DNA from: Vibrio cholerae
Lineage (GTDB): Bacteria; Actinomycetota; Actinomycetes; Actinomycetales; Micrococcaceae
NCBI GenBank assembly: GCA_009728235.1
Contig: WNZI01000002.1
Location: 1 to 64,000 of the forward strand
Direction of reading: 5' to 3'
DNA length: 64,000 bases
Below the pieces are notes generated by a model, which did no database searches, was not told the DNA's origin, and saw nothing but the letters and a program-made list of their open reading frames with translations. Position numbers and translations under genes: made by a program. Below are positions 1-64,000 of this stretch, piece after piece. The first letter of the stretch is position 1. Each line of letters starts with the position of its first letter.

Positions 1-41
1 TCGTCGCGGTCAGTCCACTTGTGTTGTGAAAAGGTGGTTTC

Positions 42-428
42 ATGACTTCCGCCGCAACCCAAGCCAGATCTGCCACACCGACAGAGCGGCTGGGATTAAG
101 CGCCAAACGGATAGCTGTCATTGCTGCCGTAGGCTCGCTCATCGCTTCCATCTTTGTAGGTGCGCTTCTAGGTCCACTCGAGGTGAAAAGTGCGACCCGC
201 CTCTCAGAAGTGGAGCAGGGTCTTCTCATCGCATGTTTCGCCGTAATGGCGTCACAGGTGATCTGGCTAGGCCTTGGACTATGGGCCCTCATCCAGGGCA
301 TTGTTGCCGTCACAGGACACCGAGGGCGGCGTCATGGGTGGTGGGCAATCTGGCTTGCTATCGGAGCGCCAATCATTTCCTTCGGAATATTCGTCGGTCT
401 GACGCTCCTCGTCTCCCCAATCAGCTAG
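42..428 (+). CDS. Small three-helix membrane protein, function unknown
   Basis: The 128-residue product has three hydrophobic stretches at about residues 22-43, 60-90 and 101-125, with a basic loop (GHRGRRHG) before the last one, so an inner-membrane location is likely. The ATG at 42 follows a good ribosome binding site (aaaggtgg), which supports this start over an overlapping longer frame beginning at 26. I recognise no enzymatic motif. It stands alone: the next gene is on the opposite strand and convergent. Similar small DUF4190-like membrane proteins are common in Actinobacteria, but I cannot assign a family. Confidence 0.6.
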   Translation: MTSAATQARSATPTERLGLSAKRIAVIAAVGSLIASIFVGALLGPLEVKSATRLSEVEQGLLIACFAVMASQVIWLGLGLWALIQGIVAVTGHRGRRHGWWAIWLAIGAPIISFGIFVGLTLLVSPIS

Positions 429-512
429 TAGCTCCCAGTTGTTTGAGGAGCGTCTTGTTTAGCGATCCCTCACCGGACCGTTTCATTGAGGACTGTCTCG
501 CTAACTGGATCT

Positions 513-878
513 TCATTCGGGTGTCGCGCTTTCGTGCCAGGTGTGTGCGAGTAGCCCTTGTGCTTCTGTGAGGCTGAGGCCGTCCTTTAGTGCTTGGTAG
601 GTGAGATTTTTTGCTGCGCGGAGGAGAGGCTCCGTTGTTGCATGGCCGGGATTCACGCGTGTTCCTGCTGCTCGTGCTGTGCGGATCAGTCCTGCGCCCT
701 CGAGTTCCTTGTACGCTTTCGCCACGGATCCGGCGGAGACTCGCAGATCGGCTGCGAGTTGCCGTACGGGAGGGAGCCGGGTATCCGCGGGGAGCTGACC
801 CGTGCGTATTTGCGCCGCGAGTTGTGAACGTACCTGCTCAACCGGTGAGAGAGGTGATGAGGAGTCGATGCTGATCAT
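513..878 (-). CDS. GntR-family regulator, YtrA-like short subfamily
   Basis: The 121-residue protein is almost entirely a GntR winged helix: an N-terminal VEQVRSQLAAQIRTGQL helix, the typical RLPPVRQLAADLRVS recognition region and a wing ending near residue 75. A short helical tail follows and there is no large effector domain. Short GntR proteins of the YtrA type usually repress an adjacent membrane or ABC-transport operon. Its ATG overlaps the stop of the upstream membrane-protein gene by four bases (ATGA), so the two are translationally coupled. An inverted repeat ahead of that operon (1937-1960) is the likely autoregulatory site. Confidence 0.85.
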   Translation of the reverse strand: MISIDSSSPLSPVEQVRSQLAAQIRTGQLPADTRLPPVRQLAADLRVSAGSVAKAYKELEGAGLIRTARAAGTRVNPGHATTEPLLRAAKNLTYQALKDGLSLTEAQGLLAHTWHESATPE

Positions 879-1918
879 CGGACGTGTTGAGACTGCTCAC
901 TTCGCATCTGCCCTCCCGTCGACCATAAGGTCGCGATGGTCGAGCAGGCTCTGATCAGGAGAGCGACTGCGGCGATAGCGACGATCAGGGAGAGCAGGAT
1001 CAGGATTACTCCGAGGGTGTGTCCTGGTTCCACGGGGATAGTGCCGGCGACCGTGTCCAGGTTCGCTGTAGGGACAGGATCGCGGTGGGCGGCGGCCAGA
1101 ACGGTACCAGTGATAGCAGCGAGACCGGCGATTTGAGATGCGAGGGCGGCGCTGGAGGCGGACATGATGAACATCGTGCGGTGCGAGCGGAGGAACGTGT
1201 CTGCGCTGAAAAGATCAGCTGTGTCCGGTCGCGGCTCCGCGGCGGCTCGATGTAACGCCCAATAGACAGTAGCGATCAAAACGAGCGTGCAGATGATCAC
1301 TGGGATTGCGTAGTACCAGCCGGGAAACGGCCCGTTGGTTGACAGGTTGTACTGCACATCGATCACCTGTCCTGCTTCGACTCCCCAGCCTGAAAGGCTG
1401 CGGCGCTGGAAGACGCGATGCAGGCCGTTCTCGTCTGTTGCGGAGTAGCTTCCCGTCAGCACCAGCCCCAGAATGAGCATGATCGCGGCGCTGAGCGGTA
1501 GAACGAAGACCCATTGCCGGGCGAAGGACGTAGGACCGCGTGGAGAGAGCTCAGCGACCACCCGATCGATTCCCCCTGACGGCCACACTGGCCTGGGATA
1601 GAACATGTAGACCAGCAGGCCGAGCAATGCACCCACCCCACCAGCGAGGGCGTACGTCACTCCGTACCCCCGTTCCCACCAGGACCCAATCAGGAACATC
1701 ACAACAGCCCCTGAACCCCCGACGATCAAAGCCGCGACAGCGGCGAGGGCATCTCCCCTGAACACTGAGGAAACCTGGGACCTGGTGGTGACGGAAAGCT
1801 CCTGCTCACTGATACCGCCCTGCTGAGCGCCGGCTACTGCTCGCCGGACAACCAACCACACACCGACCGCCAGAAGACCCACCAGCACGACCACAATCAA
1901 TACCGGGATCAATCCCAT
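875..1918 (-). CDS. Multi-pass membrane protein co-transcribed with GntR regulator
   Basis: This 347-residue protein has about seven predicted membrane segments: at the very N-terminus, two near residues 60-105, then near 137-157, 205-222, 250-275 and 300-325. It lacks an obvious catalytic or transporter signature. The start is the ATG at 1918, preceded by an aggag ribosome binding site. It is the first gene of a two-gene operon with the GntR regulator, the usual arrangement for YtrA-type regulators and their membrane target. The operator dyad lies 19-42 bases upstream of the start codon. A role in responding to envelope stress or a membrane-active compound is only an inference from this context. 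Confidence 0.7.
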   Translation of the reverse strand: MGLIPVLIVVVLVGLLAVGVWLVVRRAVAGAQQGGISEQELSVTTRSQVSSVFRGDALAAVAALIVGGSGAVVMFLIGSWWERGYGVTYALAGGVGALLGLLVYMFYPRPVWPSGGIDRVVAELSPRGPTSFARQWVFVLPLSAAIMLILGLVLTGSYSATDENGLHRVFQRRSLSGWGVEAGQVIDVQYNLSTNGPFPGWYYAIPVIICTLVLIATVYWALHRAAAEPRPDTADLFSADTFLRSHRTMFIMSASSAALASQIAGLAAITGTVLAAAHRDPVPTANLDTVAGTIPVEPGHTLGVILILLSLIVAIAAVALLIRACSTIATLWSTGGQMRSEQSQHVR

Positions 1919-1936
1919 GATGTTCTCCTGACGCGA

Positions 1937-1960
1937 CTTGTACCGTTGTTGCAGTACAAG
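1937..1960. promoter_or_regulatory. Inverted repeat, likely GntR operator
   Basis: A perfect 7-bp inverted repeat, CTTGTAC-N10-GTACAAG, lies just upstream of the membrane protein/GntR operon. A third GTACAAG half-site occurs at 1990-1996, 36 bp further away. YtrA-type GntR regulators commonly bind a dyad of this kind in their own promoter. Assignment to this GntR protein is by position. Confidence 0.65.
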
Positions 1961-2128
1961 CGACGCAGGGACCTTGTGTCAAGGGGGATGTACAAGATCG
2001 ATGTGACGGGCGGACATTGCTCGGTTACAGAAGGAACGGTCATCCATCGGCATACGGGCAGCACTTAGTGGGCTGTCGCCCTGCGCCTACCTCTGCGCAG
2101 GTGTGGAGCTCGTCGATAGGATCGACAC

Positions 2129-2488
2129 ATGATCCCTAATCCGTGGACGAGCCGAAATGCGCCGGCCCATGCAGTTAGGCGGTTTTTCGCCAAGTATGAG
2201 CGGGCGTGGCTGGTCCTACCTGATGGTTGGTACGGGCGACCTTTCGATTCCCTCTTCTCGCTCACGCGCGCAACGGATCTTTCGCACGGGCTCAGGATCG
2301 AGCTCGAAGGGGGAAGGGAACTAGTGTGCGAGGGCGACGTGAGCGTTGAAAGGACCGAGTTCGAGAACTACCCGGCCCTAAGCATCGAGGGCTTCCAGGC
2401 GGCTTCATGGAACCCCCACACTGACGCCGGAAATGGACGAACCTATGGTGCGTCAGGCGCTGTCTTTTTGGTCTCGTTTCGAGGTTGA
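2129..2488 (+). CDS. Hypothetical protein
   Basis: This is a 119-residue soluble protein with no signal peptide, no membrane segment and no motif I recognise. The core (FDSLFSLTRATDLSHGLRIEL, then ELVCEGDVSVERTEF) reads like a small beta-rich fold. The first residues (MIPNPWTSRNAPAHAVRRFF) suggest a helical start. The ATG at 2129 has only a weak ribosome binding site. It sits alone between the GntR operon promoter and an acetyltransferase gene on the same strand. It is probably real because codon use resembles its neighbours, but function is unknown. Confidence 0.5.
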   Translation: MIPNPWTSRNAPAHAVRRFFAKYERAWLVLPDGWYGRPFDSLFSLTRATDLSHGLRIELEGGRELVCEGDVSVERTEFENYPALSIEGFQAASWNPHTDAGNGRTYGASGAVFLVSFRG

Positions 2489-2562
2489 GCAGACGACGAC
2501 ACCGAGGACAACGGTTGCCGTCCGTTAGAGCCTCACGGTTACCCCTGCAAGGGGAGGAACGT

Positions 2563-3129
2563 ATGTCGATCGGCATACGGTGCGCCGTCCACTGGTGGGT
2601 TCCTTCGGTAACGTCTTGTTTCATGATCGACCTACCGGTGGTACCCACGCTGTCTCGTCCATCAACGATGGTGAAGACGTCGTACCTAATCGGCGAGCAG
2701 GCTGACATGCTGCACCGAGGATCGGACACGGCGTGGCTGCAGCCGGCAAGTCGCGATTTCGAGGGGTTCGTGGCAGACAGGGTGGGTATACGACAACGGT
2801 GGGGTGTTCCTTCCGAACTGTTCTGGTTCACCTCCGGGGAGTACTACATCGGCTCCCTCGTCATCCGTCACCAGTTGACCAACGACGAGGGCGGCGGCCA
2901 CATCGGCTATCACGTCGTCTACCCATGGCAGCGCCATGGCCATGCCACGCGGATGGTCCGGGTTGCTCTCCTGAAGTGTTCGGCCCTGGGCATCGACAGC
3001 GCCCTCCTGACGATCCCCCCGGAGAACGCAGCCTCGCTGACGGTGGTGCACCGCAATGGAGGAGTTGCTGACGGGATGAACGACGAGGGCGAGCTTCGCT
3101 TCTGGATCGACACATCGTCCGTAAGCTAA
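2563..3129 (+). CDS. GNAT-family N-acetyltransferase
   Basis: The protein carries the acetyl-CoA-binding region of GNAT enzymes: strand YYIGSLVIRHQL, then GGHIGYHVVYPWQRHGHATRM, where Q/R-x-x-G-x-A/G motif A is present as RHGHAT. It ends with NAASLTVVHRNGG, the usual motif B helix. It would acetylate an unknown small molecule or protein amine. Three in-frame starts are possible. I chose the ATG at 2563 because it has a strong ribosome binding site (ggggagg). The ATG at 2623 would give a protein closer to the family's usual N-terminus (MIDLPVVPTL). The longest form from 2485 is unlikely. Confidence 0.8.
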   Translation: MSIGIRCAVHWWVPSVTSCFMIDLPVVPTLSRPSTMVKTSYLIGEQADMLHRGSDTAWLQPASRDFEGFVADRVGIRQRWGVPSELFWFTSGEYYIGSLVIRHQLTNDEGGGHIGYHVVYPWQRHGHATRMVRVALLKCSALGIDSALLTIPPENAASLTVVHRNGGVADGMNDEGELRFWIDTSSVS

Positions 3130-3429
3130 TCAAGCCGTAAAGGGATCCCGCAGCGGGCGGCCATAAGGTCTAAATCCACCTGTGGGTGCGCCAACTAGCG
3201 ATCACGGAACGCCGCCATTATCGCTGTGATCCACACGGTCAACCGCCCACTCCCCGCCACGGCGGGGCCGGCCGATCTTGTCAATTCTCGTAGTCGCCTA
3301 CACAACTTCCCACAGTCACCTACACGGGCGCAGAGCGACCGGCTTACGGGCAGCCTCGCGTGGGGGCAGGCGATATAGCGTGGGGATGGGTCGCTTGCAT
3401 GATCTTGACGATGACGGTTCGACGGAGAG
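3130..3429. other. Intergenic stretch, no feature recognised
   Basis: The 300 bases between the acetyltransferase and the immunity-like pair contain no convincing coding frame, repeat or terminator. The last 60 bases presumably hold the promoter of the downstream pair, and gagagg serves as its ribosome binding site. Confidence 0.4.
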
Positions 3430-3858
3430 GTGCAGCCTGTGCACATCGAACAGCGTGAACTTGAGGTAGCGATAGCGCGGCAAGTGGGTGAAGCAGTGAC
3501 CCCTGGCTGGGAGTCGGTCCGTTTCGAGGTGGCTCTCGTGGGTAACGTCACGTCGGGCATGCTGTACGTGACGCGCGACGGTCAGGAGGAGCCGGCATTC
3601 CCGCCGAGTGGTATCTCGCGGAGGCTCAAAGAGTTGAAGCAGATGACCGCGCAGCCCGACGCCGGTGCTTGGCTGTCGCTGACGATGACCCTGGCCCCTT
3701 CAGGCGGCCTCGACATCTCCTACAACTTCGACGAGAAGCCAAGCTTTGGCTTCGAAGTCAGCGCACGTGACTATAAACTCGAACTCGCGCGATTCCCGCA
3801 TGCTGAAGCATCGGTGCCGTTGTGGTGGCGGGAGCGAATTGCGCGGGGTGACGAGTGA
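3430..3858 (+). CDS. YezG/DUF600-like protein, possible orphan immunity protein
   Basis: The 142-residue product resembles the YezG/DUF600 fold of bacterial immunity proteins. An N-terminal helix is followed by PGWESVRFEVALVG, a GMLYVTRDG hairpin, a helix (ISRRLKELKQMTA), then AWLSLTMTL and GGLDISYNFDEKP. The start is the GTG at 3430 behind gagagg. Known family members neutralise toxins of polymorphic secretion systems. I see no toxin gene here, so this would be an orphan or bystander immunity gene. It overlaps the next gene by four bases (GTGA), showing translational coupling. The assignment rests on pattern resemblance, not on a search. Confidence 0.5.
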   Translation: MQPVHIEQRELEVAIARQVGEAVTPGWESVRFEVALVGNVTSGMLYVTRDGQEEPAFPPSGISRRLKELKQMTAQPDAGAWLSLTMTLAPSGGLDISYNFDEKPSFGFEVSARDYKLELARFPHAEASVPLWWRERIARGDE

Positions 3859-4418
3859 CCTCGCTTGAGGAATCACTCGATCCCGAACTGCTGGCGGTCG
3901 TGGTCCTGTACTTCGGAGGCGTCCATCCCCTGTGGCGAGACGACGAGTGGCTCTGCTACAACGCCGAAACCGATGGCATCGTCATCAGCGGAAAGCCGGG
4001 CGCGGTGGAGGTGTTCTTCACCGTCTATCAGGGCGACCGCAGCGGTGGGCCCGATGTGGTGTGCACCGATCCGGCCGACGCGTTGCGGTACGTCCTGTTC
4101 CAGTCGGGAATGACGCTGCGTGAGCGCTACCTGTACGGGCGGTTACTCGTACCCTTCTCGCCGACGCTGGCGCGTCCAGGCTTCGTCATCACACGGGGCA
4201 AGGGGCTTCGTGCGTCGCTCACGGTGCAGGACGCTGAGGATCTGCTGACGGATCGGCGACTGGAGTTCAAATTCGCCGGGGAGGCGACGGAGGCTACGTT
4301 CTACCTCGAAGCAAGCTTCCTGGATCTTCAATATTCGATTCGTGCGCCCAGCGGGGAGCCATTGTTCGACGATGTCCGGCAAGTCCAGGCGACCAGCCTT
4401 GAGCGCGCCCGGCCCTGA
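3855..4418 (+). CDS. Imm61-like protein, possible orphan immunity protein
   Basis: This 187-residue acidic protein is coupled to the YezG-like gene through a GTGA overlap, with the GTG at 3855 as start. It shows the layout I associate with the Imm61 family: an N-terminal strand pair (AETDGIVISGK), a beta hairpin ending in DPADALRYVLFQSGMTLRER, and a repeat-like C-terminal half (FVITRGKGLRASLTVQDAEDLL). Imm61 proteins occur in actinobacteria next to secreted toxins. No toxin, WXG100 or secretion gene is present in this window. The pairing of two immunity-like genes is more telling than either alone, but the family call is tentative. Confidence 0.45.
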   Translation: MTSLEESLDPELLAVVVLYFGGVHPLWRDDEWLCYNAETDGIVISGKPGAVEVFFTVYQGDRSGGPDVVCTDPADALRYVLFQSGMTLRERYLYGRLLVPFSPTLARPGFVITRGKGLRASLTVQDAEDLLTDRRLEFKFAGEATEATFYLEASFLDLQYSIRAPSGEPLFDDVRQVQATSLERARP

Positions 4419-4465
4419 AGCCTGTCCATCCCCCTGTTGACAGTGACCGCGGTTCTGCCGCGAGG

Positions 4466-5041
4466 ATGGGACGCATGGGAGATCACCGCCAGCAGTTCGT
4501 CGACCTCGACGCCACCGACGACACCGCCGAGCAGAGGGCGTGCGCGGTCAGGACGTTCCTACGCAACCGTGGCCTTGCTGAGCCAGATGAACGTGCCGGG
4601 GACGAGCGTTGGCCCGACGCAATCGTCGACCGACCAGGCCCAGCATGGCAATCGACCTGGCTCGATTACGGCCCCGGCCCAGGACCACGCCGGAGGAACA
4701 CGATCGCCGTCGTCTCTCCCACGGCTGTATTCGACCGCATGTTCCTCGCCATGGACAGCACCGGCCCGCCGTCGTGCCGCACGTGCGGAGAGATGTTTGA
4801 CGAGGACGCGTTCTGGCCTTCCTTGAAAGGCTGGTACGAGGGCGGTAGGGAACCGGTACTCAGCTGCGCATCCTGCGGTGGACGTGGCCTGATGGGTGAT
4901 CAGGACACGACCGGTTCTGCGGTCGTAGGTCGGGTCGCGGTCGTGACCGACGGGGCAACCTGGGAGGTCGTCAGCGAGATGCTGCGAGCATTGCGCTCCG
5001 ACCTCGGCGGGCGGTGGGCACACGTCCAGTTGATGGACTGA
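4466..5041 (+). CDS. Hypothetical protein with paired CxxC motifs
   Basis: The 191-residue protein is soluble and has two CxxC pairs, CRTCGE and CASCGG, about 30 residues apart near residues 105-140. That spacing would suit a structural zinc ribbon. The N-terminus (VDLDATDDTAEQRACAVRTFL) is acidic and helical, and the C-terminus (TDGATWEVVSEMLRALRSDL) is probably a helix. Starts at 4466 and 4475 (MGDHRQQF) are both possible; neither has a strong ribosome binding site. It is a stand-alone gene after the immunity-like pair and I know no function for it. Confidence 0.5.
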   Translation: MGRMGDHRQQFVDLDATDDTAEQRACAVRTFLRNRGLAEPDERAGDERWPDAIVDRPGPAWQSTWLDYGPGPGPRRRNTIAVVSPTAVFDRMFLAMDSTGPPSCRTCGEMFDEDAFWPSLKGWYEGGREPVLSCASCGGRGLMGDQDTTGSAVVGRVAVVTDGATWEVVSEMLRALRSDLGGRWAHVQLMD

Positions 5042-5262
5042 CACGCAGACCTGCGAATGCGCGAGTCGATCGGTGAGCATGACGGACACGACACGACTAT
5101 CCCGAACCTGTAGTGAGCGGTTCATCCCGGCTCACCGCACAACCGGAATTGTGGTGCAGAAACAGGAACGTATCGGCAGGGGATCCCTCAGCGGCACCGT
5201 TGCTAGATGGTCGCCGCTGGGCCTTACGAGAGTGATCTACCTCGAAGAGCAAGGATGGCTCC

Positions 5263-5541
5263 ATGAGTGACGTCTTTCTGAGTGGTCAGCTCGTCTGCAG
5301 CGACCGAGACCAGGCGGCGGTAGTCGCAGAGCTCCTTCCGCTGCACATCGAGCTAACGCGCGCTAAGCAGGGGTGCCTTTCCTTCGAGGTGAATCTCACC
5401 GAGGACACGCTGGTATGGCAGGTTGACGAACGCGCTCAGGACGCCGCGTCGTCCCGGGCGCACCAGCAGCGAGTCGCTGAAAGTGAGTGGGGTGCGGCAA
5501 CCGCGAGTATCGCGCGCCAGTACGAAATCAAGGGCATCTAG
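5263..5541 (+). CDS. ABM-superfamily monooxygenase-like protein
   Basis: The 92-residue product matches the compact antibiotic-biosynthesis-monooxygenase fold (a dimeric alpha+beta barrel). It has the characteristic PLHIELTRAKQGCLSFEVNL segment, a VWQVDERAQD strand and the AHQQRVAESEWG helix. Members oxidise quinols or degrade haem-like molecules, and small ones like this are usually annotated as putative quinol monooxygenases. The start is the ATG at 5263. The usual E-x-F-x-D motif is changed here to DERAQD, which may alter activity. It has no operon partner. Confidence 0.75.
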   Translation: MSDVFLSGQLVCSDRDQAAVVAELLPLHIELTRAKQGCLSFEVNLTEDTLVWQVDERAQDAASSRAHQQRVAESEWGAATASIARQYEIKGI

Positions 5542-5639
5542 TTCGGCGTAACTCGTTCCATCGCTCTGGCTCCCTGCATCTTCAGAGATTCCGCGAGCGA
5601 TCCACCACCGAGTTCGAGGCTTTTGGCATGATCCTCATC

Positions 5640-5786
5640 ATGAATAATCAGTCGGAAGTTCAACTCGTCAGTGACCCATTGCGGGTTCCATTCTGGATCG
5701 TGCTCGCAAGTGTTGGGGTCGGTGCCGCTTGGGCTCTGATAGGGGTACTTGTAGGTGTGCGGGTAGCGCGCCGACCACGCAAATAG
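5640..5786 (+). CDS. Very small single-helix membrane protein (tentative)
   Basis: The 48-residue frame starts MNNQSEVQLV. It has one clear membrane helix at about residues 19-41 (PFWIVLASVGVGAAWALIGV) and a positively charged end (RVARRPRK), as in many real small membrane proteins. There is no good ribosome binding site, and an in-frame ATG lies four codons upstream at 5628. The remaining sequence up to 5922 holds nothing I can identify. It could be a chance frame. Confidence 0.3.
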   Translation: MNNQSEVQLVSDPLRVPFWIVLASVGVGAAWALIGVLVGVRVARRPRK

Positions 5787-5922
5787 CTCCGTCCAGGTCG
5801 TCGGTCAGACTGTCCTCGATCAATTCCATGAGTCTGTTCAGCTCAGCGATCACGGCTCTCCCTTCACCATCAAGCCTTCCGGATCTCCGTCATCGGCACC
5901 CTACTATCGCGGTCCGATCAGA

Positions 5923-6223
5923 TCACCCCACCTGAGCAGCGCGGTTCGCTTCCGGCAACTTCTGCGGTGTGAATTTGAGCGAAAGATGGTGGTGTTCAGT
6001 CATTGCCAGATGGCGCAACTGTGACTCGAGGTGGGCACCCCCGGTGATGCCTACGCCGATTTCAGCGAAGCCACCTGCGAACTATGGCTCCCTGTCGAAC
6101 ACGCCCATTCGGACGGCCCGCCAGCGGTGCACAATCGGCGGGCCGAGTCCCGCTAAGCGATCGGCAAGGGGACCTTCGCCCGGCGTAGAAACCAGCGGTA
6201 AAAGCCAGCGGTCGTAGCGGGGG
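5923..6223 (-). pseudogene. Decayed gene downstream of DUF2200, interrupted by TAG
   Basis: On the minus strand one frame reads about 100 residues with protein-like composition, interrupted by a single TAG at 6082-6084. Upstream of the stop it reads YDRWLLPLVSTPGEGPLADR and VHRWRAVRMGVFDREP. Downstream it continues FAGGFAEIGVGITGGAHLES and QLRHLAMTEHHHLSLKF to a TGA at 5923. No start codon is visible before the DUF2200 stop at 6224. I think it is the remnant of a conserved gene that lost its start and gained a stop codon. A sequencing error at CAG/TAG is the alternative. Family not recognised. Confidence 0.45.
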
Positions 6224-6586
6224 TCAAGATCGCAGGATCTTTTCGATGATCTTGCCTCGAGCCAGCTCATCGACCAGCTTGTCGAGATAGCGAACCTGCT
6301 GCATCACAGGGTCTTCGATGTCTTCGACCCGCACTCCGCACACGACGCCGGTAATCAGCGGGGCACTGGAGTTCAAGCGCGCCTCGGCAAAGAACGTCTC
6401 GAACGGGGTTTCCTGCGCTAAATGATGCTCGAGGTCGGTGTCATCGAAGCCGGTCAACCACATGATGACCTGGTGCAGCTCGGCCTTCGTGCGACCCTTT
6501 TTCTCCACCTTCGTGACGTAGTGGGGATACACCGCAGAGAACGGCATTCGGTAGACCCGGGTCAGAGTCTTTTCATCCGTCTTCAT
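6224..6586 (-). CDS. DUF2200 family protein
   Basis: The 120-residue protein shows the hallmark sequence of the DUF2200 family: [20 protein letters not shown], then [37 protein letters not shown] and [15 protein letters not shown]. The length is normal. No biochemical function is established for the family. It occurs in many soil bacteria as a single cytoplasmic protein. The ATG at 6586 is a plausible start. The stop is followed at once by a decayed reading frame on the same strand, which may once have been its operon partner. Confidence 0.85.
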
Positions 6587-6828
6587 GCCGCAATTTTATC
6601 AATGGATGGCGAATCAGGTTCGACCTTCTCAGCTAGCGCAACCTTAAAAACTGGTTCGTGTGCACTATCTCGCCTTCGTACAAGCATCTGACGAAACAGC
6701 CACTCCTCCGGCGTCGTGCTGGCATGAGAAAGGATCGGAGCCTAAAACAACGCGCCACGAGCCGTTCGGCGCTGTGTCGTTTCGGTGTACTTGACGCACC
6801 GGATACGGGGAGTTGAGATACTTCGGAC

Positions 6829-7563
6829 ATGTTGAAGGCTTGCGTCAATGGAGCGCGGAACCTTAAGGAGCATCCGGCACTGGCCAGAAGCGTGGAGGAG
6901 CTCGCTCGAGATGTTGCTGCTGCAGTGAGAGCGGGTGCCGACGCAGTTCACCTCCACGTGAAAGACGACGAGGGGGCCGACAACCTGGACGGTGCCGCTC
7001 TCTTGAAGGTGATGCTCGCCGTCCAATCACTGATACCGGGTGTGCCTATCGGGGTCACAACCGGAGCATGGGCATCGCCTGATCGCAGTGCTCGAGTTTG
7101 TGCAGTACAGGGGTGGAGTGGACTGCCGGTACGGCCGGACTTCGCGTCGGTCAACTGGCATGAGGACGGCGCCGATGATGTCGCTGCCGCCTTGCTTGAC
7201 GCTGGTGTCGATGTTGAGGCCGGGCTCTGGCACGTCAATGGTGCGCAGGCATGGCTTGCTTTCCCCCACCGCGATCGGTGTGTTCGGGTGCTGTTGGAAC
7301 TGCCGGACGGGATCGGCGACCAAGAAGTGGGCACGAGAACTCGACAATTGCTCCACCTGATCCAGAAAATCGAAAAGTTCCCCGTGCTGTTACATGGCGA
7401 GGGCTCAAGCACCTGGCCGGCCCTGAAACTCGCAGGTGAGCTGGGATTTTCGGCCCGGATCGGCTTAGAGGACGTACTCGAGCTCCCCGATGGCACCACC
7501 GCTCCGGACAACGCGAGCCTGGTACGGGCTGCTCGGGAAATACTCGCCGGAATACACGGTTGA
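6829..7563 (+). CDS. BKACE-family (DUF849) beta-keto acid cleavage enzyme
   Basis: Members of this TIM-barrel family condense a beta-keto acid with acetyl-CoA and split it, using a zinc ion; the founding member is the lysine-fermentation enzyme Kce. Here the first strand motif is LKACVNGARN, the metal-binding histidines appear as HLHVKD (H41, H43), and TTGAW, LHGEGSS and the C-terminal IGLEDVL strand are all present. At 244 residues it is shorter than classical Kce (about 270-310) and belongs to a compact subgroup. The substrate cannot be read from the sequence. It stands alone, with a strong hairpin downstream (7655-7682). Confidence 0.8.
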   Translation: MLKACVNGARNLKEHPALARSVEELARDVAAAVRAGADAVHLHVKDDEGADNLDGAALLKVMLAVQSLIPGVPIGVTTGAWASPDRSARVCAVQGWSGLPVRPDFASVNWHEDGADDVAAALLDAGVDVEAGLWHVNGAQAWLAFPHRDRCVRVLLELPDGIGDQEVGTRTRQLLHLIQKIEKFPVLLHGEGSSTWPALKLAGELGFSARIGLEDVLELPDGTTAPDNASLVRAAREILAGIHG

Positions 7564-7654
7564 GCGTTGCACCCCCAACCAAACGATAGACAGCGCGACG
7601 CCTCAAGAGAATGAAGTAGTGCACCGGGTGCACCCAACTGGTGTGCGCTGAGAC

Positions 7655-7682
7655 GTCTTGGAAACCTAAAGCTTTCCAAGAC
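7655..7682 (+). terminator. Hairpin downstream of the BKACE gene
   Basis: A perfect 10-bp inverted repeat, GTCTTGGAAA-N8-TTTCCAAGAC, lies 92 bases after the BKACE stop. There is no T-run after it, so it may act as a transcript-end stabiliser rather than a classical terminator. The sequence from 7564 to 7654 and from 7683 to 7794 holds nothing else recognisable. Confidence 0.5.
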
Positions 7683-7794
7683 ATTCGAAGGGGCGGAGCA
7701 CCGCGCACCCGCTTCCCCGGAACGACAGGCCTGCTTCTGTCTCAGAAACTTGTCTCGCCGTGCCTCGTCTTCGAAGTACTCAAATTCGAAGTCT

Positions 7795-7992
7795 ATGAGT
7801 CAGGACGGTGGGCTCGGGCATCTCGGCTACACCAGGGTCAGAACCTCGAGCCAGGACACGCAATTGCAGCTCGATGTGCTGGTCGCGCCAGGCGTACATA
7901 GGCGTGAGTTGTTCGCGGACGTCGCCGCGGGGACGAGGGCCGCGATCGAGCGGCCTGGCAGGTGTGCTGGGCCCTCTAAACTGCAGAGGTGA
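7795..7992 (+). pseudogene. Serine recombinase (resolvase) N-terminal remnant
   Basis: The frame from ATG 7795 reads like the catalytic domain start of a Tn3-type resolvase or invertase: LGYTRVRTSSQDTQLQLD, then LVAPGVHRRELFADVAAGTR and AAIERPG. It ends at a stop after about 65 residues, where an intact enzyme would have 180-200. The catalytic-loop serine sits in RVRTSSQ. The C-terminal half and the DNA-binding domain are missing. The end runs into the start region of the histidine kinase gene. I infer truncation of an old mobile element; a second broken recombinase lies at 15.6-16.2 kb. Confidence 0.7.
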
Positions 7993-8969
7993 ATTGGCTC
8001 TACTACTGCTCGGCTGCCGCAGCAGTGCTCGGCCTCATCTTGGTTTGGCGGATGCCCCTGCCGTTGGCGGTGCGGAACGTCGCCGCAGCATTCTTCATCG
8101 TCCTCGTTGGGCTGTTCCTTATCAGCGCTGTCGTTCCCTCCGGTGACGCCCTTGCCGCCATCACCTTCGACACTTTGGCGATTGGTTCCATGATCGCCTT
8201 ATTTCTGATCGTCCGGTCGTGGCTCTCGGACCGTGCGGAGATCGACCGCTTGCGCAGTATCGCCGAGCGCAACGCCGATCAGATCTCGGTGGTGAGTCAC
8301 GAGATCCGCACTCCACTCGCTCTCATCCGGGGTGCAGCGGACCTCCTCCAGGAACGCTCTCCGGGCCCTCTGACGGATAGTCAGGCACGTTTTGTCACCA
8401 CGATCAGTGGTAACTGTCACGCAGTGATCGCCCTTGCGGAGGATCTACTGACCCAAGCAAGGATTGATGCTGGCATGTTTGAGCTCCACCTTCACAGGGT
8501 GAACTTGCGGACGTTGGCGTCAACGGTGCTTGGTGAGTTGCGCCAGCTGCATCCTGTCCAGTTCGCTCTTGATTGCCCGGGGGCTCCTCCGCGCGTCTGG
8601 GCCGATGGCGCACTGATCCGTCAGGCGATGACTAATCTCATCAACAACGCTGTGGCGCATGCGGCCAACGCGAGCCTCATTACCGTTCGCATCGTGAACG
8701 CGGATGATCAGGTGCTGGTCTCGGTGAGCGACGACGGGGAGGGCATGGAGGAGGACCAGCGGCGCGAGTTGTTCCGTCGGTTCTCCAGCGGGCGCCCTCT
8801 GCAGGACGGCACGGGCCTAGGTCTTGTCATTACACGTCAGATCGTCCAGATGCACGGTGGTGACGTTTTCGTGGACAGCACACAGGGGCGCGGTACGACC
8901 ATGCTGTTCAGCCTCCCTGAGCGCACTCCAACGATGTCCTCCAGCCTCGCACCGGGGGGAACTACGTGA
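7989..8969 (+). CDS. Membrane histidine kinase of an organophosphate module
   Basis: The 326-residue kinase has three membrane helices at about residues 4-20, 29-49 and 61-76 with only short loops. It therefore has no extracellular sensor domain. HisKA follows with the phosphoacceptor in VVSHEIRTPL (H104). HATPase_c has an N box (NLINNAVAHA, residues 217-226), G1 (DDGEG, 248-252) and G2 (GTGLGL, 274-279). The GTG at 7989 follows agag. It overlaps the response regulator gene by four bases (GTGA). A kinase without a sensor domain probably receives its signal from a partner, most likely the neighbouring binding protein or carrier. This is inferred from context. Confidence 0.9.
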   Translation: MNWLYYCSAAAAVLGLILVWRMPLPLAVRNVAAAFFIVLVGLFLISAVVPSGDALAAITFDTLAIGSMIALFLIVRSWLSDRAEIDRLRSIAERNADQISVVSHEIRTPLALIRGAADLLQERSPGPLTDSQARFVTTISGNCHAVIALAEDLLTQARIDAGMFELHLHRVNLRTLASTVLGELRQLHPVQFALDCPGAPPRVWADGALIRQAMTNLINNAVAHAANASLITVRIVNADDQVLVSVSDDGEGMEEDQRRELFRRFSSGRPLQDGTGLGLVITRQIVQMHGGDVFVDSTQGRGTTMLFSLPERTPTMSSSLAPGGTT

Positions 8970-9658
8970 TGGACCATCAGCACGTGGCCCTGGTGGTCGA
9001 TGATGAACCCCAAATGCTTGACATCATCACTTTCGCGTTGGAGACGCAGGGATTCTTGAGTGTCTCAGCGAAGGACGCGGAGGCTGCTTGGCAGCTATTT
9101 CGCGGCCGGCAGTTTGATCTCGTGGTGCTTGATGTCATGCTGCCGCAATCCTCAGGTTTGTCCCTGTGCCGCCGCATTCGGGAGGTCAGCGATGTCCCCG
9201 TACTCCTGCTCACCGCCAAAAGCGGGGTGCAGGACCGCATCGCAGGGCTCGAGGCGGGAGCCGACGACTATGTGACCAAGCCTTTTCATCCCAGAGAAGT
9301 CGCTCTTCGTGCTGAGGCCATCGTGCGTCGATCAACGGTCGCTCCAGCTCATTCGGAATTCATCCACGGACCGCTCCGCGTCAGCCAGGAAGCGGCAACG
9401 GTTAATGGTCGGTATCTCCATCTCTCGGCGCTGGAGTTGAGGCTGCTGCGGCGTCTGGCTAGTGCTCAAGGCCAGCCGGTTTCCTTTCGGGACCTCCTAC
9501 TGACTGGGTGGCAGATCGATGAGGGTCCAGGTGGTCGGGAAATGCTTAAGACAGCTCTCTATCGAGTTCGTAAGGCGTTGCAGAGTGAGGGGTTGCCTAA
9601 AGCGATCCGGGCGGTTCGCGGGGTCGGCTACGAGCTTGCACGCCCAGTGCGCGAGTAG
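8966..9658 (+). CDS. OmpR/PhoB-family response regulator
   Basis: The protein has a receiver domain with acidic pocket VVDDEP (D12, D13), phosphoacceptor D56 in VVLDVMLP, and K105 in YVTKPF. A winged-helix DNA-binding domain follows from about residue 130 to 227, ending with the usual AIRAVRGVGYEL wing. It starts at GTG 8966, coupled to the kinase gene by overlap. Its natural target is the transport operon that begins 150 bases downstream, where four GTGAC/GTCAC pentamers lie at helical-turn spacing (9659-9695). Confidence 0.93.
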   Translation: MMDHQHVALVVDDEPQMLDIITFALETQGFLSVSAKDAEAAWQLFRGRQFDLVVLDVMLPQSSGLSLCRRIREVSDVPVLLLTAKSGVQDRIAGLEAGADDYVTKPFHPREVALRAEAIVRRSTVAPAHSEFIHGPLRVSQEAATVNGRYLHLSALELRLLRRLASAQGQPVSFRDLLLTGWQIDEGPGGREMLKTALYRVRKALQSEGLPKAIRAVRGVGYELARPVRE

Positions 9659-9695
9659 GTGACCCGAAAGTCACAAGACCGTGACGGAGCGTGAC
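9659..9695 (+). promoter_or_regulatory. Array of GTGAC pentamers, likely response-regulator site
   Basis: GTGAC occurs at 9659-9663, 9681-9685 and 9691-9695, and its inverse GTCAC at 9670-9674. The start-to-start spacings are 11, 11 and 10 bases, so all lie on one face of the helix. OmpR-type regulators bind direct repeats with this spacing. The array begins at the regulator's stop codon and precedes the binding-protein gene, so it could control the transport genes. Confidence 0.55.
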
Positions 9696-9807
9696 CGGTT
9701 TCATGAACTTCCCGTGCGCGATGGTCGATACCTTGAGACGACTCTTCACCCGGCATGCGGGTGATCCACGGGTAGCGAGGAAGCTTCCCCACACGAAAGG
9801 CAAGCCC

Positions 9808-10866
9808 ATGAAGCGCAAAGTAGCGCTCACCGTGGCCATTCTCGGTTTAACCACACTCGGCCTCTCAGGCTGCGTGGTCGATGACACCCAGCAGGAGTCC
9901 GCGGAAGGTGAACTCGGCGGAAGCCTGACCGTGGCCTGCGGTGCAATGGAGGACTGGTGCCAGGCCATGACGACCGCCTTCACCGAGAAGACCGGCGTCC
10001 AAACCAACTTCGTCAGGCTCTCCTCTGGTGAAACCGTGGCCCGCCTCGAAGCCGCTAAGGACTCCCCTGAGTTCGATGTATGGCACGGCGGCCCGGCTGA
10101 TGGCTACGGAACGGCCAGTGACGCCGGGTTGCTGGAGCAGTACGAGTCGCCCAACGCTGCCGAGATTCCCGAGAAGTACCGCGATGACGAGAACTTCTGG
10201 ACCGGCGTGTACGTCGGCGCCCTTGGGTTCTGCTCTAATCAGTCCAAGCTCGACTCCCTTGGCGTCGACGTGCCGACCGTTTGGGAAGACCTCCTGGATC
10301 CCGCACTCAAAGGACAGGTGTCGACAGCACACCCGTCGACGTCAGGCACGGCCTTCACCACGCTGTGGACGCAGGTCACTTTGGCGAACGGCGACGAGGA
10401 CGTTGCGTTCGACTACATGCGTCAGCTTCACAACAACGTGCTGCAGTACTCCAAGAGCGGTACAGCCCCTGGCCAGGCCGCAGGCCGCGGTGAGGTGGCT
10501 GTTGGGCTGGTCTTCACCCATGACTGCGTGAAGTACAAGGAAGCGGGCATGAATGACCTTGTGGTCTCCCTGCCCGAGGAAGGCACCGGTTATGAGGTCG
10601 GCGGTGTCGGCATCGTGAAGGGCACAAAGAACCTTGCTGCCGCTCAGGCCTACATTGACTGGTCGTTGACGCCCGAGGCACAGGACATTGGTCCTACCGT
10701 CGGCTCGTATCAGGTCCTGACGAACCCGGAGTCTGTGCAGGACGATCGCATGATTGACCTCGAAACAACGAATCTCGTGGACTACGACTTCGCCGCAGCC
10801 GCAGCCGCAAAAAAGGAACTCACTACTCGCTTCGATGAAGAAATTGCGGCTCAGCCCCGCGAGTAG
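9808..10866 (+). CDS. ABC-transporter substrate-binding lipoprotein, AfuA-like
   Basis: A 352-residue extracytoplasmic binding protein with a lipoprotein signal: hydrophobic segment then GLSGC, lipidation at Cys22. The mature part has the ferric/organophosphate-type type II fold: GSLTVACGAMEDWCQAMTTA, FDVWHGGPADGY, PSTSGTAFTTLW and a central VFTHDC. I took the ATG at 9808, which has an aaagg ribosome binding site; an upstream in-frame ATG at 9691 lies within the promoter. The family is routinely labelled as iron(III)-binding. The tyrosine pair that binds iron in FbpA is not visible here, and the kinase and OPA carrier beside it point to a phosphorylated sugar or similar ligand, as shown for AfuA. 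Confidence 0.85.
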   Translation: MKRKVALTVAILGLTTLGLSGCVVDDTQQESAEGELGGSLTVACGAMEDWCQAMTTAFTEKTGVQTNFVRLSSGETVARLEAAKDSPEFDVWHGGPADGYGTASDAGLLEQYESPNAAEIPEKYRDDENFWTGVYVGALGFCSNQSKLDSLGVDVPTVWEDLLDPALKGQVSTAHPSTSGTAFTTLWTQVTLANGDEDVAFDYMRQLHNNVLQYSKSGTAPGQAAGRGEVAVGLVFTHDCVKYKEAGMNDLVVSLPEEGTGYEVGGVGIVKGTKNLAAAQAYIDWSLTPEAQDIGPTVGSYQVLTNPESVQDDRMIDLETTNLVDYDFAAAAAAKKELTTRFDEEIAAQPRE

Positions 10867-10920
10867 CCTGCAGCCTTACAAACTGCCGCCTACCATCCGT
10901 TCCTCGCAAGGAGTTCGACC

Positions 10921-12660
10921 GTGAGCCTTGATACGCTCCCCGCCGCTGCCCTCCCGGCGGCCGCCCCACCCCGAAGAGGGTCCCGCCAGGGTGGGGCCAA
11001 AATGGATACCATCACCAAACTGGTGATCACCGTCGTCGTACTGATCCTGGCGATCCTGATCGGCTACCCACTGGTCCGTATCCTGACTCAGGCCTTCGGA
11101 GCGGACGGTCTCGAGACGCTACAGAACATCTTCACTTCGCCCGCGAATCGCACAGTCCTGCTGAACACCGTCATCCTCGGCATCCTCGTCGGTGCGCTCG
11201 CAACTGCCATCGGATTTGCGTTCGCCTACGCGCAGGCCCGGCTCGACTTCCGCGGCAAAAAATTCCTGCACCTGATAGCACTCCTACCCATCGTGTCGCC
11301 ACCGTTCGCAGTCGCAACAGCAGTAATCACTCTCTTCGGCCGCAGCGGACTGGTCACCAATAAGCTGCTCGGCCTGGACTACAACATCTACGGGCTGACC
11401 GGCCTCACACTGGTCCTGTCACTGTCCTTCTTCCCCGTCGCCTACATGAACCTGCTCGGGATGCTCCGCAGCCTGGACCCAGCGACGGACGAAGCAGCAT
11501 CAAGCCTTGGTGCCAACCGCTGGAAAATTTTCCGGAGCGTCACCATCCCTATGCTCATCCCGGGCTTCGCGAGCTGCTTCCTGTTGCTCTTCGTCGAGGC
11601 AATCGCTGACCTCGCGAATCCCTTGGTGATCGGTGGTGACTTCACGGTCCTGTCATCGCGTGCATACATCGCCATCACCGGTGAGTACGACGTCGCCAGC
11701 GGCGCCGCTTACTCCCTAGTACTCCTGCTCCCCGGACTGCTCGTCTTCCTTGTGCAGCGGTACTGGGCGGAACGGCGCAGCGTAGTCTCGGTAACCGGAA
11801 AGCCCTCCGGTAACGTGACGATGCTTCGCTCGCCCTTGGCCCGGATCCCTCTACTGACCGTCGTGCTGGCAATCGCCGCACTGATCGTCGCAATCTACGT
11901 GACAGTTTTCGTGGGAGCCTTCACCGCGATCCTCGGCGTGAACAACACGTTCACGCTTGCGAACTACCGATACGTGCTCTCGGGCATCGGTTCCGACGCC
12001 ATGTTCACCACCACCATCCTGGCCCTGATCGCCACGCCCATCGCCGGCGTACTCGGCATGATCCTCGCCTGGCTGGTGGTCCGAAAGGTCCGTCGCGGCC
12101 GCGGAGCCCTCGACTTCCTCGGCATGCTCGGACTTGCCGTCCCGGGCACCGTCCTTGGCATCGGCTATGCACTGGCTTTCAACAAGCCATTCATCATCGG
12201 CAACATCCAGCTACTCCCAGCGCTAGCAGGCGGCGGGGCGATCTTCGGCGGAGCCCTGGCCATTGTCATGGTCTACGTCATCCGATCCATGCCCTCCGGA
12301 CAGCGTTCCGGCATCGCGGCCCTGCAACAGATCGACCCCGCGATCGACGAGGCATCAACCTCGCTGGGTGCATCCGGGCTTCGAACCTTCCGCAGCATCA
12401 CGCTGCCACTGATCCGGCCAGCGCTGCTCTCTGGTCTGACCTACGCCTTCGCCCGGGCCATGACCACGCTCTCGCCCATCATCTTCATTACCACCCCGCA
12501 AACGAAAATCATGACCTCCCAAATCCTCTCCGAAGTAGATTCGGGCCGATTCGGCAATGCTTTCGCCTACTGCACCATCCTCATCGCGATCGTACTGGGC
12601 GTGATCGGCCTGATGAACCTCCTCATCCGCGACCGCAGCGCACCGACGCGCGTCAACTAA
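10921..12660 (+). CDS. ABC-transporter permease, two fused permease domains
   Basis: The 579-residue protein contains two BPD-type permease modules in tandem, each of about six helices, as in FbpB and AfuB. Each module has its EAA loop for ATPase docking: DEAASSLGANRWKIFRSVTI near residue 190 and DEASTSLGASGLRTFRSITL near residue 480. The start is GTG 10921 after aaggag. The N-terminal 30 residues are Ala/Pro/Arg-rich and cytoplasmic. It lies 54 bases after the binding-protein gene and 34 bases before the ATPase gene, so the three form one operon. It forms the channel for whatever the binding protein delivers. Confidence 0.93.
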   Translation: MSLDTLPAAALPAAAPPRRGSRQGGAKMDTITKLVITVVVLILAILIGYPLVRILTQAFGADGLETLQNIFTSPANRTVLLNTVILGILVGALATAIGFAFAYAQARLDFRGKKFLHLIALLPIVSPPFAVATAVITLFGRSGLVTNKLLGLDYNIYGLTGLTLVLSLSFFPVAYMNLLGMLRSLDPATDEAASSLGANRWKIFRSVTIPMLIPGFASCFLLLFVEAIADLANPLVIGGDFTVLSSRAYIAITGEYDVASGAAYSLVLLLPGLLVFLVQRYWAERRSVVSVTGKPSGNVTMLRSPLARIPLLTVVLAIAALIVAIYVTVFVGAFTAILGVNNTFTLANYRYVLSGIGSDAMFTTTILALIATPIAGVLGMILAWLVVRKVRRGRGALDFLGMLGLAVPGTVLGIGYALAFNKPFIIGNIQLLPALAGGGAIFGGALAIVMVYVIRSMPSGQRSGIAALQQIDPAIDEASTSLGASGLRTFRSITLPLIRPALLSGLTYAFARAMTTLSPIIFITTPQTKIMTSQILSEVDSGRFGNAFAYCTILIAIVLGVIGLMNLLIRDRSAPTRVN

Positions 12661-12694
12661 CTCCTCCTCCCCCCGCAGAACCCTGGAGAACACC

Positions 12695-13846
12695 ATGGCA
12701 ACCATCCTCAGCACCACCAGTGAAACCTCGCGGACGACACTTCCATCAGGAAGCTTGAACCTGAATGACCTCGTCAAGCAGTATCCCGGCGCGGCAAGTA
12801 CCGAACCGGCCGTTGCGGGCATTAGCCTCGACATCCTGCCGGGTGAGTTCCTCACTCTCCTGGGGCCGTCCGGCTGCGGTAAGACCACAACCCTGCGCAT
12901 GATCGCCGGCTTCGAAACACCATCACAAGGATCCATAACCCTCGACGGTGAGGACATGGTGGCACTCACCCCGGACAAGCGGCCGATGGCAATGGTTTTT
13001 CAGTCCTACGCTCTTTTCCCCCATATGAGCGTCTTCGACAACGTTGCCTACGGGCTTCGACTCCAGAAGCTCTCCAAGAAGCGAGTGGAAGAGGAGGTGA
13101 ACTTCGCCCTCGCCTCCATGAGCCTCGCCAAACTCGCCGACCGGGCACCTAATCAACTCTCCGGTGGTCAGCAGCAACGCGTCGCACTGGCCCGTGCAAT
13201 GGTCATGAAGCCCAAGGTCCTGCTCTTCGACGAGCCACTGTCGAACCTCGATGCGAAGCTTCGCGTCCAAATGCGCACCGAGATCCGCGCCCTCCAGCAC
13301 AAGCTCGGCATCACCAGCGTCTACGTCACCCACGACCAGGACGAGGCCATGAGCCTGTCCGACCGCATCGTCGTCATGCGCCAGGGCCGAATCGAGCAGG
13401 TCGCCACACCGGAGACGGTCTACCGGAAACCGGCGTCGGTTTTCGTCGCCGACTTCATCGGTCGCGCGAATTTCCTGGACACAGAAATTGTCGAACTGAT
13501 TCCGGGTATCGGCAGCCCCCGAGCTTCAGTGGTTGCCCTCGGCTCGTCCTATACCGTGCCCGCTCACGACGACGTACAGGCAAGCAGCCACGTATGCCTG
13601 ATGGTGCGGCCAGAGTCCGTCATCCTCGCCCCCGCTCCTGACGCCCGCGACGTGGCAGGAAACCGCGGACGCGTTCTCAAATCCGTGTTCTACGGCGCCT
13701 GGGTCGAATACGAGATCGAAACGGTCGGCGGCAACGTAACCGCCGTCATACATGACCCAGCTCCCGGGGACATCCTGAATGCCGGCACCTTCGTGCAGGT
13801 GTCCTTCGAACAGGATCGCGCCTGGCTGCTACCCGCCGAGGACTAG
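12695..13846 (+). CDS. ABC-transporter ATPase, FbpC/PotA type
   Basis: The 383-residue ATPase shows Walker A GPSGCGKTT, Q-loop VFQSYALFPH, signature [14 protein letters not shown], Walker B VLLFDEPLSNLD and switch histidine THDQDEA. The C-terminal 130 residues form an OB-fold/TOBE regulatory domain (FVADFIGRANFLDTEIV and onward). The N-terminus has an extra stretch of about 15 residues before the first conserved strand (LNLNDLVKQYPGA). The ATG at 12695 follows ggag. It would energise the fused permease. A small perfect repeat, AGACGT-CAA-ACGTCT at 13845-13859, separates it from the downstream carrier gene. Confidence 0.95.
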   Translation: MATILSTTSETSRTTLPSGSLNLNDLVKQYPGAASTEPAVAGISLDILPGEFLTLLGPSGCGKTTTLRMIAGFETPSQGSITLDGEDMVALTPDKRPMAMVFQSYALFPHMSVFDNVAYGLRLQKLSKKRVEEEVNFALASMSLAKLADRAPNQLSGGQQQRVALARAMVMKPKVLLFDEPLSNLDAKLRVQMRTEIRALQHKLGITSVYVTHDQDEAMSLSDRIVVMRQGRIEQVATPETVYRKPASVFVADFIGRANFLDTEIVELIPGIGSPRASVVALGSSYTVPAHDDVQASSHVCLMVRPESVILAPAPDARDVAGNRGRVLKSVFYGAWVEYEIETVGGNVTAVIHDPAPGDILNAGTFVQVSFEQDRAWLLPAED

Positions 13847-13907
13847 ACGTCAAACGTCTTCCCAGCACTGCACTACCCACTCGCAACATCACCAAAGGAC
13901 AGGAACC

Positions 13908-15308
13908 ATGACTCAATCCACGACCCGTGGCACCTGGGCCGACAAGGGACTCATGAGGTTCCTCGCCGCGCCCCCACCCTCCGAGCGCGTCGACGAAACC
14001 ACGGCAAGAAAGCGTTACCCGAAGCTCCGTCTCCAGGTTTTCCTCGGCATCTTCATCGGCTACGCGGGCTACTACCTCGTCCGCAATAACGTTCCGCTCG
14101 TCGCGACGATCCTGCGCGACGAGGAGGGTTTCACAACCCTCGGTCTCGGCATCATCACCAACGCCGTACTGGTGGCGTACGGTCTCAGCAAGTTCCTGAG
14201 CGCCATCGTCAGCGACCGCAGCAGTGCCCGGCTCTTCCTCCCCATCGGGCTCGCGCTCTCAGGGTGTGCGAACCTGTTCATCGGCTTCATGCCGGGCATC
14301 GGTGCGAGCGTCGCCTTCTTCGCGCTCGTCATGATCTTCAACGGATTCGTCCAGGGAATGGGGTGGCCTCCCAGCGGACGCACCCTGGTGCACTGGTTCT
14401 CAACCTCGGAGCGCGGCTCGAAGACAGCGCTATGGAACGTAGCCCACAACATTGGAGGTGCCGGTTCCGGAGCCCTCGCCGGCGTGGCACTGGCGACCTT
14501 CGGCAATTGGCAGGCCGCCTTCTGGTTCCCCGGCATCGTTGGCCTCGTCATCGCTGTCATTGCCTACTTCCTGCTTCGCGACACCCCGGAATCGGAGGGC
14601 CTTCCTCCCATCGAGGAGTATCGGAACGATCCCGCACCGGTCGAATCCGATGCGGCCGACCTTGATGCATCGACGTGGCAAACCGTCAACCGTTACGTCA
14701 TCCGCAACGCCACCATGGTGAAGCTGGCGATGGCCAACGTGTTCGTTTACACGTTGCGTTACGGCGTCCTCGTGTGGGCTCCGGTGTACCTAGCGGACGA
14801 ACGCGGAGCGAGCCTCGGTGAGGGCATCGCAGGATTCTCGCTCTTCGAGCTCGCCGGCATCCCGGGAACCTTGCTCTGCGGTTACATCAGCGACAAGGTG
14901 TTCCGCGGACGCCGTTCCCCCGCGGGCATCACCTTCCTGATCGGTGTCTTCCTCGCCGTCCTGGTCTACTGGCTATCCCCGGTCGAGTGGCCGCTCGGCG
15001 TCTCCTACGCCGCCCTCGTCGTCATCGGTGGACTGATCTACGGGCCCGTTATGCTCATCGGCCTGCAGGCACTGGACCTCAGCCCGCGCAAGGTCGCCGG
15101 CACAGCTGCAGGCTTCACCGGCCTCTTCGGCTACGTGCTCGGAGCGACGCTCGCCTCAACAGGCATCGGCCTCTCTGTGCACAACTTCGGCTGGGACATC
15201 ACCTTCATCCTGATCCTCGCGTGCGTCCTGCTCGCCATCGCCTTCATGTACTCCGTAGGCCGTGACGAAAAGGCCATGCGGGAACGGAAGCTCGGAGAAC
15301 GAGCCTAA
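13908..15308 (+). CDS. OPA-family (GlpT/UhpT/UhpC-type) organophosphate carrier
   Basis: A 466-residue MFS protein of about 12 helices, starting at the ATG at 13908 behind aaagga. It carries the organophosphate:phosphate antiporter signatures. YYLVRNN has Arg59 in the position of GlpT Arg45. QGMGWPPSGRTLVHWFST is the family motif. WNVAHNIGG has His180 matching GlpT His165, and VYTLRYGVLVWAP has Arg284 matching GlpT Arg269. With both phosphate-binding arginines kept, it should transport a phosphorylated compound such as glycerol 3-phosphate, phosphoglycerate or a sugar phosphate. A sensor role like that of UhpC is the alternative. It ends the module; a terminator follows. Confidence 0.93.
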   Translation: MTQSTTRGTWADKGLMRFLAAPPPSERVDETTARKRYPKLRLQVFLGIFIGYAGYYLVRNNVPLVATILRDEEGFTTLGLGIITNAVLVAYGLSKFLSAIVSDRSSARLFLPIGLALSGCANLFIGFMPGIGASVAFFALVMIFNGFVQGMGWPPSGRTLVHWFSTSERGSKTALWNVAHNIGGAGSGALAGVALATFGNWQAAFWFPGIVGLVIAVIAYFLLRDTPESEGLPPIEEYRNDPAPVESDAADLDASTWQTVNRYVIRNATMVKLAMANVFVYTLRYGVLVWAPVYLADERGASLGEGIAGFSLFELAGIPGTLLCGYISDKVFRGRRSPAGITFLIGVFLAVLVYWLSPVEWPLGVSYAALVVIGGLIYGPVMLIGLQALDLSPRKVAGTAAGFTGLFGYVLGATLASTGIGLSVHNFGWDITFILILACVLLAIAFMYSVGRDEKAMRERKLGERA

Positions 15309-15319
15309 GGCGGACGACG

Positions 15320-15358
15320 AGCCCCGACCCCTCAAGCAACTCTGCGGCCGGGGCTTTG
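15320..15358 (+). terminator. Likely rho-independent terminator of the transport operon
   Basis: AGCCCCG at 15320-15326 pairs with CGGGGCT at 15349-15355, followed by a short TT. It sits 12 bases after the carrier stop codon. The rest of the gap up to about 15596 has no recognisable gene and probably represents the lost 5' flank of the recombinase remnant. Confidence 0.6.
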
Positions 15359-15596
15359 CCGCGCCCAAAGGAACCAAGAACAGCGCCATCCAAGCTGCGC
15401 TATCCTCATCCAGCAGCGATCCCTCAATTCTTGCAACCGATGGGTTGCGACACACCAGGACGAGACAGTGCTACTCCCCGCCACTACTGCTGCTGCTATG
15501 TCTTGCTACCCTGTCTCGCAAGCGGGGGTGCGTTTTTGCGACGGAACAGTCGGATGCGAGACACTTTTGGGGCAATGGAAGGGCGGAAGCGGAAAA

Positions 15597-16183
15597 AGCA
15601 AGCTGATCGGGTATGCCAGGGTCTCAACACGAGCCCAGGACACGGATCGGCAAGTTGTTGACCTGCGTGCCGCCGACGTTCGCCGCGACGACCTTTACAT
15701 CGATCACGGCGTAAGCGGTGCCCATGCCAGGCGCCCCCAATTCGACAAGGCGACACCCTGATTGTGACGACACTCGACCAGCTGGGGCGATCGACGTCGA
15801 ACATGCTCCCCTTGGCCGACGAGCTGAAAGCCCAGAAAGTGAACCTCCGGGTCCTGAACCTCGGCGGCGGAAACGTCGACACTGGTACGCCGATGGGTTC
15901 CATGGTCTTCACTGTGATGGCAGCCCTGGCGCAAATGGAGTTGGAGGTCGAACGAGAACGTGTCAATGACTCCAACACCAAACGCCGGACCGCCGGCATG
16001 GATCTCGGCGGTCGACGACCGATCTTCAGCGATAGTCAGATCGCCAACGCCCGGCGACTTATCGAACAAGGACAACCCGCATCCCACGTCGCCCGGGATC
16101 TCGGGATGTCACGGGCAACTCTGTACCGGCGCATATCGAACCTCGACGCTCAAGCATGGATGTCGACCCAGCAGTCCGGATAG
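15597..16183 (+). pseudogene. Serine recombinase (resolvase) with internal deletion
   Basis: The first frame reads KLIGYARVSTRAQDTDRQV and ends VSGAHARRPQFDKATP at 15761. A second frame continues GDTLIVTTLDQLGRSTSNML, then MAALAQMELEVERERV, and finishes with the helix-turn-helix SHVARDLGMSRATLYRRI at 16183. Together they cover a whole resolvase except that about eight residues between PQFDK and GDTL are missing. A deletion near 15750 has therefore joined two frames. The N-terminal start codon is also unclear. The catalytic serine (RVST) is present but the protein cannot be made whole. No transposase gene or terminal repeats were seen. Confidence 0.8.
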
Positions 16184-16247
16184 ACCGCTCGTTCCACACA
16201 TCTGGACGTAACCTGAATACTTCAGCCTTCAGCACTGAGGAATCTCC

Positions 16248-17222
16248 ATGCGCCGTATCAACGCCTTGGCCACACTCGTCCTAGCCACCACTCTTTCGCT
16301 CGTGGGATGTTCGCCGGACTCGACAAGCGATGATGCGCCGACCACCGGCAACAGCACGACGCCTTCGGCTACAGCAGAGAACACCCCAGAAACGTACGAG
16401 CTCGGCCAGAGCTTCACAGCGACAACCTCCTACGGAGCGACACTCACCGTTGAGATCCCCACGGCCGGACCGCCCGAAGTAGATCAGCTACGGAACGACC
16501 TGAAGATCGACCCTGTCAGTTACGCGAAGGTCGGCATCGATAACAGGCAAGGCACCGAAGACGTGTCCGTCTACCTCGTCACCGTCTACGACGAAGACGG
16601 TGCTGCCTATGAGTTCCAGGACCTGTCCGTCTATCACGTAGCTGATTGGGGCCCCGACTACACCGACGCCCTCGGCGGTGTCGAAGGCCAGTACGGGTAC
16701 ACGTTGGCCGACGGCACAGTGCTCGAGGAAAACGTTGGGGATGACCTGAGCAGGAAGTCCACCGACCTGCACAATCAGTACCTCAACGGCACAAACGCCT
16801 CGAAGCTCGAAGTCTCCGCTGGGTGGCTTGCCTCCACCACGACCGAGCTACCTGAACGCATCACTGGTATCACCATCCAGCCCTACGGCCTGAGCGAGGA
16901 CGTAGCCATGGAATCAGGTGGAACGATGCCCTCAGTGAAGGCCACTCCGGTCCCGACCGCCGGTCCGACAGTTCCACCGGCCCAGCCCACCAATCCTCCA
17001 AGCCAACCCACTCCTACTCCGACTGAGGACGCTCCTGAGGATACGAGTGCGGCTGAGAAGTTCACGTACGAGGAAGCCCTGGCAGCTCTCAACAACGGCA
17101 TGCCCTATTACGAAGCTTTCTGCCTTCGCTATGAGCCGACCACGGACGGAGGCAGGTCGCAGTGCGAAGGCATCGAGGCCGGCACCGTCGACCCTGTCAC
17201 CGGCGAGTACCTCGGAGGGTGA
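16248..17222 (+). CDS. Secreted lipoprotein with proline-rich linker, unknown function
   Basis: The 324-residue product has a classic lipoprotein signal (LSLVGC, lipidation at Cys21) and a Thr/Ser-rich spacer. A globular domain of about 140 residues follows (VSYAKVGIDNRQGTEDVSVY, then YVTLADGT-like strands), reminiscent of DUF4352-type immunoglobulin folds. A long Pro/Thr linker (about residues 228-268) leads to a C-terminal segment with two cysteines (EAFCLRYEP, SQCEGIEAG). The ATG at 16248 follows gaggaa. It is likely anchored outside the membrane. A related lipoprotein gene, frameshifted, follows directly. Confidence 0.75.
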   Translation: MRRINALATLVLATTLSLVGCSPDSTSDDAPTTGNSTTPSATAENTPETYELGQSFTATTSYGATLTVEIPTAGPPEVDQLRNDLKIDPVSYAKVGIDNRQGTEDVSVYLVTVYDEDGAAYEFQDLSVYHVADWGPDYTDALGGVEGQYGYTLADGTVLEENVGDDLSRKSTDLHNQYLNGTNASKLEVSAGWLASTTTELPERITGITIQPYGLSEDVAMESGGTMPSVKATPVPTAGPTVPPAQPTNPPSQPTPTPTEDAPEDTSAAEKFTYEEALAALNNGMPYYEAFCLRYEPTTDGGRSQCEGIEAGTVDPVTGEYLGG

Positions 17223-17393
17223 GTCCGCCATCAGGCACTCGTACCGATATTCTCGGGAGTAGCAACTGGTGATGGGGCGCCTGTTACTTCTCACAGGAGG
17301 AGTGGAACACGTTCTCAGCTGTTACTGAATTCGCTCCCATCGCACTGGTACTGACGTGCCGGATGCCCTGCATCTCTTTCTCTTAGGACAACT

Positions 17394-18049
17394 GTGAAGA
17401 ACGCGTTTGCCTCCACCCTTGCCATTGCGGCATTGCTGTTGACGGGCTGTAGTTCCGCTGACACCGACCCGTCATCGGCTGATTCCGAGGAAGCGACGCC
17501 GGAACGTACCGTGTCTGTGGCGGCGGCCTCCCCCAGCGCAAAACCCGAGGAGAACGCCTCTGCTGCCCCGACCCCGAACAGGAATGAGCGCGGCGACATC
17601 GTCAAAGCGATCGGTGAGAACGGGGGATGGAAAGCCGTCCGGATGATCCCAACGTCATCAACTTCAAGGTCACCTCCATTACCCCGGCCGTTTGCGATAA
17701 CCCGTATCCAGGAGAAGCCAATGGCATCCCCATGGCGGTGACACTCGAGATCGAGACTACGCCTGACTTTGAAGGACTGCTCAGCGTCAACGGTGTTCCC
17801 GGCCAGGTCAGTTTCAGCCCCTACTACTGGAAGGGCTACGCGGACAACGGAACGCGGATGAATACCGTCGACTCCAGCATTAACCGCACCTGCCTGGCCA
17901 ACGAAGCGCTGCTGCTTCCGGACTACATTGGCAAGGGCGAGAAGCTCAACGGGCAGATCATTCTCGACGTCACCACCCCAACTGGCACACTCTCCTACTC
18001 CCCCGATGGTGGGAGTGGTTGGGTTTGGGAGTACCCCTCTGCCGGCTGA
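17394..18049 (+). pseudogene. Lipoprotein gene with a frameshift
   Basis: The 5' part begins at GTG 17394 with a lipoprotein signal (IAALLLTGC) and a Ser/Ala-rich spacer, and reaches NERGDIVKAIGENGG. The globular part continues in another frame from about 17627: DPNVINFKVTSITPAVCDNP, then GQVSFSPYYWKGYADNGTRM, and on to the stop at 18049. The switch falls at the run gggggatgg (about 17620-17628), and one missing base would restore a single protein of about 218 residues. I cannot tell a sequencing error from a real mutation. The product would be an extracytoplasmic lipoprotein of unknown function, paired with the preceding one. Confidence 0.7.
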
Positions 18050-18597
18050 ACCCTGCTAGCAGATATCAGGATCCGCGCACGCCCGGCCCTGCACCAGCTG
18101 AGCATTACCCGAAGGAACAATCGGTAGATTACTCGAGCAGAGGATTGAGTGAAGCTAGCGGCTCTCTTACGTCTGACAGTGGGATGGAGCCGCTCAGGGG
18201 CCGCAGGAACGATGTGCAACGCACGTGCCCTGCCAGCCCTGCCAAGCCCCGAGTCGATCCAGGGCATCCAGTCTGTCCTGGACAGAGGTTGCCAGCATCG
18301 TTCTGCCGGCGCTGGCAACCTCACCCACCGATACGACACCCGAACCTGTCTCCGTGATTCTGCGATGTCAGGCCCTTGCGCGGGGCGACGTCGTCGTAGT
18401 GCTTCCTTCACAACCCTTCCCGGGGCGGCCGACTGAACCGGCCGATACGATCGGGGGCAGGCCGGACGTGGATCAGCAGACACCGGCCAGACCAGGTCGC
18501 ATTCGTCGGCGCTAGAAACGAACTTCCTGTAGTGCGGTGGAGGATCCTCCGTACCAGGGGTGTGAGGTCAGTCCGAGAGTGACTGGTTGCTCCGAGC
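18050..18597. other. Intergenic region holding a structured repeat
   Basis: Apart from the two-hairpin element at 18157-18240, this 548-base gap has no convincing gene. Long frames here do not match any family and are GC-rich chance frames. The last bases precede the stop of the azoreductase gene on the other strand. Confidence 0.4.
18157..18240. repeat. Two-hairpin intergenic repeat, copy A
   Basis: Hairpin 1 pairs AGCGGCT (18157-18163) with AGCCGCT (18188-18194). Hairpin 2 pairs AGGGGCCGCAGG (18196-18207) with CCTGCCAGCCCT (18229-18240), with three mismatches. About 75% of this segment matches, base for base, the reverse complement of 34116-34196. The conserved loop sequence GTCTGACAGTGGG is in hairpin 1 and AACGATGTGCAACGC in hairpin 2. 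It may be a dispersed extragenic repeat or a structured RNA; the active strand is unknown. Confidence 0.6.
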
Positions 18598-19251
18598 TCA
18601 CGTTACCTGCGGCGCACGAACGAGTCCGCGCCCGTGGAGGGTGGCCTGGTCTTCAGCGAGCTTTCTCAGTTCGTCGGCGAGTTCGGTGAACTGGTCGAGG
18701 GCGGGGTTCACGCCGACGAGCGTGAACTCTCGAGTCACCACTTCGAGGTCGAGCTGCCAGACGTCTTCGAGGATTCGCCGCATCCAGGCAGTAGCGTGGT
18801 CCCAGCCCTCCTTGGGCGTACCAGCGGAGTAGTTACCCCCTTGCACCGTCACCAGCACGGCAGGCTTGCCTAAAGTTGCCGGAATTGCGCCCGGAGCCAT
18901 GCGTGGGTCAGTCAGCACCAGGTCGACGTAGGACTTGAAGTGCTGGGAGACACCGAAGTTGTAAAGTGGCACGGCGAAAAGGAGCGCGTCGGCCGCCGAA
19001 AGTTCGTCGGTCAGTTCGCGCGCTAGATCAGCCGCCGCCGACTGGCCCGGTGTGCGCGCGGATTCAGGTGTCATCGACGCAGCTACGGCGTCGGCCCACA
19101 TCGTGGCGGGCAGGGGTTCCACTCCGATGTGACGCCGAGTGATTACAGCCTCGGGGTGAGCGGTACTCCACTCGCCCTCGACGATGTCGCCCAACGCGCG
19201 GCTTGTGGAACCCTCTGTGCGGATACTGGCATCAAGACGGAACAGGGACAT
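18598..19251 (-). CDS. FMN-dependent NADH-azoreductase / NAD(P)H quinone reductase
   Basis: The 217-residue flavodoxin-fold protein has the AzoR features: N-terminal FRLDASIRTEGSTSR phosphate-binding loop, PLYNFGVSQHFKSYVDL (flavin contact and dimer region) and TVQGGNYSAG before the last helix. It would reduce azo dyes or quinones with NADH through FMN. The ATG at 19251 has an upstream aagga. It is divergent from an HxlR-type regulator; the 124-base gap between them contains dyads of GTTAC/GTAAC. HxlR partners often sense quinones or electrophiles, which suits this enzyme. Confidence 0.87.
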   Translation of the reverse strand: MSLFRLDASIRTEGSTSRALGDIVEGEWSTAHPEAVITRRHIGVEPLPATMWADAVAASMTPESARTPGQSAAADLARELTDELSAADALLFAVPLYNFGVSQHFKSYVDLVLTDPRMAPGAIPATLGKPAVLVTVQGGNYSAGTPKEGWDHATAWMRRILEDVWQLDLEVVTREFTLVGVNPALDQFTELADELRKLAEDQATLHGRGLVRAPQVT

Positions 19252-19291
19252 GACACTCCTTCGATCGCTCGCGGGTCGACGACCCGCTTAT

Positions 19292-19361
19292 AGTTACGAT
19301 CAGTAACTCAACCCGGCAGGGTCCCGTTACCGCAAACGACGCCCTGTTACCAGGGAGTAAC
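19292..19361. promoter_or_regulatory. GTTAC/GTAAC dyads, likely HxlR operators
   Basis: AGTTAC-N5-GTAACT at 19292-19308 is a perfect dyad. GTTAC-N6-GTAAC at 19346-19361 is a second, and a lone GTTAC lies at 19326-19330. They occupy the divergent promoter between the azoreductase and the HxlR gene. Repeats of one half-site in a shared promoter are typical of autoregulated local regulators. Confidence 0.6.
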
Positions 19362-19375
19362 CAAGAGGAGAGCGG

Positions 19376-19822
19376 ATGACTCAACAGGCGAACATCGATG
19401 CCCTTCAGGCTCGGCTCATCGAGTCCATGCCGACAATGGCCCAGCTCTGCACAAGCGACGACCCGGACTTGTTCCGGTCTCTGCTCTCCCGCATCGGCGA
19501 CAAGTGGACTCTGCTGGTAATCGGCGTGCTCGGTGACGAACGAAAAAGGTTCACCGAACTTTCCGAGATGATTCCGGGCATCTCGCGCCGGATGCTCACC
19601 GTCACCCTGCGTTCGCTCGAGCGTGACGGCCTCGTCTCGCGGACCGTCTTCGCGGAGGTGCCGCCGCGGGTCGAATACGAAATTACTGCTCTTGGCAGCT
19701 CCCTCCAGACCATGGTGCTCACATTCGGCAAGTGGGTCAGTGAGCACCAACACACCGTCATGAACAACCGACAAGCCTTCGATGGCGCCTTGGAAAGCAG
19801 AGCAGACGTCGCTTCCGACTAG
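19376..19822 (+). CDS. HxlR-family transcriptional regulator
   Basis: The 148-residue protein has the HxlR winged helix: GDKWTLLVIGVLGDERKRFT, EMIPGISRRMLTVTLRSLER, DGLVSRTVF and PPRVEYEITALG. The N-terminal 35 residues (MTQQANIDALQARLIESM) form an extra helix before the domain, with one cysteine (LCTSDD) that could serve redox sensing. The ATG at 19376 follows gaggagag. It is divergent from the azoreductase gene and most likely controls it and itself through the dyads at 19292-19361. Confidence 0.92.
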   Translation: MTQQANIDALQARLIESMPTMAQLCTSDDPDLFRSLLSRIGDKWTLLVIGVLGDERKRFTELSEMIPGISRRMLTVTLRSLERDGLVSRTVFAEVPPRVEYEITALGSSLQTMVLTFGKWVSEHQHTVMNNRQAFDGALESRADVASD

Positions 19823-19865
19823 GAACAGGCGTGTCGCTGCTTTGCGGGAGGAGCTCCACGCTCCC

Positions 19866-20840
19866 CTATAGAGAACCCGTCAGAGGACGTCCGTCAGGCC
19901 ATCCTCCTGATTCAGGCGGTTCTTCAGTATTCTCGCCGTCCGCGCCAGGAGGCGCAGCAAGGTTTTGGAGGGTGCTGACGACTCTCTGAACGGCCGTTCG
20001 GTGCAGGCTCTCGGGGCGGCAGAGGATGTCGACGCGCCTGCTGAGGTGTACATCGCGTAGTGGTTTGAGGACCAGGCGGCTGCCGGGTTGAGGCGCCGCG
20101 GTGTAGCGGGGCATGAGCGCGACGACGGAACTGTCCGCGATGATCGCGGCGGCGACGAAGAACTCGTTGATCCGATGGGTGATCGTCAGCGGTTTCCCTG
20201 CATGCACGGCGACGCTGTGCAGGGCGGATGCCAGGGGGAATCCGTCCTGCACGGACACCCATTCCTCACCCATGAGCTCCGCGACACCGACGCTGGATTG
20301 ACCAGCTAAAGGGTGATGATCCGACATGGCGACATCCAGGGGTTCACTCACCAGAGGTATCACTGTCAGGGACGACGGCCAGGCCGGGCTGTGCTCGAGG
20401 CGGTGCGCGACCACGAGGTCGAAGTCAGCAGTGAGAGCAGGAAAAGCATCTTGCCCCACGTCCCGGTCGTGACAGATGAGACTCGGACTCCCCTCAGCTG
20501 CGAGCTTCCCCAGGAGTGGGCCGAAGTAGGTCAGGCCGGCGCTGTTGAACGCGGAGATCGTCACTGTCGCAGTCGGGTCCTGCACGTACCGGCTCACGGC
20601 CTGCTCGGCGGAACTCATAGCAACACTGATCTGCGTGGCGGCGTCGGCCAGCGCCTGACCGGCACCGGTCAGGACCAGGTTCCGGCCTCTGCGTTCCGTC
20701 AGGGGCACCTCGACCCGGCGCTGCAACGCGGTGAGCTGCTGGGACACGGCAGACGGCGAAACGTGGAATGCCCGCGCAACTGCAGCCAGACTCCCGCGTT
20801 CCCCCAACTCCCTGAGCAGCCGTAACTGATGCACATCCAT
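19866..20840 (-). CDS. LysR-family transcriptional regulator
   Basis: The 324-residue regulator starts MDVHQLRLLRELGERGSLA, the standard LysR helix-turn-helix with AVARAFHVSPSAVSQQL. An effector domain follows from about residue 90 to 295. The C-terminal 25 residues are acidic and proline-rich (ENTEEPPESGGWPDG) and unlike the family core. An imperfect dyad sits directly before its start codon (20841-20863). It is divergent from a drug/metabolite transporter gene, its probable target. The effector is unknown. Confidence 0.92.
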   Translation of the reverse strand: MDVHQLRLLRELGERGSLAAVARAFHVSPSAVSQQLTALQRRVEVPLTERRGRNLVLTGAGQALADAATQISVAMSSAEQAVSRYVQDPTATVTISAFNSAGLTYFGPLLGKLAAEGSPSLICHDRDVGQDAFPALTADFDLVVAHRLEHSPAWPSSLTVIPLVSEPLDVAMSDHHPLAGQSSVGVAELMGEEWVSVQDGFPLASALHSVAVHAGKPLTITHRINEFFVAAAIIADSSVVALMPRYTAAPQPGSRLVLKPLRDVHLSRRVDILCRPESLHRTAVQRVVSTLQNLAAPPGADGENTEEPPESGGWPDGRPLTGSL

Positions 20841-20863
20841 AAGTGGATGCTAAACCATCACTT
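20841..20863. promoter_or_regulatory. Dyad between LysR and EamA genes
   Basis: AAGTGGATG (20841-20849) faces CATCACTT (20856-20863), an interrupted palindrome differing by one inserted G. It abuts the LysR start codon in the divergent promoter, the normal place for LysR autoregulation and for activation of the divergent gene. Confidence 0.4.
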
Positions 20864-20912
20864 CACCAAATGCCCTCTCGTCTAACCAACCAGGACGCCT
20901 CACACTCGAGGA

Positions 20913-21919
20913 GTGCCCTCACCCCTTTCAGCCCTGACCCGACCGGACTCCTTCGACCGCCGTGGAAAACAGGGCGGGCATGGTTCCTTCCTCTCCTTCC
21001 TCATCGCACGACGCGTCGACGTCCTCCTCCTGCTGGTCGCCGTGGTGTGGGGTAGCAGCTACCTGGCAGCGAAAACCCTTACCGATACCGTCGGCGTCAC
21101 CGTGATCCTCTCCCTACGGTTCCTCATCACCACCGCTGCGCTGATCGTCATCGCGCTGATCTGGAACAGGCACAAAGTAGGCCTACGGGAAAGTATCGTC
21201 GGCGTCGTACTCGGCCTCACCCAGGCAGCCGTGCTTATCCTGGAAACCCACGGGATCGCCGGCACCAGTGCCACGAACGCCGGCTTGATCATCAGCCTCG
21301 TCGTCGTCTTCACCCCGGTCGCTGAAAGCATCGCCTTCCGGGTGAAACCACCTCGCATGGTGCTCGGCGCCGGCGTCATCGCCGTTGTCGGGGTGTGTCT
21401 CCTCGTCTCCGAAGACGGCTCGCGACCCCAACCCCGGGCGACACTCTGATGCTCGCCGCCGCGATCGTCCGCGCCATCCACGTCACCGCCGTCTCCGGAC
21501 TCACCCGAGGACGGGACTACAGTCCGTTGATCCTGACACTGGTACAAAGCACTGTGTGCGCCGTCGTCTACACCGCCGCAGACCACACCGGCGTTCTCGA
21601 CGCCATCAGAACCTTCGATACGGCACAGTGGCTCGGCGTCCTCTACCTGGGCCTGACCTGCAGCGTCTTCGCGTTCCTCGTCCAGACCTGGGCCATCCAG
21701 CAAACCTCCGCCTCCCGTGCCAGCCTCCTCATGGGCACCGAACCCATCTGGGCCGTCCTCATCGGACTCACCATCGGACAAGACACCCTCGCCCTCATCG
21801 GACTCATCGGCGCAGCACTCATCATGACCGGCACATACCTCGGACTACGAGCCGAAACCCGCCACCGAAACCAACAAGAACCCTCACTCCTGCACCCAAC
21901 CCACACAACCCTCCCGTGA
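20913..21919 (+). pseudogene. EamA/DMT-family transporter with a frameshift
   Basis: The first frame from GTG 20913 covers helices 1-5 of a ten-helix DMT transporter (LLLLVAVVWGSSYLAAKTLT, then VVVFTPVAESIAFRVKPP) and ends in a wrong-frame tail at 21449. The second frame resumes with TPTPGDTLMLAAAIVRAIHV and covers the other half, with the typical YLGLTCSVFAFLVQTWAIQ and SLLMGTEPIWAVLIG helices, to 21919. One base lost in the C-rich run near 21425-21440 would explain the switch. The intact protein would be about 335 residues, a probable metabolite exporter controlled by the divergent LysR protein. A sequence error is as likely as a true pseudogene. Confidence 0.8.
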
Positions 21920-21929
21920 GAAGGAACCA

Positions 21930-22484
21930 TCACGCACGCAGGAAAAACCCCCAGCGGGCGGCGGGGACAGCTTCCAGGTCCGGCGTGGGGTCAGTGCGCA
22001 GCCGAGCGTGGGTTTCTACGTCGAACCGTTCGGCGCCGTACTGCAGCTTCTGGCGCTCGAGGCCTTCCGCAATGAAGCCAGCACGAGTAGCCACTGCGCA
22101 GGAAGCGGGATTGTTGACCCGGTGTCCGAGCTCGAGGCGGAACAAGCCGTCCTCGAAGGCGTGGATGGCTACCGTGTCCAGGGCACGAGAGGCGTAGCCG
22201 TGACCGCGAGCTGCCGAGGCGAGCCAGTAGTAAGCCCAGGCGGTTGCATGGGTCCGTTCGATGGCTGAGATTCCGGCGTTGCCAACGGCCAGATCGTCGA
22301 TCGTGATGGCCCAGTTGCGCGACGATTCCGTGAATGCGAGGCCTTCACGGATGAAGTTACGCGTCAGATCGAGCGTCGAAAGGTCAGCACCACCGAACTG
22401 AGCATGTAGATCCACGTTCTTCTCGTACGCAGCCAGTAGGGCGGGTGCGTCCTCCGGCGTCCAGAGGCGCAACGTGATGGTCAT
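21930..22484 (-). CDS. GNAT acetyltransferase, RimJ/RimL type
   Basis: The 184-residue enzyme begins MTITLRLWTPEDAPALLAAY and has the RimJ/L features: WAITIDDLAVGNAGI, then AYYWLASAARGHGYASRALD, with the acetyl-CoA loop RGHGYA, and LGHRVNNPASCAVATRAGF, ending EGLERQKLQYGAERFDVE. Such enzymes acetylate protein N-termini, amino acids or drugs. I used the ATG at 22484; the longer frame to 22715 is not supported. It is convergent with the EamA gene and divergent from the HTH gene. Confidence 0.88.
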   Translation of the reverse strand: MTITLRLWTPEDAPALLAAYEKNVDLHAQFGGADLSTLDLTRNFIREGLAFTESSRNWAITIDDLAVGNAGISAIERTHATAWAYYWLASAARGHGYASRALDTVAIHAFEDGLFRLELGHRVNNPASCAVATRAGFIAEGLERQKLQYGAERFDVETHARLRTDPTPDLEAVPAARWGFFLRA

Positions 22485-22639
22485 GGCTCTATTGTGCCGA
22501 ATGCATGGACAACGATCGATGGACGAGGCAGATCTGTCCGCCCGTTCGGCGACGGTTTCGGACGGGAACCGCTGATACGAGTTGACAGGACGAGCAACGT
22601 AGGTTGACGGCGGCGGAGGTAGCAACCAAAGTTGACACC

Positions 22640-22885
22640 ATGGAATCGTCGCGGATCGCAGATGTCGCAGCGGATACGTCCGATCCGCGCGCCGGCCTGC
22701 GTGCGGTGGCATCACTACGGGTTCTCGCAGATTCGTTGGAACTTCGTCAGGTGGAGGCAGCTCTCCGCTCGGGAATGAACTGGCAGATTATCGCCGATGC
22801 GCTGGGCGTAACACGCCAGGCAGTCCACAAGAAGTATTCAAAGCGCGTTGATCCTTCACTTCTTTTCACCAGGAGTCGAAAATGA
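22640..22885 (+). CDS. Small helix-turn-helix protein paired with Clp-N protein
   Basis: The 81-residue protein is mostly helical and carries a clear HTH near its end: VEAALRSGMNWQIIADALGV, TRQAVHKKYSKR. It resembles the small HTH partners often found upstream of Clp-N-domain genes in actinobacteria. The ATG at 22640 (MESSRIADVAADTSD) is the likely start; a TTG at 22604 would add 12 residues. It overlaps the next gene by four bases (ATGA), so the two proteins probably act together, perhaps as an autoregulated pair. Confidence 0.75.
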   Translation: MESSRIADVAADTSDPRAGLRAVASLRVLADSLELRQVEAALRSGMNWQIIADALGVTRQAVHKKYSKRVDPSLLFTRSRK

Positions 22886-23973
22886 GCAGATTCACCCGAT
22901 ATGCAACGACCAGTCAGACGTTGTCGCTGGTCGCAATGGAAGAGGCATCCCGGAGGGGGCTGCGAGAGGCGGACCTCGCGGATCTGTTGCTCGCCCTGAC
23001 GCTCAGCGATCAGCCCGCCGGCCGAGTTCTTCGTGAGCTGGGCATCACCATCGATGCGGGACGTGCCGCTGTGGAGGCGTACCACAATGACCAGATGGCG
23101 TCCCTAGGCATCACCACATCCCTGCCGCCGGCCGGGAACATCGTCTTCCACGAGACCGGCGGATACGAGTGGTCGAAACGTGCGTTGGATGTCATTCGGA
23201 GCGCCGGCAGGAAGGGCCGGACTGCTGATGCTACCGCCGTTCTGCGTGAACTACTCGACGAGCCAAGCGGAGTGGTGACGGACCTGCTAGTACAACTCGA
23301 CACATCACCAACCAAAGTCCTCGCCGGACTCGATTCGATACCAGCAGCAGCAGCGAAGAGAACGTCACCTCCGCATCGGCGGGGTGAGCTCAGAGGCGTC
23401 AGCGAAGCCTTCATCCCTGCTCCGGTTCAAAGCGTCTGGGCGCTCCTGTCACACCCGGGCCGTGTCCCGGAGTGGGAACCATCCATCGAGGCCGTCGAGA
23501 CCTCCGACACGAGTACCACCCATCAGGTTCCTACAACACACTCGACTCCTACGACAGAAGACGCAGGACAGGCCAACGATAAGCCAGAGGTGGGTGGAAC
23601 GTGAATCGCCCATGCGCGAACGACCCATCCGAACGGGAAACCGCTGAAGGTGCATGACAAGTTCCGCCGTCGAGCTCTCGAACTACTGCAGGCAGCCCCA
23701 CAAGCTCGGATCGTTTGGCGCTTCAGCTACCCGGATGCGACCACCAGCCCGTCGGTGATGACTTCCTTCGACCTCGCCGCGATCACGGGTGGAACGCAAC
23801 TGACCATCACCATGACCTTGGCGCGATTGCCCGGCAGGCGAGCCCTCCTGAGCCTGGCCCTGCTACCCGTCCGACGATTCCTCGTGTGGATCAGACTCAA
23901 CCAGATCAGCGGATCCATCAGCCGCACCTTCCGCCAGACCCGAACACCTCGAGACAGCACAGACAGGATGTGA
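22882..23973 (+). pseudogene. Clp-N / SRPBCC two-domain protein with in-frame TGA
   Basis: Residues 1-140 form a Clp N-terminal double repeat (LSLVAMEEASRRGLREADLA, LLLALTLSDQPAGRVL; then WSKRALDVIRSAGRKGRTAD). After a linker, an SRPBCC/polyketide-cyclase domain starts at SEAFIPAPVQSVWALLSHPG. A TGA at 23602-23604 interrupts it, but the same frame continues with family-like sequence (IAHARTTHPNGKPLKVHDKF, RIVWRFSYPD) to 23973. TGG (Trp) to TGA by one base would explain it. The N-terminal 240 residues could still be made. The family is thought to bind damaged or unfolded proteins or ligands; the exact role is unknown. Confidence 0.75.
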
Positions 23974-24073
23974 CAATCACGACACGAGCCCAGCGTTAGC
24001 TGCTAATCGCTCCCAGCGTCGCGCTGAGAGATCGCTTATTGCAAACATCGATTCACCGAGTTCTACGCACAGA

Positions 24074-24457
24074 TCAGCGGAAGTCGGCAACCTGCCTCTC
24101 GAGCGGGACGGTACCCTCCACGACGACGTCGCCGGTGTGCTCGGTAGTGACGGTTTCGATCAGGACGATCTCGACCTCCTCGTCCGCGATCGGATTGTGC
24201 TGAACTCCGCGGGGAACGACATAGAACTGGCCCGGCGTGAGCACGACCTCCTCATCATCGGACAGCTGGATGCGTAAGCGACCGGAGATGACGAGGAACA
24301 TCTCATCCTCCGCGTCGTGGGCGTGCCAGACCAGCTCACCGAGCAGCTTCGCGACCTTCACGTACTGATCATTCACGCGCCCGACAACCCGTGGGGTCCA
24401 GTGACCGTTCACTCGCCTGAGCTCAGCGGCGACATCAATTCCGTGGAGAGAAGTCAT
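24074..24457 (-). CDS. Small single-domain cupin
   Basis: The 127-residue protein is a single cupin barrel. Motif 1 is GELVWHAHDAEDEMFLVISG, with metal ligands H-x-H and E, and motif 2 includes PGQFYVVPRGVQHNPIA with the last histidine. The metal site therefore looks complete. The start is ATG 24457 (MTSLHGID); the upstream extension to 24484 is not needed. It has no operon partner. Such small cupins act as sugar or polyketide isomerases, dioxygenases or binding proteins, and the substrate cannot be inferred. Confidence 0.82.
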   Translation of the reverse strand: MTSLHGIDVAAELRRVNGHWTPRVVGRVNDQYVKVAKLLGELVWHAHDAEDEMFLVISGRLRIQLSDDEEVVLTPGQFYVVPRGVQHNPIADEEVEIVLIETVTTEHTGDVVVEGTVPLERQVADFR

Positions 24458-24633
24458 GTGTCCATCATCGGCCCCACGACGCACGTACGGCGAGTCGAAC
24501 GCACCGACGATAGAAGCTCGCTCCTTCTACCAAGCAAAGATCGAACAACCCCGAACGACGTGCGACGTTCTTGTACTCGTAGTGCGAGCTGCGAAGAAGA
24601 CCGTCAAGCCCCGCGCAAGGTGTTCGGAACGGC

Positions 24634-25122
24634 CTAGGGAGCTGATCGAGGCGGCAAGAGGGCCACGCACTCACTTCGGAGCGGTGTGAGAATCGCCTCG
24701 GCAAGGTCCTCCAGCTGTTCGAGCTGCCGGTTCTCGAGGAGGTCGAACACCTTGGCACGGACTTCCGCGACGTAACCAGGCTCCACCTCAACCAGAAGGC
24801 GCGCCCCGGATTGCGTCAGCCTCGCCAAGGTCCTCCGCGCGTCCGTCGGGTCTGTGCTACGCGCCAGGAGGCCCCGTTTCTCCAACCGGCCGACGATCCG
24901 CGACAGGTGCGACGGCGTCACGCTGGCGGTGGCGGCCAGACGGCTCATGTGGATCTCGCGATCCTCACCGAGCGACAGACAGCGCAGCACCCCGTACTCG
25001 GCGTGACTCAGATCTGCGGACCGCTCCAGGTAGGCATCCAACTCCGCGGGTAGCCACATCATCACGCCCACCAGCAACGCCCAGGTCCGGTCCTGCTGTG
25101 GGGAGAGGTGATCGGTGGACAT
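24634..25122 (-). CDS. MarR-family transcriptional regulator
   Basis: The 162-residue protein has the MarR layout: helices YLERSADLSHAEYGVLRCLS, HTH SRLAATASVTPSHLSRIVGR, wing LEKRGLLARSTDPTDARRTL and a long C-terminal helix pair. The ATG at 25122 (MSTDHLSPQQD) is the natural start; the upstream extension to 25185 would cross the promoter. It is divergent from an NADPH:quinone-type oxidoreductase, with a perfect 18-bp palindrome between them. Repression of the oxidoreductase by this protein is the obvious model. Confidence 0.92.
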   Translation of the reverse strand: MSTDHLSPQQDRTWALLVGVMMWLPAELDAYLERSADLSHAEYGVLRCLSLGEDREIHMSRLAATASVTPSHLSRIVGRLEKRGLLARSTDPTDARRTLARLTQSGARLLVEVEPGYVAEVRAKVFDLLENRQLEQLEDLAEAILTPLRSECVALLPPRSAP

Positions 25123-25178
25123 GCTCAGAGGATACCGTTCCTTGTCGCAGAAACTAATCTGGAGTAGCGTTCCTTTCC

Positions 25179-25196
25179 GCGGCAAGTACTTGCCGC
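25179..25196. promoter_or_regulatory. Perfect 18-bp palindrome, likely MarR operator
   Basis: GCGGCAAGTACTTGCCGC is a perfect 18-bp palindrome in the 102-base divergent promoter between the MarR gene and the oxidoreductase gene. It lies 29 bases before the oxidoreductase start codon, the expected place for a MarR dimer to block transcription. Confidence 0.75.
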
Positions 25197-25224
25197 ATCA
25201 GATCGATCAGAGAGTAGACATGTC

Positions 25225-26127
25225 ATGCGTGCTGCCCGTTTCCACTCGTACGGAGCCCCCGACGTTCTCGTCATCGACGACGCCCCGGAACCACACGCCA
25301 GCGAGGGATCGGTGCGGATCAGGGTGCATGCCACGAGCGTGAACCCGATCGACGTCCTCCTGCGCGCCGGGCATCTCCAGCAGTTCCTGCCCCTGACCTT
25401 GCCCGCCATCCCCGGCCGGGATGCTGTCGGTGTCGTCGACGAACTTGGTCCTGGCGTGACGGACACGCAGGTAGGTGACGTGGTGTTCGGCTTGGGCGGG
25501 ATCAGTGCCACCACAGCCGAATTCGCTGTCCTGACGGCGTGGAGCACTGTTCCTGAGAGCTGGTCGACGGCGCAGGCAGCCGCAGCAGGCCTCGCCTCCG
25601 CCACCGCCGCGGCCGTGATCGAAGCGTTGGGCGACCTGGACGGCAAGACCTTCCTCATCGAGGGCGCTTCAGGTGCCGTAGGCAGCGCCGCCGCAGCGTT
25701 CGCTCTCGCCGCCGGCGCCACTGTCATCGGCACGGGACGAGAGAGCAACCACCCCTACCTGGAATCACTCGGTGTTCTCCCGACAACCTATGGCCCAGGG
25801 ATGGCCGATCGGGTGGCCGTCCTCGCGCCTGGCGGCGTGGACGCAGCCCTGCATTCCGCCCCGTCGAACTCGTTGCCGGACCTGCTGGGCATCGTCGGGG
25901 ACACCTCCCAGGTCGTCACCGTCATCGACCAGGAGGGAGCTGCACGACTCGGCGTCAGGAGTGTGAGCGCCCGCAACGACTCAGCCCTCCTGCGGTATGC
26001 CGCCGCGCTCGGGAAGGAAGGGCTCTACACACCCCGCGTCGACCGGGAGTTCTCGCTGTCAGGCGTCATCGAGGCACATACCCTGGCCGAGAACGGCAGT
26101 GGCAAGGTAGTCATCACGCAACCCTGA
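25225..26127 (+). CDS. NADPH-dependent zinc-less alcohol dehydrogenase / quinone reductase
   Basis: The 300-residue protein belongs to the MDR superfamily, quinone oxidoreductase branch. The GroES-like domain holds VNPIDVLLRAGHLQQFLPLT and PAIPGRDAVGVVDELGPGV. The Rossmann domain has a nucleotide motif as GASGAVGSAAAAF near residue 155. There are no zinc-binding cysteines, as in the quinone reductase group. It would reduce quinones or enones with NADPH. The gene is divergent from a MarR regulator that probably induces it upon electrophile exposure. A 10-bp hairpin follows. Confidence 0.9.
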   Translation: MRAARFHSYGAPDVLVIDDAPEPHASEGSVRIRVHATSVNPIDVLLRAGHLQQFLPLTLPAIPGRDAVGVVDELGPGVTDTQVGDVVFGLGGISATTAEFAVLTAWSTVPESWSTAQAAAAGLASATAAAVIEALGDLDGKTFLIEGASGAVGSAAAAFALAAGATVIGTGRESNHPYLESLGVLPTTYGPGMADRVAVLAPGGVDAALHSAPSNSLPDLLGIVGDTSQVVTVIDQEGAARLGVRSVSARNDSALLRYAAALGKEGLYTPRVDREFSLSGVIEAHTLAENGSGKVVITQP

Positions 26128-26150
26128 CCTCCCCATGGATTCGACCTCGT

Positions 26151-26180
26151 GAAGGGCCTCCTCGATCGGTGAGGCCCTTC
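26151..26180 (+). terminator. Hairpin after the oxidoreductase gene
   Basis: GAAGGGCCTC (26151-26160) and GAGGCCCTTC (26171-26180) form a perfect 10-bp stem with a 10-base loop, 24 bases after the stop codon. No T-run follows, so termination strength is uncertain. Confidence 0.6.
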
Positions 26181-26712
26181 GGCGTGGTTCGGACAGCTCC
26201 GACGTCGGCTGGCCCATCCGTAGAACGCGAAACGTTCCTTCCGGGAAGCGTTGCGATCATCGGCCGAGATGCATCGCTAGGCGTCCTAAGAGGACCCGTC
26301 CCATTTCCGCACACGCTGACAGTCTGCCTGCATCTCGAACTACTTCCGGGTAAGCCGTTAGAACACCACGATTGATGGCGTAAGGAAAGCTGATGATTTT
26401 GTGGCTGGAGGGCAACTCGTCGACATCGTCCAGGGTGAGACACGACAGGGTGCCTGCTTCGATGCGGCCTACACGGAGCAGATCGTCCGGGTCCCAACCT
26501 CAGCGAGGAGCCCCGGTGGCCGAGTTTCGCGCAGCGGGCCTGGGACCTTGGAGCGAGGAGCAGTTACCCCGCCCCTCGTCGTCATCGGTAGCGCGACGAT
26601 CTAGGGTTGAACCTGAACGTCGGGTCGTGGGCTGGTTGAAGCAACCGATCATCGCGCTGGAGGTGTGGTGCTTCACGACCCGCTGCTCCTCGACATGAGC
26701 TGATGGGGTTAG
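26181..26712. other. Long intergenic stretch before the RpiR cluster
   Basis: About 530 bases hold no frame that I can assign. Short frames (for example at 26401-26604) have unusual composition and no family resemblance. This could be decayed sequence at the border of the transferred cluster, plus the promoter of the RpiR gene in the last 60 bases. Confidence 0.35.
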
Positions 26713-27540
26713 GTGACGATGATTCGACCGGATATAGCAGTGCTTGCCCGCATCCGGACCTCCAAGGGTTCGCTCGGCCCGAGTGAGGCAAAGGTGGCTA
26801 GCGTCATCTTGGCTGATGCGGAGGAAGTAGTTGACTGGTCAACAGCGGAGTTGGCGTCAAGAGCAGGCACGTCGACAGCCACGGTGATTCGTGCCTGCCA
26901 AAGCCTCGGATTCCGCGGCTTTCAGCATCTCCGCCTCGAGCTTGCGCGGTCAGTACCTCTCTTGCCGAGAGAACAGGACGACATCGTTGGAGGGACTTTC
27001 AATGACGCCTTGGTCACTCTCCGGCTCGCGCAGGAGAGCATTGATCCTGCCCGCATCGAGACTATCGCTGAGGAGATACGAGCTGCTGCCCGTGTTGTTC
27101 TGGTCGGTAACGGGTTTTCGGGTCCTCCGCTGCAAGATTTCGCGATGCGATTGAGTACCTTGGGTCGATGGGTGGAGGCTCCTGTAGATCCACTTGCTCA
27201 ACAGTTTGCCGTTCACTCCCTGAAGCCGGGCGAGATCTGCTTCGCGTTGAGTTACTCCGGGGCTAACGTACAGACGCTGCAGGCTTGTGCTGCGGCGGCA
27301 GAGCGGAACGCCCGGGTGCTCGTGGTCACCAGCTACGCGCAGTCCCCGCTGGGTCGTCTTGCAGATCTCGTCGTGTCGACAGGTCCGGTAGCTGGATCCC
27401 ATGATGTCGATCCGTACCTGGCACGGCTCGGACACACGGTCGCCCTTCACGCGATCCACGCCGCAATCGGTCGCCATGTTCGGCCCGCTGAGATGTCCGA
27501 CATGAGGCACGTTGTCGTAGATGCCCTAGCGGAAGGCTAG
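26713..27540 (+). CDS. RpiR-family (HTH + SIS domain) regulator
   Basis: The 275-residue protein has an N-terminal HTH_6 domain (SEAKVASVILADAEEVVDWS, SRAGTSTATVIRACQSLGFR). A SIS domain follows at about residues 120-245 (ARVVLVGNGFSG, then CFALSYSGANVQTLQACAAA). SIS domains bind phosphosugars, so RpiR proteins sense sugar phosphates. The start is GTG 26713, or the in-frame ATG at 26719. It heads a cluster of phosphatases and an importer, and a dyad lies just before the next gene (27615-27631). A phosphorylated inducer would fit the whole cluster. Confidence 0.92.
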   Translation: MTMIRPDIAVLARIRTSKGSLGPSEAKVASVILADAEEVVDWSTAELASRAGTSTATVIRACQSLGFRGFQHLRLELARSVPLLPREQDDIVGGTFNDALVTLRLAQESIDPARIETIAEEIRAAARVVLVGNGFSGPPLQDFAMRLSTLGRWVEAPVDPLAQQFAVHSLKPGEICFALSYSGANVQTLQACAAAAERNARVLVVTSYAQSPLGRLADLVVSTGPVAGSHDVDPYLARLGHTVALHAIHAAIGRHVRPAEMSDMRHVVVDALAEG

Positions 27541-27614
27541 GACCCTTCAGCCGCTGTTCACATCGGAGCCACCTCGTGATCACCACGGATACAAGCCCCT
27601 GTTCGCTTCGTCCG

Positions 27615-27631
27615 TTGTAATGAAGTTACAA
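27615..27631. promoter_or_regulatory. Inverted repeat, likely RpiR operator
   Basis: TTGTAA-N5-TTACAA is a perfect dyad 31-47 bases ahead of the phosphatase start. A weaker related sequence, GTTGTGAAACGAGGTAAC, follows immediately. It is positioned to control the six-gene phosphatase/transport operon downstream of the RpiR gene. Confidence 0.6.
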
Positions 27632-27661
27632 GCGTTGTGAAACGAGGTAACGGAGTGATTG

Positions 27662-28330
27662 GTGCAGGTAATCGAGGTCAGCGGGCTGTTCAACGTGCGC
27701 ACCAGCAGTCCCGAAACCCCCTGGCTGGTGCGCTCAGGCGCTGCGGAGGGCATCACCCCTGAGGGGTCCGCCGCACTGAAAGCTCTGGGTGTGGTCCTAG
27801 TACTGGACCTTCGTGAGCCCTCTGAAGTGGGACTCGTCGTCCACGGTGTGCCTGTTCAGTCCGTGCAGCTTTACGGTACTGAACCGCCTGCCATAGGGCG
27901 CCTCGAGGAAATCTACGAATCCCTTCTGCGTGAACGCGGCCACGCCCTGACCAAGGCGGTGAGTGTGATTGCAGAGGCCAAAGGTGGCGTTCTCGTTCAC
28001 TGCACGGCAGGAAAAGATCGTACTGGTCTCGTGGTCGCCCTAGCGCAACTCGCCAGCGGTATGCCGCCATCGGAGGTTATCGAGGATTACACCCTGTCGG
28101 CGCCTGAGGTGAGAGCAGCGCGTGAAGTAATTGCACTCCGCGTGGCTGATGCTGCACCGGAGACCGACCGTGCGGAGACTTTGCGACTTCACCTGGATAG
28201 TCCGCCTGAGGCGATGCAGCACGCGTTGTCCGTCATCGAAGAGCTAGGCGGTGCTGAAGCGTACCTTCTTGCTCACGGTCTCTACGCCGGGCACCTCACG
28301 ACTCTTCGACGCAAGCATCGGGGAACCTGA
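27662..28330 (+). CDS. Tyrosine-phosphatase-like (Y_phosphatase3) protein
   Basis: The 222-residue protein has the Cys-dependent phosphatase P-loop HCTAGKDRTG at about residue 120, preceded by the conserved VVLVLDLREPSEV strand. It is of the Y_phosphatase3 type found in actinobacteria and lipid or inositol phosphatases such as LipA. A C-terminal helical region (EEAMQHALSVIEELGG-like) also fits that family. It starts with GTG 27662, with ggag seven bases upstream; a TTG at 27659 is also possible. It is the first gene of the operon and overlaps the next by one base. It may dephosphorylate an imported phosphoester rather than a protein. Confidence 0.85.
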   Translation: MQVIEVSGLFNVRTSSPETPWLVRSGAAEGITPEGSAALKALGVVLVLDLREPSEVGLVVHGVPVQSVQLYGTEPPAIGRLEEIYESLLRERGHALTKAVSVIAEAKGGVLVHCTAGKDRTGLVVALAQLASGMPPSEVIEDYTLSAPEVRAAREVIALRVADAAPETDRAETLRLHLDSPPEAMQHALSVIEELGGAEAYLLAHGLYAGHLTTLRRKHRGT

Positions 28331-29118
28331 TGAGCCGGGAAACCGGTCGTTTGACGGTGCTACACCTGAGCGACATCCACGTCACCGACGAGGGCCTGCT
28401 CTATGACGCTGTCGACGGGGTGGAGCGGATCCGCACTGTGGGTGCTTATGTCAAAGAAGCGGGTATCACCCCCGAGGCAATCGTTGTCACCGGTGACCTG
28501 ATACAGCGCGGACATGCGCATGCGTACCGGCGAGTGGACGATGCTTTGGCTGAATTGGCACGTGCCACAAGAGTGCCGGTGCTCACCGTCATCGGCAATC
28601 ACGATGACCCTGAGCAGGCTCGGGTGCTACGTGGTCACGAGCAGGGGCACCATCGGGTGGTGCTTGTCGATGACCTGCGATTCGTCCTGCTCGATTCATC
28701 GATGGGGCGCCTCGGAGCAGAGCAAGTCGCCTGGCTTCGGGATGCCTTGCACGCTCCATATGGCGCCGGTACGGTCGTCGCCCTCCACCATCCACCGCTT
28801 GGATCCCCGCTGCCGACACTTGCGAAGGCCGGGTTACAGGATGCTGACGCTTTCCTGGATGCAGTGCGGGGCACGGACGTGCGTGCAGTCCTCGCAGGCC
28901 ACTTCCACCATCCGCTGTTCGGGACCCTCGGCGATGTACCCGTCTCGGTGGGGCCCTCGCTGGCCTACCACCAGGTCATGGACGCTGGACCTGACCGGGT
29001 GAGCGGCCACGACTCGGCGATGTTCTCGCTCCTGCATCTGATGCCGGGCGGGGTCACGACGACCAGCGTGAGTCTCGATTCCCCGTCCCCTCTTTTCACC
29101 TCCCCCATCATCCGTTGA
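28330..29118 (+). CDS. Metallophosphoesterase, CpdA/GpdQ type
   Basis: The 262-residue calcineurin-like enzyme has all five metal motifs in order: LHLSDIH (D-x-H), VVTGDLIQRG (GD), IGNHDD (GNHD), ALHHPP and AGHFHHP (GHxH). Family members hydrolyse cyclic nucleotides or glycerophosphodiesters; the GpdQ and CpdA subgroup is closest by layout. There is no signal peptide, so it acts in the cytoplasm. The ATG at 28330 overlaps the phosphatase stop. In this cluster an imported phosphodiester would be a sensible substrate, to be completed by the phosphomonoesterase genes on each side. Confidence 0.92.
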   Translation: MSRETGRLTVLHLSDIHVTDEGLLYDAVDGVERIRTVGAYVKEAGITPEAIVVTGDLIQRGHAHAYRRVDDALAELARATRVPVLTVIGNHDDPEQARVLRGHEQGHHRVVLVDDLRFVLLDSSMGRLGAEQVAWLRDALHAPYGAGTVVALHHPPLGSPLPTLAKAGLQDADAFLDAVRGTDVRAVLAGHFHHPLFGTLGDVPVSVGPSLAYHQVMDAGPDRVSGHDSAMFSLLHLMPGGVTTTSVSLDSPSPLFTSPIIR

Positions 29119-29134
29119 CTCCAGTTAGGACATC

Positions 29135-30187
29135 ATGACCACCGTTCGCAACGCCCTCCCTCTCGCAGTCCTCAGCATCTCGGCACTCGCATTAGCGGGT
29201 TGTTCCACGAGTGCAGCGTCAGCGCCGGAATCGACATCGGCATCTACGAGCGACTCGTCGGTAGCCGCCCTCGAGCCGGCAACGATCACCGTTTACACCT
29301 CCGAGCCCCAGGAGAAGGCCGACGAGCTTGTCGCTACGTTCAATAAGGTTCATCCTGAGGTCACTGTCGAGGTGTTCCGTGCCGGAACCGGTGATCTGAC
29401 CACCAGGGTAGCCACCGAGCAGCAGTCAGGCGGCGTCCAGGCCGATGTCTTCCTCGCCGCAGATGCCGGCACCTTTGAGGACTACGCCGCAAAGGACCTG
29501 CTGTTGCAGTACACCCCAGCCGACGTCGACGCGGTCAACCGCGACGTCGTCGACCCGGAGGGTTACTATACGGGCACTCGCATCATCCCCACCGTGATCG
29601 CCTACAACACCGGGATCATCACCGAAGCACCCGAATCCTGGGCTGACCTGACCGACTCGAAGTACGCCGATCAGATCGTCATGCCGAACCCCGACGTCTC
29701 GGGTGCTGCCGCCTACAACTCGGCCGTATGGCTGAACGAGGCCGAGCTCGGTGAGGAATGGCTGACCGCCCTTGCCGACAACAACCCGGTGATCGCCGAC
29801 AGTAACGGCCCAGTGTCGCAGGCGGTTGCAACCGGCGCGCAGCCGGTAGGGGTTGTGGTTGACTACTTGGTGCGTGAACTCGCCGAGCAGGGCTCGCCGA
29901 TCGCCGTGTCATACCCGTCCGAGGGTGTACCGTACGTTTCCCAGCCGGTCGGCATCTTCGCTGACACGGAGGAAGTCGAGGCGTCGCAGGCGTTCGTCGA
30001 CTTCCTCGTGAGCTCCGCTGGACAGGAACTCGCCGTCGAGCAGTCCTATTTGCCGGTTCGTTCCGATGTCGGTACGCCAGAGGGTGCTCCTTCCATGGAG
30101 GACATCACGATCCTCTCCCCCGACCTCGAGACCATCCGAAGCACGCAGGACTCGGCTGTTGAGACGTTCCGGAAGCTGTTCCTCTAG
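29135..30187 (+). CDS. ABC-transporter substrate-binding lipoprotein
   Basis: The 350-residue binding protein has a lipoprotein signal (ALALAGC, Cys23) and a Ser/Thr spacer. The type II fold includes ITVYTSEPQEKADELVATFN, VFRAGTGDLTTRVATEQQSG, VQADVFLAADAGTFEDYAAK and VVVDYLVRELAEQG. It resembles binding proteins annotated for 2-aminoethylphosphonate or iron. No tyrosine pair for iron is visible. The ATG at 29135 has a weak site. It lies 16 bases after the phosphoesterase and abuts the permease gene. Phosphatases on both sides argue for an organic phosphate as ligand. Confidence 0.9.
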   Translation: MTTVRNALPLAVLSISALALAGCSTSAASAPESTSASTSDSSVAALEPATITVYTSEPQEKADELVATFNKVHPEVTVEVFRAGTGDLTTRVATEQQSGGVQADVFLAADAGTFEDYAAKDLLLQYTPADVDAVNRDVVDPEGYYTGTRIIPTVIAYNTGIITEAPESWADLTDSKYADQIVMPNPDVSGAAAYNSAVWLNEAELGEEWLTALADNNPVIADSNGPVSQAVATGAQPVGVVVDYLVRELAEQGSPIAVSYPSEGVPYVSQPVGIFADTEEVEASQAFVDFLVSSAGQELAVEQSYLPVRSDVGTPEGAPSMEDITILSPDLETIRSTQDSAVETFRKLFL

Positions 30188-31858
30188 GTGAACAGCATTG
30201 TCTTCCCTTCCGCGGGCCCGGCACCTCGCCGGGTCCGCGGCATTTCCGGTCACAGGTTCGACGGCGTCGATGCGCTCACGATCGGGCTCTGGCTCGCGTG
30301 CAGTGTGTTCGTGCTGCTTCCCATCGCGTCGATCCTCCTGCTGGCCGGAAGCGGTAACCAGCTCTCGGTCCTCCTTCAGGGCGATGTCATCGAAGCGGGC
30401 ATCAATAGTCTGGTTTCAGCATCGACATCAGCACTCCTGGCCGTCGTCATCGGTACTGCCTTCGCGATCATGCTCGACCGAACCGACCTTACCGGCCGCA
30501 CTCCGCTTCGACTCCTCGCGCTCAGCCCTCTGCTCATTCCACCATTCGTCGGAGCAATTGCTTGGCTGGGGGTCGCCGGTCCCACCAGTCCTGTCAATCT
30601 TTGGTGGCGCCAGACCTTTGGCGCACCCCTGTGGTCCATATACGGAGCCGACGGCGTCATCCTGCTCTTGACGGTGCACAGCTACCCGATCGCGATGCTT
30701 ATCGTGTCAGCGGCCCTCCGCCGTATTCCGACCGATCTCGAGCAGGCAGCCCGCATCGGTGGCGCCGGTCTAGGTCGAGCTATCGCCACCATCACCGTGC
30801 CGTTGCTGCGCCCGGCCCTGATGTCCTCGTTCATCCTCATTGCCGTCAGCAACCTCGCTGATTTCGGGATCCCCTCGATCATCGGGCTTCCCGAGCGGTA
30901 CGTGACGCTTGCCACCCTCGTGTACCGATACCTGCAGTCCGGGATAGTCGATGAGCCTCTCGCCGTCGTTGCGACCATCGGGGTCGTGTTGCTGGTACTG
31001 GCCGTGCTGGCGCTCATCGCTGATGCCTTGCTTGGTCGGAAGAAGTGGGAACTCGATTCCTCAGCTGCGGTGATTGAACGCCTTCCACTTGGACACGCTC
31101 GGACGCCGCTGGGCGTGCTCACCTGGATCGTCGTTCTCACCGTGACGGTTCTCCCGCTGTTGGCCCTGCTCACCCAGACCCTCCTACGCGCACCCGGAGT
31201 TCCACTGACCTGGGAGAACCTGACGTTCGACCATCTGATCCGGGCGGTCACCTCGGCCAATGCGCTGACCGGTGCGGCGAACTCAATGATGCTTGCCTCT
31301 TTGGCTGCTCTCATCTGCGGAGTGCTCGGCCTGGGTATCGGCGTCGTGATCACCCGCGCGCGCAGTAAAACAACCAGTGGTTTGGGGGCGGTAGCGATGG
31401 TTCCGCAGGCTGTGCCGGGTATCGTGATCGCGGTCGCGTGGCTTGTGCTCGCGCCGTCGCTCGGCCTCTTCAATACGCCCTGGTTAATCCTCGTCGCCTA
31501 CGTAACCTCTTTCACTGCGTTGGTCGTGCAGGCAGTGTCGGCACCCCTGGCAAGCACACCGGTCAGCGCTGAGGAAGCCGCCCGTGTCGCCGGAGCCGGC
31601 CGTCTGCGCGCACTGATGGATATCTCCTGCCGGATGTCCCTACCCGCGGCGGTCTCGGGTATGGTCATCGTCGCGGTGACCGCGGTGCGCGAACTCACGC
31701 TCTCGGTGCTGCTGCTCTCACCAGGATCACAGACATTGGGCGTTGCGATCTTCAACTTCCAACAGGCCGGCGCCTTCAGCACCGCGTCCGCCTGGTCACT
31801 CATCGTCGCCGTCCTCGGCATTGCCGTCATCGGGATAGCAACCCGCCGCACCTCCTGA
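30188..31858 (+). CDS. ABC-transporter permease, two fused permease domains
   Basis: The 556-residue protein again holds two permease modules with their docking loops, EQAARIGGAGLGRAIATITV near residue 185 and EEAARVAGAGRLRALMDISC near residue 460. Its GTG start follows the binding-protein stop codon without a gap (TAGGTG), so translation must be coupled. The architecture is the same as that of the first cluster (10921-12660) but the sequences differ throughout, so the two were not recently duplicated. It forms the membrane channel of the importer. Confidence 0.93.
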   Translation: MNSIVFPSAGPAPRRVRGISGHRFDGVDALTIGLWLACSVFVLLPIASILLLAGSGNQLSVLLQGDVIEAGINSLVSASTSALLAVVIGTAFAIMLDRTDLTGRTPLRLLALSPLLIPPFVGAIAWLGVAGPTSPVNLWWRQTFGAPLWSIYGADGVILLLTVHSYPIAMLIVSAALRRIPTDLEQAARIGGAGLGRAIATITVPLLRPALMSSFILIAVSNLADFGIPSIIGLPERYVTLATLVYRYLQSGIVDEPLAVVATIGVVLLVLAVLALIADALLGRKKWELDSSAAVIERLPLGHARTPLGVLTWIVVLTVTVLPLLALLTQTLLRAPGVPLTWENLTFDHLIRAVTSANALTGAANSMMLASLAALICGVLGLGIGVVITRARSKTTSGLGAVAMVPQAVPGIVIAVAWLVLAPSLGLFNTPWLILVAYVTSFTALVVQAVSAPLASTPVSAEEAARVAGAGRLRALMDISCRMSLPAAVSGMVIVAVTAVRELTLSVLLLSPGSQTLGVAIFNFQQAGAFSTASAWSLIVAVLGIAVIGIATRRTS

Positions 31859-31871
31859 AAGAGAGATTTCC

Positions 31872-32948
31872 ATGGCATCTGTCACCCTCGACGCTGTATC
31901 CCTTCGCTACCGCACTGGAGCACTGGGCTTGCAGGACGTCGACCTCCATGTGAATGACGGCGAGTTCCTCGCGTTGGTTGGTCCCTCCGGCTCCGGGAAA
32001 ACCACCCTGCTGCGCAGCGTCGCCGGGTTCCTCGCACCCACCACCGGGCGGGTGCTCATCGGCGACCGCGTCCTAGCGGACGGCCGCACAGCCGTGCCAC
32101 CCGAGCAGCGCCAGTTGGGCATGGTTTTCCAGCAGCACGCCGTGTGGCCGCACTGGGACGTCGGACGGAACGTCGAGTACCCACTTCGCCGGGCCAGGAT
32201 GCCACGAGCCGAACGCCGTCGGCGCGTCACCGAAACACTCGACCTCGTCGGTCTGGCCGACTACGAACGTCGCGACCCCGCTACCCTCTCCGGCGGGCAA
32301 CGCCAACGCGTAGCCCTCGCCAGAGCACTGGTGGCTCGGCCCAGAGTGCTTCTGCTCGATGAGGCACTGTCAGCGCTGGACGAGCCACTTCGCGACCGAC
32401 TACGTCTCGAACTGCACACCCTCACACGTGAACTTGGCCTTACTGTCATCCACGTCACCCACGACCGCTCAGAAGCTCTAGCCCTCGCCGATCGCGTCGC
32501 CGTTCTCGAATCCGGCCAGATCCAACAGATCGACACCCCTGGTGCCCTGCTCACACAACCGCTCACACCGTTCATCGCGCAGTTCCTGTCCGACGCGACC
32601 ATCGTCGGCGGACATGTCACGGACGGTCGATTCCGAGCAACTGATCACCCGCTGGCTATCGCTGACAACCAGACGCGACGTAACGCGTCGAAGGCGAAAG
32701 CAGCGATACTTCCATCGGCCGTGCGCGTCCAGCCCAACCCGCACGGGAGTGCAGTCGTGCGTTCCTCGCTCTTCACACCCGAGGGCAGTGACCTCGTCAT
32801 CGAGTGGGCAGGACTGCGACTACGAGCGAAGCTTCACGGGATACATCCCCGAGTCGGCGACCACGTCGACGTCGAGGTCACCGACGTCCTCATCTACCCG
32901 GCCTCGCCGTCGCACATCGAGGCCAGCAATGCGGAAGTAGCCGCGTGA
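31872..32948 (+). CDS. ABC-transporter ATPase
   Basis: The 358-residue ATPase shows Walker [11 protein letters not shown]-loop [12 protein letters not shown], signature [15 protein letters not shown], Walker [13 protein letters not shown] and switch THDRSEA. The usual DEP after Walker B is DEA here, which is uncommon but tolerated. A TOBE-like C-terminal domain follows from about residue 240. The ATG at 31872 follows gagaga. It overlaps the histidine phosphatase gene by four bases (GTGA), tying the phosphatase tightly to the transporter. Confidence 0.95.
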
Positions 32949-33484
32949 AGCTCGCCCTCGTGCGACACGGTCGCACCGCTTGGAACCACGAACGCCGCAT
33001 GCAGGGCCGGAGCGACGTGCCCTTGGACGACCACGGTCGCGAGCAGGCGGAAGCCGCCGGGCGACTGCTCGGCCGAGCCGTATGGGCCCGCGTCGTCACC
33101 TCACCTCTGGCTCGTGCTCACGAATCGGCCGCAATCATCTGCTCTCACCTACCAGGCACAGAGATGATCGTCGATGCTGACTTGCTGGAACGCGATTACG
33201 GCACTGCAGAAGGCATGAAGGTCGGGGACGCTCATGAGCAGTGGCCGCAGCAGGACTACCCCGGCGCCGAGCCTCTTATCGCCGTCGCACACCGCATGGC
33301 CGGAACCCTCCACCGCCTGTTGTCCCTTCCGGGAAGCACCATCGTCGTCTCACACGGCACAGCCCTGCGCATCGGTCTCGAGGCAGTCACCGACGATACC
33401 TGCCCCCGCATCATAAACGGAGAGGTACTCGCACTCGAGGAACACGAACCGTCCCTGCTACGCGCCAGGCGCCTTCACATCTAG
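32945..33484 (+). CDS. Histidine phosphatase (phosphoglycerate mutase-like)
   Basis: The 179-residue enzyme starts at GTG 32945 with [20 protein letters not shown]: the RHG catalytic motif, with the phosphorylated histidine as H9. The second arginine lies in VVTSPLARAHESA, the acid in ERDYGTAEG, and the second histidine in VVSHGTALR. All catalytic parts are present. Members of this short branch hydrolyse small phosphate esters such as sugar phosphates. It is the last gene of the operon and converges with the next gene, overlapping its stop. Confidence 0.9.
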   Translation: MKLALVRHGRTAWNHERRMQGRSDVPLDDHGREQAEAAGRLLGRAVWARVVTSPLARAHESAAIICSHLPGTEMIVDADLLERDYGTAEGMKVGDAHEQWPQQDYPGAEPLIAVAHRMAGTLHRLLSLPGSTIVVSHGTALRIGLEAVTDDTCPRIINGEVLALEEHEPSLLRARRLHI

Positions 33485-34035
33485 GACTCGCCCGATGTCC
33501 ACCACGTCCGATGTCGTACCAACACCTCGGCGATGACGTGACTGGCAAGGGCCGCAGGTAGGAGGATCACCGCACCGAGAACGTAGGGGCGCGGACCCTC
33601 GATCAGGATCTGTGCGTCCCTCAGTGCGCGCCGGGCAGCACGGCTGTACGGGGCCATCACAGCGAGCGCAGTGAACACGCCACTCGTGTAGCCGCGCAAA
33701 CGCAGACTGAGACCGACGTGGGTGCAGACATGACCGTGCAGTCCTGCCAGCACGTACTGGAAGAACCGGCTTCGCCCGTCCGTCGCAATACCGTGCACCG
33801 TTGCGGCGGCGACGAGAACACCCATGAGGGCGATAGCCAGCGTCGCGCGTCTCCCATCCATTCGGGTGTGGCGAGCCAGCAGTCGGACCCAGGAGCGAGG
33901 GGAATGGTCGAGCCGGGAGGCCAGACGGTCTGCCGTCGCCGGCATCGTCATCGCTTCTTCGAGGTCGTGAATGACCCAGGCGACGAAAAGACCGACCGCT
34001 GCATGCACGGGGCTGCGGAAAGATCGTCCGGTCAC
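33481..34035 (-). CDS. HXXEE-domain membrane protein
   Basis: The 184-residue protein has the defining HXXEE motif as WVIHDLEEAMTMP near residue 25, and about four hydrophobic segments (AAVGLFVAWVIHD, ATLAIALMGVLVAAATVHGI, a central one and VLGAVILLPAALASHVIAEV). A second histidine lies in the last helix (SHVIAEV). The family has no proven function; the motif may bind metal. Start ATG 34035. It is convergent with the phosphatase gene, sharing three bases. A structured repeat lies upstream (34116-34196). Confidence 0.8.
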   Translation of the reverse strand: MTGRSFRSPVHAAVGLFVAWVIHDLEEAMTMPATADRLASRLDHSPRSWVRLLARHTRMDGRRATLAIALMGVLVAAATVHGIATDGRSRFFQYVLAGLHGHVCTHVGLSLRLRGYTSGVFTALAVMAPYSRAARRALRDAQILIEGPRPYVLGAVILLPAALASHVIAEVLVRHRTWWTSGES

Positions 34036-34391
34036 GTACCCACAGTAGGCGCAGGGGCCGAGCCACTCCGGAAGAAGTCGGGCCGGTGGTCGATGACCGC
34101 GGCATCGGGTGAGGCGGGGCGGCAGGACGCACGCATTGCACAGCGTTCCTGCCGCCCCTCAGCGGCTCCGGCCCACTTCTAGACGCGAAGCCGCTGATCC
34201 CACTACATCCCCTGCTGTCCCTCAGGATCCAGCGTCACATCTCACACCCGCAAAGCTTCCCTGCAGGACGATGCACGTGCAACGCGTGCAGGCTCGACGC
34301 CGCACGGACCCGGGCAGTGGTGGTGGCGCTCCGCCACCTTGCTCAGGAGAGGCGGAGTGCACGCGGCCCATCGAGGAGAACCAGGCCCTGC
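34036..34391. other. Intergenic region with structured repeat
   Basis: The 356-base gap holds the two-hairpin repeat at 34116-34196 and no recognisable gene. Frames on the plus strand here are short and Arg/Pro-rich, as expected for chance frames in GC-rich DNA. Confidence 0.4.
34116..34196. repeat. Two-hairpin intergenic repeat, copy B
   Basis: GGGGCGGCAGGA (34116-34127) pairs perfectly with TCCTGCCGCCCC (34147-34158), and CAGCGGCT (34160-34167) with AGCCGCTG (34189-34196). The unit is the inverted copy of 18157-18240. Most loop and junction bases are shared while several stem bases change, including a perfect stem here against a mismatched one there. Neither copy lies inside a gene. Confidence 0.6.
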
Positions 34392-34667
34392 TCAGGAGGT
34401 CAGATCACCGCGATAGGGTGCGCGTCCGATAGGTGGGATCTCATCGATGAGCTCATTGATGGCGTGGGCTAGCTTGTCGCACTCCAACGCAGGTAGGACG
34501 ATCATCTGGTTGAGATAAGCGTCGACCTCGTACTCGTCGACGGTGCCCGTGATCGAGAAGTAGTAGAGCCATACCTCGGGCAGGGTGAGTCCGGCCTGAG
34601 CCATCGCGCGGCCGATCTGCCGACGCTGGGTGTCCTCGATGGACCTCGTCGGGTCTTCGCGATTCAT
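34392..34667 (-). CDS. Small conserved protein coupled to ANTAR regulator
   Basis: The 91-residue acidic protein starts MNREDPTRSIEDTQRRQIGR and contains EVWLYYFSITGTVDEYEVDA and LPALECDKLAHAINELIDEI, probably a small three-helix fold with one cysteine. I do not recognise a named family. Its ATG at 34667 overlaps the stop of the upstream GAF-ANTAR gene (ATGA). It probably acts together with that regulator. Confidence 0.65.
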   Translation of the reverse strand: MNREDPTRSIEDTQRRQIGRAMAQAGLTLPEVWLYYFSITGTVDEYEVDAYLNQMIVLPALECDKLAHAINELIDEIPPIGRAPYRGDLTS

Positions 34668-35395
34668 TGTTCCTTGCTAGGTGTCCCGGAAGGCGTGTCG
34701 CGGCGGAGGACGGACTGCGCTAGCTCGTGCAGTGCCACACCTTCGTTGCCGGCCCTGGTCAGGAGGTAGCTGAGGGCTTCATCCTCAGCGAGATCGAGCC
34801 GTTCCATGATCACTCCGCGGGCGGTGGCGACAAGGTCCCGCACGCGCAGGGTGTCCTTGAACGCCCCGCTGATGCGCTGGGGCGTGTCACTGGCCTGGAT
34901 GTGTCCGAGCAGGACCCCGGCTGACGTAGCGAGATGCGTCAGTATCTTCTGATCCTGGGCTGTGAAAGCGCCGGGGGCTGCTGCATAGATCTTCATCGCA
35001 CCGATTCCGTGCGGCCCTTTCTCCAAGGGGACGCTGAAGCAGGAACGGACGCCGGTCTGTGCTGCAGCCGCGCTCCAGGCCTGCCAGCGTCGATCGGTCT
35101 CGGTGTCCTCGATGTATGTGGGCCTGCCCTCGGACCACGCACTGAGGCACGGACCGCTTGCGAGACCGTATTGGAGGTCATCGGCTCGAAGGACGAAGGA
35201 GTCCGTCGCCCCGACGCTGGTCGGCTGGTTGTCCCTGATGAGACTCACCCCGGCTCCGATCGCATGGGGAATGGCTTCCTTGGCCGCAGTTGCGAGAGCG
35301 GACACGGCCTCCTGCGCGGTCTGTTCCGTGAGCAGCAGGCCTTTCGCGCGCCCGATGATGGGTGCGATTTCCGGCAGGGAGGAGTGTTCGTCCAT
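34664..35395 (-). CDS. GAF-ANTAR RNA-binding regulator
   Basis: The 243-residue protein has a GAF sensor domain (about residues 15-165: AIGAGVSLIRDNQPTSVGAT, GPCLSAWSEGRPTYIEDTET, CFSVPLEKGPHGIGAMKIYA). A C-terminal ANTAR domain follows (RDLVATARGVIMERLDLAED, ALSYLLTRAGNEGVALHELA, about 185-230). ANTAR proteins bind paired hairpins in nascent RNA and prevent termination. The ligand of the GAF domain is unknown. Start ATG 35395. It lies 44 bases after the PAS-ANTAR gene and is coupled to the small gene downstream, so all three may share one transcript. Confidence 0.9.
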   Translation of the reverse strand: MDEHSSLPEIAPIIGRAKGLLLTEQTAQEAVSALATAAKEAIPHAIGAGVSLIRDNQPTSVGATDSFVLRADDLQYGLASGPCLSAWSEGRPTYIEDTETDRRWQAWSAAAAQTGVRSCFSVPLEKGPHGIGAMKIYAAAPGAFTAQDQKILTHLATSAGVLLGHIQASDTPQRISGAFKDTLRVRDLVATARGVIMERLDLAEDEALSYLLTRAGNEGVALHELAQSVLRRDTPSGTPSKEQ

Positions 35396-35438
35396 GAGCG
35401 TCTTTCGTTTGTTCGGCTGGTTCCCGGATCGTTAACGG

Positions 35439-36110
35439 CTAGGGCGTCTGGAACAGTTCCAGCAGAGCCTGTGTGATGCGAGCCTGCCCGCTGCCCTGCG
35501 TGAGCTGGCGGGCGCGGTCGATGATGTCCTGCGATACGACGACGACCTTCCGGTTCGTGGTCTGGCTTCGCTGGCTGATCCGCTCGAACGCTTCGGTGGC
35601 ATCGAGGCCCGCGCGACCCATGAGGATGCCCTTGGCCTGTTCGATCACCGCTCGGCTCAGAGCCGAGGCGGCGACAGCCTCGTTGGCGATCTTCTGGGTG
35701 TCGTTGCGGATGGCGCGGGAGAGGTCGACGACCAGGGCCCATACCCCGACCGCACTCTCACCGTTCCGGATGAGATCTCCGGAGACCAGGATTTTGCGGG
35801 TGCGGCCACCGGCGTCGAGGAGGGACAGGTACGCCGAGAGGGGACCGCCCGTCGTCGTCAGTTCTTCCCAATATGCCCTTGCTGCGTCCCGATCCTGATA
35901 CTCGATGTGCGACAGACCCAGGTCCAGGGTGGGCACCACATCACCGCGTGCGTACCCATGGATGCGGTACAGCTCGTCCGACCAGATCAACGTCGGAGAG
36001 TCGAAGAAGTGCTCGACGGTGCCGGTAGGGCAGTCGATGAAGGACTCGATGCTCGCGCGGACGACGTCGTCATCCAGGGTGGACGCGGGTGTTGCGGGAG
36101 GCAAGGACAT
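35439..36110 (-). CDS. PAS-ANTAR RNA-binding regulator
   Basis: The 223-residue protein starts at ATG 36110 (MSLPPATPASTLDDDVVRAS). The PAS_3-type fold covers about residues 20-125 (FFDSPTLIWSDELYRIHGYA, SHIEYQDRDAARAYW). ANTAR covers about 145-205 (AVIEQAKGILMGRAGLDATE, AFERISQRSQTTNRKVVVVS). The upstream reading frame to 36479 is a chance extension through the promoter and the LexA-type box. The domain pair is common in actinobacteria with several ANTAR paralogues. It probably forms a pathway with the GAF-ANTAR protein encoded next. Confidence 0.9.
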   Translation of the reverse strand: MSLPPATPASTLDDDVVRASIESFIDCPTGTVEHFFDSPTLIWSDELYRIHGYARGDVVPTLDLGLSHIEYQDRDAARAYWEELTTTGGPLSAYLSLLDAGGRTRKILVSGDLIRNGESAVGVWALVVDLSRAIRNDTQKIANEAVAASALSRAVIEQAKGILMGRAGLDATEAFERISQRSQTTNRKVVVVSQDIIDRARQLTQGSGQARITQALLELFQTP

Positions 36111-36471
36111 GCCGTTAACCGTTCGACGTGCTCTACCCGGGCCAGCGACTTGACCCGAATCCAAGACAGAACAATAGCAAGACCGAGGGACAACCGGTGC
36201 CAGCCACGTCGTGGTTTCCCAGAAGCGACTCCTTGCCGCCTTCACCCGCGTCGGTCGGGTCCCAGGAGCATCGACAGCTCTGCCGATGGCGGTCACGGGG
36301 GTCTGCTGCCGCTCCATGCCGCTCATCCGGCCAACCCGTGCGCAGGCTACGGGCGCTCTCGAAGCTGGGCTGGACTCCCCCCGAAGGGACCCGAACTCCC
36401 CTGGAATCAGTTCCGGCGGGGACAGCGCCTGGGGCAGGACCACACCGGGCTCGGTCCGCTTCCCAAACCAA
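36111..36471. other. Divergent intergenic region
   Basis: The 360 bases before the LexA-type box hold the promoter of the PAS-ANTAR gene on the minus strand. No credible gene is seen: overlapping frames on both strands have shadow-like composition. Confidence 0.4.
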
Positions 36472-36487
36472 TCGAACATGTGTTCTA
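36472..36487 (+). promoter_or_regulatory. LexA-type SOS box
   Basis: TCGAACATGTGTTCTA matches the actinobacterial LexA consensus TCGAAC-N4-GTTCGA in all but one position (T for G in the last triplet). It lies 47-62 bases before the ATG of the downstream gene, as expected for an SOS promoter. Confidence 0.7.
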
Positions 36488-36533
36488 TTTAAGCCCTACA
36501 GGCGTGACGGACCGGGCGAAGGAAGAACAGACC

Positions 36534-36893
36534 ATGACAGCACAACCGACAGCAGGCGGCGATGCTTCCACGAGGACGGGAAGTCCGGCGGGTCTGCTCC
36601 TGGACGAGCCCGCCGTTGTCCGGTTCCTGCCCTCCGGTACGCCCTTGGCATTGCGGTGGCGGGGAAGCATCTGGCAGATCATCGGTGACCCTGTCGCCTG
36701 GTCCAGCTCGAGTAGCTGGTGGGAGCCCGGTGTCACTGCGCTCGGCGGGCGGGGCAGCGTGATCACCACCCGGTTCTGGCGGTTTCAGGCCCAGACCGGA
36801 CCGGCGTCCCCGGTCCTCGAGTTCGACATGAGCGCGGATCCGCGGTGGGATGACTGGCGGCTGCGGCGTGTTGCCGGAGTCGACGGGTTCTAG
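36534..36893 (+). CDS. DUF6504-like protein, probably SOS-regulated
   Basis: The 119-residue protein has the pattern PLALRWRGSIWQIIGDPVAW, SSWWEPG, TTRFWRFQAQ and WDDWRLRRVAG. This resembles the DUF6504 group of short proteins that accompany the mutasome genes imuA-imuB-dnaE2. The ATG at 36534 follows ggaaga. The LexA-type box upstream supports DNA-damage induction. No imuB or dnaE2 gene is present in this window, so here it is detached from its usual partners. The family call is from pattern resemblance only. Confidence 0.6.
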   Translation: MTAQPTAGGDASTRTGSPAGLLLDEPAVVRFLPSGTPLALRWRGSIWQIIGDPVAWSSSSSWWEPGVTALGGRGSVITTRFWRFQAQTGPASPVLEFDMSADPRWDDWRLRRVAGVDGF

Positions 36894-36971
36894 GTCGTTC
36901 CGGGCAGCAGCGCACCGGTGCTCATCGGATCACCGAGCAGCGGTCTCGGGTCAGCGGGTGGGGACAGGCTG

Positions 36972-38186
36972 TCACCGGGGCAGGAGTGCAGCGGCGCGTT
37001 CGATGACTGCATCGGCGACGTCACGCTTGGAGCCCCGCACCGCCGCCGATTGGCGTCCCGCCGCATCGAGGATGATGACCTCGTTCGTGTCCTCGCCGAA
37101 GACCAACCCCGCTCCCACGACGTTGAGCACGAGAAGATCGCATCCCTTGCGCACTAGTTTGGCTCTCGCATGCGTGAGGGGATCGGCCGTCGCATCCCCG
37201 GTCTCGGCGGCGAATCCCGCGATGACGAGCCTGTCACGCCCGCCCCGGGCCAGGACGGCCTCACGGAGGACGTCGGGGTTGCGGACCAGGGTGATGACGG
37301 GATCGGTGCCGTCGTCGTTCTTCTTGATCTTCGTCGTCACGAACTCGGCCGGCCGGAAGTCCGCCACAGCCGCTGCCATCACGAGGATGTCGGTGTCCGG
37401 AAGTGACCCGAGGACGGCGTCGCGCAGTTCCAGGGCGGATTCGACCCGGACGACGTCGCAGCCGGGCGGTGGGGGAACCTCCGCGTGGGCCAGAACGAGG
37501 GTCACGGAGGCGCCTCGGGCGAGTGCAGCTTCTGCCAGCGCCATGCCCTGTTTGCCGGACGACCGGTTGCCCAGGAAACGCACGGGGTCGAGGGCTTCAC
37601 GGGTCCCCCCGGCGGAGATCGTGACGCGCCTGCCCTGCAGGTCCTGCGCCTGCCCGGCGGCGCCGGTACAGACGGCCAGGGCTGCGGCGAAGATATCGGC
37701 GGGTTCGGGAAGTCTGCCCGGGCCCGAATCGGAACCCGTGAGCCTGCCCGACGCCGGCTCGATCACGGTGATCCCACGACCCCGGAGCGTATCGACGTTC
37801 GCCCGGGTCGCGGCGTGCTGCCACATCTCCGTGTGCATCGCGGGCGCCATCACGACGGGCGCCCGCGCCATCAGCAGGGTTCCGGTGAGGAGATCGTTGG
37901 CGAGTCCGGCGGCGGCGCGGGCCAGGACGTCGGCCGTTGCGGGTGCGATGACGATCAGGTCGGCCTCGTGGCCCAACCGGACGTGGTTCACCTTGTCGAC
38001 GTCGTCCCACACACTGTTACTGACGGGCTTGCCGGACAACGCCTCCCATGTGGCCGTGCCGACGAACCGCGTTGCCGCGTCCGTGGGAATCACCGTGACG
38101 TCGTGTCCGGCTTCCGTGAAAAGACGGAGGAGGGACGCTGCCTTGTAGGCTGCGATCCCTCCTCCGACACCAAGTACTACGCGCAC
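36972..38186 (-). CDS. coaBC: Bifunctional phosphopantothenoylcysteine decarboxylase / synthetase
   Basis: The 404-residue fused enzyme of coenzyme A synthesis has an N-terminal flavoprotein CoaC half (VLGVGGGIAAYKAASLLRLF, IAPATADVLARAAAGLANDL, APAMHTEMWQH). The C-terminal CoaB half (about residue 185 on) has VTISAGGTREALDPVRFLGN, RSSGKQGMALAEAALARGA and VVAMAAAVADFRP-like motifs. It starts at GTG 38186. It follows rpoZ in the usual actinobacterial order gmk-rpoZ-coaBC. In most relatives metK and priA follow; here the next genes are unrelated. Confidence 0.96.
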   Translation of the reverse strand: MRVVLGVGGGIAAYKAASLLRLFTEAGHDVTVIPTDAATRFVGTATWEALSGKPVSNSVWDDVDKVNHVRLGHEADLIVIAPATADVLARAAAGLANDLLTGTLLMARAPVVMAPAMHTEMWQHAATRANVDTLRGRGITVIEPASGRLTGSDSGPGRLPEPADIFAAALAVCTGAAGQAQDLQGRRVTISAGGTREALDPVRFLGNRSSGKQGMALAEAALARGASVTLVLAHAEVPPPPGCDVVRVESALELRDAVLGSLPDTDILVMAAAVADFRPAEFVTTKIKKNDDGTDPVITLVRNPDVLREAVLARGGRDRLVIAGFAAETGDATADPLTHARAKLVRKGCDLLVLNVVGAGLVFGEDTNEVIILDAAGRQSAAVRGSKRDVADAVIERAAALLPR

Positions 38187-38217
38187 CGGCGGTCCGTGTC
38201 CTGCTGAGCCGGCGGTA

Positions 38218-38478
38218 CTACTCGGTGGGTTCCATCGGTGTGGAAACGAGCATGCCCTCGTTGATCTCGCGCAGTGCGATGGAGAGCGGCTTCTCGTTCA
38301 GCTTCGTGTCGACGAGCGGGCCGACGTACTCGAAGAGTCCTTCGTGGAGCTGCGAGTAGTACGCGTTGATCTGGCGGGCGCGCTTGGCCCCGTAGATCAC
38401 GAGGGCGTACTTCGAGTCCGAGGCCTCCAGCAGTGAGTCGATCGGCGGGTTGATGATGCCTTCGGGCTGAGTTGACAC
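38218..38478 (-). CDS. rpoZ: RNA polymerase omega subunit
   Basis: The 86-residue protein matches omega: [40 protein letters not shown], then [18 protein letters not shown]. It helps assemble RNA polymerase by chaperoning the beta' subunit. It starts at GTG 38478 (MSTQPEG) and lies between gmk and coaBC, its standard place. No anomaly is seen. Confidence 0.96.
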
Positions 38479-38520
38479 AAATTCTCCAAATATTAGGCGG
38501 AACGGCAGCTTCAGGGCTTC

Positions 38521-39087
38521 TCAGCGCTGCAGCGGACGCAGTCCCATCAGTGATACGAGCTCGTCTGCCGCATGCTCCACGGTGTCGTTGACGACGGTGT
38601 GGTGGAATTCCGGCTCGGCGGCAAGTTCCAGTTTAGCGGTTTCCAGCCGCTGCTGCTGTTCCTCGGCCGTTTCCGTTCCGCGGCCGACGAGCCGGCGCAC
38701 CATTTCGTCCAGCTGGAGGGGCGAGGAAGACGAAAGTGGCCTCCGGCATGGTCTCCTTGACCTGCCGGGCGCCCTGCAGGTCGATCTCCAGGAGCACCGT
38801 CCGTCCCTCGTCCATGGCGGCCTGGACCGTGCTGCGGAGTGTGCCGTAGCGGTTGCGCCCGTGGACGACGCCCACTCCAGCAACTGACCCTCGGCCACGA
38901 GCTGGTCGAACTCCTCGGACGAGACGAAGAAGTAGTGCACCCCGTGCACCTCGCCCGGTCGCGCGGGCCGGGTCGTGGCGGAGACGGAGAGCCACACCTC
39001 GGGGTAGTTGTCCCGGATGTAGGTGGACACCGTTCCCTTGCCGACCGCCGTCGGGCCTGCGAGGACTGTCAGCCGGGGCTGTGACAC
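38521..39087 (-). CDS. gmk: Guanylate kinase, middle third out of frame
   Basis: The annotated frame begins correctly ([21 protein letters not shown]-loop GPTAVGKGT; then [20 protein letters not shown]) and ends correctly ([20 protein letters not shown]). From about 38870 down to 38715 the true sequence ([40 protein letters not shown]) lies in a different frame. One base lost near 38870 and two near 38712-38720 would restore the normal enzyme of about 189 residues. Gmk is essential for GMP to GDP conversion, so an assembly error is far more likely than a real lesion. Confidence 0.9.
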
Positions 39088-39097
39088 TGATGCTTCC

Positions 39098-39436
39098 TTA
39101 CTTGCTGGCCGGGCCAGAGTGGTGTTGTTCGAGGTAGATCACGAGCGCCTTGCGCTGGTGGATGCCCAGCCCGCGAACGCGACGGGTAGCGGCGATGCCC
39201 ACCTCGGTCATGATGAGCTGTGCGCGGACGTCGCCCACGCCGGGCAGCGCCCTGAGGAGGTCCAGGACCTTCAAGCGACCCACGGCGTCGTCGCCGTCCG
39301 GGTTCTCGATCACATCCGCCACCGAAAGCTTACCGGTCTTCAGCCGGGACTTGATGTCCGCACGCACCGCCCGGGCCGCCGTCGCCTTCTCGCGGGCCTG
39401 CGTACGTTCGACATCCGTCAATGGCTTCAGGCTCAC
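39098..39436 (-). CDS. mihF: Actinobacterial integration host factor
   Basis: The 112-residue protein is the actinobacterial IHF, unrelated to HU. It has an N-terminal helix (PLTDVERTQAREKATAARAV), then RADIKSRLKTGKLSVADVIE and the helix-two-turns-helix region KVLDLLRALPGVGDVRAQLI, MTEVGIAATRRVRGLG. It binds and bends DNA non-specifically. I chose GTG 39436 because an aggga ribosome binding site lies right before it; the frame opens at 39451. It sits directly ahead of gmk, as in most actinobacteria. Confidence 0.95.
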   Translation of the reverse strand: MSLKPLTDVERTQAREKATAARAVRADIKSRLKTGKLSVADVIENPDGDDAVGRLKVLDLLRALPGVGDVRAQLIMTEVGIAATRRVRGLGIHQRKALVIYLEQHHSGPASK

Positions 39437-39564
39437 TGGTGCTCCCTGCACTGGACGGCACCACGGAGGGCGGCGACCGCTCGTCGTCTGGATGGGTCAA
39501 GGACAGTTCGTCGTTCCTAGGGGGGTGGGACTGAACCGAACCTACCGGGCGCGGACCTGCAAAA

Positions 39565-40421
39565 TCAATGGAGCGCCAGTTCGTCCCGTGTCCGCTCCGC
39601 CGCGTCATGCAGCTGCGAGGGCCGGGGCCCCGCGTCGAGGACGCACGGCTCGATGTCGGCAGGACCGACGGCAGCGCCGCGCCGAACGTCTCCCGCAACT
39701 CCTCCGCACCCGCACCCTGGGCTCCGACTCCTGGCGCGAGGATGGGCCCGTTGAGCCCGGGCAGGTCGAGTCCCAGCCGCTCGGCCGCGTCGCCGACGGT
39801 AGCACCGACGACGAGGCCCACGTGCCCCGATCCGGGACCTGCGTTCTCGGCGGCCGCGGCGCTCGCGATCGACCGGGCGACGGACGCGCTTCCACCGACG
39901 TGCTGCACCGTCCGACCCTCGGGATTCGAGGTCAGCGCGAGGACGAACACGCCACGCCCGGTCGCAGCAGCGAGGTCGAGAGCGGGGCGGAGCGACTCGA
40001 ACCCGAGGTAGGGGTTGAGCGTGACGGCGTCGGCCGCAAGGGGACTCCCCTCCCCCAGCCAGGCGTCGGCATAGGCCTGCATCGTGGACCCGATGTCGCC
40101 GCGCTTGGCATCCGCGATCGTCAGTACCCCTGCGGTTGCCGCCCGCGCGAGCAGGAGCTCCAGAACCGCCACACCCCGGGACCCGTGCCGCTCGTAGAGC
40201 GCCACCTGCGGCTTCACCGCGACCGCCACGGACCCGACGGCGTCGAGCACGGTCAGTGAGAAGCGCTCCAGGCCTGCGGGTGTGTCCTCGAGGCCCCAGG
40301 AGTGCAGGAGCCCCGGATGAGGGTCGATGCCAACGCACAGTGCCCCCTTCGCTGCCCGTGCCGCGGCCAGCCGTTCCCCGAAGGGGACCCGCTGCATCCC
40401 GGCCCCGGCCTCAGGAGGCAT
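39565..40421 (-). CDS. pyrF: Orotidine 5'-phosphate decarboxylase, frameshifted near the end
   Basis: This is the type 2 (actinobacterial) Pyr[19 protein letters not shown], then catalytic [20 protein letters not shown] (D-x-K-x-x-D), [15 protein letters not shown], and [20 protein letters not shown]. The first frame runs past VLPTSSR into a wrong tail. The true end ([25 protein letters not shown]) lies in another frame with a stop at 39565. One base missing in a GCGG context near 39643 accounts for it. It makes UMP from OMP. The start is ATG 40421, overlapping carB; ATG 40397 is the alternative. Confidence 0.9.
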
Positions 40422-43400
40422 CGCGGGCTTCGGTGGAGGCGCGGAGGTTCGCGGCATGCTCCTGGAGGCTCGTCACGGACCACTCGTAGGACCGCATGGC
40501 CTCGATCGCCTGCACCGCGGCCCCCACCTCGGGGATGGTGGTGATGACCGGCAGGCCGTAGGAGGTGGCGGCGGCCCGGATCTCGTACCCGTCACCGCGC
40601 GCCTGGCCTCCCGACGGGGTGTTGATGATCATGTCGATCCCACCCTCCGTGATGAGGTCGACGACGGTTCCCTGGCCTTCGCCGGCACCCTCGGCCACCT
40701 TCCGCACGGTGGTCGCCTGGATACCGTTGCGCCGGAGCACGTCCGCGGTGCCTCCCGTCGAGACGATCTCGAACCCCAGGTCGACGAGGCGCTTGACCGG
40801 CATGATGATGGCGCGCTTGTCCCGGTTCGCCACGGAGACGAAGACCTTGCCCTCGGTGGGCAGCGCCGCATTGGCAGCGGCCTGGCTCTTGGCGAAAGCC
40901 GTGTCGAAGTACTTGTCGATGCCCATGACCTCACCGGTGGACCGCATCTCAGGACCCAGCAGAGAGTCCACGACCGTGCCCTCGGGCGTGCGGAACCGGC
41001 TGAACGGCAGCACGGCCTCCTTGACGGACACCGGCGCGTCGAGCGGCAGGGACCCGCCGTCACCCCGGGCCGGGAGCAGGCCCCGCTCGCCGCGGAGCTC
41101 GGCGATGGTGACCCCGGTGCCGATGAGGGCGGCGCCCTTGGCGAGCTGCACGCCGGTGGCCTTGGAGACGAAGGGAACCGTCCGGGAAGCCCTCGGGTTC
41201 GCCTCGAGCACGTACAGGACGTCGGAGGCGAGGGCGAACTGGATGTTGATGAGTCCGCGCACCCCGACCCCCTCTGCGATCGCGAGCGTCGCCTCACGGA
41301 CACGCTGCAGGACGTCCGCGCCCAGGGTGATGGGCGGCAGCACGCAGGCGGAGTCGCCGGAATGGATACCGGCCTCCTCGATGTGCTCCATGATCCCGCC
41401 GAGGTACATCTCGGTGCCGTCGTAGAGCGCGTCGACGTCGATCTCGATGGCGTCCTCGAGGAACCGGTCGATCAGCACCGGATGCGCCTCGGTGATCTCC
41501 GTGGCGTTGGTGATGTAGCGGGAGAGGTTCGCCTCGTCGTAGACGATCTCCATGCCGCGTCCCCCCAGCACGTAGGAGGGGCGGACCAGCACCGGGTAGC
41601 CGATGTCATCGGCGATCTTCTTGGCGTCCTCGAAGGACACCGCGGTGCCGTTCTTCGGGGCGATCAGGCCACCGGCGTCGAGCACGCGGCTGAAGGCGCC
41701 GCGGTGCTCGGCGAGGTCGATGGCCTCCGGTGAGGTGCCGAGGATCGGGATCCCGGCGTCCGCCAGCTCCTGAGCCAGCTTGAGCGGGGTCTGGCCGCCG
41801 AGCTGGACGAACACGCCGAGCACTCCCCCGGTCCGCTGCTCGGCCGCGATCACCTCGAGGACGTCCTCCAGGGTGAGTGGCTCGAAGTACAGGCGCGTCG
41901 AGATGTCGTAGTCCGTCGAGACGGTCTCGGGGTTGCAGTTGATCATGACGGTCTCGTAGCCGGCCTCGCGCAGCGCCATCGTGGCATGCACGCACGAGTA
42001 GTCGAACTCGATGCCCTGCCCGATCCGGTTGGGACCGGATCCGAGGATGATGATCGAGGGCTTCTCGTGCTGCTCCACCTCGTCCTCCTCGTCGTAGGAC
42101 GAGTAGTGGTACGGCGTGTAGGCGGCGAATTCGGCGGCGCAGGTGTCCACGGTCTTGTACACCGGCCGGATGCCGAGGGCGTGCCGCACGCCGCGCACCA
42201 CGGCGTCCGGTGTGTGCGTCAGCGAACCGATCTGCTCGTCCGAGAAGCCGTGCCGTTTGGCCAGCCGCAGCACGTCCTCCGTCAGGTTCGGGGCCGTGCG
42301 TACCTGCTCGGCGACCTCGTTGAGGAGGACGAGCTGATCGAGGAACCAGGGGTCGATGCCTGTCGCCTCGTACAGACGCTCCACGCTCGCCCCGCCGAGC
42401 AGCGCGCGCTGCACCTGGGACAGGCGCTCCGTGGTGGGGCGCTTCGCCGCTTCCACGAGTGCGTCCACCTCGTCCTCCGCCACGGGCGCATAGGACAGCT
42501 GCGATCCCTTCTGCTCCAGCGAACGGAGCGCCTTCTGCAGGGCCTCCGTGAAGTTGCGGCCCATCGCCATGGCCTCGCCGACGGACTTCATGGTCGTGGT
42601 CAGCGTCGGGTCCGCGGCGGGGAACTTCTCGAATGCGAACCGCGGGACCTTCACCACCACGTAGTCGAGGGTCGGTTCGAACGACGCCGGGGTCTTCAGG
42701 GTGATGTCGTTCGGGATCTCGTCGAGGGTGTAGCCGAGCGAGAGCTTCGTCGCGATCTTGGCGATGGCGAAGCCCGTGGCCTTCGACGCGAGGGCGGAGG
42801 AACGCGAGACACGCGGGTTCATCTCGATCACGACGACGCGGCCGGTGCCGGGCTCGACGGCGAACTGGATGTTGCAGCCACCGGTGTCGACGCCCACCTC
42901 GCGGATCACGGCGATGGAGATGTCCCGGAGGCGCTGGTACTCCCGGTCCGTGAGGGTCAGTGCCGGCGCCACGGTGATGGAGTCGCCGGTGTGCACGCCC
43001 ACGGGGTCGACATTCTCGATGGAGCAGACGACCACGACGTTGTCGTTCTTGTCGCGCATCATCTCGAGCTCGTACTCCTTCCACCCGAGGATGCTCTCCT
43101 CGAGGAGGACCTCGCTCGTGGGGCTGTACTGCAGGCCCTGCCCGACGATGCGGCGGAGGTCCTTCTCCGTGTACGCGAGACCGGAGCCGAGACCACCCAT
43201 CGTGAAGGACGGCCGAACCACCATCGGGTACCCGAGGTCGTCCGCGGCCGCGAGGGCCTCGTCGATGGAGTGGATGATCGCCGAACGGGCTGATTCCGCT
43301 CCGCAGCGCTCCACGACGCCCTTGAACTTCTCGCGGTCCTCGCCGAGTTCGATCGCGGCGATGTTCGCGCCGATCAGCTCGACGCCGTACTTCTCCAGCA

Positions 43401-43719
43401 CGCCGTTCTTGTCCAGTGCGATCGCGGTGTTGAGCGCGGTCTGACCCCCGAGGGTCGGGAGCAGGGCGTCGGGGCGTTCCTTCTCGATGATCTTGGCGAC
43501 GACGTCGGGCGTGATGGGCTCCACGTAGGTGGCATCCGCGAACTCGGGGTCCGTCATGATCGTGGCGGGATTGGAGTTCACGAGGATGACGCGCAGGCCC
43601 TCCTCGCGCAGGACACGCAGCGCCTGCGTTCCCGAGTAGTCGAATTCGGCGGCCTGCCCGATGACGATCGGCCCGGAGCCGATGACCAGGACGCTCTTGA
43701 GGTCGGTTCTGCGGGGCAT
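40411..43719 (-). CDS. carB: Carbamoyl-phosphate synthase large subunit
   Basis: The 1102-residue protein begins [20 protein letters not shown] at ATG 43719 and has the doubled ATP-grasp layout. The first half has [20 protein letters not shown] and [20 protein letters not shown]. The second half has [40 protein letters not shown] and [20 protein letters not shown]. An allosteric MGS-like domain ends it ([13 protein letters not shown] onward). It forms carbamoyl phosphate with CarA. It is intact, unlike several neighbours, despite its length. Its ATG overlaps the carA stop (TGATG). Confidence 0.97.
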
Positions 43720-45066
43720 CAGTTCTCTTCCTGCGTTGTGCTGCTCAGTGGTGTCGGGCTGTGCCGGGGCTGCGTGCCGGTCACCTTGGACCCGTGGGTT
43801 CCGAGTTCCGCCGCTGCCGCATCGGCGAGTGCCTCCGATTCGGAGTGCGCGTCGAGGGCGGAGGCCAGTGCGGCGTTGCCGGAGCCGGGCTCGTTCTTCT
43901 CCGCCAGCAGCAGCGTGATGAAGCGGTCGAAGAGGTACGCCGAATCGTGGGGACCGGCCGCGGCTTCCGGGTGGTACTGGACCGAGAACGCGGGCAGGTC
44001 CAGGCACGCCAACCCCTCGACGACGTCGTCATTGAGGCTCACATGGCTCACCTCGACCCGCCCGTAGGACCCGGCGGGCGCCTCGACCGCGCCGTCCAGC
44101 GGAGCATCGACGGCGAAGCCGTGGTTCTGCGACGTGATCTCGACCTTGCCGGTCCGCCGATCCAGGACCGGCTGGTTGATCCCGCGGTGCCCGTAGCGGA
44201 GCTTGTAGGTCCCGAACCCGAGTGCGCGTCCCAGGATCTGGTTGCCGAAGCAGATACCGAAGAACGGGATGCGCTCGTCGAGGACACGCCGGAGGAGGTC
44301 CACCTGCGCGTCAGCCGTCGCCGGATCGCCCGGACCGTTGGACATGAAGACTCCGTCGGGCCGGACGGCCACGACGTCGTCGAAGGAGGCTCCGGCCGGC
44401 AGGACCACGGTGCGCACGCCGCGCTGGGCGAAATGCTTGGGTGTCATGGCCTTGATGCCGAGGTCCAGGGCCGCGATCGTGGCGACGGTCTCCCCCGTCC
44501 AGCCGTGGTCGGCCGGTTCGACGACGTATGTCTCGTCGATGCTGACCTCCTCTGCGAGGCGGCGCCGCCATGGCCGGCTGCGCGAGGACCTTCTCGACCA
44601 GCTGCTCGGTGGAGAGGGACGCCTCGGCTCCCGAGAAGATCCCGGCCCGCATGGCGCCGCGCTCCCTCAGGTGCCGTGTGATGGCGCGCGTGTCGACACC
44701 CTCGATCCCGACGACGCCCTGCTCGCGCAGCTGGTCGTCGAGGCTCTGCTCGGAGCGCCAGTTCGACGGCCTGCGGGCCGCGTCGCGGATGATGTAGCCG
44801 GCCACCCAGATGCGCCGGGACTCGGCATCGTCCGCGTTGACGCCCGTGTTACCGATGTGCGGTGCCGTCTGGACGACGAGCTGGCGCGCGTAGGACGGAT
44901 CGGTGATGGTCTCCTGGTAGCCGGTCATCCCGGTGGCGAAGACGGCCTCTCCCAGTGCGGTGCCCTCGGAGCCGTAGGAACGGCCGCGGAAGGTCCGGCC
45001 GTCCTCGAGCACGAGCACCGCGGGTGCCTGTCGGTTGGTCTGTGCCGTGGTCGGAGCGAGGCTCAC
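43719..45066 (-). CDS. carA: Carbamoyl-phosphate synthase small subunit, frameshifted
   Basis: The N-terminal half from GTG 45066 is normal ([60 protein letters not shown]) up to VLAQPAMA. The rest continues in another frame: [20 protein letters not shown], then [15 protein letters not shown], glutaminase Cys in [14 protein letters not shown] and His in [12 protein letters not shown], ending at 43719. The junction lies at a GGCGCC hexamer (44561-44566); two missing bases would restore about 400 residues. CarA supplies ammonia from glutamine. A sequence error is the likely cause. Confidence 0.9.
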
Positions 45067-45623
45067 TGCTGTTCCCTGCCTTCGGGGGTCGGTGGATTTC
45101 GGTGGTTCAGCGATGGGGTGGACGGGTCCGGCGCGTCGGCCGGCACGAGCGCCGCGACGGCGGCCACGAGCTGTGCCTTCGAGGCGGCGTGGCGCGTCCG
45201 GAACCCGGTGTCGACGCGTTCGGTGCCCAGGCGCCAGGTGATCACGACGAGGCCTTCCTTCTCGACGAACTTGCCCGTCATGCCACTGGCGAGGTGCACC
45301 GCGGTGAGGTCGGCGCGGGGGATGTAGACGGTGCGGGCTCCCGAGCGGGTGATCAGCAGACCGCCGGCATGGACGGCGGCCACCGCGTTTCCGCGAAGGC
45401 CCAGCCCGTGCACCGCGATGCGATCGAGCCAGTCCCCCGCGGTGGTCGTCGCGACGTACTGCCCCTCGGCCTCGAAGAGTGCGGGTCCGGGGTCCGCCGG
45501 TGCCTGCGGGGGCGCGGGGACGTCGGCCTGCCGCCGGAGCCGGTTCCGCCAGCCCAGGCCCATCAGCGCCACGACGACGAGGATGATGGCTATGGTCAGG
45601 GCCACCCAGCCTAGATATTCCAT
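45063..45623 (-). CDS. Membrane-anchored PH-like protein of the pyr operon
   Basis: The 186-residue product starts [20 protein letters not shown]: an N-terminal membrane helix at about residues 5-25, a short Arg-rich turn, a proline-rich linker ([14 protein letters not shown]) and a cytoplasmic domain of beta strands ([60 protein letters not shown]). That order suggests a PH-like fold. It is always found between pyrC and carA in relatives, but its role is unknown. ATG 45623 overlaps the pyrC end, and its stop overlaps the carA start (GTGA). Confidence 0.8.
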
Positions 45624-46977
45624 GCCGGCACCTCCGTCGACGCTGCGGCGGATCCGCGCGGGGTGGCGAGGCGTCCCTCGAGGACGGTGGGGTGTCCCCC
45701 GTAGAAGGTCGCCCGCACGCTGCCGGGCAGCTCGAGCCCGCGAAAGGGGCTGTTGCGGCCCTTCGTGGCCATGGTCGCGGGATCGACCGTCCACCGCGCG
45801 GCAGGATCGACCAGGATGAGGTTGGCCGGCTCGCCGGCGGCCAGCGGACGGCCCTGGTGCCCGAGCCGGCCGATCCGGGCCGGGGTCACCGACGTGACCC
45901 GGGCGAAGCCCTCCCAGTCGAGCAGTCCCGTCTCCACCATGGCGTGCTGCACCACGGACAGCGCGGTCTCGAGGCCCGTCATGCCCATGGCAGCCTGGGC
46001 CCACTCGCACTCCTTGTGTTCGCTGGGATGCGGTGCGTGGTCGGTTCCGACGACGTCGATCGTCCCGTCGGCCAGAGCTGACCGCAGCGCCTGCACGTCC
46101 TCCGACGTGCGCAGAGGCGGATTGACCTTGTAGACGGGGTCGTAGCTGCGCACCAGTTCGTCGGTCAGCAGCAGGTGGTGAGGTGTGACCTCGGCCGTGA
46201 CGTCGATGCCGCGCGCCTTGGCCCAGCGGATGATCTCCACCGATCCGGCCGTGGACACGTGGCACACATGCAGCCGGGACCCCACGTGCTGAGCCAGCAG
46301 GACGTCTCGGGCGATGATGCTCTCCTCGGCCACGGCCGGCCAGCCCGTCAGACCCAGGACGGCCGAGACGTTCCCCTCGTTCATCTGGGCGCCTCCGTCA
46401 GGCGCGGCTCCTGGGCGTGCTGCGCGATCACGCCGTCGAACGCCTTGACATACTCGAGGGCACGGCGCATCAGCACCGGGTCGTGGACGCAGACGCCGTC
46501 GTCGGAGAAGACGCGGACGGACGCACGTGACTCGGCCATCGCCCCGAGCTCCGCGAGGCGTTCGCCGCCGAGACCGACGGTCACGGCGCCGACGGGACGG
46601 ACCTCGACCCACCCCGAGGCGAGACCGAGACGGTACACCTGCTCCACAACTCCGGCAGTGTCTGCGACGGGCGAGCTGTTGGCCATGGCGTGGATCGCGG
46701 TGAATCCGCCCAGTGCCGCTGCCCGCGAGCCGGTCTCGACGGTCTCGGCATCCTCCCGGCCCGGTTCGCGGAGGTGCGTATGGAGGTCGACCATCCCGGG
46801 CAGCGCGACGAGCCCCTCGGCGTCGACGGTCTCGACGCCGGCGGCCGCCTCGCTCGCTGCGGACGGCCCGACGGCGGCGATGACGCCGTTCCGGAGCAGG
46901 AGGTCCTGCGCGGCCCCGCCGAGGATCGCAGCCTTCAGGATGAGGTACTCGGTGGGCGTGCTGGCATCGGTGGTCAC
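45611..46977 (-). CDS. pyrC: Dihydroorotase, frameshifted in the middle
   Basis: The N-terminal part from GTG 46977 is a normal class I dihydroorotase: [20 protein letters not shown] (metal site) and [20 protein letters not shown], up to EPRLTEAPR. The C-terminal half continues in another frame with [64 protein letters not shown] and the end VPAWNI at 45611. The switch is at a GGCGCC hexamer (46388-46393); one missing base restores about 455 residues. The enzyme closes carbamoyl aspartate to dihydroorotate. Its start overlaps the pyrB stop (GTGA). Confidence 0.9.
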
Positions 46978-48011
46978 TGTGCAGGGCCTTCCGGGGTGGT
47001 GGGGCTCGATCGTGGAGGATCCGACGGAGCATCGGACGGTCCGTCGTCGTGCTGGTCCCCGGACAGCAGCAGGTAGAGCGCCGCCATCCGGACCGAGACG
47101 CCGTTGCGTACCTGTGCGAGGACGGTGGACCGGGGAGAGTCGGCTGCCGCGGAGGAGATCTCCAGCCCGCGGTTCATGGGTCCGGGGTGCATGATCACGG
47201 TGTCGTCCAGGCCCATGGTGTCGAGCAGGGCGAGGCGGCCGTCGTCGAACCCCCAACGCCGCGAGTACTCCCGCGTGGAGGGGAAGAAGGCGGCGTTCAT
47301 ACGCTCGGCCTTGGCAGTCTCAGCATCATCACGGCGTCGGGCCGCTGGGCGAGGGCGTCGTCGAGGTTGTAGAAGACGGTGCAGGGCCAGGCGCGACGCG
47401 ACGGGGAGGAGCGTCGGCGGCCCCGCGAGCAGGACCTCCGCGCCGAGCGTTGTGAGGAGCCAGACGTTCGAGCGGGCCACCCGGGAGTGGAGGACGTCCC
47501 CGACGATCAGTACCTTCATCCCCGCCAGCGTGGTGCCCGTGGAGGGTGTGCCCCCGAGCCGTGCCCAGTGCCGACGGAGGGTGAAGGCGTCGAGCAGCGC
47601 CTGAGTGGGGTGCTCGTGCGTGCCGTCCCCCGCGTTCACGACGGCCGCATCGATCCATCCTGAGGCCGCGAGCCGTGCGGGTGCACCGGAGGCCGGATGA
47701 CGGATGACGACGGCGTCGGCGCTCATCGCCTCGAGCGTCTGCGCCGTGTCCTTCAGTGATTCGCCCTTCGAGACCGACGAACCCTTCACGGCGAAGTTGA
47801 TGACATCGGCGGACAATCGCTTGGCGGCCGCCTCGAACGAGATGCGCGTGCGTGTCGAGTCCTCGAAGAACAGATTGACCACGGTGCGTCCGCGCAGCGC
47901 GGGGAGCTTCTTGATCTCACGCCGGCCCACCGCTGCCATCTCCTCGGCGACATCGAGCAGCCGGAGCGCGTTCGGTGCCGACAGGTCCTGCGTGCTGAGC
48001 AGGTGCTTCAC
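46974..48011 (-). CDS. pyrB: Aspartate carbamoyltransferase catalytic chain, short out-of-frame patch
   Basis: The ATCase is normal up to [13 protein letters not shown]: it has [20 protein letters not shown] (carbamoyl-phosphate site), [12 protein letters not shown] and [20 protein letters not shown]. It is normal again from [20 protein letters not shown] through [15 protein letters not shown]. Between about 47395 and 47312 the real sequence ([24 protein letters not shown]) is in another frame. Two compensating indels near those points explain the patch. The C-terminal 20 residues are hydrophilic. PyrB commits carbamoyl phosphate to pyrimidines. Start GTG 48011, overlapping pyrR. Confidence 0.9.
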
Positions 48012-48595
48012 GCCCGATCCTCGATGACGACCTCGTTGACCGCGGATCCGCCGATCAGGTCGATCTCCGCAAGATGCACGCGAACGCGTTCGCGCGACGA
48101 CGTCGGCAGGTTCTTGCCGACGTGGTCCGCCCGGATCGGCAGTTCCCGGTGGCCCCGGTCCACGAGGACCGCCAGCCGGACGAAGCGCGGCCGTCCGAGG
48201 TCGGCGAGGGCATCCAGGGCCGCCCGGATGGTCCGTCCCGAGTAGAGGACGTCGTCCACGAGGACCACGACCTTGTCGTCGATGCCGGACGGCGGGAGCT
48301 GCGTCGCAAGGGGCGAGCGGGTGGGGTTGCGCCGGAGGTCATCCCGGTACATCGTCACATCGAGCTGACCCGTGATGAGGTCCGGGTCGACGCTGGCATC
48401 GACGGCGGCGATCTTCATCGCGAGCCTCTGCGCCAGGGGGAAGCCCCTGCGCGGTATGCCGAGGAGGACGAGGTCACGGGAGCCCTTGTTCGCTTCGAGG
48501 ATCTCGTGGGCGATACGCGTCAGTGCGCGGTCTATGTCTGCTTCTGCGAGAACAACGCGCTTGTGGATGCCGGATTCTGAGGCAGGCACGGTCAT
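48008..48595 (-). CDS. pyrR: Bifunctional pyr operon regulator / uracil phosphoribosyltransferase
   Basis: The 195-residue protein has the PRTase fold with PyrR features: [54 protein letters not shown] and the PRPP motif [20 protein letters not shown]. PyrR binds pyr mRNA when UMP is abundant and also has weak uracil phosphoribosyltransferase activity. The ATG at 48595 follows aaggagg. A CCAGTGAGGC element lies just before that ribosome binding site (48616-48626), where PyrR itself probably binds. First gene of pyrR-pyrB-pyrC-PH-carA-carB-pyrF. Confidence 0.96.
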
Positions 48596-48615
48596 AACAC
48601 GCTTCCTCCTTCCCC

Positions 48616-48626
48616 GCCTCACTGGA
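48616..48626 (-). promoter_or_regulatory. PyrR-binding loop ahead of pyrR
   Basis: On the minus strand the leader reads TCCAGTGAGGC followed within a few bases by GGGGAAGGAGG, the pyrR ribosome binding site. CCAG-purine-GAGGC is the known PyrR recognition loop. In mycobacteria such an element near the start codon acts by translational repression. No attenuator hairpin with a T-run is visible here, which also favours that mode. Confidence 0.7.
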
Positions 48627-48691
48627 CGGAATTTAAAGGCTGGTTGCGCCTCCAAAACTACCACAGCGCCGGTTGCACCTAGGGTTGCAGC

Positions 48692-49989
48692 ATGGCTATG
48701 AACAACCAGGGGGCGCGCCCGCGCGGCCCCCAGTGGAACGGTACCCGGGGCTACCCGCAGTCGCCCGAGAGCCACGAGCAGTCCGTCGCTCATGCAGGCT
48801 GGTGGAGTGCAAGCACGGCGAAGCACCACCACTCGACGCCCACCCGCACCAGCGGTCATGCGTTCCACCCGGTGTGGAACCGGCCTGCCCCACGTCGCGG
48901 CGGGGTGCTCAACGTCCTGCTCGTCATCCTCGCGGCGCTCGTCGTCGCAGGGGTCCTGCTGCTGCTCTCGCTCTCACTCGGACCGTCGGCTTTTCTGCTC
49001 TGCGGCATCCTCGCCCTCGTACCCCTGGTCATCTGCCTGCTGGGCCTGCGCTGGATCGATCGCTGGGACCCGGAACCACGCGGTGCCCTGCTCTTCGCTT
49101 TCCTCTGGGGTGCGGGAGCATCCGTCGCGGTCACCCTGCTGCTGGGCAGCTACGTGGTGGAGCTCCTGGGCGAGGCCCTGACCACCACCTCACCCGAGGT
49201 CATCGGGCCGGTCCTGCAGGCGCCGCTCGTCGAGGAGTTCGCCAAGGGCCTCGGTGTCCTCATCCTCGTGTACACCCGGCGCAGCCACTTCGACGGTCCC
49301 GTCGACGGCATCGTCTACGCCGGAACGGTCGCAGCGGGCTTCGCCTTCACCGAGAACATCCTCTACTTCGGCTCCGCCGTCGTGGAATCGGGCACGGCCG
49401 GCGCCCTGGTCAGTGTCTTCATCCTGCGGGGGCTCTTCTCGCCCTTCGCGCACGTCATGTTCACCTCCCTGCTCGGCTTCGTCCTCGGCCTCGCGCTCAG
49501 TCGTGGAGGCGGCAATGGCCGGATCCTCGGCGCCTTCGTCGTCGGGCTTCTCCCGGCGATGGCAGGTCACATGCTCTGGAACGGCGGCACGCTCGTCCTG
49601 TTCCACGACTTCTTCCTGTTCTACGTCGTCGTCCAGGTGCCGTTGTTCATCGCCGCCGTGATAGCCGTCGTGCTCCTCCGCCGCTCCGAACGGCGCCTGA
49701 CCGAGGCGCGCCTCGGCGACTATGCCCGCGCGGCTGGTTCACTGCCGAGGAGGTGCACATGCTCGCCACCCGTCCGGGTCGGTCGCAGGCGCTGGCCTGG
49801 GCCCGGTCCGTGGGTGCCGGGCAGGACATGCGCGCCTTCATCCGCACGGGCGCGCGCATCGCCTACACGCGGCAGCGCATGCTGGGTGGGCGCCGCGACG
49901 CCGACTACGCAGCTGAGGAGCGGAGCCTGCTGGAGGAAGCGACGCAGCGCCGAGCGAGGATCTTCCAGCTCGCCTCCGCCGCGCGCTGA
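48692..49989 (+). CDS. PrsW-family intramembrane protease, frameshifted near the end
   Basis: The protein begins at ATG 48692 with a hydrophilic, His/Pro-rich cytoplasmic tail of about 65 residues. It then has eight or so helices with the PrsW motifs: [20 protein letters not shown] (EE-x-x-K), [29 protein letters not shown] and [12 protein letters not shown]. Near 49730 the frame switches; the true end ([40 protein letters not shown]) stops at 49989. One missing G restores about 432 residues. PrsW proteases cleave anti-sigma factors in the membrane. The gene lies divergent to pyrR and convergent with nusB. Confidence 0.85.
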
Positions 49990-50006
49990 CCCTGGCCCGA
50001 CAAACA

Positions 50007-50040
50007 GCTGTGGCGGGTGTCCGAGGACACCCGCCACAGC
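50007..50040. terminator. Perfect 16-bp hairpin between prsW-like gene and nusB
   Basis: GCTGTGGCGGGTGTCC (50007-50022) and GGACACCCGCCACAGC (50025-50040) form a perfect 16-bp stem around GA. It lies between two convergent stop codons, so it can end transcription from both sides. On the minus strand it is preceded by nusB. Confidence 0.75.
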
Positions 50041-50059
50041 ACGACGGCCCGCGGAAGGG

Positions 50060-50469
50060 CTACGCGAGCAGGGTCGGCTTGAGCTGCTGCAGCCGGCCGA
50101 GGAGTCCGTTCACGAACTTCGGGGACTCGTCGGTGGAGAGCATCTTGGCGAGCTCGACGGCCTCACTGACCGCGACGCCGTCCGGCACGTCGTCGTTGTA
50201 GAGGAGCTCCCAGCTGCCGATCCGCAGGATCATGAGGTCCACCGCCGGCATGCGGTCCAGCGTCCAGCCCTGCGAATACGTGCTCAGGAACTCGTCGATC
50301 TGCTCCCGGCGTTCCAGGACGCCTTCGACGACGTCCACCGTGTAGTCCGCGATGACCATGTCCGTCTTCTCACGGCGCGCGCGGATGACCTCGAGCGCCG
50401 GCATGTCCCGCTGGGTCGACTCGAAGAGGATGTCCAGGGCCCGGCGCCGGCCTTGCTGCGTGCACTCAC
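50060..50469 (-). CDS. nusB: Transcription antitermination factor NusB, frameshifted at the start
   Basis: The main frame gives [40 protein letters not shown] and [51 protein letters not shown]: a typical NusB. The open frame extends upstream to 50494 with unlikely residues. A better start is GTG 50469, overlapping the efp stop (GTGA) and reading MSARSKAR, after which one missing C at the GGCGCC hexamer (50443-50448) leads into RRALDILF. With that repair the protein has about 137 residues. NusB binds boxA RNA with NusE in rRNA antitermination. Confidence 0.88.
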
Positions 50470-51029
50470 TCGTTGACGCGTCCCAGGTACTCACCGGTCC
50501 GGGTGTCGACCTTGACCTTGGTGCCGTTGCCCAGGAACAGGGGGACCTGGATCTCGTGCCCGGTCTCCACGGTGGCCGGCTTGGTGCCGCCGGTGGAGCG
50601 GTCGCCCTGCAGCCCGGGCTCCGTGTAGGTGATCTCCAGGGTCACGGACGCCGGGAGTTCGACGTACAGAGGGGACCCCTCGTGCATGGCGATCGTGGCC
50701 ATCTGGCTCTCGAGCATGAAGTTCGCGGCGTTGCCGACCGTCTTGCCGGGCACGGTGATCTGGTCGTAGTCGGTGGTGTCCATGAAGACGAAGTCCTCAC
50801 CGTCCTTGTACAGGTACTGGTAGTCACGGCGGTCGACGGTGGCCGTCTCGATCTTCAGTCCCGCGTTGAAGGTCTTGTCGACGACCTTGCCCGAGAGGAT
50901 GTTGCGAAGCTTCGTGCGGACGAAGGCGCCACCCTTGCCGGGCTTGACGTGCTGGAATTCGAGGACGTTCCAGAGATTGCCTTCGAGCTTCAGCACAGTG
51001 CCGTTCTTGATGTCGTTCGTGGTCGCCAC
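50466..51029 (-). CDS. efp: Translation elongation factor P
   Basis: The 187-residue protein has three beta-barrel domains. The N-terminal KOW-like domain carries the tip loop [20 protein letters not shown] with the functional lysine, and the middle and end OB domains include [20 protein letters not shown] and [23 protein letters not shown] relieves ribosome stalling at proline runs. I see no gene for a lysine-modifying enzyme in the window. Start GTG 51029 with a gaaa-rich upstream region. It lies between aroB and nusB as usual. Confidence 0.97.
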
Positions 51030-51176
51030 AGATTCACTTTCGTCGGTTTCGCGGATGGATGGGCCGGCCGAGGCACAGCGGGCGCGCGGAAGCGCGCCAA
51101 AAGTCCAGATCCCAGTCTACCCTCTGCGGCGCGCAGGCCGATCGGCCGGACCGGGCGTCGGGTCGGTGGCCGACCG

Positions 51177-52847
<1,671 letters not shown>

Positions 52848-52848
<1 letters not shown>

Positions 52849-54056
52849 CAGGCTCCGGCGGAGCCGAGGAACTCCGGGATGTTCTCGAGATAGCTCCGCA
52901 GGTTCCGTGCGGTCTCTGCCAGGGAGTCCCCGCCGAACTTCTCGGTGACCGCTTCGGCGAGCACCAGTGCCGTCATGGCCTCGGCGACGACCCCGGCTGC
53001 CGGAACGGCGCACACGTCCGAGCGCTGGTGGTGCGCGCGTGCTGCGGCTCCCGTGCTGACGTCCACGGTGCGCAGGGCGCGCGGGACGGTCGCGATGGGT
53101 TTCATGGCCGCTCGGACCCGGAGCACGTCGCCGATGCTCATGCCGCCCTCGATCCCCCCTGCTCGATTACTGGCCCGGGCGATCTTGCCGTCCCCGTTCC
53201 GGACGATCTCGTCGTGTGCGGCGGTCCCCCGCCGGGCAGCCGTCTCGAAGCCGTCACCGACCTCGACTCCCTTGATGGCCTGGATGCCCATCAGCGCGGC
53301 GGCGAGGCGCGAATCGAGCCGTCGGTCCCAGTGCACGTAGCTGCCCAGTCCCGGTGGCAGCCCGTAGGCGACGACCTCGACGACGCCGCCGAGCGTCTCG
53401 CCCTCCTTGTGGGCGGCGTCGACCTCGGCGACCATCGCGTCCGAGGTGTCCCGGTGGAAGCAGCGCAGCGGGTCGGCGTCGAGCGCGATGACATCGGTCG
53501 GCCGGGGCAGGGGTGCGTCCTCGGGTACCGAGACGGATGCGATGGAGACGGTGTGGCTGACGAGCCGGATGCCGAGTCCCTCCAGGAACTTCGCGGCGAC
53601 CGTTCCGAGGGCCACCCGCGTGGCCGTCTCGCGTGCACTCGCCCGTTCGAGCACCGGACGGGCCTCCTCGAAGCCGTACTTCTGCATCCCGGTGAAGTCC
53701 GCGTGGCCCGGGCGGGGCCTCGTCAGTGGAGCGTTGCGGGCGGATGCCGCGAGCTCGGCGGAGTCGTCCTCCCCGAGCGGGTCGGCGGACATGATCTTCT
53801 CCCACTTCGGCCACTCCGTGTTCGCGACCTCGATGGCGACCGGACCGCCCTGCGTGAGTCCGTGCCGCACTCCGCCGATGATGCGGACCTGGTCCTGCTC
53901 GAACTTCATCCGGGCGCCCCGGCCGTATCCCAACCGGCGCCGGGCGAGGGCCTCCTGGATGTCGATGCTCGTGATGCCCACTCCCGCGGGCATTCCCTCG
54001 ATGATCCCGACCACGGCGGGGCCGTGCGATTCTCCTGCCGTCAACCAACGCAACAT
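52848..54056 (-). CDS. aroC: Chorismate synthase
   Basis: The 402-residue enzyme starts [20 protein letters not shown] at ATG 54056, the family's first signature. Further signatures are [57 protein letters not shown], and the end signature [20 protein letters not shown]. It uses reduced FMN to form chorismate from EPSP. The longer frame to 54089 is not needed. It is intact and lies between aroE and aroK in an operon. Confidence 0.97.
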
Positions 54057-54088
54057 GACGTCCATACTGCCATGCAGGACGGGAGGCA

Positions 54089-54976
54089 TCAGCGCCGGGC
54101 TACGCCCACGGCGTCACACATCGCACCCAGCACCGGGGTGCGGTCCTGCGGGACCTCGGGGAAGAAGAGCCGCACCTGCTCCACGGCCTGGTGCAGGAGC
54201 ATGTCGAGGCCGGGTACGATCGTCCCGCCGGCAGCCTCCCAGGCGGCGGCGACTGCGCTCGGCCAGGGATCGTAGGCCACGTCGAGCAGGGTTCCGTCGG
54301 TCCTGAAGCGGGAGCCGTCGGAGAGGTCGGCGGCCAGCGGATCGGCGGCGCGGGGCGGGAGCGTGGACACGACGACGTCGGCGTCCCGGAGCGCACCGGC
54401 TGCCTGCCGCCACTGACCGAGCTCCACCGCGACACCCAATGCCGCTCCGATCCGCACCAGATCCGCCGCCGCACCAGGACGCCGGACCAGTACGCACACA
54501 CCGGACGCACCGAGGTCGGCGAGGCCCGCGACAGCGGCGGCAGCCGTCCCGCCGCCTCCGAGGATGACTGCCCGTTCCGGCCGGCGCACACCTGCTCCCG
54601 CCAGGGCGTTCGCCACACCGGCGACGTCGGTGTTGTGCCCGACGAGCCGTGCGGGGGCTCCGCCTCCCCCGCTGATGACCAGGGTGTTCACCACCCCGAG
54701 CACGCGCGCGAGGTCCGAGGTGTCATCGGCCAGGCGGGCGACGGCGGCCTTCAGCGGCATGGTGACGGACAGTCCCCGCCACCGGGGATCCCGCCTCACG
54801 TCGCCGACGAAGCCCTCCAGCGTGGCCTCCTCGACCTCGACGGCCACGTAGTCGCACTCGATGCCCAGCAGGCGGTAGGCGGCTGCATGCAGCAGGGGCG
54901 ACTTCGAGTGTCCGATCGGCGAGCCGATCACCGCGGCGCGGAACCCTGGTCCCGCCATCGGGTGCTGCGGGAGCAC
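54089..54976 (-). CDS. aroE: Shikimate dehydrogenase
   Basis: The 295-residue protein has the substrate site [38 protein letters not shown] (lysine of the catalytic pair) and [15 protein letters not shown] (aspartate), and a dinucleotide-binding motif [20 protein letters not shown]. It ends [16 protein letters not shown]. It reduces 3-dehydroshikimate with NADPH. The start at GTG 54976 abuts the mltG stop codon (TAGGTG), or it could be the in-frame ATG six codons later ([10 protein letters not shown]). Intact. Confidence 0.93.
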
Positions 54977-56208
54977 CTACTCGCACCGACCAGCGTTGGC
55001 TGCGCACCAGGTGTCGTACTCGGCGACGTAGCGGAGGTGCTCGGCGTACGTCTCCGAGAACTTCGTCTCCTTCGTGTCCAGGTCGACGGTCACCCAGAAG
55101 TAGAAGGGCACGTTCGCCGGATTCACCGTGGCGTCGATGGCCTCGTCGCTCGGGGAACCGATCGGCCCCTCGGGCAGTCCGGGGTTGGCGAAGGTATTGT
55201 ACGGGTTCGAGGTGTCCGCCTTCTCCTCGGGAGTCAGCTGGTAGGTCCGCTTGCCCAGGCCGTAGGCGACCGTGGCATCGGACTGCAGCAGGCCGTTGGT
55301 CTCGGTATTGCCGGGAGTGAGCCGGTTGTTGATGGCGCCCGCCACCGTCGCGTAGTCTCCCTCTCCGGCTTCGGCCTGGACGATGCTCGCTATGGTGAGG
55401 ATCCGGTACTGCTCCGCCGGGTCGGTCACGCCGTCCTCGGTGAGCCGATCGGTCGTCGCCTTCACCATCTCGGTGATGATCTCCGGCGCGGTCGCCTCGA
55501 CGTCGAAGCGGTATTCGCCCGGATGCAGGTAACCCTCCAGGGACAGTGCCTGTGCTGGAAGGCCGAACTGCGTCGGGTCCGCTGCGAGGGCGTCGAACTC
55601 CGCCCTCGGGATACCCGTGGACGTGCTCAGGATGTCGAACACCTCGCCCTGCCTGAGGTCGCGGGCGACGGCGGCGTAGGACACGAGGGACGGATCGGCG
55701 CCCAGCAGCGCCTCGGCGGCGGCGGCGGAGGACATCTGGAGGCGCATCTCGTATTCACCGGGCTGGACCTCACGGCCATCGGCGATCGCGGCCAGTGCTG
55801 CGACGAAGGTGTCGGAGTCGGCGACGATGTCCGCACTCTCCAATCCGTTGCCGATCACGAGCGCCCCTGCACCCTCGGTCACCTCGAAGACGGTCTCGGC
55901 TCCTCCCGGCCCGGCATAGTCCGTGACGTCGTTCAGTCCGAGGAAGTCGCGCAGCATGAGGGCCGCACCGTAGACCGTCCCGGCGAAGAGGAGCAGAACC
56001 ACGAGCATGACCACGGTGCGGCGGAGGCGCTGCGCTGCTTGGCCTTCGACGGCGGGCGGCGGCGACCCCGGCGGGGAGTGTCCTGCGCGGCGAAGAATTC
56101 CTCGACGTTCTCGGGATGGTCGTATCCGTCGTCGTCATAGTGCTCGTCGATGGAAGGCGTATCCTCTGAATCATGGGGGGCAGTGGAATGGCGCGAGTGG
56201 TTGTTCAC
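54977..56208 (-). CDS. mltG: Endolytic murein transglycosylase, frameshifted near the N-terminus
   Basis: The start GTG 56208 gives a cytoplasmic acidic tail (DSEDTPSIDEHYDDDGYDHP, ENVEEFFAAQDTPRRGRRRP). The membrane helix follows in another frame: VVMLVVLLLFAGTVYGAALM. The YceG domain has FEVTEGAGALVIGNGLESAD, GYLHPGEYRFDVEATAPEII, VQAEAGEGDYATVAGAINNR (catalytic E), TVAYGLGKRTYQLTPEEK and YNTFANPGLPEGPIGSPSDE. The switch near 56025 would be repaired by one base, giving an intended GGCGCC. MltG ends glycan chains during wall growth. GTGA overlap with ruvX. Confidence 0.92.
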
Positions 56209-56783
56209 GACTCGGATTCCCTCCTGCTCGACGACTTGTCCTTGATGACTGGCTCCTCTGTAGGGGTCAGCAGCGGGTTCTGAGCAACCCCTGCCTCACT
56301 CACAGGAACCGGATCCCCCACGTCCCGTCCACGTGAACGTTGCATGTCGATGGCGTGCTGGAGTATTTCGACGGCAGCCACCTGATCAACCACCTTACGA
56401 TGCTCGCGGCTGCTCAGACCAGCCGAATGCAGAGAACGGTGCGCGGAGACCGTGCTCAGCCGCTCATCCACCAACCGTACTGACAACGTCAGGGACTGCC
56501 GACTAAGTTCCTGGGCCACCAGTCCCGCATAGGCCCGCGCCATCTCGGCCGACGTCCCTTCACGGCCGCTGAGCTGCTTCGGCAGCCCCACGATGATCTG
56601 TACGGCGCCGCGTTCCGCGGCTTCCCGCACCAGCATCCGGATGTCGCTGTTGCGCTTCGGATCGCGCTTCATCGTCCGGATCGGCGTTGCCAGCAGGCCG
56701 TCGCGATCGCTCCCGGCGAGCCCTACCCGGACCAGCCCGACGTCGACGCCGAGCTTCGGCCCGCGCGGGTACGGCGCGTCCAC
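56205..56783 (-). CDS. ruvX: Holliday-junction resolvase-like YqgF/RuvX
   Basis: The 192-residue protein starts at GTG 56783 (MDAPYPRGPKLGVDVGLVRV). It has the RNase H-like core LGVDVGLVRVGLAGSDRDGL, QIIVGLPKQLSGREGTSAEM, VRLVDERLSTVSAHRSLHSA, and DQVAAVEILQHAIDMQRSRG. The acidic residues D in GVD, E in VDE and D in VDQVAA fit the catalytic set. It processes the 5' end of pre-16S rRNA. A tail of about 45 residues (DVGDPVPVSEAG onward) is hydrophilic. The frame extends to 56996 upstream but overlaps alaS there. Confidence 0.93.
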   Translation of the reverse strand: MDAPYPRGPKLGVDVGLVRVGLAGSDRDGLLATPIRTMKRDPKRNSDIRMLVREAAERGAVQIIVGLPKQLSGREGTSAEMARAYAGLVAQELSRQSLTLSVRLVDERLSTVSAHRSLHSAGLSSREHRKVVDQVAAVEILQHAIDMQRSRGRDVGDPVPVSEAGVAQNPLLTPTEEPVIKDKSSSRRESES

Positions 56784-56823
56784 CCCATCGCCCGACGTCG
56801 ACCGTGAGCCGGCACGGCCTCGG

Positions 56824-59502
56824 TCAGCGTTCCGCCACCGCAGCGCGGATGGCGCCGAGGGCGTCGGGGATCCGGGAAGGATCGGATCCTCCGCCCTGGG
56901 CGACGTCGTCCTTCCCGCCGCCCCCTCCACCGAGGATCTTCGCGGCGGTGCGCACCAGCGCGCCTGCTTTGACCCCCGCGCCACGGGCAGCCTCATTGGT
57001 GGCGACGAGCACGAGCGGACGCTCCTGGGAGACGCCGGTCACGGCGACCACGGCGGCCTGGGAACCCAGGCGCCCCCGCAGGTCGAGCACGAGTGTGCGC
57101 AGCTCGTCGGCGCTGCCGATCTCACCGGCGTCGTGCGCGATCAGGCGGACCCCGTCGACGTCCACCGCGGTGTCGACGAGTGAGGCGGCGGCGACGGCGA
57201 GCTGCTCCTTCCGGAGCCTGTCGAGTTCCTTCTCCGCCGCCTTGAGCTTGCCGAGCGTCGCCGAGAGCCGTTCCGGCAACTGCGCGGAGGGCACCTTCAG
57301 CATGTCCGACAGTTCGGAGACCAGGGCGCGCTCCGCTGCGAGGTGCCGGAAGGCGTCGAGCCCGACGAGGGCCTCCACGCGCCGGTTGCCCGAACCGACG
57401 GACTGCTCCCCGAGCAGCGTGAGGCTGCCGATGAGGGATGTCGAGGCGACGTGCGTGCCACCGCACAGTTCACGGGAGAAGTCCGCGTTCATCTCGACGA
57501 CACGCACCGTGTCCCCGTACGCCTCGCCGAACAGCGCCGTGGCGCCGAGTGCCTTGGCGTCCGCGAGGGACATGATCTTCGTCTCGACCTCGTAGTTGTT
57601 CCGGATCGCGATGTTGGAGACCTCCTCGATCTCGGAGCGCGCAGCGGCACTGATGCCCTCGCCCCACGAGAAGTCGAAGCGCAGGTAGCCGGCCTTGTTG
57701 AAGGAACCGCGCTGGAGCGCCTCGGGACCGAGGATCTCGTGCAGGGCGGCATGCACGATGTGGGTCCCCGAGTGTGCCTGCTCCCCCGCGTGGCGGCGCT
57801 GGCGGTCGACGGCGGCGGTGACGGTGGCCCCCTGGGCCACCTCCCCCTCACGCACCACGGCACGGTGGACGCTGAGGCCCTTGACCGGGCGTTGCACGTC
57901 GAGCACCTCGACGACGAAGCCGTCCCCGGTGATGAGCCCGACGTCGGCCGCCTGTCCGCCTGCCTCCGCGTAGAACGGCGTCTGGTCCAGCACGAGCTCG
58001 ATCTCCTCGCCCTGCAGGGCACTGGTGATGGACTGGCCCTTGTCGAGCACGGCGATGATCGTCGATTCGGACGTGAGTTCGTCGTAGCCGGTGAACACGG
58101 TCTGCCCGCGGCCCAGCAGTTCGGTGAACACCGACAGGTCGGCGTGGCCCGCCTTCTTGCCCCGGGCGTCGGCCTGGGCACGCCGGCGCTGCTCGAGCAT
58201 CAGCGAGCGGAAGCCGTCGGCGTCGACCGCGAGTCCCGCCTCCTCCGCCATCTCGAGGGTCAGATCGATGGGGAAACCATAGGTGTCGTGGAGTGCGAAG
58301 GCGTCCTCACCGGAGAGCGGACGCTGCTCGGCCAGTGATTCGCGGACCGCTTCCTCGAGGCGGGCCGTACCCGAGGCGATGGTGCGCAGGAACGCCTTCT
58401 CCTCCGCGTAGGCGATGCGGCTGATCCGTTCGAAGTCGCTGTCGACCTCCGGATACACGCCCTTCATCGCATCCCGCGATGCCGGCAGGAGCTCGGGCAG
58501 GCAGGCCCTCTCCACACCGAGCAGCCGCATGGCCCGCACGGCGCGGCGGATGAGCCGGCGCAGCACGTACCCACGGCCCTCGTTGGACGGAGTGACGCCG
58601 TCCGCGATGAGCATCAGCGAGGAGCGGATGTGGTCCGCGACGACACGCATGCGGACGTCGTCGGTGTGGTGCGGGTCCTGCGGGGACTCGGCACTCGTAT
58701 AGGCCTTCCCGCTGAGCGCTGCCGCCCGGTCGAGGACGGGGCGCACCTGGTCCGTCTCGTACATGTTCTCGACGCCCTGCAGGATCATCGCGAGGCGCTC
58801 GAGTCCGAGGCCCGTGTCGATGTTCTTCTTCGGGAGCTCCCCGAGGATCTCGAAATCGTCCTTGCCCGTGCCTTCGCCGCGCTGGTACTGCATGAAGACG
58901 AGGTTCCAGATCTCCACGTACCGGGTGTCGTCCGCTTCGGGACCACCGTCGACGCCGTAGGACGGGCCGCGGTCGTAGAAGATCTCCGAGCAGGGACCGG
59001 CAGGGCCCGGCTGGCCCGTCGACCAGTAGTTGTCCTTCTTGCCCATCTTCTGGATGCGCTCTGCAGGAACCCCGATGGCATCGCGCCAGATCTCCAGCGC
59101 TTCCTCGTCCTCGTGGTACACCGTGACCCAGAGCTTCTCGGCCGGCAACCCGAACCCGCCTGCTGCGACCTCGCTGGTCAACAGCTCCCAGGCCAGCCGG
59201 ATGGCGTCCGCCTTGAAGTAGTCACCGAAGGAGAAGTTGCCGCACATCTGGAAGAACGTGCCGTGGCGGGCCGTCTTGCCGACCTCCTCGATGTCACCCG
59301 TCCGGATGCACTTCTGGACGCTCGTGGCCCGGCTGTAGGGAGCGACCTCCCGGGCCGTCAGGTACGGGATGAAGGGCACCATGCCCGCCACGGTGAACAG
59401 GAGCGAGGGATCGGTCGAGACGAGGGACGCCGACGGCACGACGGTGTGCCCGTTCTGCTCGAAGTAGCTCAGCCAGCGGCTGGCGATCTCATGGGACTTC
59501 AT
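56824..59502 (-). CDS. alaS: Alanyl-tRNA synthetase
   Basis: The 892-residue enzyme starts MKSHEIASRWLSYFEQNGHT at ATG 59502. The class II catalytic domain has motif 1 around FTVAGMVPFIPYL, motif 2 with RKCIRTGD-like VQKCIRTGDIEEVGKTARHG and TFFQMCGNFSFGDYFKADAI. The editing domain has the zinc motifs HSGTH and CGGTH (near residues 575 and 675). The C-Ala domain is rich in DHHA1 features and ends in a glycine-rich GGGGGGKDDVAQGGG. The long upstream extension is spurious. It lies directly upstream of ruvX. Confidence 0.97.
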   Translation of the reverse strand: MKSHEIASRWLSYFEQNGHTVVPSASLVSTDPSLLFTVAGMVPFIPYLTAREVAPYSRATSVQKCIRTGDIEEVGKTARHGTFFQMCGNFSFGDYFKADAIRLAWELLTSEVAAGGFGLPAEKLWVTVYHEDEEALEIWRDAIGVPAERIQKMGKKDNYWSTGQPGPAGPCSEIFYDRGPSYGVDGGPEADDTRYVEIWNLVFMQYQRGEGTGKDDFEILGELPKKNIDTGLGLERLAMILQGVENMYETDQVRPVLDRAAALSGKAYTSAESPQDPHHTDDVRMRVVADHIRSSLMLIADGVTPSNEGRGYVLRRLIRRAVRAMRLLGVERACLPELLPASRDAMKGVYPEVDSDFERISRIAYAEEKAFLRTIASGTARLEEAVRESLAEQRPLSGEDAFALHDTYGFPIDLTLEMAEEAGLAVDADGFRSLMLEQRRRAQADARGKKAGHADLSVFTELLGRGQTVFTGYDELTSESTIIAVLDKGQSITSALQGEEIELVLDQTPFYAEAGGQAADVGLITGDGFVVEVLDVQRPVKGLSVHRAVVREGEVAQGATVTAAVDRQRRHAGEQAHSGTHIVHAALHEILGPEALQRGSFNKAGYLRFDFSWGEGISAAARSEIEEVSNIAIRNNYEVETKIMSLADAKALGATALFGEAYGDTVRVVEMNADFSRELCGGTHVASTSLIGSLTLLGEQSVGSGNRRVEALVGLDAFRHLAAERALVSELSDMLKVPSAQLPERLSATLGKLKAAEKELDRLRKEQLAVAAASLVDTAVDVDGVRLIAHDAGEIGSADELRTLVLDLRGRLGSQAAVVAVTGVSQERPLVLVATNEAARGAGVKAGALVRTAAKILGGGGGGKDDVAQGGGSDPSRIPDALGAIRAAVAER

Positions 59503-59713
59503 GGGGGCGATCCTTCGGTGGAGGTCGGGATTCGGACGGGGAGGGCGACGGCCCCGCAGCCGGACCACTGCCGCACGGGCCGAGGATCTGCGGGCGGACG
59601 CGGACGGAGGGCCGGCTGCGCCCGTGATCGGCTGGAGCGGACATCCCGTGGCAGACCGGCGGTGCGCCGGGTGCCCTGGCGAGCGGCGACCTGTGACGCG
59701 CCGGTCGGTGGAC

Positions 59714-59992
59714 TCAGCGCAGGGCGCGGCGCGAGCCGGGAACGGCGTCGTTGGCGGTGTCGGCAGCCGAAGGGACTTCGACCTGCACCCCGAGGGCATC
59801 GCGGAGATCGTTCTCCCGTTCCGACATCGCCGTCCGCAGGGCGTCCGCGAAGTCGCTGATGCTGTCGCTGATCTGGCCGACAGCCCGGTTCAGCCCCTCG
59901 GGGCCCAGGGTGGACTTCGCCTGGGACACCTTCCGCACGGCGACGACGCCGATCGTGACGCCCGCGGCCAGCCAGAAGACTCTTCTGATCAT
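59714..59992 (-). CDS. DUF6167-like small membrane-anchored protein
   Basis: The 92-residue protein starts MIRRVFWLAAGVTIGVVAVR, a short N-terminal membrane helix. An amphipathic helical part follows (GLNRAVGQISDSISDFADAL, RTAMSERENDLRDALG). This fits DUF6167, a small actinobacterial family placed between DUF948 and alaS genes. Function is not known. ATG 59992 overlaps no gene. The 211-base gap to alaS holds no recognisable feature. Confidence 0.75.
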   Translation of the reverse strand: MIRRVFWLAAGVTIGVVAVRKVSQAKSTLGPEGLNRAVGQISDSISDFADALRTAMSERENDLRDALGVQVEVPSAADTANDAVPGSRRALR

Positions 59993-60013
59993 CGTTATCT
60001 CCGGTTCCTGGTG

Positions 60014-60388
60014 CTAGCGGCTGCGACGTCGGCGGGCCGGCGACGTCCGGCCGGCGAGGGCCGTCCGCACACCGTAGGAGAAGGCCGACACCTTGATGAG
60101 GGGAGCCCCGATCGTGGCCGCGATGAGCGACGACAGGGCCGAGATGTTCGCCGACGCGTCCGACACGTTCGAGGTGATGCCGTCGACGGTCTTCAGCTGC
60201 TGGTGCGTGGTGGTCACCGTGCTCGTGACCTCTTCGATCAGCGGGGTCGTCTCGTCGGTGACGGTCCGGATGGCCTTGCGCAGTTCGTCGAACACGCGCC
60301 CCAGCTTCCAGATCGGCACGGCCAGCAGCAACACCAGGACGGCGAACACGCCAGCAGCTATCAGGCCCGCAATATCTCCACCTGACAT
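60014..60388 (-). CDS. DUF948-domain membrane protein
   Basis: The 124-residue protein has an N-terminal membrane helix (GLIAAGVFAVLVLLLAVPIW). A long helical, coiled-coil-prone stretch follows (KLGRVFDELRKAIRTVTDET, TPLIEEVTSTVTTTHQQLKT, VDGITSNVSDASANISALSS), the DUF948 pattern also seen in YtxG-like general stress proteins. It ends in a basic tail (RTSPARRRRSR). ATG 60388 with a gagg site. It precedes the DUF6167 gene on the same strand. Confidence 0.82.
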   Translation of the reverse strand: MSGGDIAGLIAAGVFAVLVLLLAVPIWKLGRVFDELRKAIRTVTDETTPLIEEVTSTVTTTHQQLKTVDGITSNVSDASANISALSSLIAATIGAPLIKVSAFSYGVRTALAGRTSPARRRRSR

Positions 60389-60464
60389 GGGCGGTCTCCT
60401 CTACGAAGGGTGCGCCGCCCGCGAAGACGGCATCGGAATTCTTGCTCTTTGTACCTTACAGAAC

Positions 60465-60496
60465 GAAGAGCCCGCGGCGTGTGCCGCGGGCTCTTC
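60465..60496 (-). terminator. Rho-independent terminator of rpsD
   Basis: GAAGAGCCCGCGGC (60465-60478) pairs perfectly with GCCGCGGGCTCTTC (60483-60496) over 14 bp around GTGT. It lies 46 bases past the rpsD stop on the minus strand and is followed there by TTCTGT. Confidence 0.8.
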
Positions 60497-60541
60497 GCGC
60501 GTTGTCGTCCAGGCTGCCGGGGAGTCCCCGGCGGCTGGCGA

Positions 60542-61168
60542 CTAGCGTGCGTAGTACTCGACGACGAGCTGCTCTTCGCAGGTCACGGGGACCTCGGAGC
60601 GCTTCGGGCGGCGCACGAGGCGCGCCTGGAGCTTGTCGAGCTGCACGTCCAGGTAACCGGGAACGGCAGGCAGGACGTCGCGGTGCGCACCAGCAGCGGC
60701 AACCTGCAGGGGGACCATGGTCTCGCTGCGGCTGTGGACGTGGATGAGCTGGCCTTCGGCCACGCGGAACGACGGACGGTCCACGCGGGCGCCGTCCACC
60801 ATGATGTGGCGGTGCACGATCAGCTGGCGGGCCTGGGCGCTGGTCCGGGCGAAACCGGCACGAAGCACGAGGGCGTCGAGGCGCATCTCGAGCAGTTCGA
60901 TCAGGTTCTCACCGGTCAGACCGGCGGTGCGACGGGCTTCCTCGAAGATCCGAGCCATCTGCGCTTCGCGGATGTTGTACTGGGCGCGCAGGCGCTGCTT
61001 TTCGCGCAGACGTACGGCGTAGTCGCTGTCCTGCTTGCGACGCGCACGGCCGTGCTGGCCCGGCGCGTACGGCCGGCGCTCGAGGTACTTCTCTGCCTTG
61101 GGAGTCAGGGCGATGCCGAGGGCACGCGAGATGCGGACCTTCCGGCGGGCACGTGTGTTGTTAGCCAC
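60542..61168 (-). CDS. rpsD: 30S ribosomal protein S4
   Basis: The 208-residue protein begins at GTG 61168 with MANNTRARRKVRISRALGIA, the long-known S4 start in this group. It has KAEKYLERRPYAPGQHGRAR, LREKQRLRAQYNIREAQMAR, and the S4 RNA-binding domain MRLDALVLRAGFARTSAQAR, QLIVHRHIMVDGARVDRPSF. It lacks the zinc cysteines found in some actinobacterial S4 copies. S4 nucleates 30S assembly with 16S rRNA. It is monocistronic with its own terminator. Confidence 0.97.
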   Translation of the reverse strand: MANNTRARRKVRISRALGIALTPKAEKYLERRPYAPGQHGRARRKQDSDYAVRLREKQRLRAQYNIREAQMARIFEEARRTAGLTGENLIELLEMRLDALVLRAGFARTSAQARQLIVHRHIMVDGARVDRPSFRVAEGQLIHVHSRSETMVPLQVAAAGAHRDVLPAVPGYLDVQLDKLQARLVRRPKRSEVPVTCEEQLVVEYYAR

Positions 61169-61453
61169 GTCTACCTTTCGATGTTTTCGCGGCGAAGAAG
61201 CGGAGTGAGCCACGGGGGCATCCGCACTTCCTGGTGTCGCTGGCCTCCACTTGCGGAGAGCCGGGATTGGCCGCTTCCCGGTACTACAGTCCGTCGGAGC
61301 CCGGATGTCGCCCCGCATCGTGCAGCTCGATGAGCTTCACGGCGAATGGGGAGACGGGCGGGACACGACGACTTGCCAGTCAGCGACCAATGCTAGCAGT
61401 CGGGCGGGTCGACGGCCGAATCGCCGGCGCCCGGTGCTTCCACCCGGTCCCGG

Positions 61454-62956
61454 TCATGCCCCACGGATGATGCGCCGCAGCCGGGCCAGGCGTGAGGAGA
61501 TGTCGCGTTCCACGCCGCGGTCCGTCGGCTCGTAGTAGTCGCGCCCCACGAGGTCGTCGGGGGCGTACTGCTGGGACGCGATGCCGTGCGGCTCGTCGTG
61601 CGAGTAGAGGTAGCCCTTGCCATGACCGAGCTGGGAGGCGCCCGGGTAGTGCGCATCCCTGAGATGCGCGGGTATCCCCTGCCCGCGGCCGGCCCGGACA
61701 TCGGCGATGGCGGCGTTGATCCCGTTGTAGGCCGCGTTCGATTTCGGTGCGGTCGCAATATGCACGACCGCCTCCGCGAGGATGATGCGCGCCTCCGGCA
61801 TACCCACGAGCTGAACGGCCTGGGCTGCTGCCACGGCGGTCTGGAGCGCCGTGGGATCGGCCATGCCGACGTCCTCCGCCGCCGAGATCATCAGCCGCCG
61901 TGCGATGAACCGGGGATCCTCGCCCGCCTCGAGCATCTTCGCCACGTAGTGCAGTGCGGCGTCGACGTCCGATCCGCGGAGCGACTTGATGAAGGCGCTC
62001 GCGACGTCGTAGTGCTGGTCCCCGGCGCGGTCGTAGCGGAGGGCGGCGACGTCAACCGCCTTCTCCGCGTGCTCCAGCGTCACCGGAACGGGCGGAACAT
62101 CCGTGCCTCCCTGGTCCCCCGGGATCCCCCCACCGTCGGGGCCTGACGACGTTCGCGCCCTGTCGTCGTCGTCCGTCTCGCCGTCGTCCCGACGGCTGCC
62201 CGGCTGGGAGTTCCTCTCGGACCGAGCCACTCCGGCCGCTGCCTCGAGCGCCGTGAGCCCGCGCCGGGCGTCACCGGCGGCAAGGCGCACGAGGTGCTCC
62301 AACGCCTCGTCGGTGATCGCCACCGTGCCTGCGAGCCCCCGGTCGTCGTCGACGGCGCGTTGGAGGAGGCCGCGGATGTCCGACGCGTCGAGTGGCCTGA
62401 GGGTCTGCAGGAGTGATCGGGACAGGAGCGGGGACACCACGGAGAACGAGGGGTTCTCGGTGGTGGCCGCGATCAGCACCACCCAGCCGTTCTCCACGCC
62501 GGGAAGCAGGGCGTCCTGCTGCGCCTTGTTGAAACGGTGGATCTCGTCGAGGAACAGCACCGTGGTCTGCCGGTAGAGGTCCCGGGCGGTCAGCGCCTCG
62601 TCCATGACGCGCCTCACGTCCTTGACGCCGGCGGTGATCGCGGAGAGTTCCACGAAGGTGCGGCCCTGACCGCGGGCGATCACGTGGGCGAGGGTCGTCT
62701 TACCCGTTCCGGGTGGCCCCCAGAGGATCACCGACGACGGCGCCGCGTGCGCTCCCGGGTCGTGCTCGCCGGCGAGCGTCCGCAGGGGGGATCCGCGACC
62801 GAGGAGGTGCTGCTGGCCCACCACCTCGTCGAGGCTGCGCGGCCGCATGCGCACGGCCAGCGGGCTGCGCGGACGGACGGCACCCTGCGAACGGGGACCG
62901 CGGGCGCCGGCCTGGTCCGGCTCGTCATCCGCCGCAGCGCTGAATAGATCGTTCAC
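61454..62956 (-). CDS. rarA: Replication-associated recombination protein A (AAA ATPase)
   Basis: The 500-residue protein starts at GTG 62956 ([17 protein letters not shown]). It has the sequence [15 protein letters not shown], Walker [17 protein letters not shown], Walker [20 protein letters not shown], sensor 1 [18 protein letters not shown] and the C-terminal MgsA region ([40 protein letters not shown]). About 50 disordered residues ([20 protein letters not shown]) are inserted after the ATPase domain, longer than in E. coli RarA. It acts at stalled replication forks. The region between it and rpsD is non-coding. Confidence 0.95.
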
Positions 62957-63045
62957 ACCGCCAACGTTACTGTGGGCCACTGACGCGGCCGCGCCCCGGC
63001 GGCCGTCACCTCCGTCGTCCACAGTCCTGAAGGGAACCCGGCGCC

Positions 63046-63753
63046 ATGGCCACCACCCGCTCCGTCCTCGTCGAGGTGTCGCGCCTGGAGGGGTGGCTGG
63101 CGCGCTTCGCTGAACGCAACGGCCCCTACGTCGTCCAGCTCCACGCTGCCGGCCCCGATGGTTCCCTCGAGGTGGTGGCGATGAACGGATGCCGGGCAGT
63201 GCTCACCCCGCCGCTGCCTCCCCTGCAGCCGGCGCCCGCCTCCGTGGAATCGCCCGATGGGGCAGCCCCTGAGCTTCTCCGCGGGGACGCCGACGCGATC
63301 AGCGCGCACCTGGTCTCGGGGATCGACCCGTCGGCCGTCGTCGGACTCCTGCTGATCCGCAGGGGCGGCTACTCCGTGGGAGTCGCCCAGGCCGGACAGA
63401 TCCTCGCCTCGAAGACGGGCACCCGCTACGTCCAGGGGAAGACGGCCGCCGGTGGCTGGTCGCAGCAGCGCTTCGCTCGCCGCCGGGCGAACCAGGCCGA
63501 CGCGCTGGTGGAGGAGACAGCAGCCCGTGCCGCCGCGCTGTACGCCGCGAATCCGCCTTCCTGCCTGCAGCTCGGTGGAGACAGGGCGCTGGCGACCAGC
63601 GCACTCGGTGAACGGGTCCTGGCGCCCTATGCGACGCTCCCCCGGGTACCGTTCCTGACGGTACCCGATCCACGCTTCACCATTCTGAAGGACGCCGCCC
63701 GCACCGCACTCGCCCTGCGGATCACGGTGACCGATCCCCCGGCAGCAGACTGA
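63046..63753 (+). CDS. acVLRF1-type peptidyl-tRNA hydrolase
   Basis: The 235-residue protein fits the actinobacterial VLRF1 group: [20 protein letters not shown] at the start, then [80 protein letters not shown]. The conserved glutamine of the release-factor loop lies in [12 protein letters not shown]. Family members, like eukaryotic Vms1, release nascent peptide from stalled 50S subunits. The ATG at 63046 follows gaaggga. It is divergent from rarA and convergent with rpe. Confidence 0.88.
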
Positions 63754-63775
63754 GCCGCCGCTGCATCCGGTCGGC

Positions 63776-64000
63776 TCAGGCGGTGCCGCCTGCGGCGGTG
63801 CGCAGGGCGGTGATGGCCTCGGCTGCGTCATCCGCCCCGTACACGGAGGATCCGGCGACGAAGACGGTGGCACCGGCGTCCGCCGCCCTCAGGATCGTCT
63901 CCCGGGTGATGCCGCCGTCCACCTGGATGACCAGCGGCAGCCCGGCGTCGCGCACGGCAGCAGCCGCCCGCCTGATCTTGGGCAGGGTCAGGTCGAGGAA
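63776..64000 (-). CDS. rpe: Ribulose-phosphate 3-epimerase, 3' part only
   Basis: The last 75 codons are present: [72 protein letters not shown]. The IQVDGGI strand with the catalytic aspartate and the FVAGSS phosphate loop identify RPE. The gene continues past the window edge. It interconverts ribulose 5-phosphate and xylulose 5-phosphate. It converges with acVLRF1, with a 22-base gap. Confidence 0.93.

Follow-up and report, generated by a model that had tools for sequence, protein, structure and literature searches.

AfuA and P5PA, the binding proteins of two ABC importers of phosphorylated compounds, hold the phosphate of their ligand in a pocket located at the N-termini of three helices (PMC8427247). 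The ALP phosphatases are defined by the P-loop HCXXGKDR[TA]G, and their member MptpB has protein and phosphoinositide phosphatase activity; the article describing them leaves open the role of the environmental members of this family (PMC3091653). Among metallophosphoesterases, Rv0805 hydrolyses cyclic nucleotides with a low affinity for cAMP (PMC13001264), its cAMP hydrolysis is abolished by mutation of His140, and the Rv0805/CpdA subclass is marked by 68–70 residues separating GNHD from the next His (PMC4320098). For regulators of the RpiR family, RccR recognizes the site TGTAGT-n3-ACTACA (PMC5489143), and the Streptococcus pneumoniae protein NanR works as an activator (PMC12713135). In the present work, we have analyzed a block of seven genes, a concrete and widely spread gene set, present in numerous soil bacteria, for which family models name 2-aminoethylphosphonate and the PDB names iron, and which probably serves the uptake of an organic phosphorus compound. 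Our literature search found no description of this set among the papers listed.

Organization, conservation and origin of the gene block

All seven genes are open reading frames on the + strand of the window (the whole stretch of 64,000 nucleotides that was analyzed), and they belong to the families given in the initial annotation (Pfam). The block consists of an RpiR regulator of 275 aa with both HTH_6 (1.4e-18) and SIS (3e-9) domains (26713..27540), an ALP-type (MptpB/LipA-like) Cys phosphatase, DSP (27659..28330; Y_phosphatase3, 4.3e-35), a class III, Rv0805-like metallophosphodiesterase, MPE (28330..29118; Metallophos), a lipoprotein solute-binding protein of the AfuA/FbpA/PhnS2 type, SBP (29135..30187; SBP_bac_6, 6.3e-27), a fused ABC permease with two BPD_transp_1 stretches (30188..31858), an ABC ATPase (31872..32948; ABC_tran, 1.5e-34) and a histidine phosphatase, HPM (32945..33484; His_Phos_1, 1.7e-37). 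The tight coupling claimed for nearly all of these genes holds from DSP to HPM, with overlaps of 1 nt (DSP and MPE) and 4 nt (ATPase and HPM) and gaps of 16, 0 and 13 nt between MPE and SBP, SBP and permease, and permease and ATPase, respectively; it does not extend to the RpiR gene, as 118 nt containing the predicted operator lie between this gene and DSP. The start of HPM is most likely the GTG at 32945, which overlaps the ATPase stop, rather than the longest-ORF start at 32804. Scans for promoters and terminators gave no signal above that of shuffled sequence. A medium-chain dehydrogenase located upstream (25225–26127) is excluded from the block, since the genes neighbouring 100 loci include just one relative of it, and a weak one (33% over 176 residues).

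Our survey of gene neighbourhoods covered SBP-related loci (the best 80 of 106). All seven genes are present in 40 of these 80 loci, 39 of which share the gene order of the window, and both DSP and MPE adjoin the importer in 52. The flanking genes vary from lineage to lineage, and the seven genes are one unit, which is found in Microbacterium, Pseudoclavibacter, Leucobacter, Agrococcus, Rhodococcus, Arthrobacter and others. Twenty complete loci and 1 truncated locus contain the SBP, permease and ATPase without DSP, MPE, RpiR or HPM within 6.5 kb, indicating that the importer can dispense locally with the enzymes and RpiR. Phylum-wide, DSP adjoins MPE in at least 2 of 346 genomes among the matches listed (the genome of the window counted), and by these matches the block looks scarce elsewhere in the phylum.

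The window copy of the block clusters with copies from Microbacteriaceae, whereas the genome bearing it places with the Micrococcaceae. The SBP of Microbacterium sp. CBA3102 is 80% identical to that of the window. An alanyl-tRNA synthetase piece of 299 residues, encoded in the window at a distance of about 25 kb from the block, shows 80–95% identity in all 11 of 11 other genomes of the same genus, so that the contig appears native and horizontal transfer of the block is likely. This piece speaks against a contaminant contig, and less strictly against a chimera within the contig. A tRNA scan of the 20–40 kb region returned zero tRNAs, and hence no tRNA marks an integration site there.

The RpiR regulator and the three hydrolases

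Residues S182, G183 and N185 of the RpiR SIS loop are invariant in 14 aligned rows. The predicted RpiR operator (27616..27643, + strand; 28 bp) consists of three half-sites (TGTAAT-n3-GTTACA-n7-TGAAAC), ends 15 nt upstream of the DSP start codon and contains an inverted repeat whose 15-bp layout is identical to that of the RccR site (PMC5489143). It is the sole place in the 3.75 Mb genome bin matching TTGTAAn5TTACAA with at most 1 mismatch, and the window is among the 21 of 80 upstream regions that carry the three-half-site form, which appears in 0 of 100 shuffle rounds. With patterns that were loosened after inspection of relatives, and in upstream regions that are mutually related, the site type is seen in 38 of the 62 regions that adjoin an RpiR gene and in 0 of the 18 that do not (best 80 of 106 loci), an association in which RpiR and operator may both be simply tracking lineage. 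Five Rhodococcus regions with an adjacent RpiR gene, beyond these 38, carry GGAAC-n3-GTTCC instead, and neither form is found in 19 of the 62, 3 of which have a TGTAAG variant. The conserved block and the tie between operator and RpiR both bear out the earlier proposal that the phosphatase and transport genes belong together, and these genes are probably co-regulated. In view of the activator NanR, a repressor role for the window RpiR is not to be assumed. The block provides a genetic handle on RpiR switches serving phosphorus or phosphosugar uptake in actinobacteria.

Signal sequences are absent by eye from all three hydrolases and their active-site residues are conserved. DSP (223 residues) has PtpB (296 residues) as its best PDB match (4.1e-9), and its P-loop, HCTAGKDRTG, conforms to the ALP signature. 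The same signature recurs in each of the other loci whose DSP match exceeds 45 bits (74 of 74, a count that includes 6 second or near-identical copies). The block also opens a genetic approach to the function of environmental ALP phosphatases. In HPM, the RHG motif and H137 are invariant (14 aligned rows). MPE is closest in the PDB to Rv0805 (131.8 bits, 2.7e-37), and all seven metal ligands (D-x-H, GD, GNHD, H, GH-x-H) are present in 19 of 19 aligned rows. The distance from GNHD to the next His is 60 or 61 residues (there are two candidate His), which falls outside the Rv0805/CpdA range; the other spacings (37, 32 and 35) fit. With the Rv0805 numbering anchored on what we take to be the ligands Asp21/His23, the His140 column contains no His in 16 of 16 MPE rows from importer blocks (the loop is absent in 12, the window among them, and four rows have a His five columns away) and a His in 3 of 3 rows from the CUT1 loci described below. 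The initial annotation spoke of three cytoplasmic phosphatases. The lack of visible signal sequences and the conserved active sites agree with this, but MPE is a relative of class III phosphodiesterases, closest in the PDB to Rv0805, so that the case for a diesterase step is stronger than that for three phosphatases.

A second version of the set is found in three Micrococcaceae, where RpiR, an ALP phosphatase and MPE are joined to an unrelated, sugar-type CUT1 importer. As the regulator and two enzyme types are the same, the enzymes track import and not one importer family. In quick trees the MPE and DSP of the CUT1 version cluster with lone homologues outside the block's own clades, and we prefer the interpretation that the set may have been assembled twice over that of one set with an importer swap; this is merely a preference, because AU tests fail to reject a single origin for MPE and DSP (p 0.23 and 0.21, after removal of 10 of 56 MPE and 13 of 64 DSP rows, which comprised long branches as well as certain distant or redundant rows). 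The recurrence of the same regulator and enzyme types beside two importer families also argues against the rather improbable alternative that the enzymes target an internal signal or phosphorylated proteins and that the importer is merely an operon partner. This alternative is consistent with the protein and phosphoinositide substrates of MptpB (PMC3091653), with the cyclic nucleotide hydrolysis of Rv0805 (PMC13001264) and with the enzyme-free importer loci, but the window MPE is without the loop bearing the His140 that Rv0805 needs for cAMP hydrolysis (PMC4320098).

Ligand clues from the solute-binding protein

A PDB sequence search with the SBP places AfuA first (4e-12) and P5PA third (2.6e-10). 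In the predicted structure (pLDDT 87.8), helices begin at residues 85, 190 and 224. VIA-align also ranks AfuA first (Z 33.7), tied with MctA and with FutA1 and HitA close, and Foldseek ranks HitA first; AfuA, MctA and FbpA are not separable by fold search, and fold comparison was dropped as ligand evidence. At the positions that hold the phosphate in AfuA and P5PA, T85 (S37 in AfuA), G86, S189, G190 and S223 are the same in every one of the 37 aligned rows, the deviations being A191 in place of AfuA T150 and an Asn in the place of G185. Of the residues that define AfuA as a sugar-phosphate binder (H205, D206 and E229), D206 alone is retained (D243, 37 of 37 rows); H205 is replaced by V242 in 37 of 37 rows and E229 by Val (32 rows; V268 in the window) or Ile (the other 5 rows). 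By these alignments the phosphate pocket appears mostly kept and the hexose contacts lost. An AfuABC-like hexose-phosphate importer with accessory phosphatases is consequently unlikely, with two of the three sugar residues and T150 altered, even though AfuA is the leading match in sequence and, tied with others, in structure, and S37 and D206 have counterparts in the SBP.

A phosphorylated cofactor or nucleotide (pyridoxal phosphate, nucleotides, thiamine phosphates) as the imported compound, dephosphorylated once inside the cell, is more doubtful still: this reading draws on the rank of P5PA and the common phosphate pocket, but the P5PA ring contact H203 is also replaced by V242, and no cofactor or nucleotide gene recurring beside the block across lineages was recognized (gene families were assigned by visual inspection of the sequences). 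Import of 2-aminoethylphosphonate, as the default TIGR name would have it, has a low probability. PhnS2, PhnU2 and PhnT2 (TIGR03261/3262/3265) are the top NCBIfam matches of SBP, permease and ATPase, but their scores (131.7, 139.8 and 283.7 bits) are below the curated cut-offs (392.75, 593.25 and 457.7 bits). The genome bin (95% complete) has no PhnJ match and five phosphonatase matches, all sub-cut-off (best 77.2 of 220 bits), in a search that covered PhnJ and phosphonatase; for these models, the earlier claim that no phosphonatase or C-P lyase gene is present holds for the bin.

The iron ligands of FbpA are H9, E57, Y195 and Y196. In iron binders of the FbpA type, a synergistic anion sits at a similar site, which S189-G190-A191 and N224 of the SBP presumably resemble, and the pocket alone is thus no proof of a phosphoester ligand. 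Ferric iron import, suggested by this site, by the fold common to FbpA/HitA and by the Foldseek rank of HitA, is highly improbable, as one ligand position alone (Y244, with Ser there in 4 of 37 rows) aligns with HitA and the three hydrolases would be left unexplained. Iron and 2-aminoethylphosphonate are hence poor default annotations, as had been suspected. The block had also been called non-paralogous to a cluster at 8–15 kb of the window, which is untrue for the importer, since the SBPs (24% identity, E 2e-11) and permeases (25%, E 1.7e-16) are distant relatives.

A link to inositol catabolism was considered and rejected: IolD is over cut-off in 8 of 21 block-bearing Micrococcaceae vs. 66 of 176 others (the 21 include 3 with the CUT1 version; bearer status was checked for 30 fetched loci, and the 176 may include further bearers), and none is over cut-off in the window's own genome. 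The result speaks against a role of inositol as carbon source and leaves inositol phosphates as a phosphorus source untouched.

Proposed function and comparison with known systems

Considering these results together, we regard it as reasonably probable that the block is an RpiR-controlled operon by which an anionic phosphate ester is imported and then dephosphorylated in the cytoplasm. The lipoprotein SBP would grip the ligand's phosphate at the helix-N-terminus pocket common to AfuA and P5PA, with the other half of the pocket reading the remainder of the ligand, and the fused permease and ATPase would bring it into the cell. MPE may then cut a phosphodiester, or work as a phosphoesterase, and the ALP and histidine phosphatases would take off phosphate monoesters. 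A phosphorylated compound, ligand or intermediate, probably binds the RpiR SIS domain, switching the operator upstream of DSP. Within this scheme we infer the substrate class, the order of the steps, the inducer and the sign of RpiR action (repressing or activating).

More tentatively, the block could be dedicated to a phosphodiester or multiply phosphorylated polyol (a glycerophospho-polyol or a cyclic polyol phosphate, for example) that enters the cell intact. A non-cAMP metallophosphodiesterase would open this compound, and a cytoplasmic ALP phosphatase would strip it of phosphate. If the intact-import reading is true, the ALP phosphatases, a family whose members are known as virulence factors, have an ordinary role in nutrition, and the same pathway may have evolved twice, with an AfuA-like and with a UgpB-like importer.

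The block shares its SBP and ABC type and its phosphate pocket with AfuABC, the Actinobacillus hexose/heptose-phosphate importer (PMC4546632), and with P5PAB (PMC8427247), and differs from both in its replaced ring-binding residues, linked hydrolases and RpiR switch. The putative 2-aminoethylphosphonate importer PhnS2/PhnU2/PhnT2 lends the three importer parts of the block their best NCBIfam names, at scores far under cut-off and with neither of the two tested phosphonate genes found. DSP has its P-loop in common with MptpB and Lmo1800 (PMC3091653) and with the phytase Pho16B (PMC6409689), from which it is set apart by the lack of a visible signal sequence and its place inside an importer operon, and it is shorter than PtpB. 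MPE shares the seven metal ligands of Rv0805 and the class III phosphodiesterases, with the His140 loop deleted and a shorter GNHD-His spacing. RccR and HexR (PMC5489143) resemble the window RpiR in their 15-bp inverted repeat with a 3-nt spacer and a 28-bp form containing that repeat, and differ in their target genes. Lastly, the glycerol-phosphate importers GpxB and UgpB represent two unrelated SBP families, one of them CUT1, for one substrate (PMC12718374). GpxB is a PhnT-family protein, unlike the block's SBP, and "phosphatase" and "metallophos-" are absent from the main text of that paper; the two versions of the block may match this pair of importers.

Composition, distribution and origin of the block

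The block at 26713-33484 on the forward strand probably represents an uncharacterised, RpiR-switched phosphoester uptake operon. Its seven ORFs were read off the sequence and assigned to families with Pfam and NCBIfam, and they encode, in order, an RpiR regulator, an ALP-type Cys phosphatase (DSP), a class III metallophosphodiesterase (MPE), a lipoprotein solute-binding protein (SBP), a fused permease, an ATPase and a histidine phosphatase (HPM). No description of this gene combination was found in the literature searched (one paper collection, covered partly by listings). The initial annotation had described nearly all of these genes as tightly coupled, which holds from DSP through HPM, where successive genes overlap or lie no more than 16 nt apart, but not for RpiR and DSP, which are separated by the sole long gap in the block (118 nt).

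Genome contigs were searched with a 16-SBP alignment, giving 106 relatives; the best 80, not including the window, were kept. Of these loci, 6 end at contig ends and one pair (L077/L079) is near-identical. Among these best 80 of 106 loci, DSP is present in 54, MPE in 57, both in 52, RpiR in 52 and HPM in 45, and all seven genes are found in 40, with the order of the window in 39 of the 40. The importer genes alone (SBP, permease and ATPase) are found in 20 complete loci (16 from Rhodococcus or Rhodococcoides, those of Millisia, Propioniciclava and Brevibacterium, and one from Microbacterium) and in one locus ending at a contig end. In Microbacterium paludicola (L065), which has the importer on its own, an ORF (7532-8917) resembling an IS256-type transposase lies directly 5' of it, where most other Microbacterium loci have RpiR, DSP and MPE. 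Clustering of the neighbours of 100 loci recovered single-genus synteny as well as large superfamilies at varying distance, identified by eye as short-chain and medium-chain dehydrogenases and an MFS exporter type. No other family kept a constant position across lineages. In the window, two adjoining ANTAR-domain proteins, one with GAF, are encoded 3' of the block on the opposite strand (34664-36479).

Within the window's family, a DSP search gave 30 loci, in which MPE adjoins in the window and 20 others and does not in 9. SBP, permease and ATPase are present in 17 of these 20, RpiR accompanying them in 6 and HPM in 14 (upstream of RpiR in 4), while the other 3 carry a second arrangement with an unrelated CUT1 importer. 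This version is seen in three Micrococcaceae genomes (L051-L053, at about 6-14 kb), where one cluster combines RpiR, a UgpC-like ATPase, a CUT1 SBP, DSP, MPE and two UgpA/UgpE-like permeases. For the scanned proteins of L053, the importer scores shown all fall under their cut-offs (UgpC, 423.9 of 432), hence the name glycerol-phosphate importer is a lead only. Two unrelated SBP families are reported to serve glycerol phosphates in one marine bacterium, in the portion of the source available (PMC12718374), which makes the pairing of two importer families plausible. In Cryobacterium melibiosiphilum (L077/L079), an apparent amino-acid-type ABC importer lies 5' of DSP (upstream of 8063), and no MPE match was found at these loci.

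The window's genome belongs within the Micrococcaceae, and the block is probably mobile. The window SBP shares 80% identity with a Microbacterium protein versus 53-60% with the SBPs of 15 family members, and in the SBP tree it falls in a 17-row group whose other rows are Microbacteriaceae, together with [Zimmermannella] faecalis (support 99). No DSP match better than 2e-13 was found in 10 other genomes of the same genus. The contig looks native, because 11/11 other same-genus genomes have a counterpart 80-95% identical to an alanyl-tRNA synthetase piece encoded in the window. The G+C content is 63.0% in the block versus 65.2% in the window.

Predicted operator and regulator

An inverted repeat, TTGTAATGAAGTTACAA, is located 5' of the DSP gene; nowhere else in the 3.75 Mb genome bin is there a site that differs from it by one mismatch or less. 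Allowing up to 2 mismatches, the unaltered repeat is matched in 13/79 other upstream regions, against a mean of 0.18 and a maximum of 1 in shuffles; allowing up to 3, it is matched in 35/79, against a mean of 2.0 and a maximum of 7. A fuller form, TGNAAY-N3-RTTNCA-N7-TGNAAY, defined only after inspection of relatives, occurs in 21/80 upstream regions (window counted) and never in 100 rounds of shuffles. Where an RpiR gene adjoins, on the same strand and no more than 4 kb away, its two-part forms are present in 38/62 regions, versus 0/18 where none does, or 38/61 versus 0/13 when near-identical copies are collapsed, counts whose strength is limited by the kinship of the genomes. Of the remaining RpiR-adjacent regions, 5 from Rhodococcus carry GGAAC-N3-GTTCC arranged in the same way, and 19 have neither form. 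The RpiR protein RccR is reported to bind TGTAGT-N3-ACTACA and a 28-bp form containing that site (PMC5489143), and RpiR proteins are described as activators as well as repressors (PMC12713135), both in excerpts of these sources.

Hydrolases of the block

No signal sequence was seen on the three hydrolases, and thus their substrates should be cytoplasmic. The ALP P-loop is present in the window DSP and in 74/74 other loci with a DSP match. The residue following the P-loop Cys is Lys in six of the 74 (five distinct) and Arg in two; natural HCK occurs in L043, L044, L045, L048 (same genome as L131) and L050, and HCR in L084 and L124. In the parts of the sources consulted, MptpB with the equivalent Lys substitution gained activity on inositides of higher phosphorylation (PMC3091653), and the soil ALP Pho16B used phytate as well as each of nine further esters tested (PMC6409689).

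The MPE metal ligands are all kept. At the place of Rv0805 His140, His is absent from the 16 aligned importer-block rows and present in the 3 CUT1 rows, the CUT1 type retaining the His140 loop that is missing from the window type; since His140Ala is reported to abolish cAMP hydrolysis by Rv0805 (PMC4320098, in part), the block MPE should not be annotated as a cAMP phosphodiesterase. The window's genome encodes two more Rv0805-like metallophosphoesterases (contig C35, 15517-16278, and contig C7, 97960-98709), and no match to other block genes was found within about 6 kb of them.

The binding protein and the second transport cluster

The phosphate contacts of AfuA and P5PA, as given in the portions of PMC4546632 and PMC8427247 available, were placed on the window SBP through PDB alignment and map to T85, G86, S189, G190, A191, S223 and N224. 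These residues are invariant in 37/37 aligned rows, a chosen set comprising 36 of the 80 loci and the window, and helices start at 85, 190 and 224 in the predicted structure. The invariant E57, D110, R149, D243 and R247 are candidate residues for recognising the remainder of the ligand.

A separate cluster at 7989-15308 encodes a histidine kinase, a response regulator (best name PhoB), a PhnS2-like SBP, a fused permease, an ATPase and a GlpT-like MFS transporter (504 bits versus a cut-off of 633). It is likely another organophosphate uptake system with its own sensor, and its importer parts look related to those of the block. Its SBP has AfuA-like phosphate residues: AfuA S37, T150, S184 and G185 align with Ser, Thr, Ser and Gly, and E229 of the sugar triad aligns with Glu. 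In contrast, in the block SBP AfuA T150 and G185 are replaced by A191 and N224, and the AfuA sugar triad H205, D206 and E229 corresponds to V242, D243 and V268.
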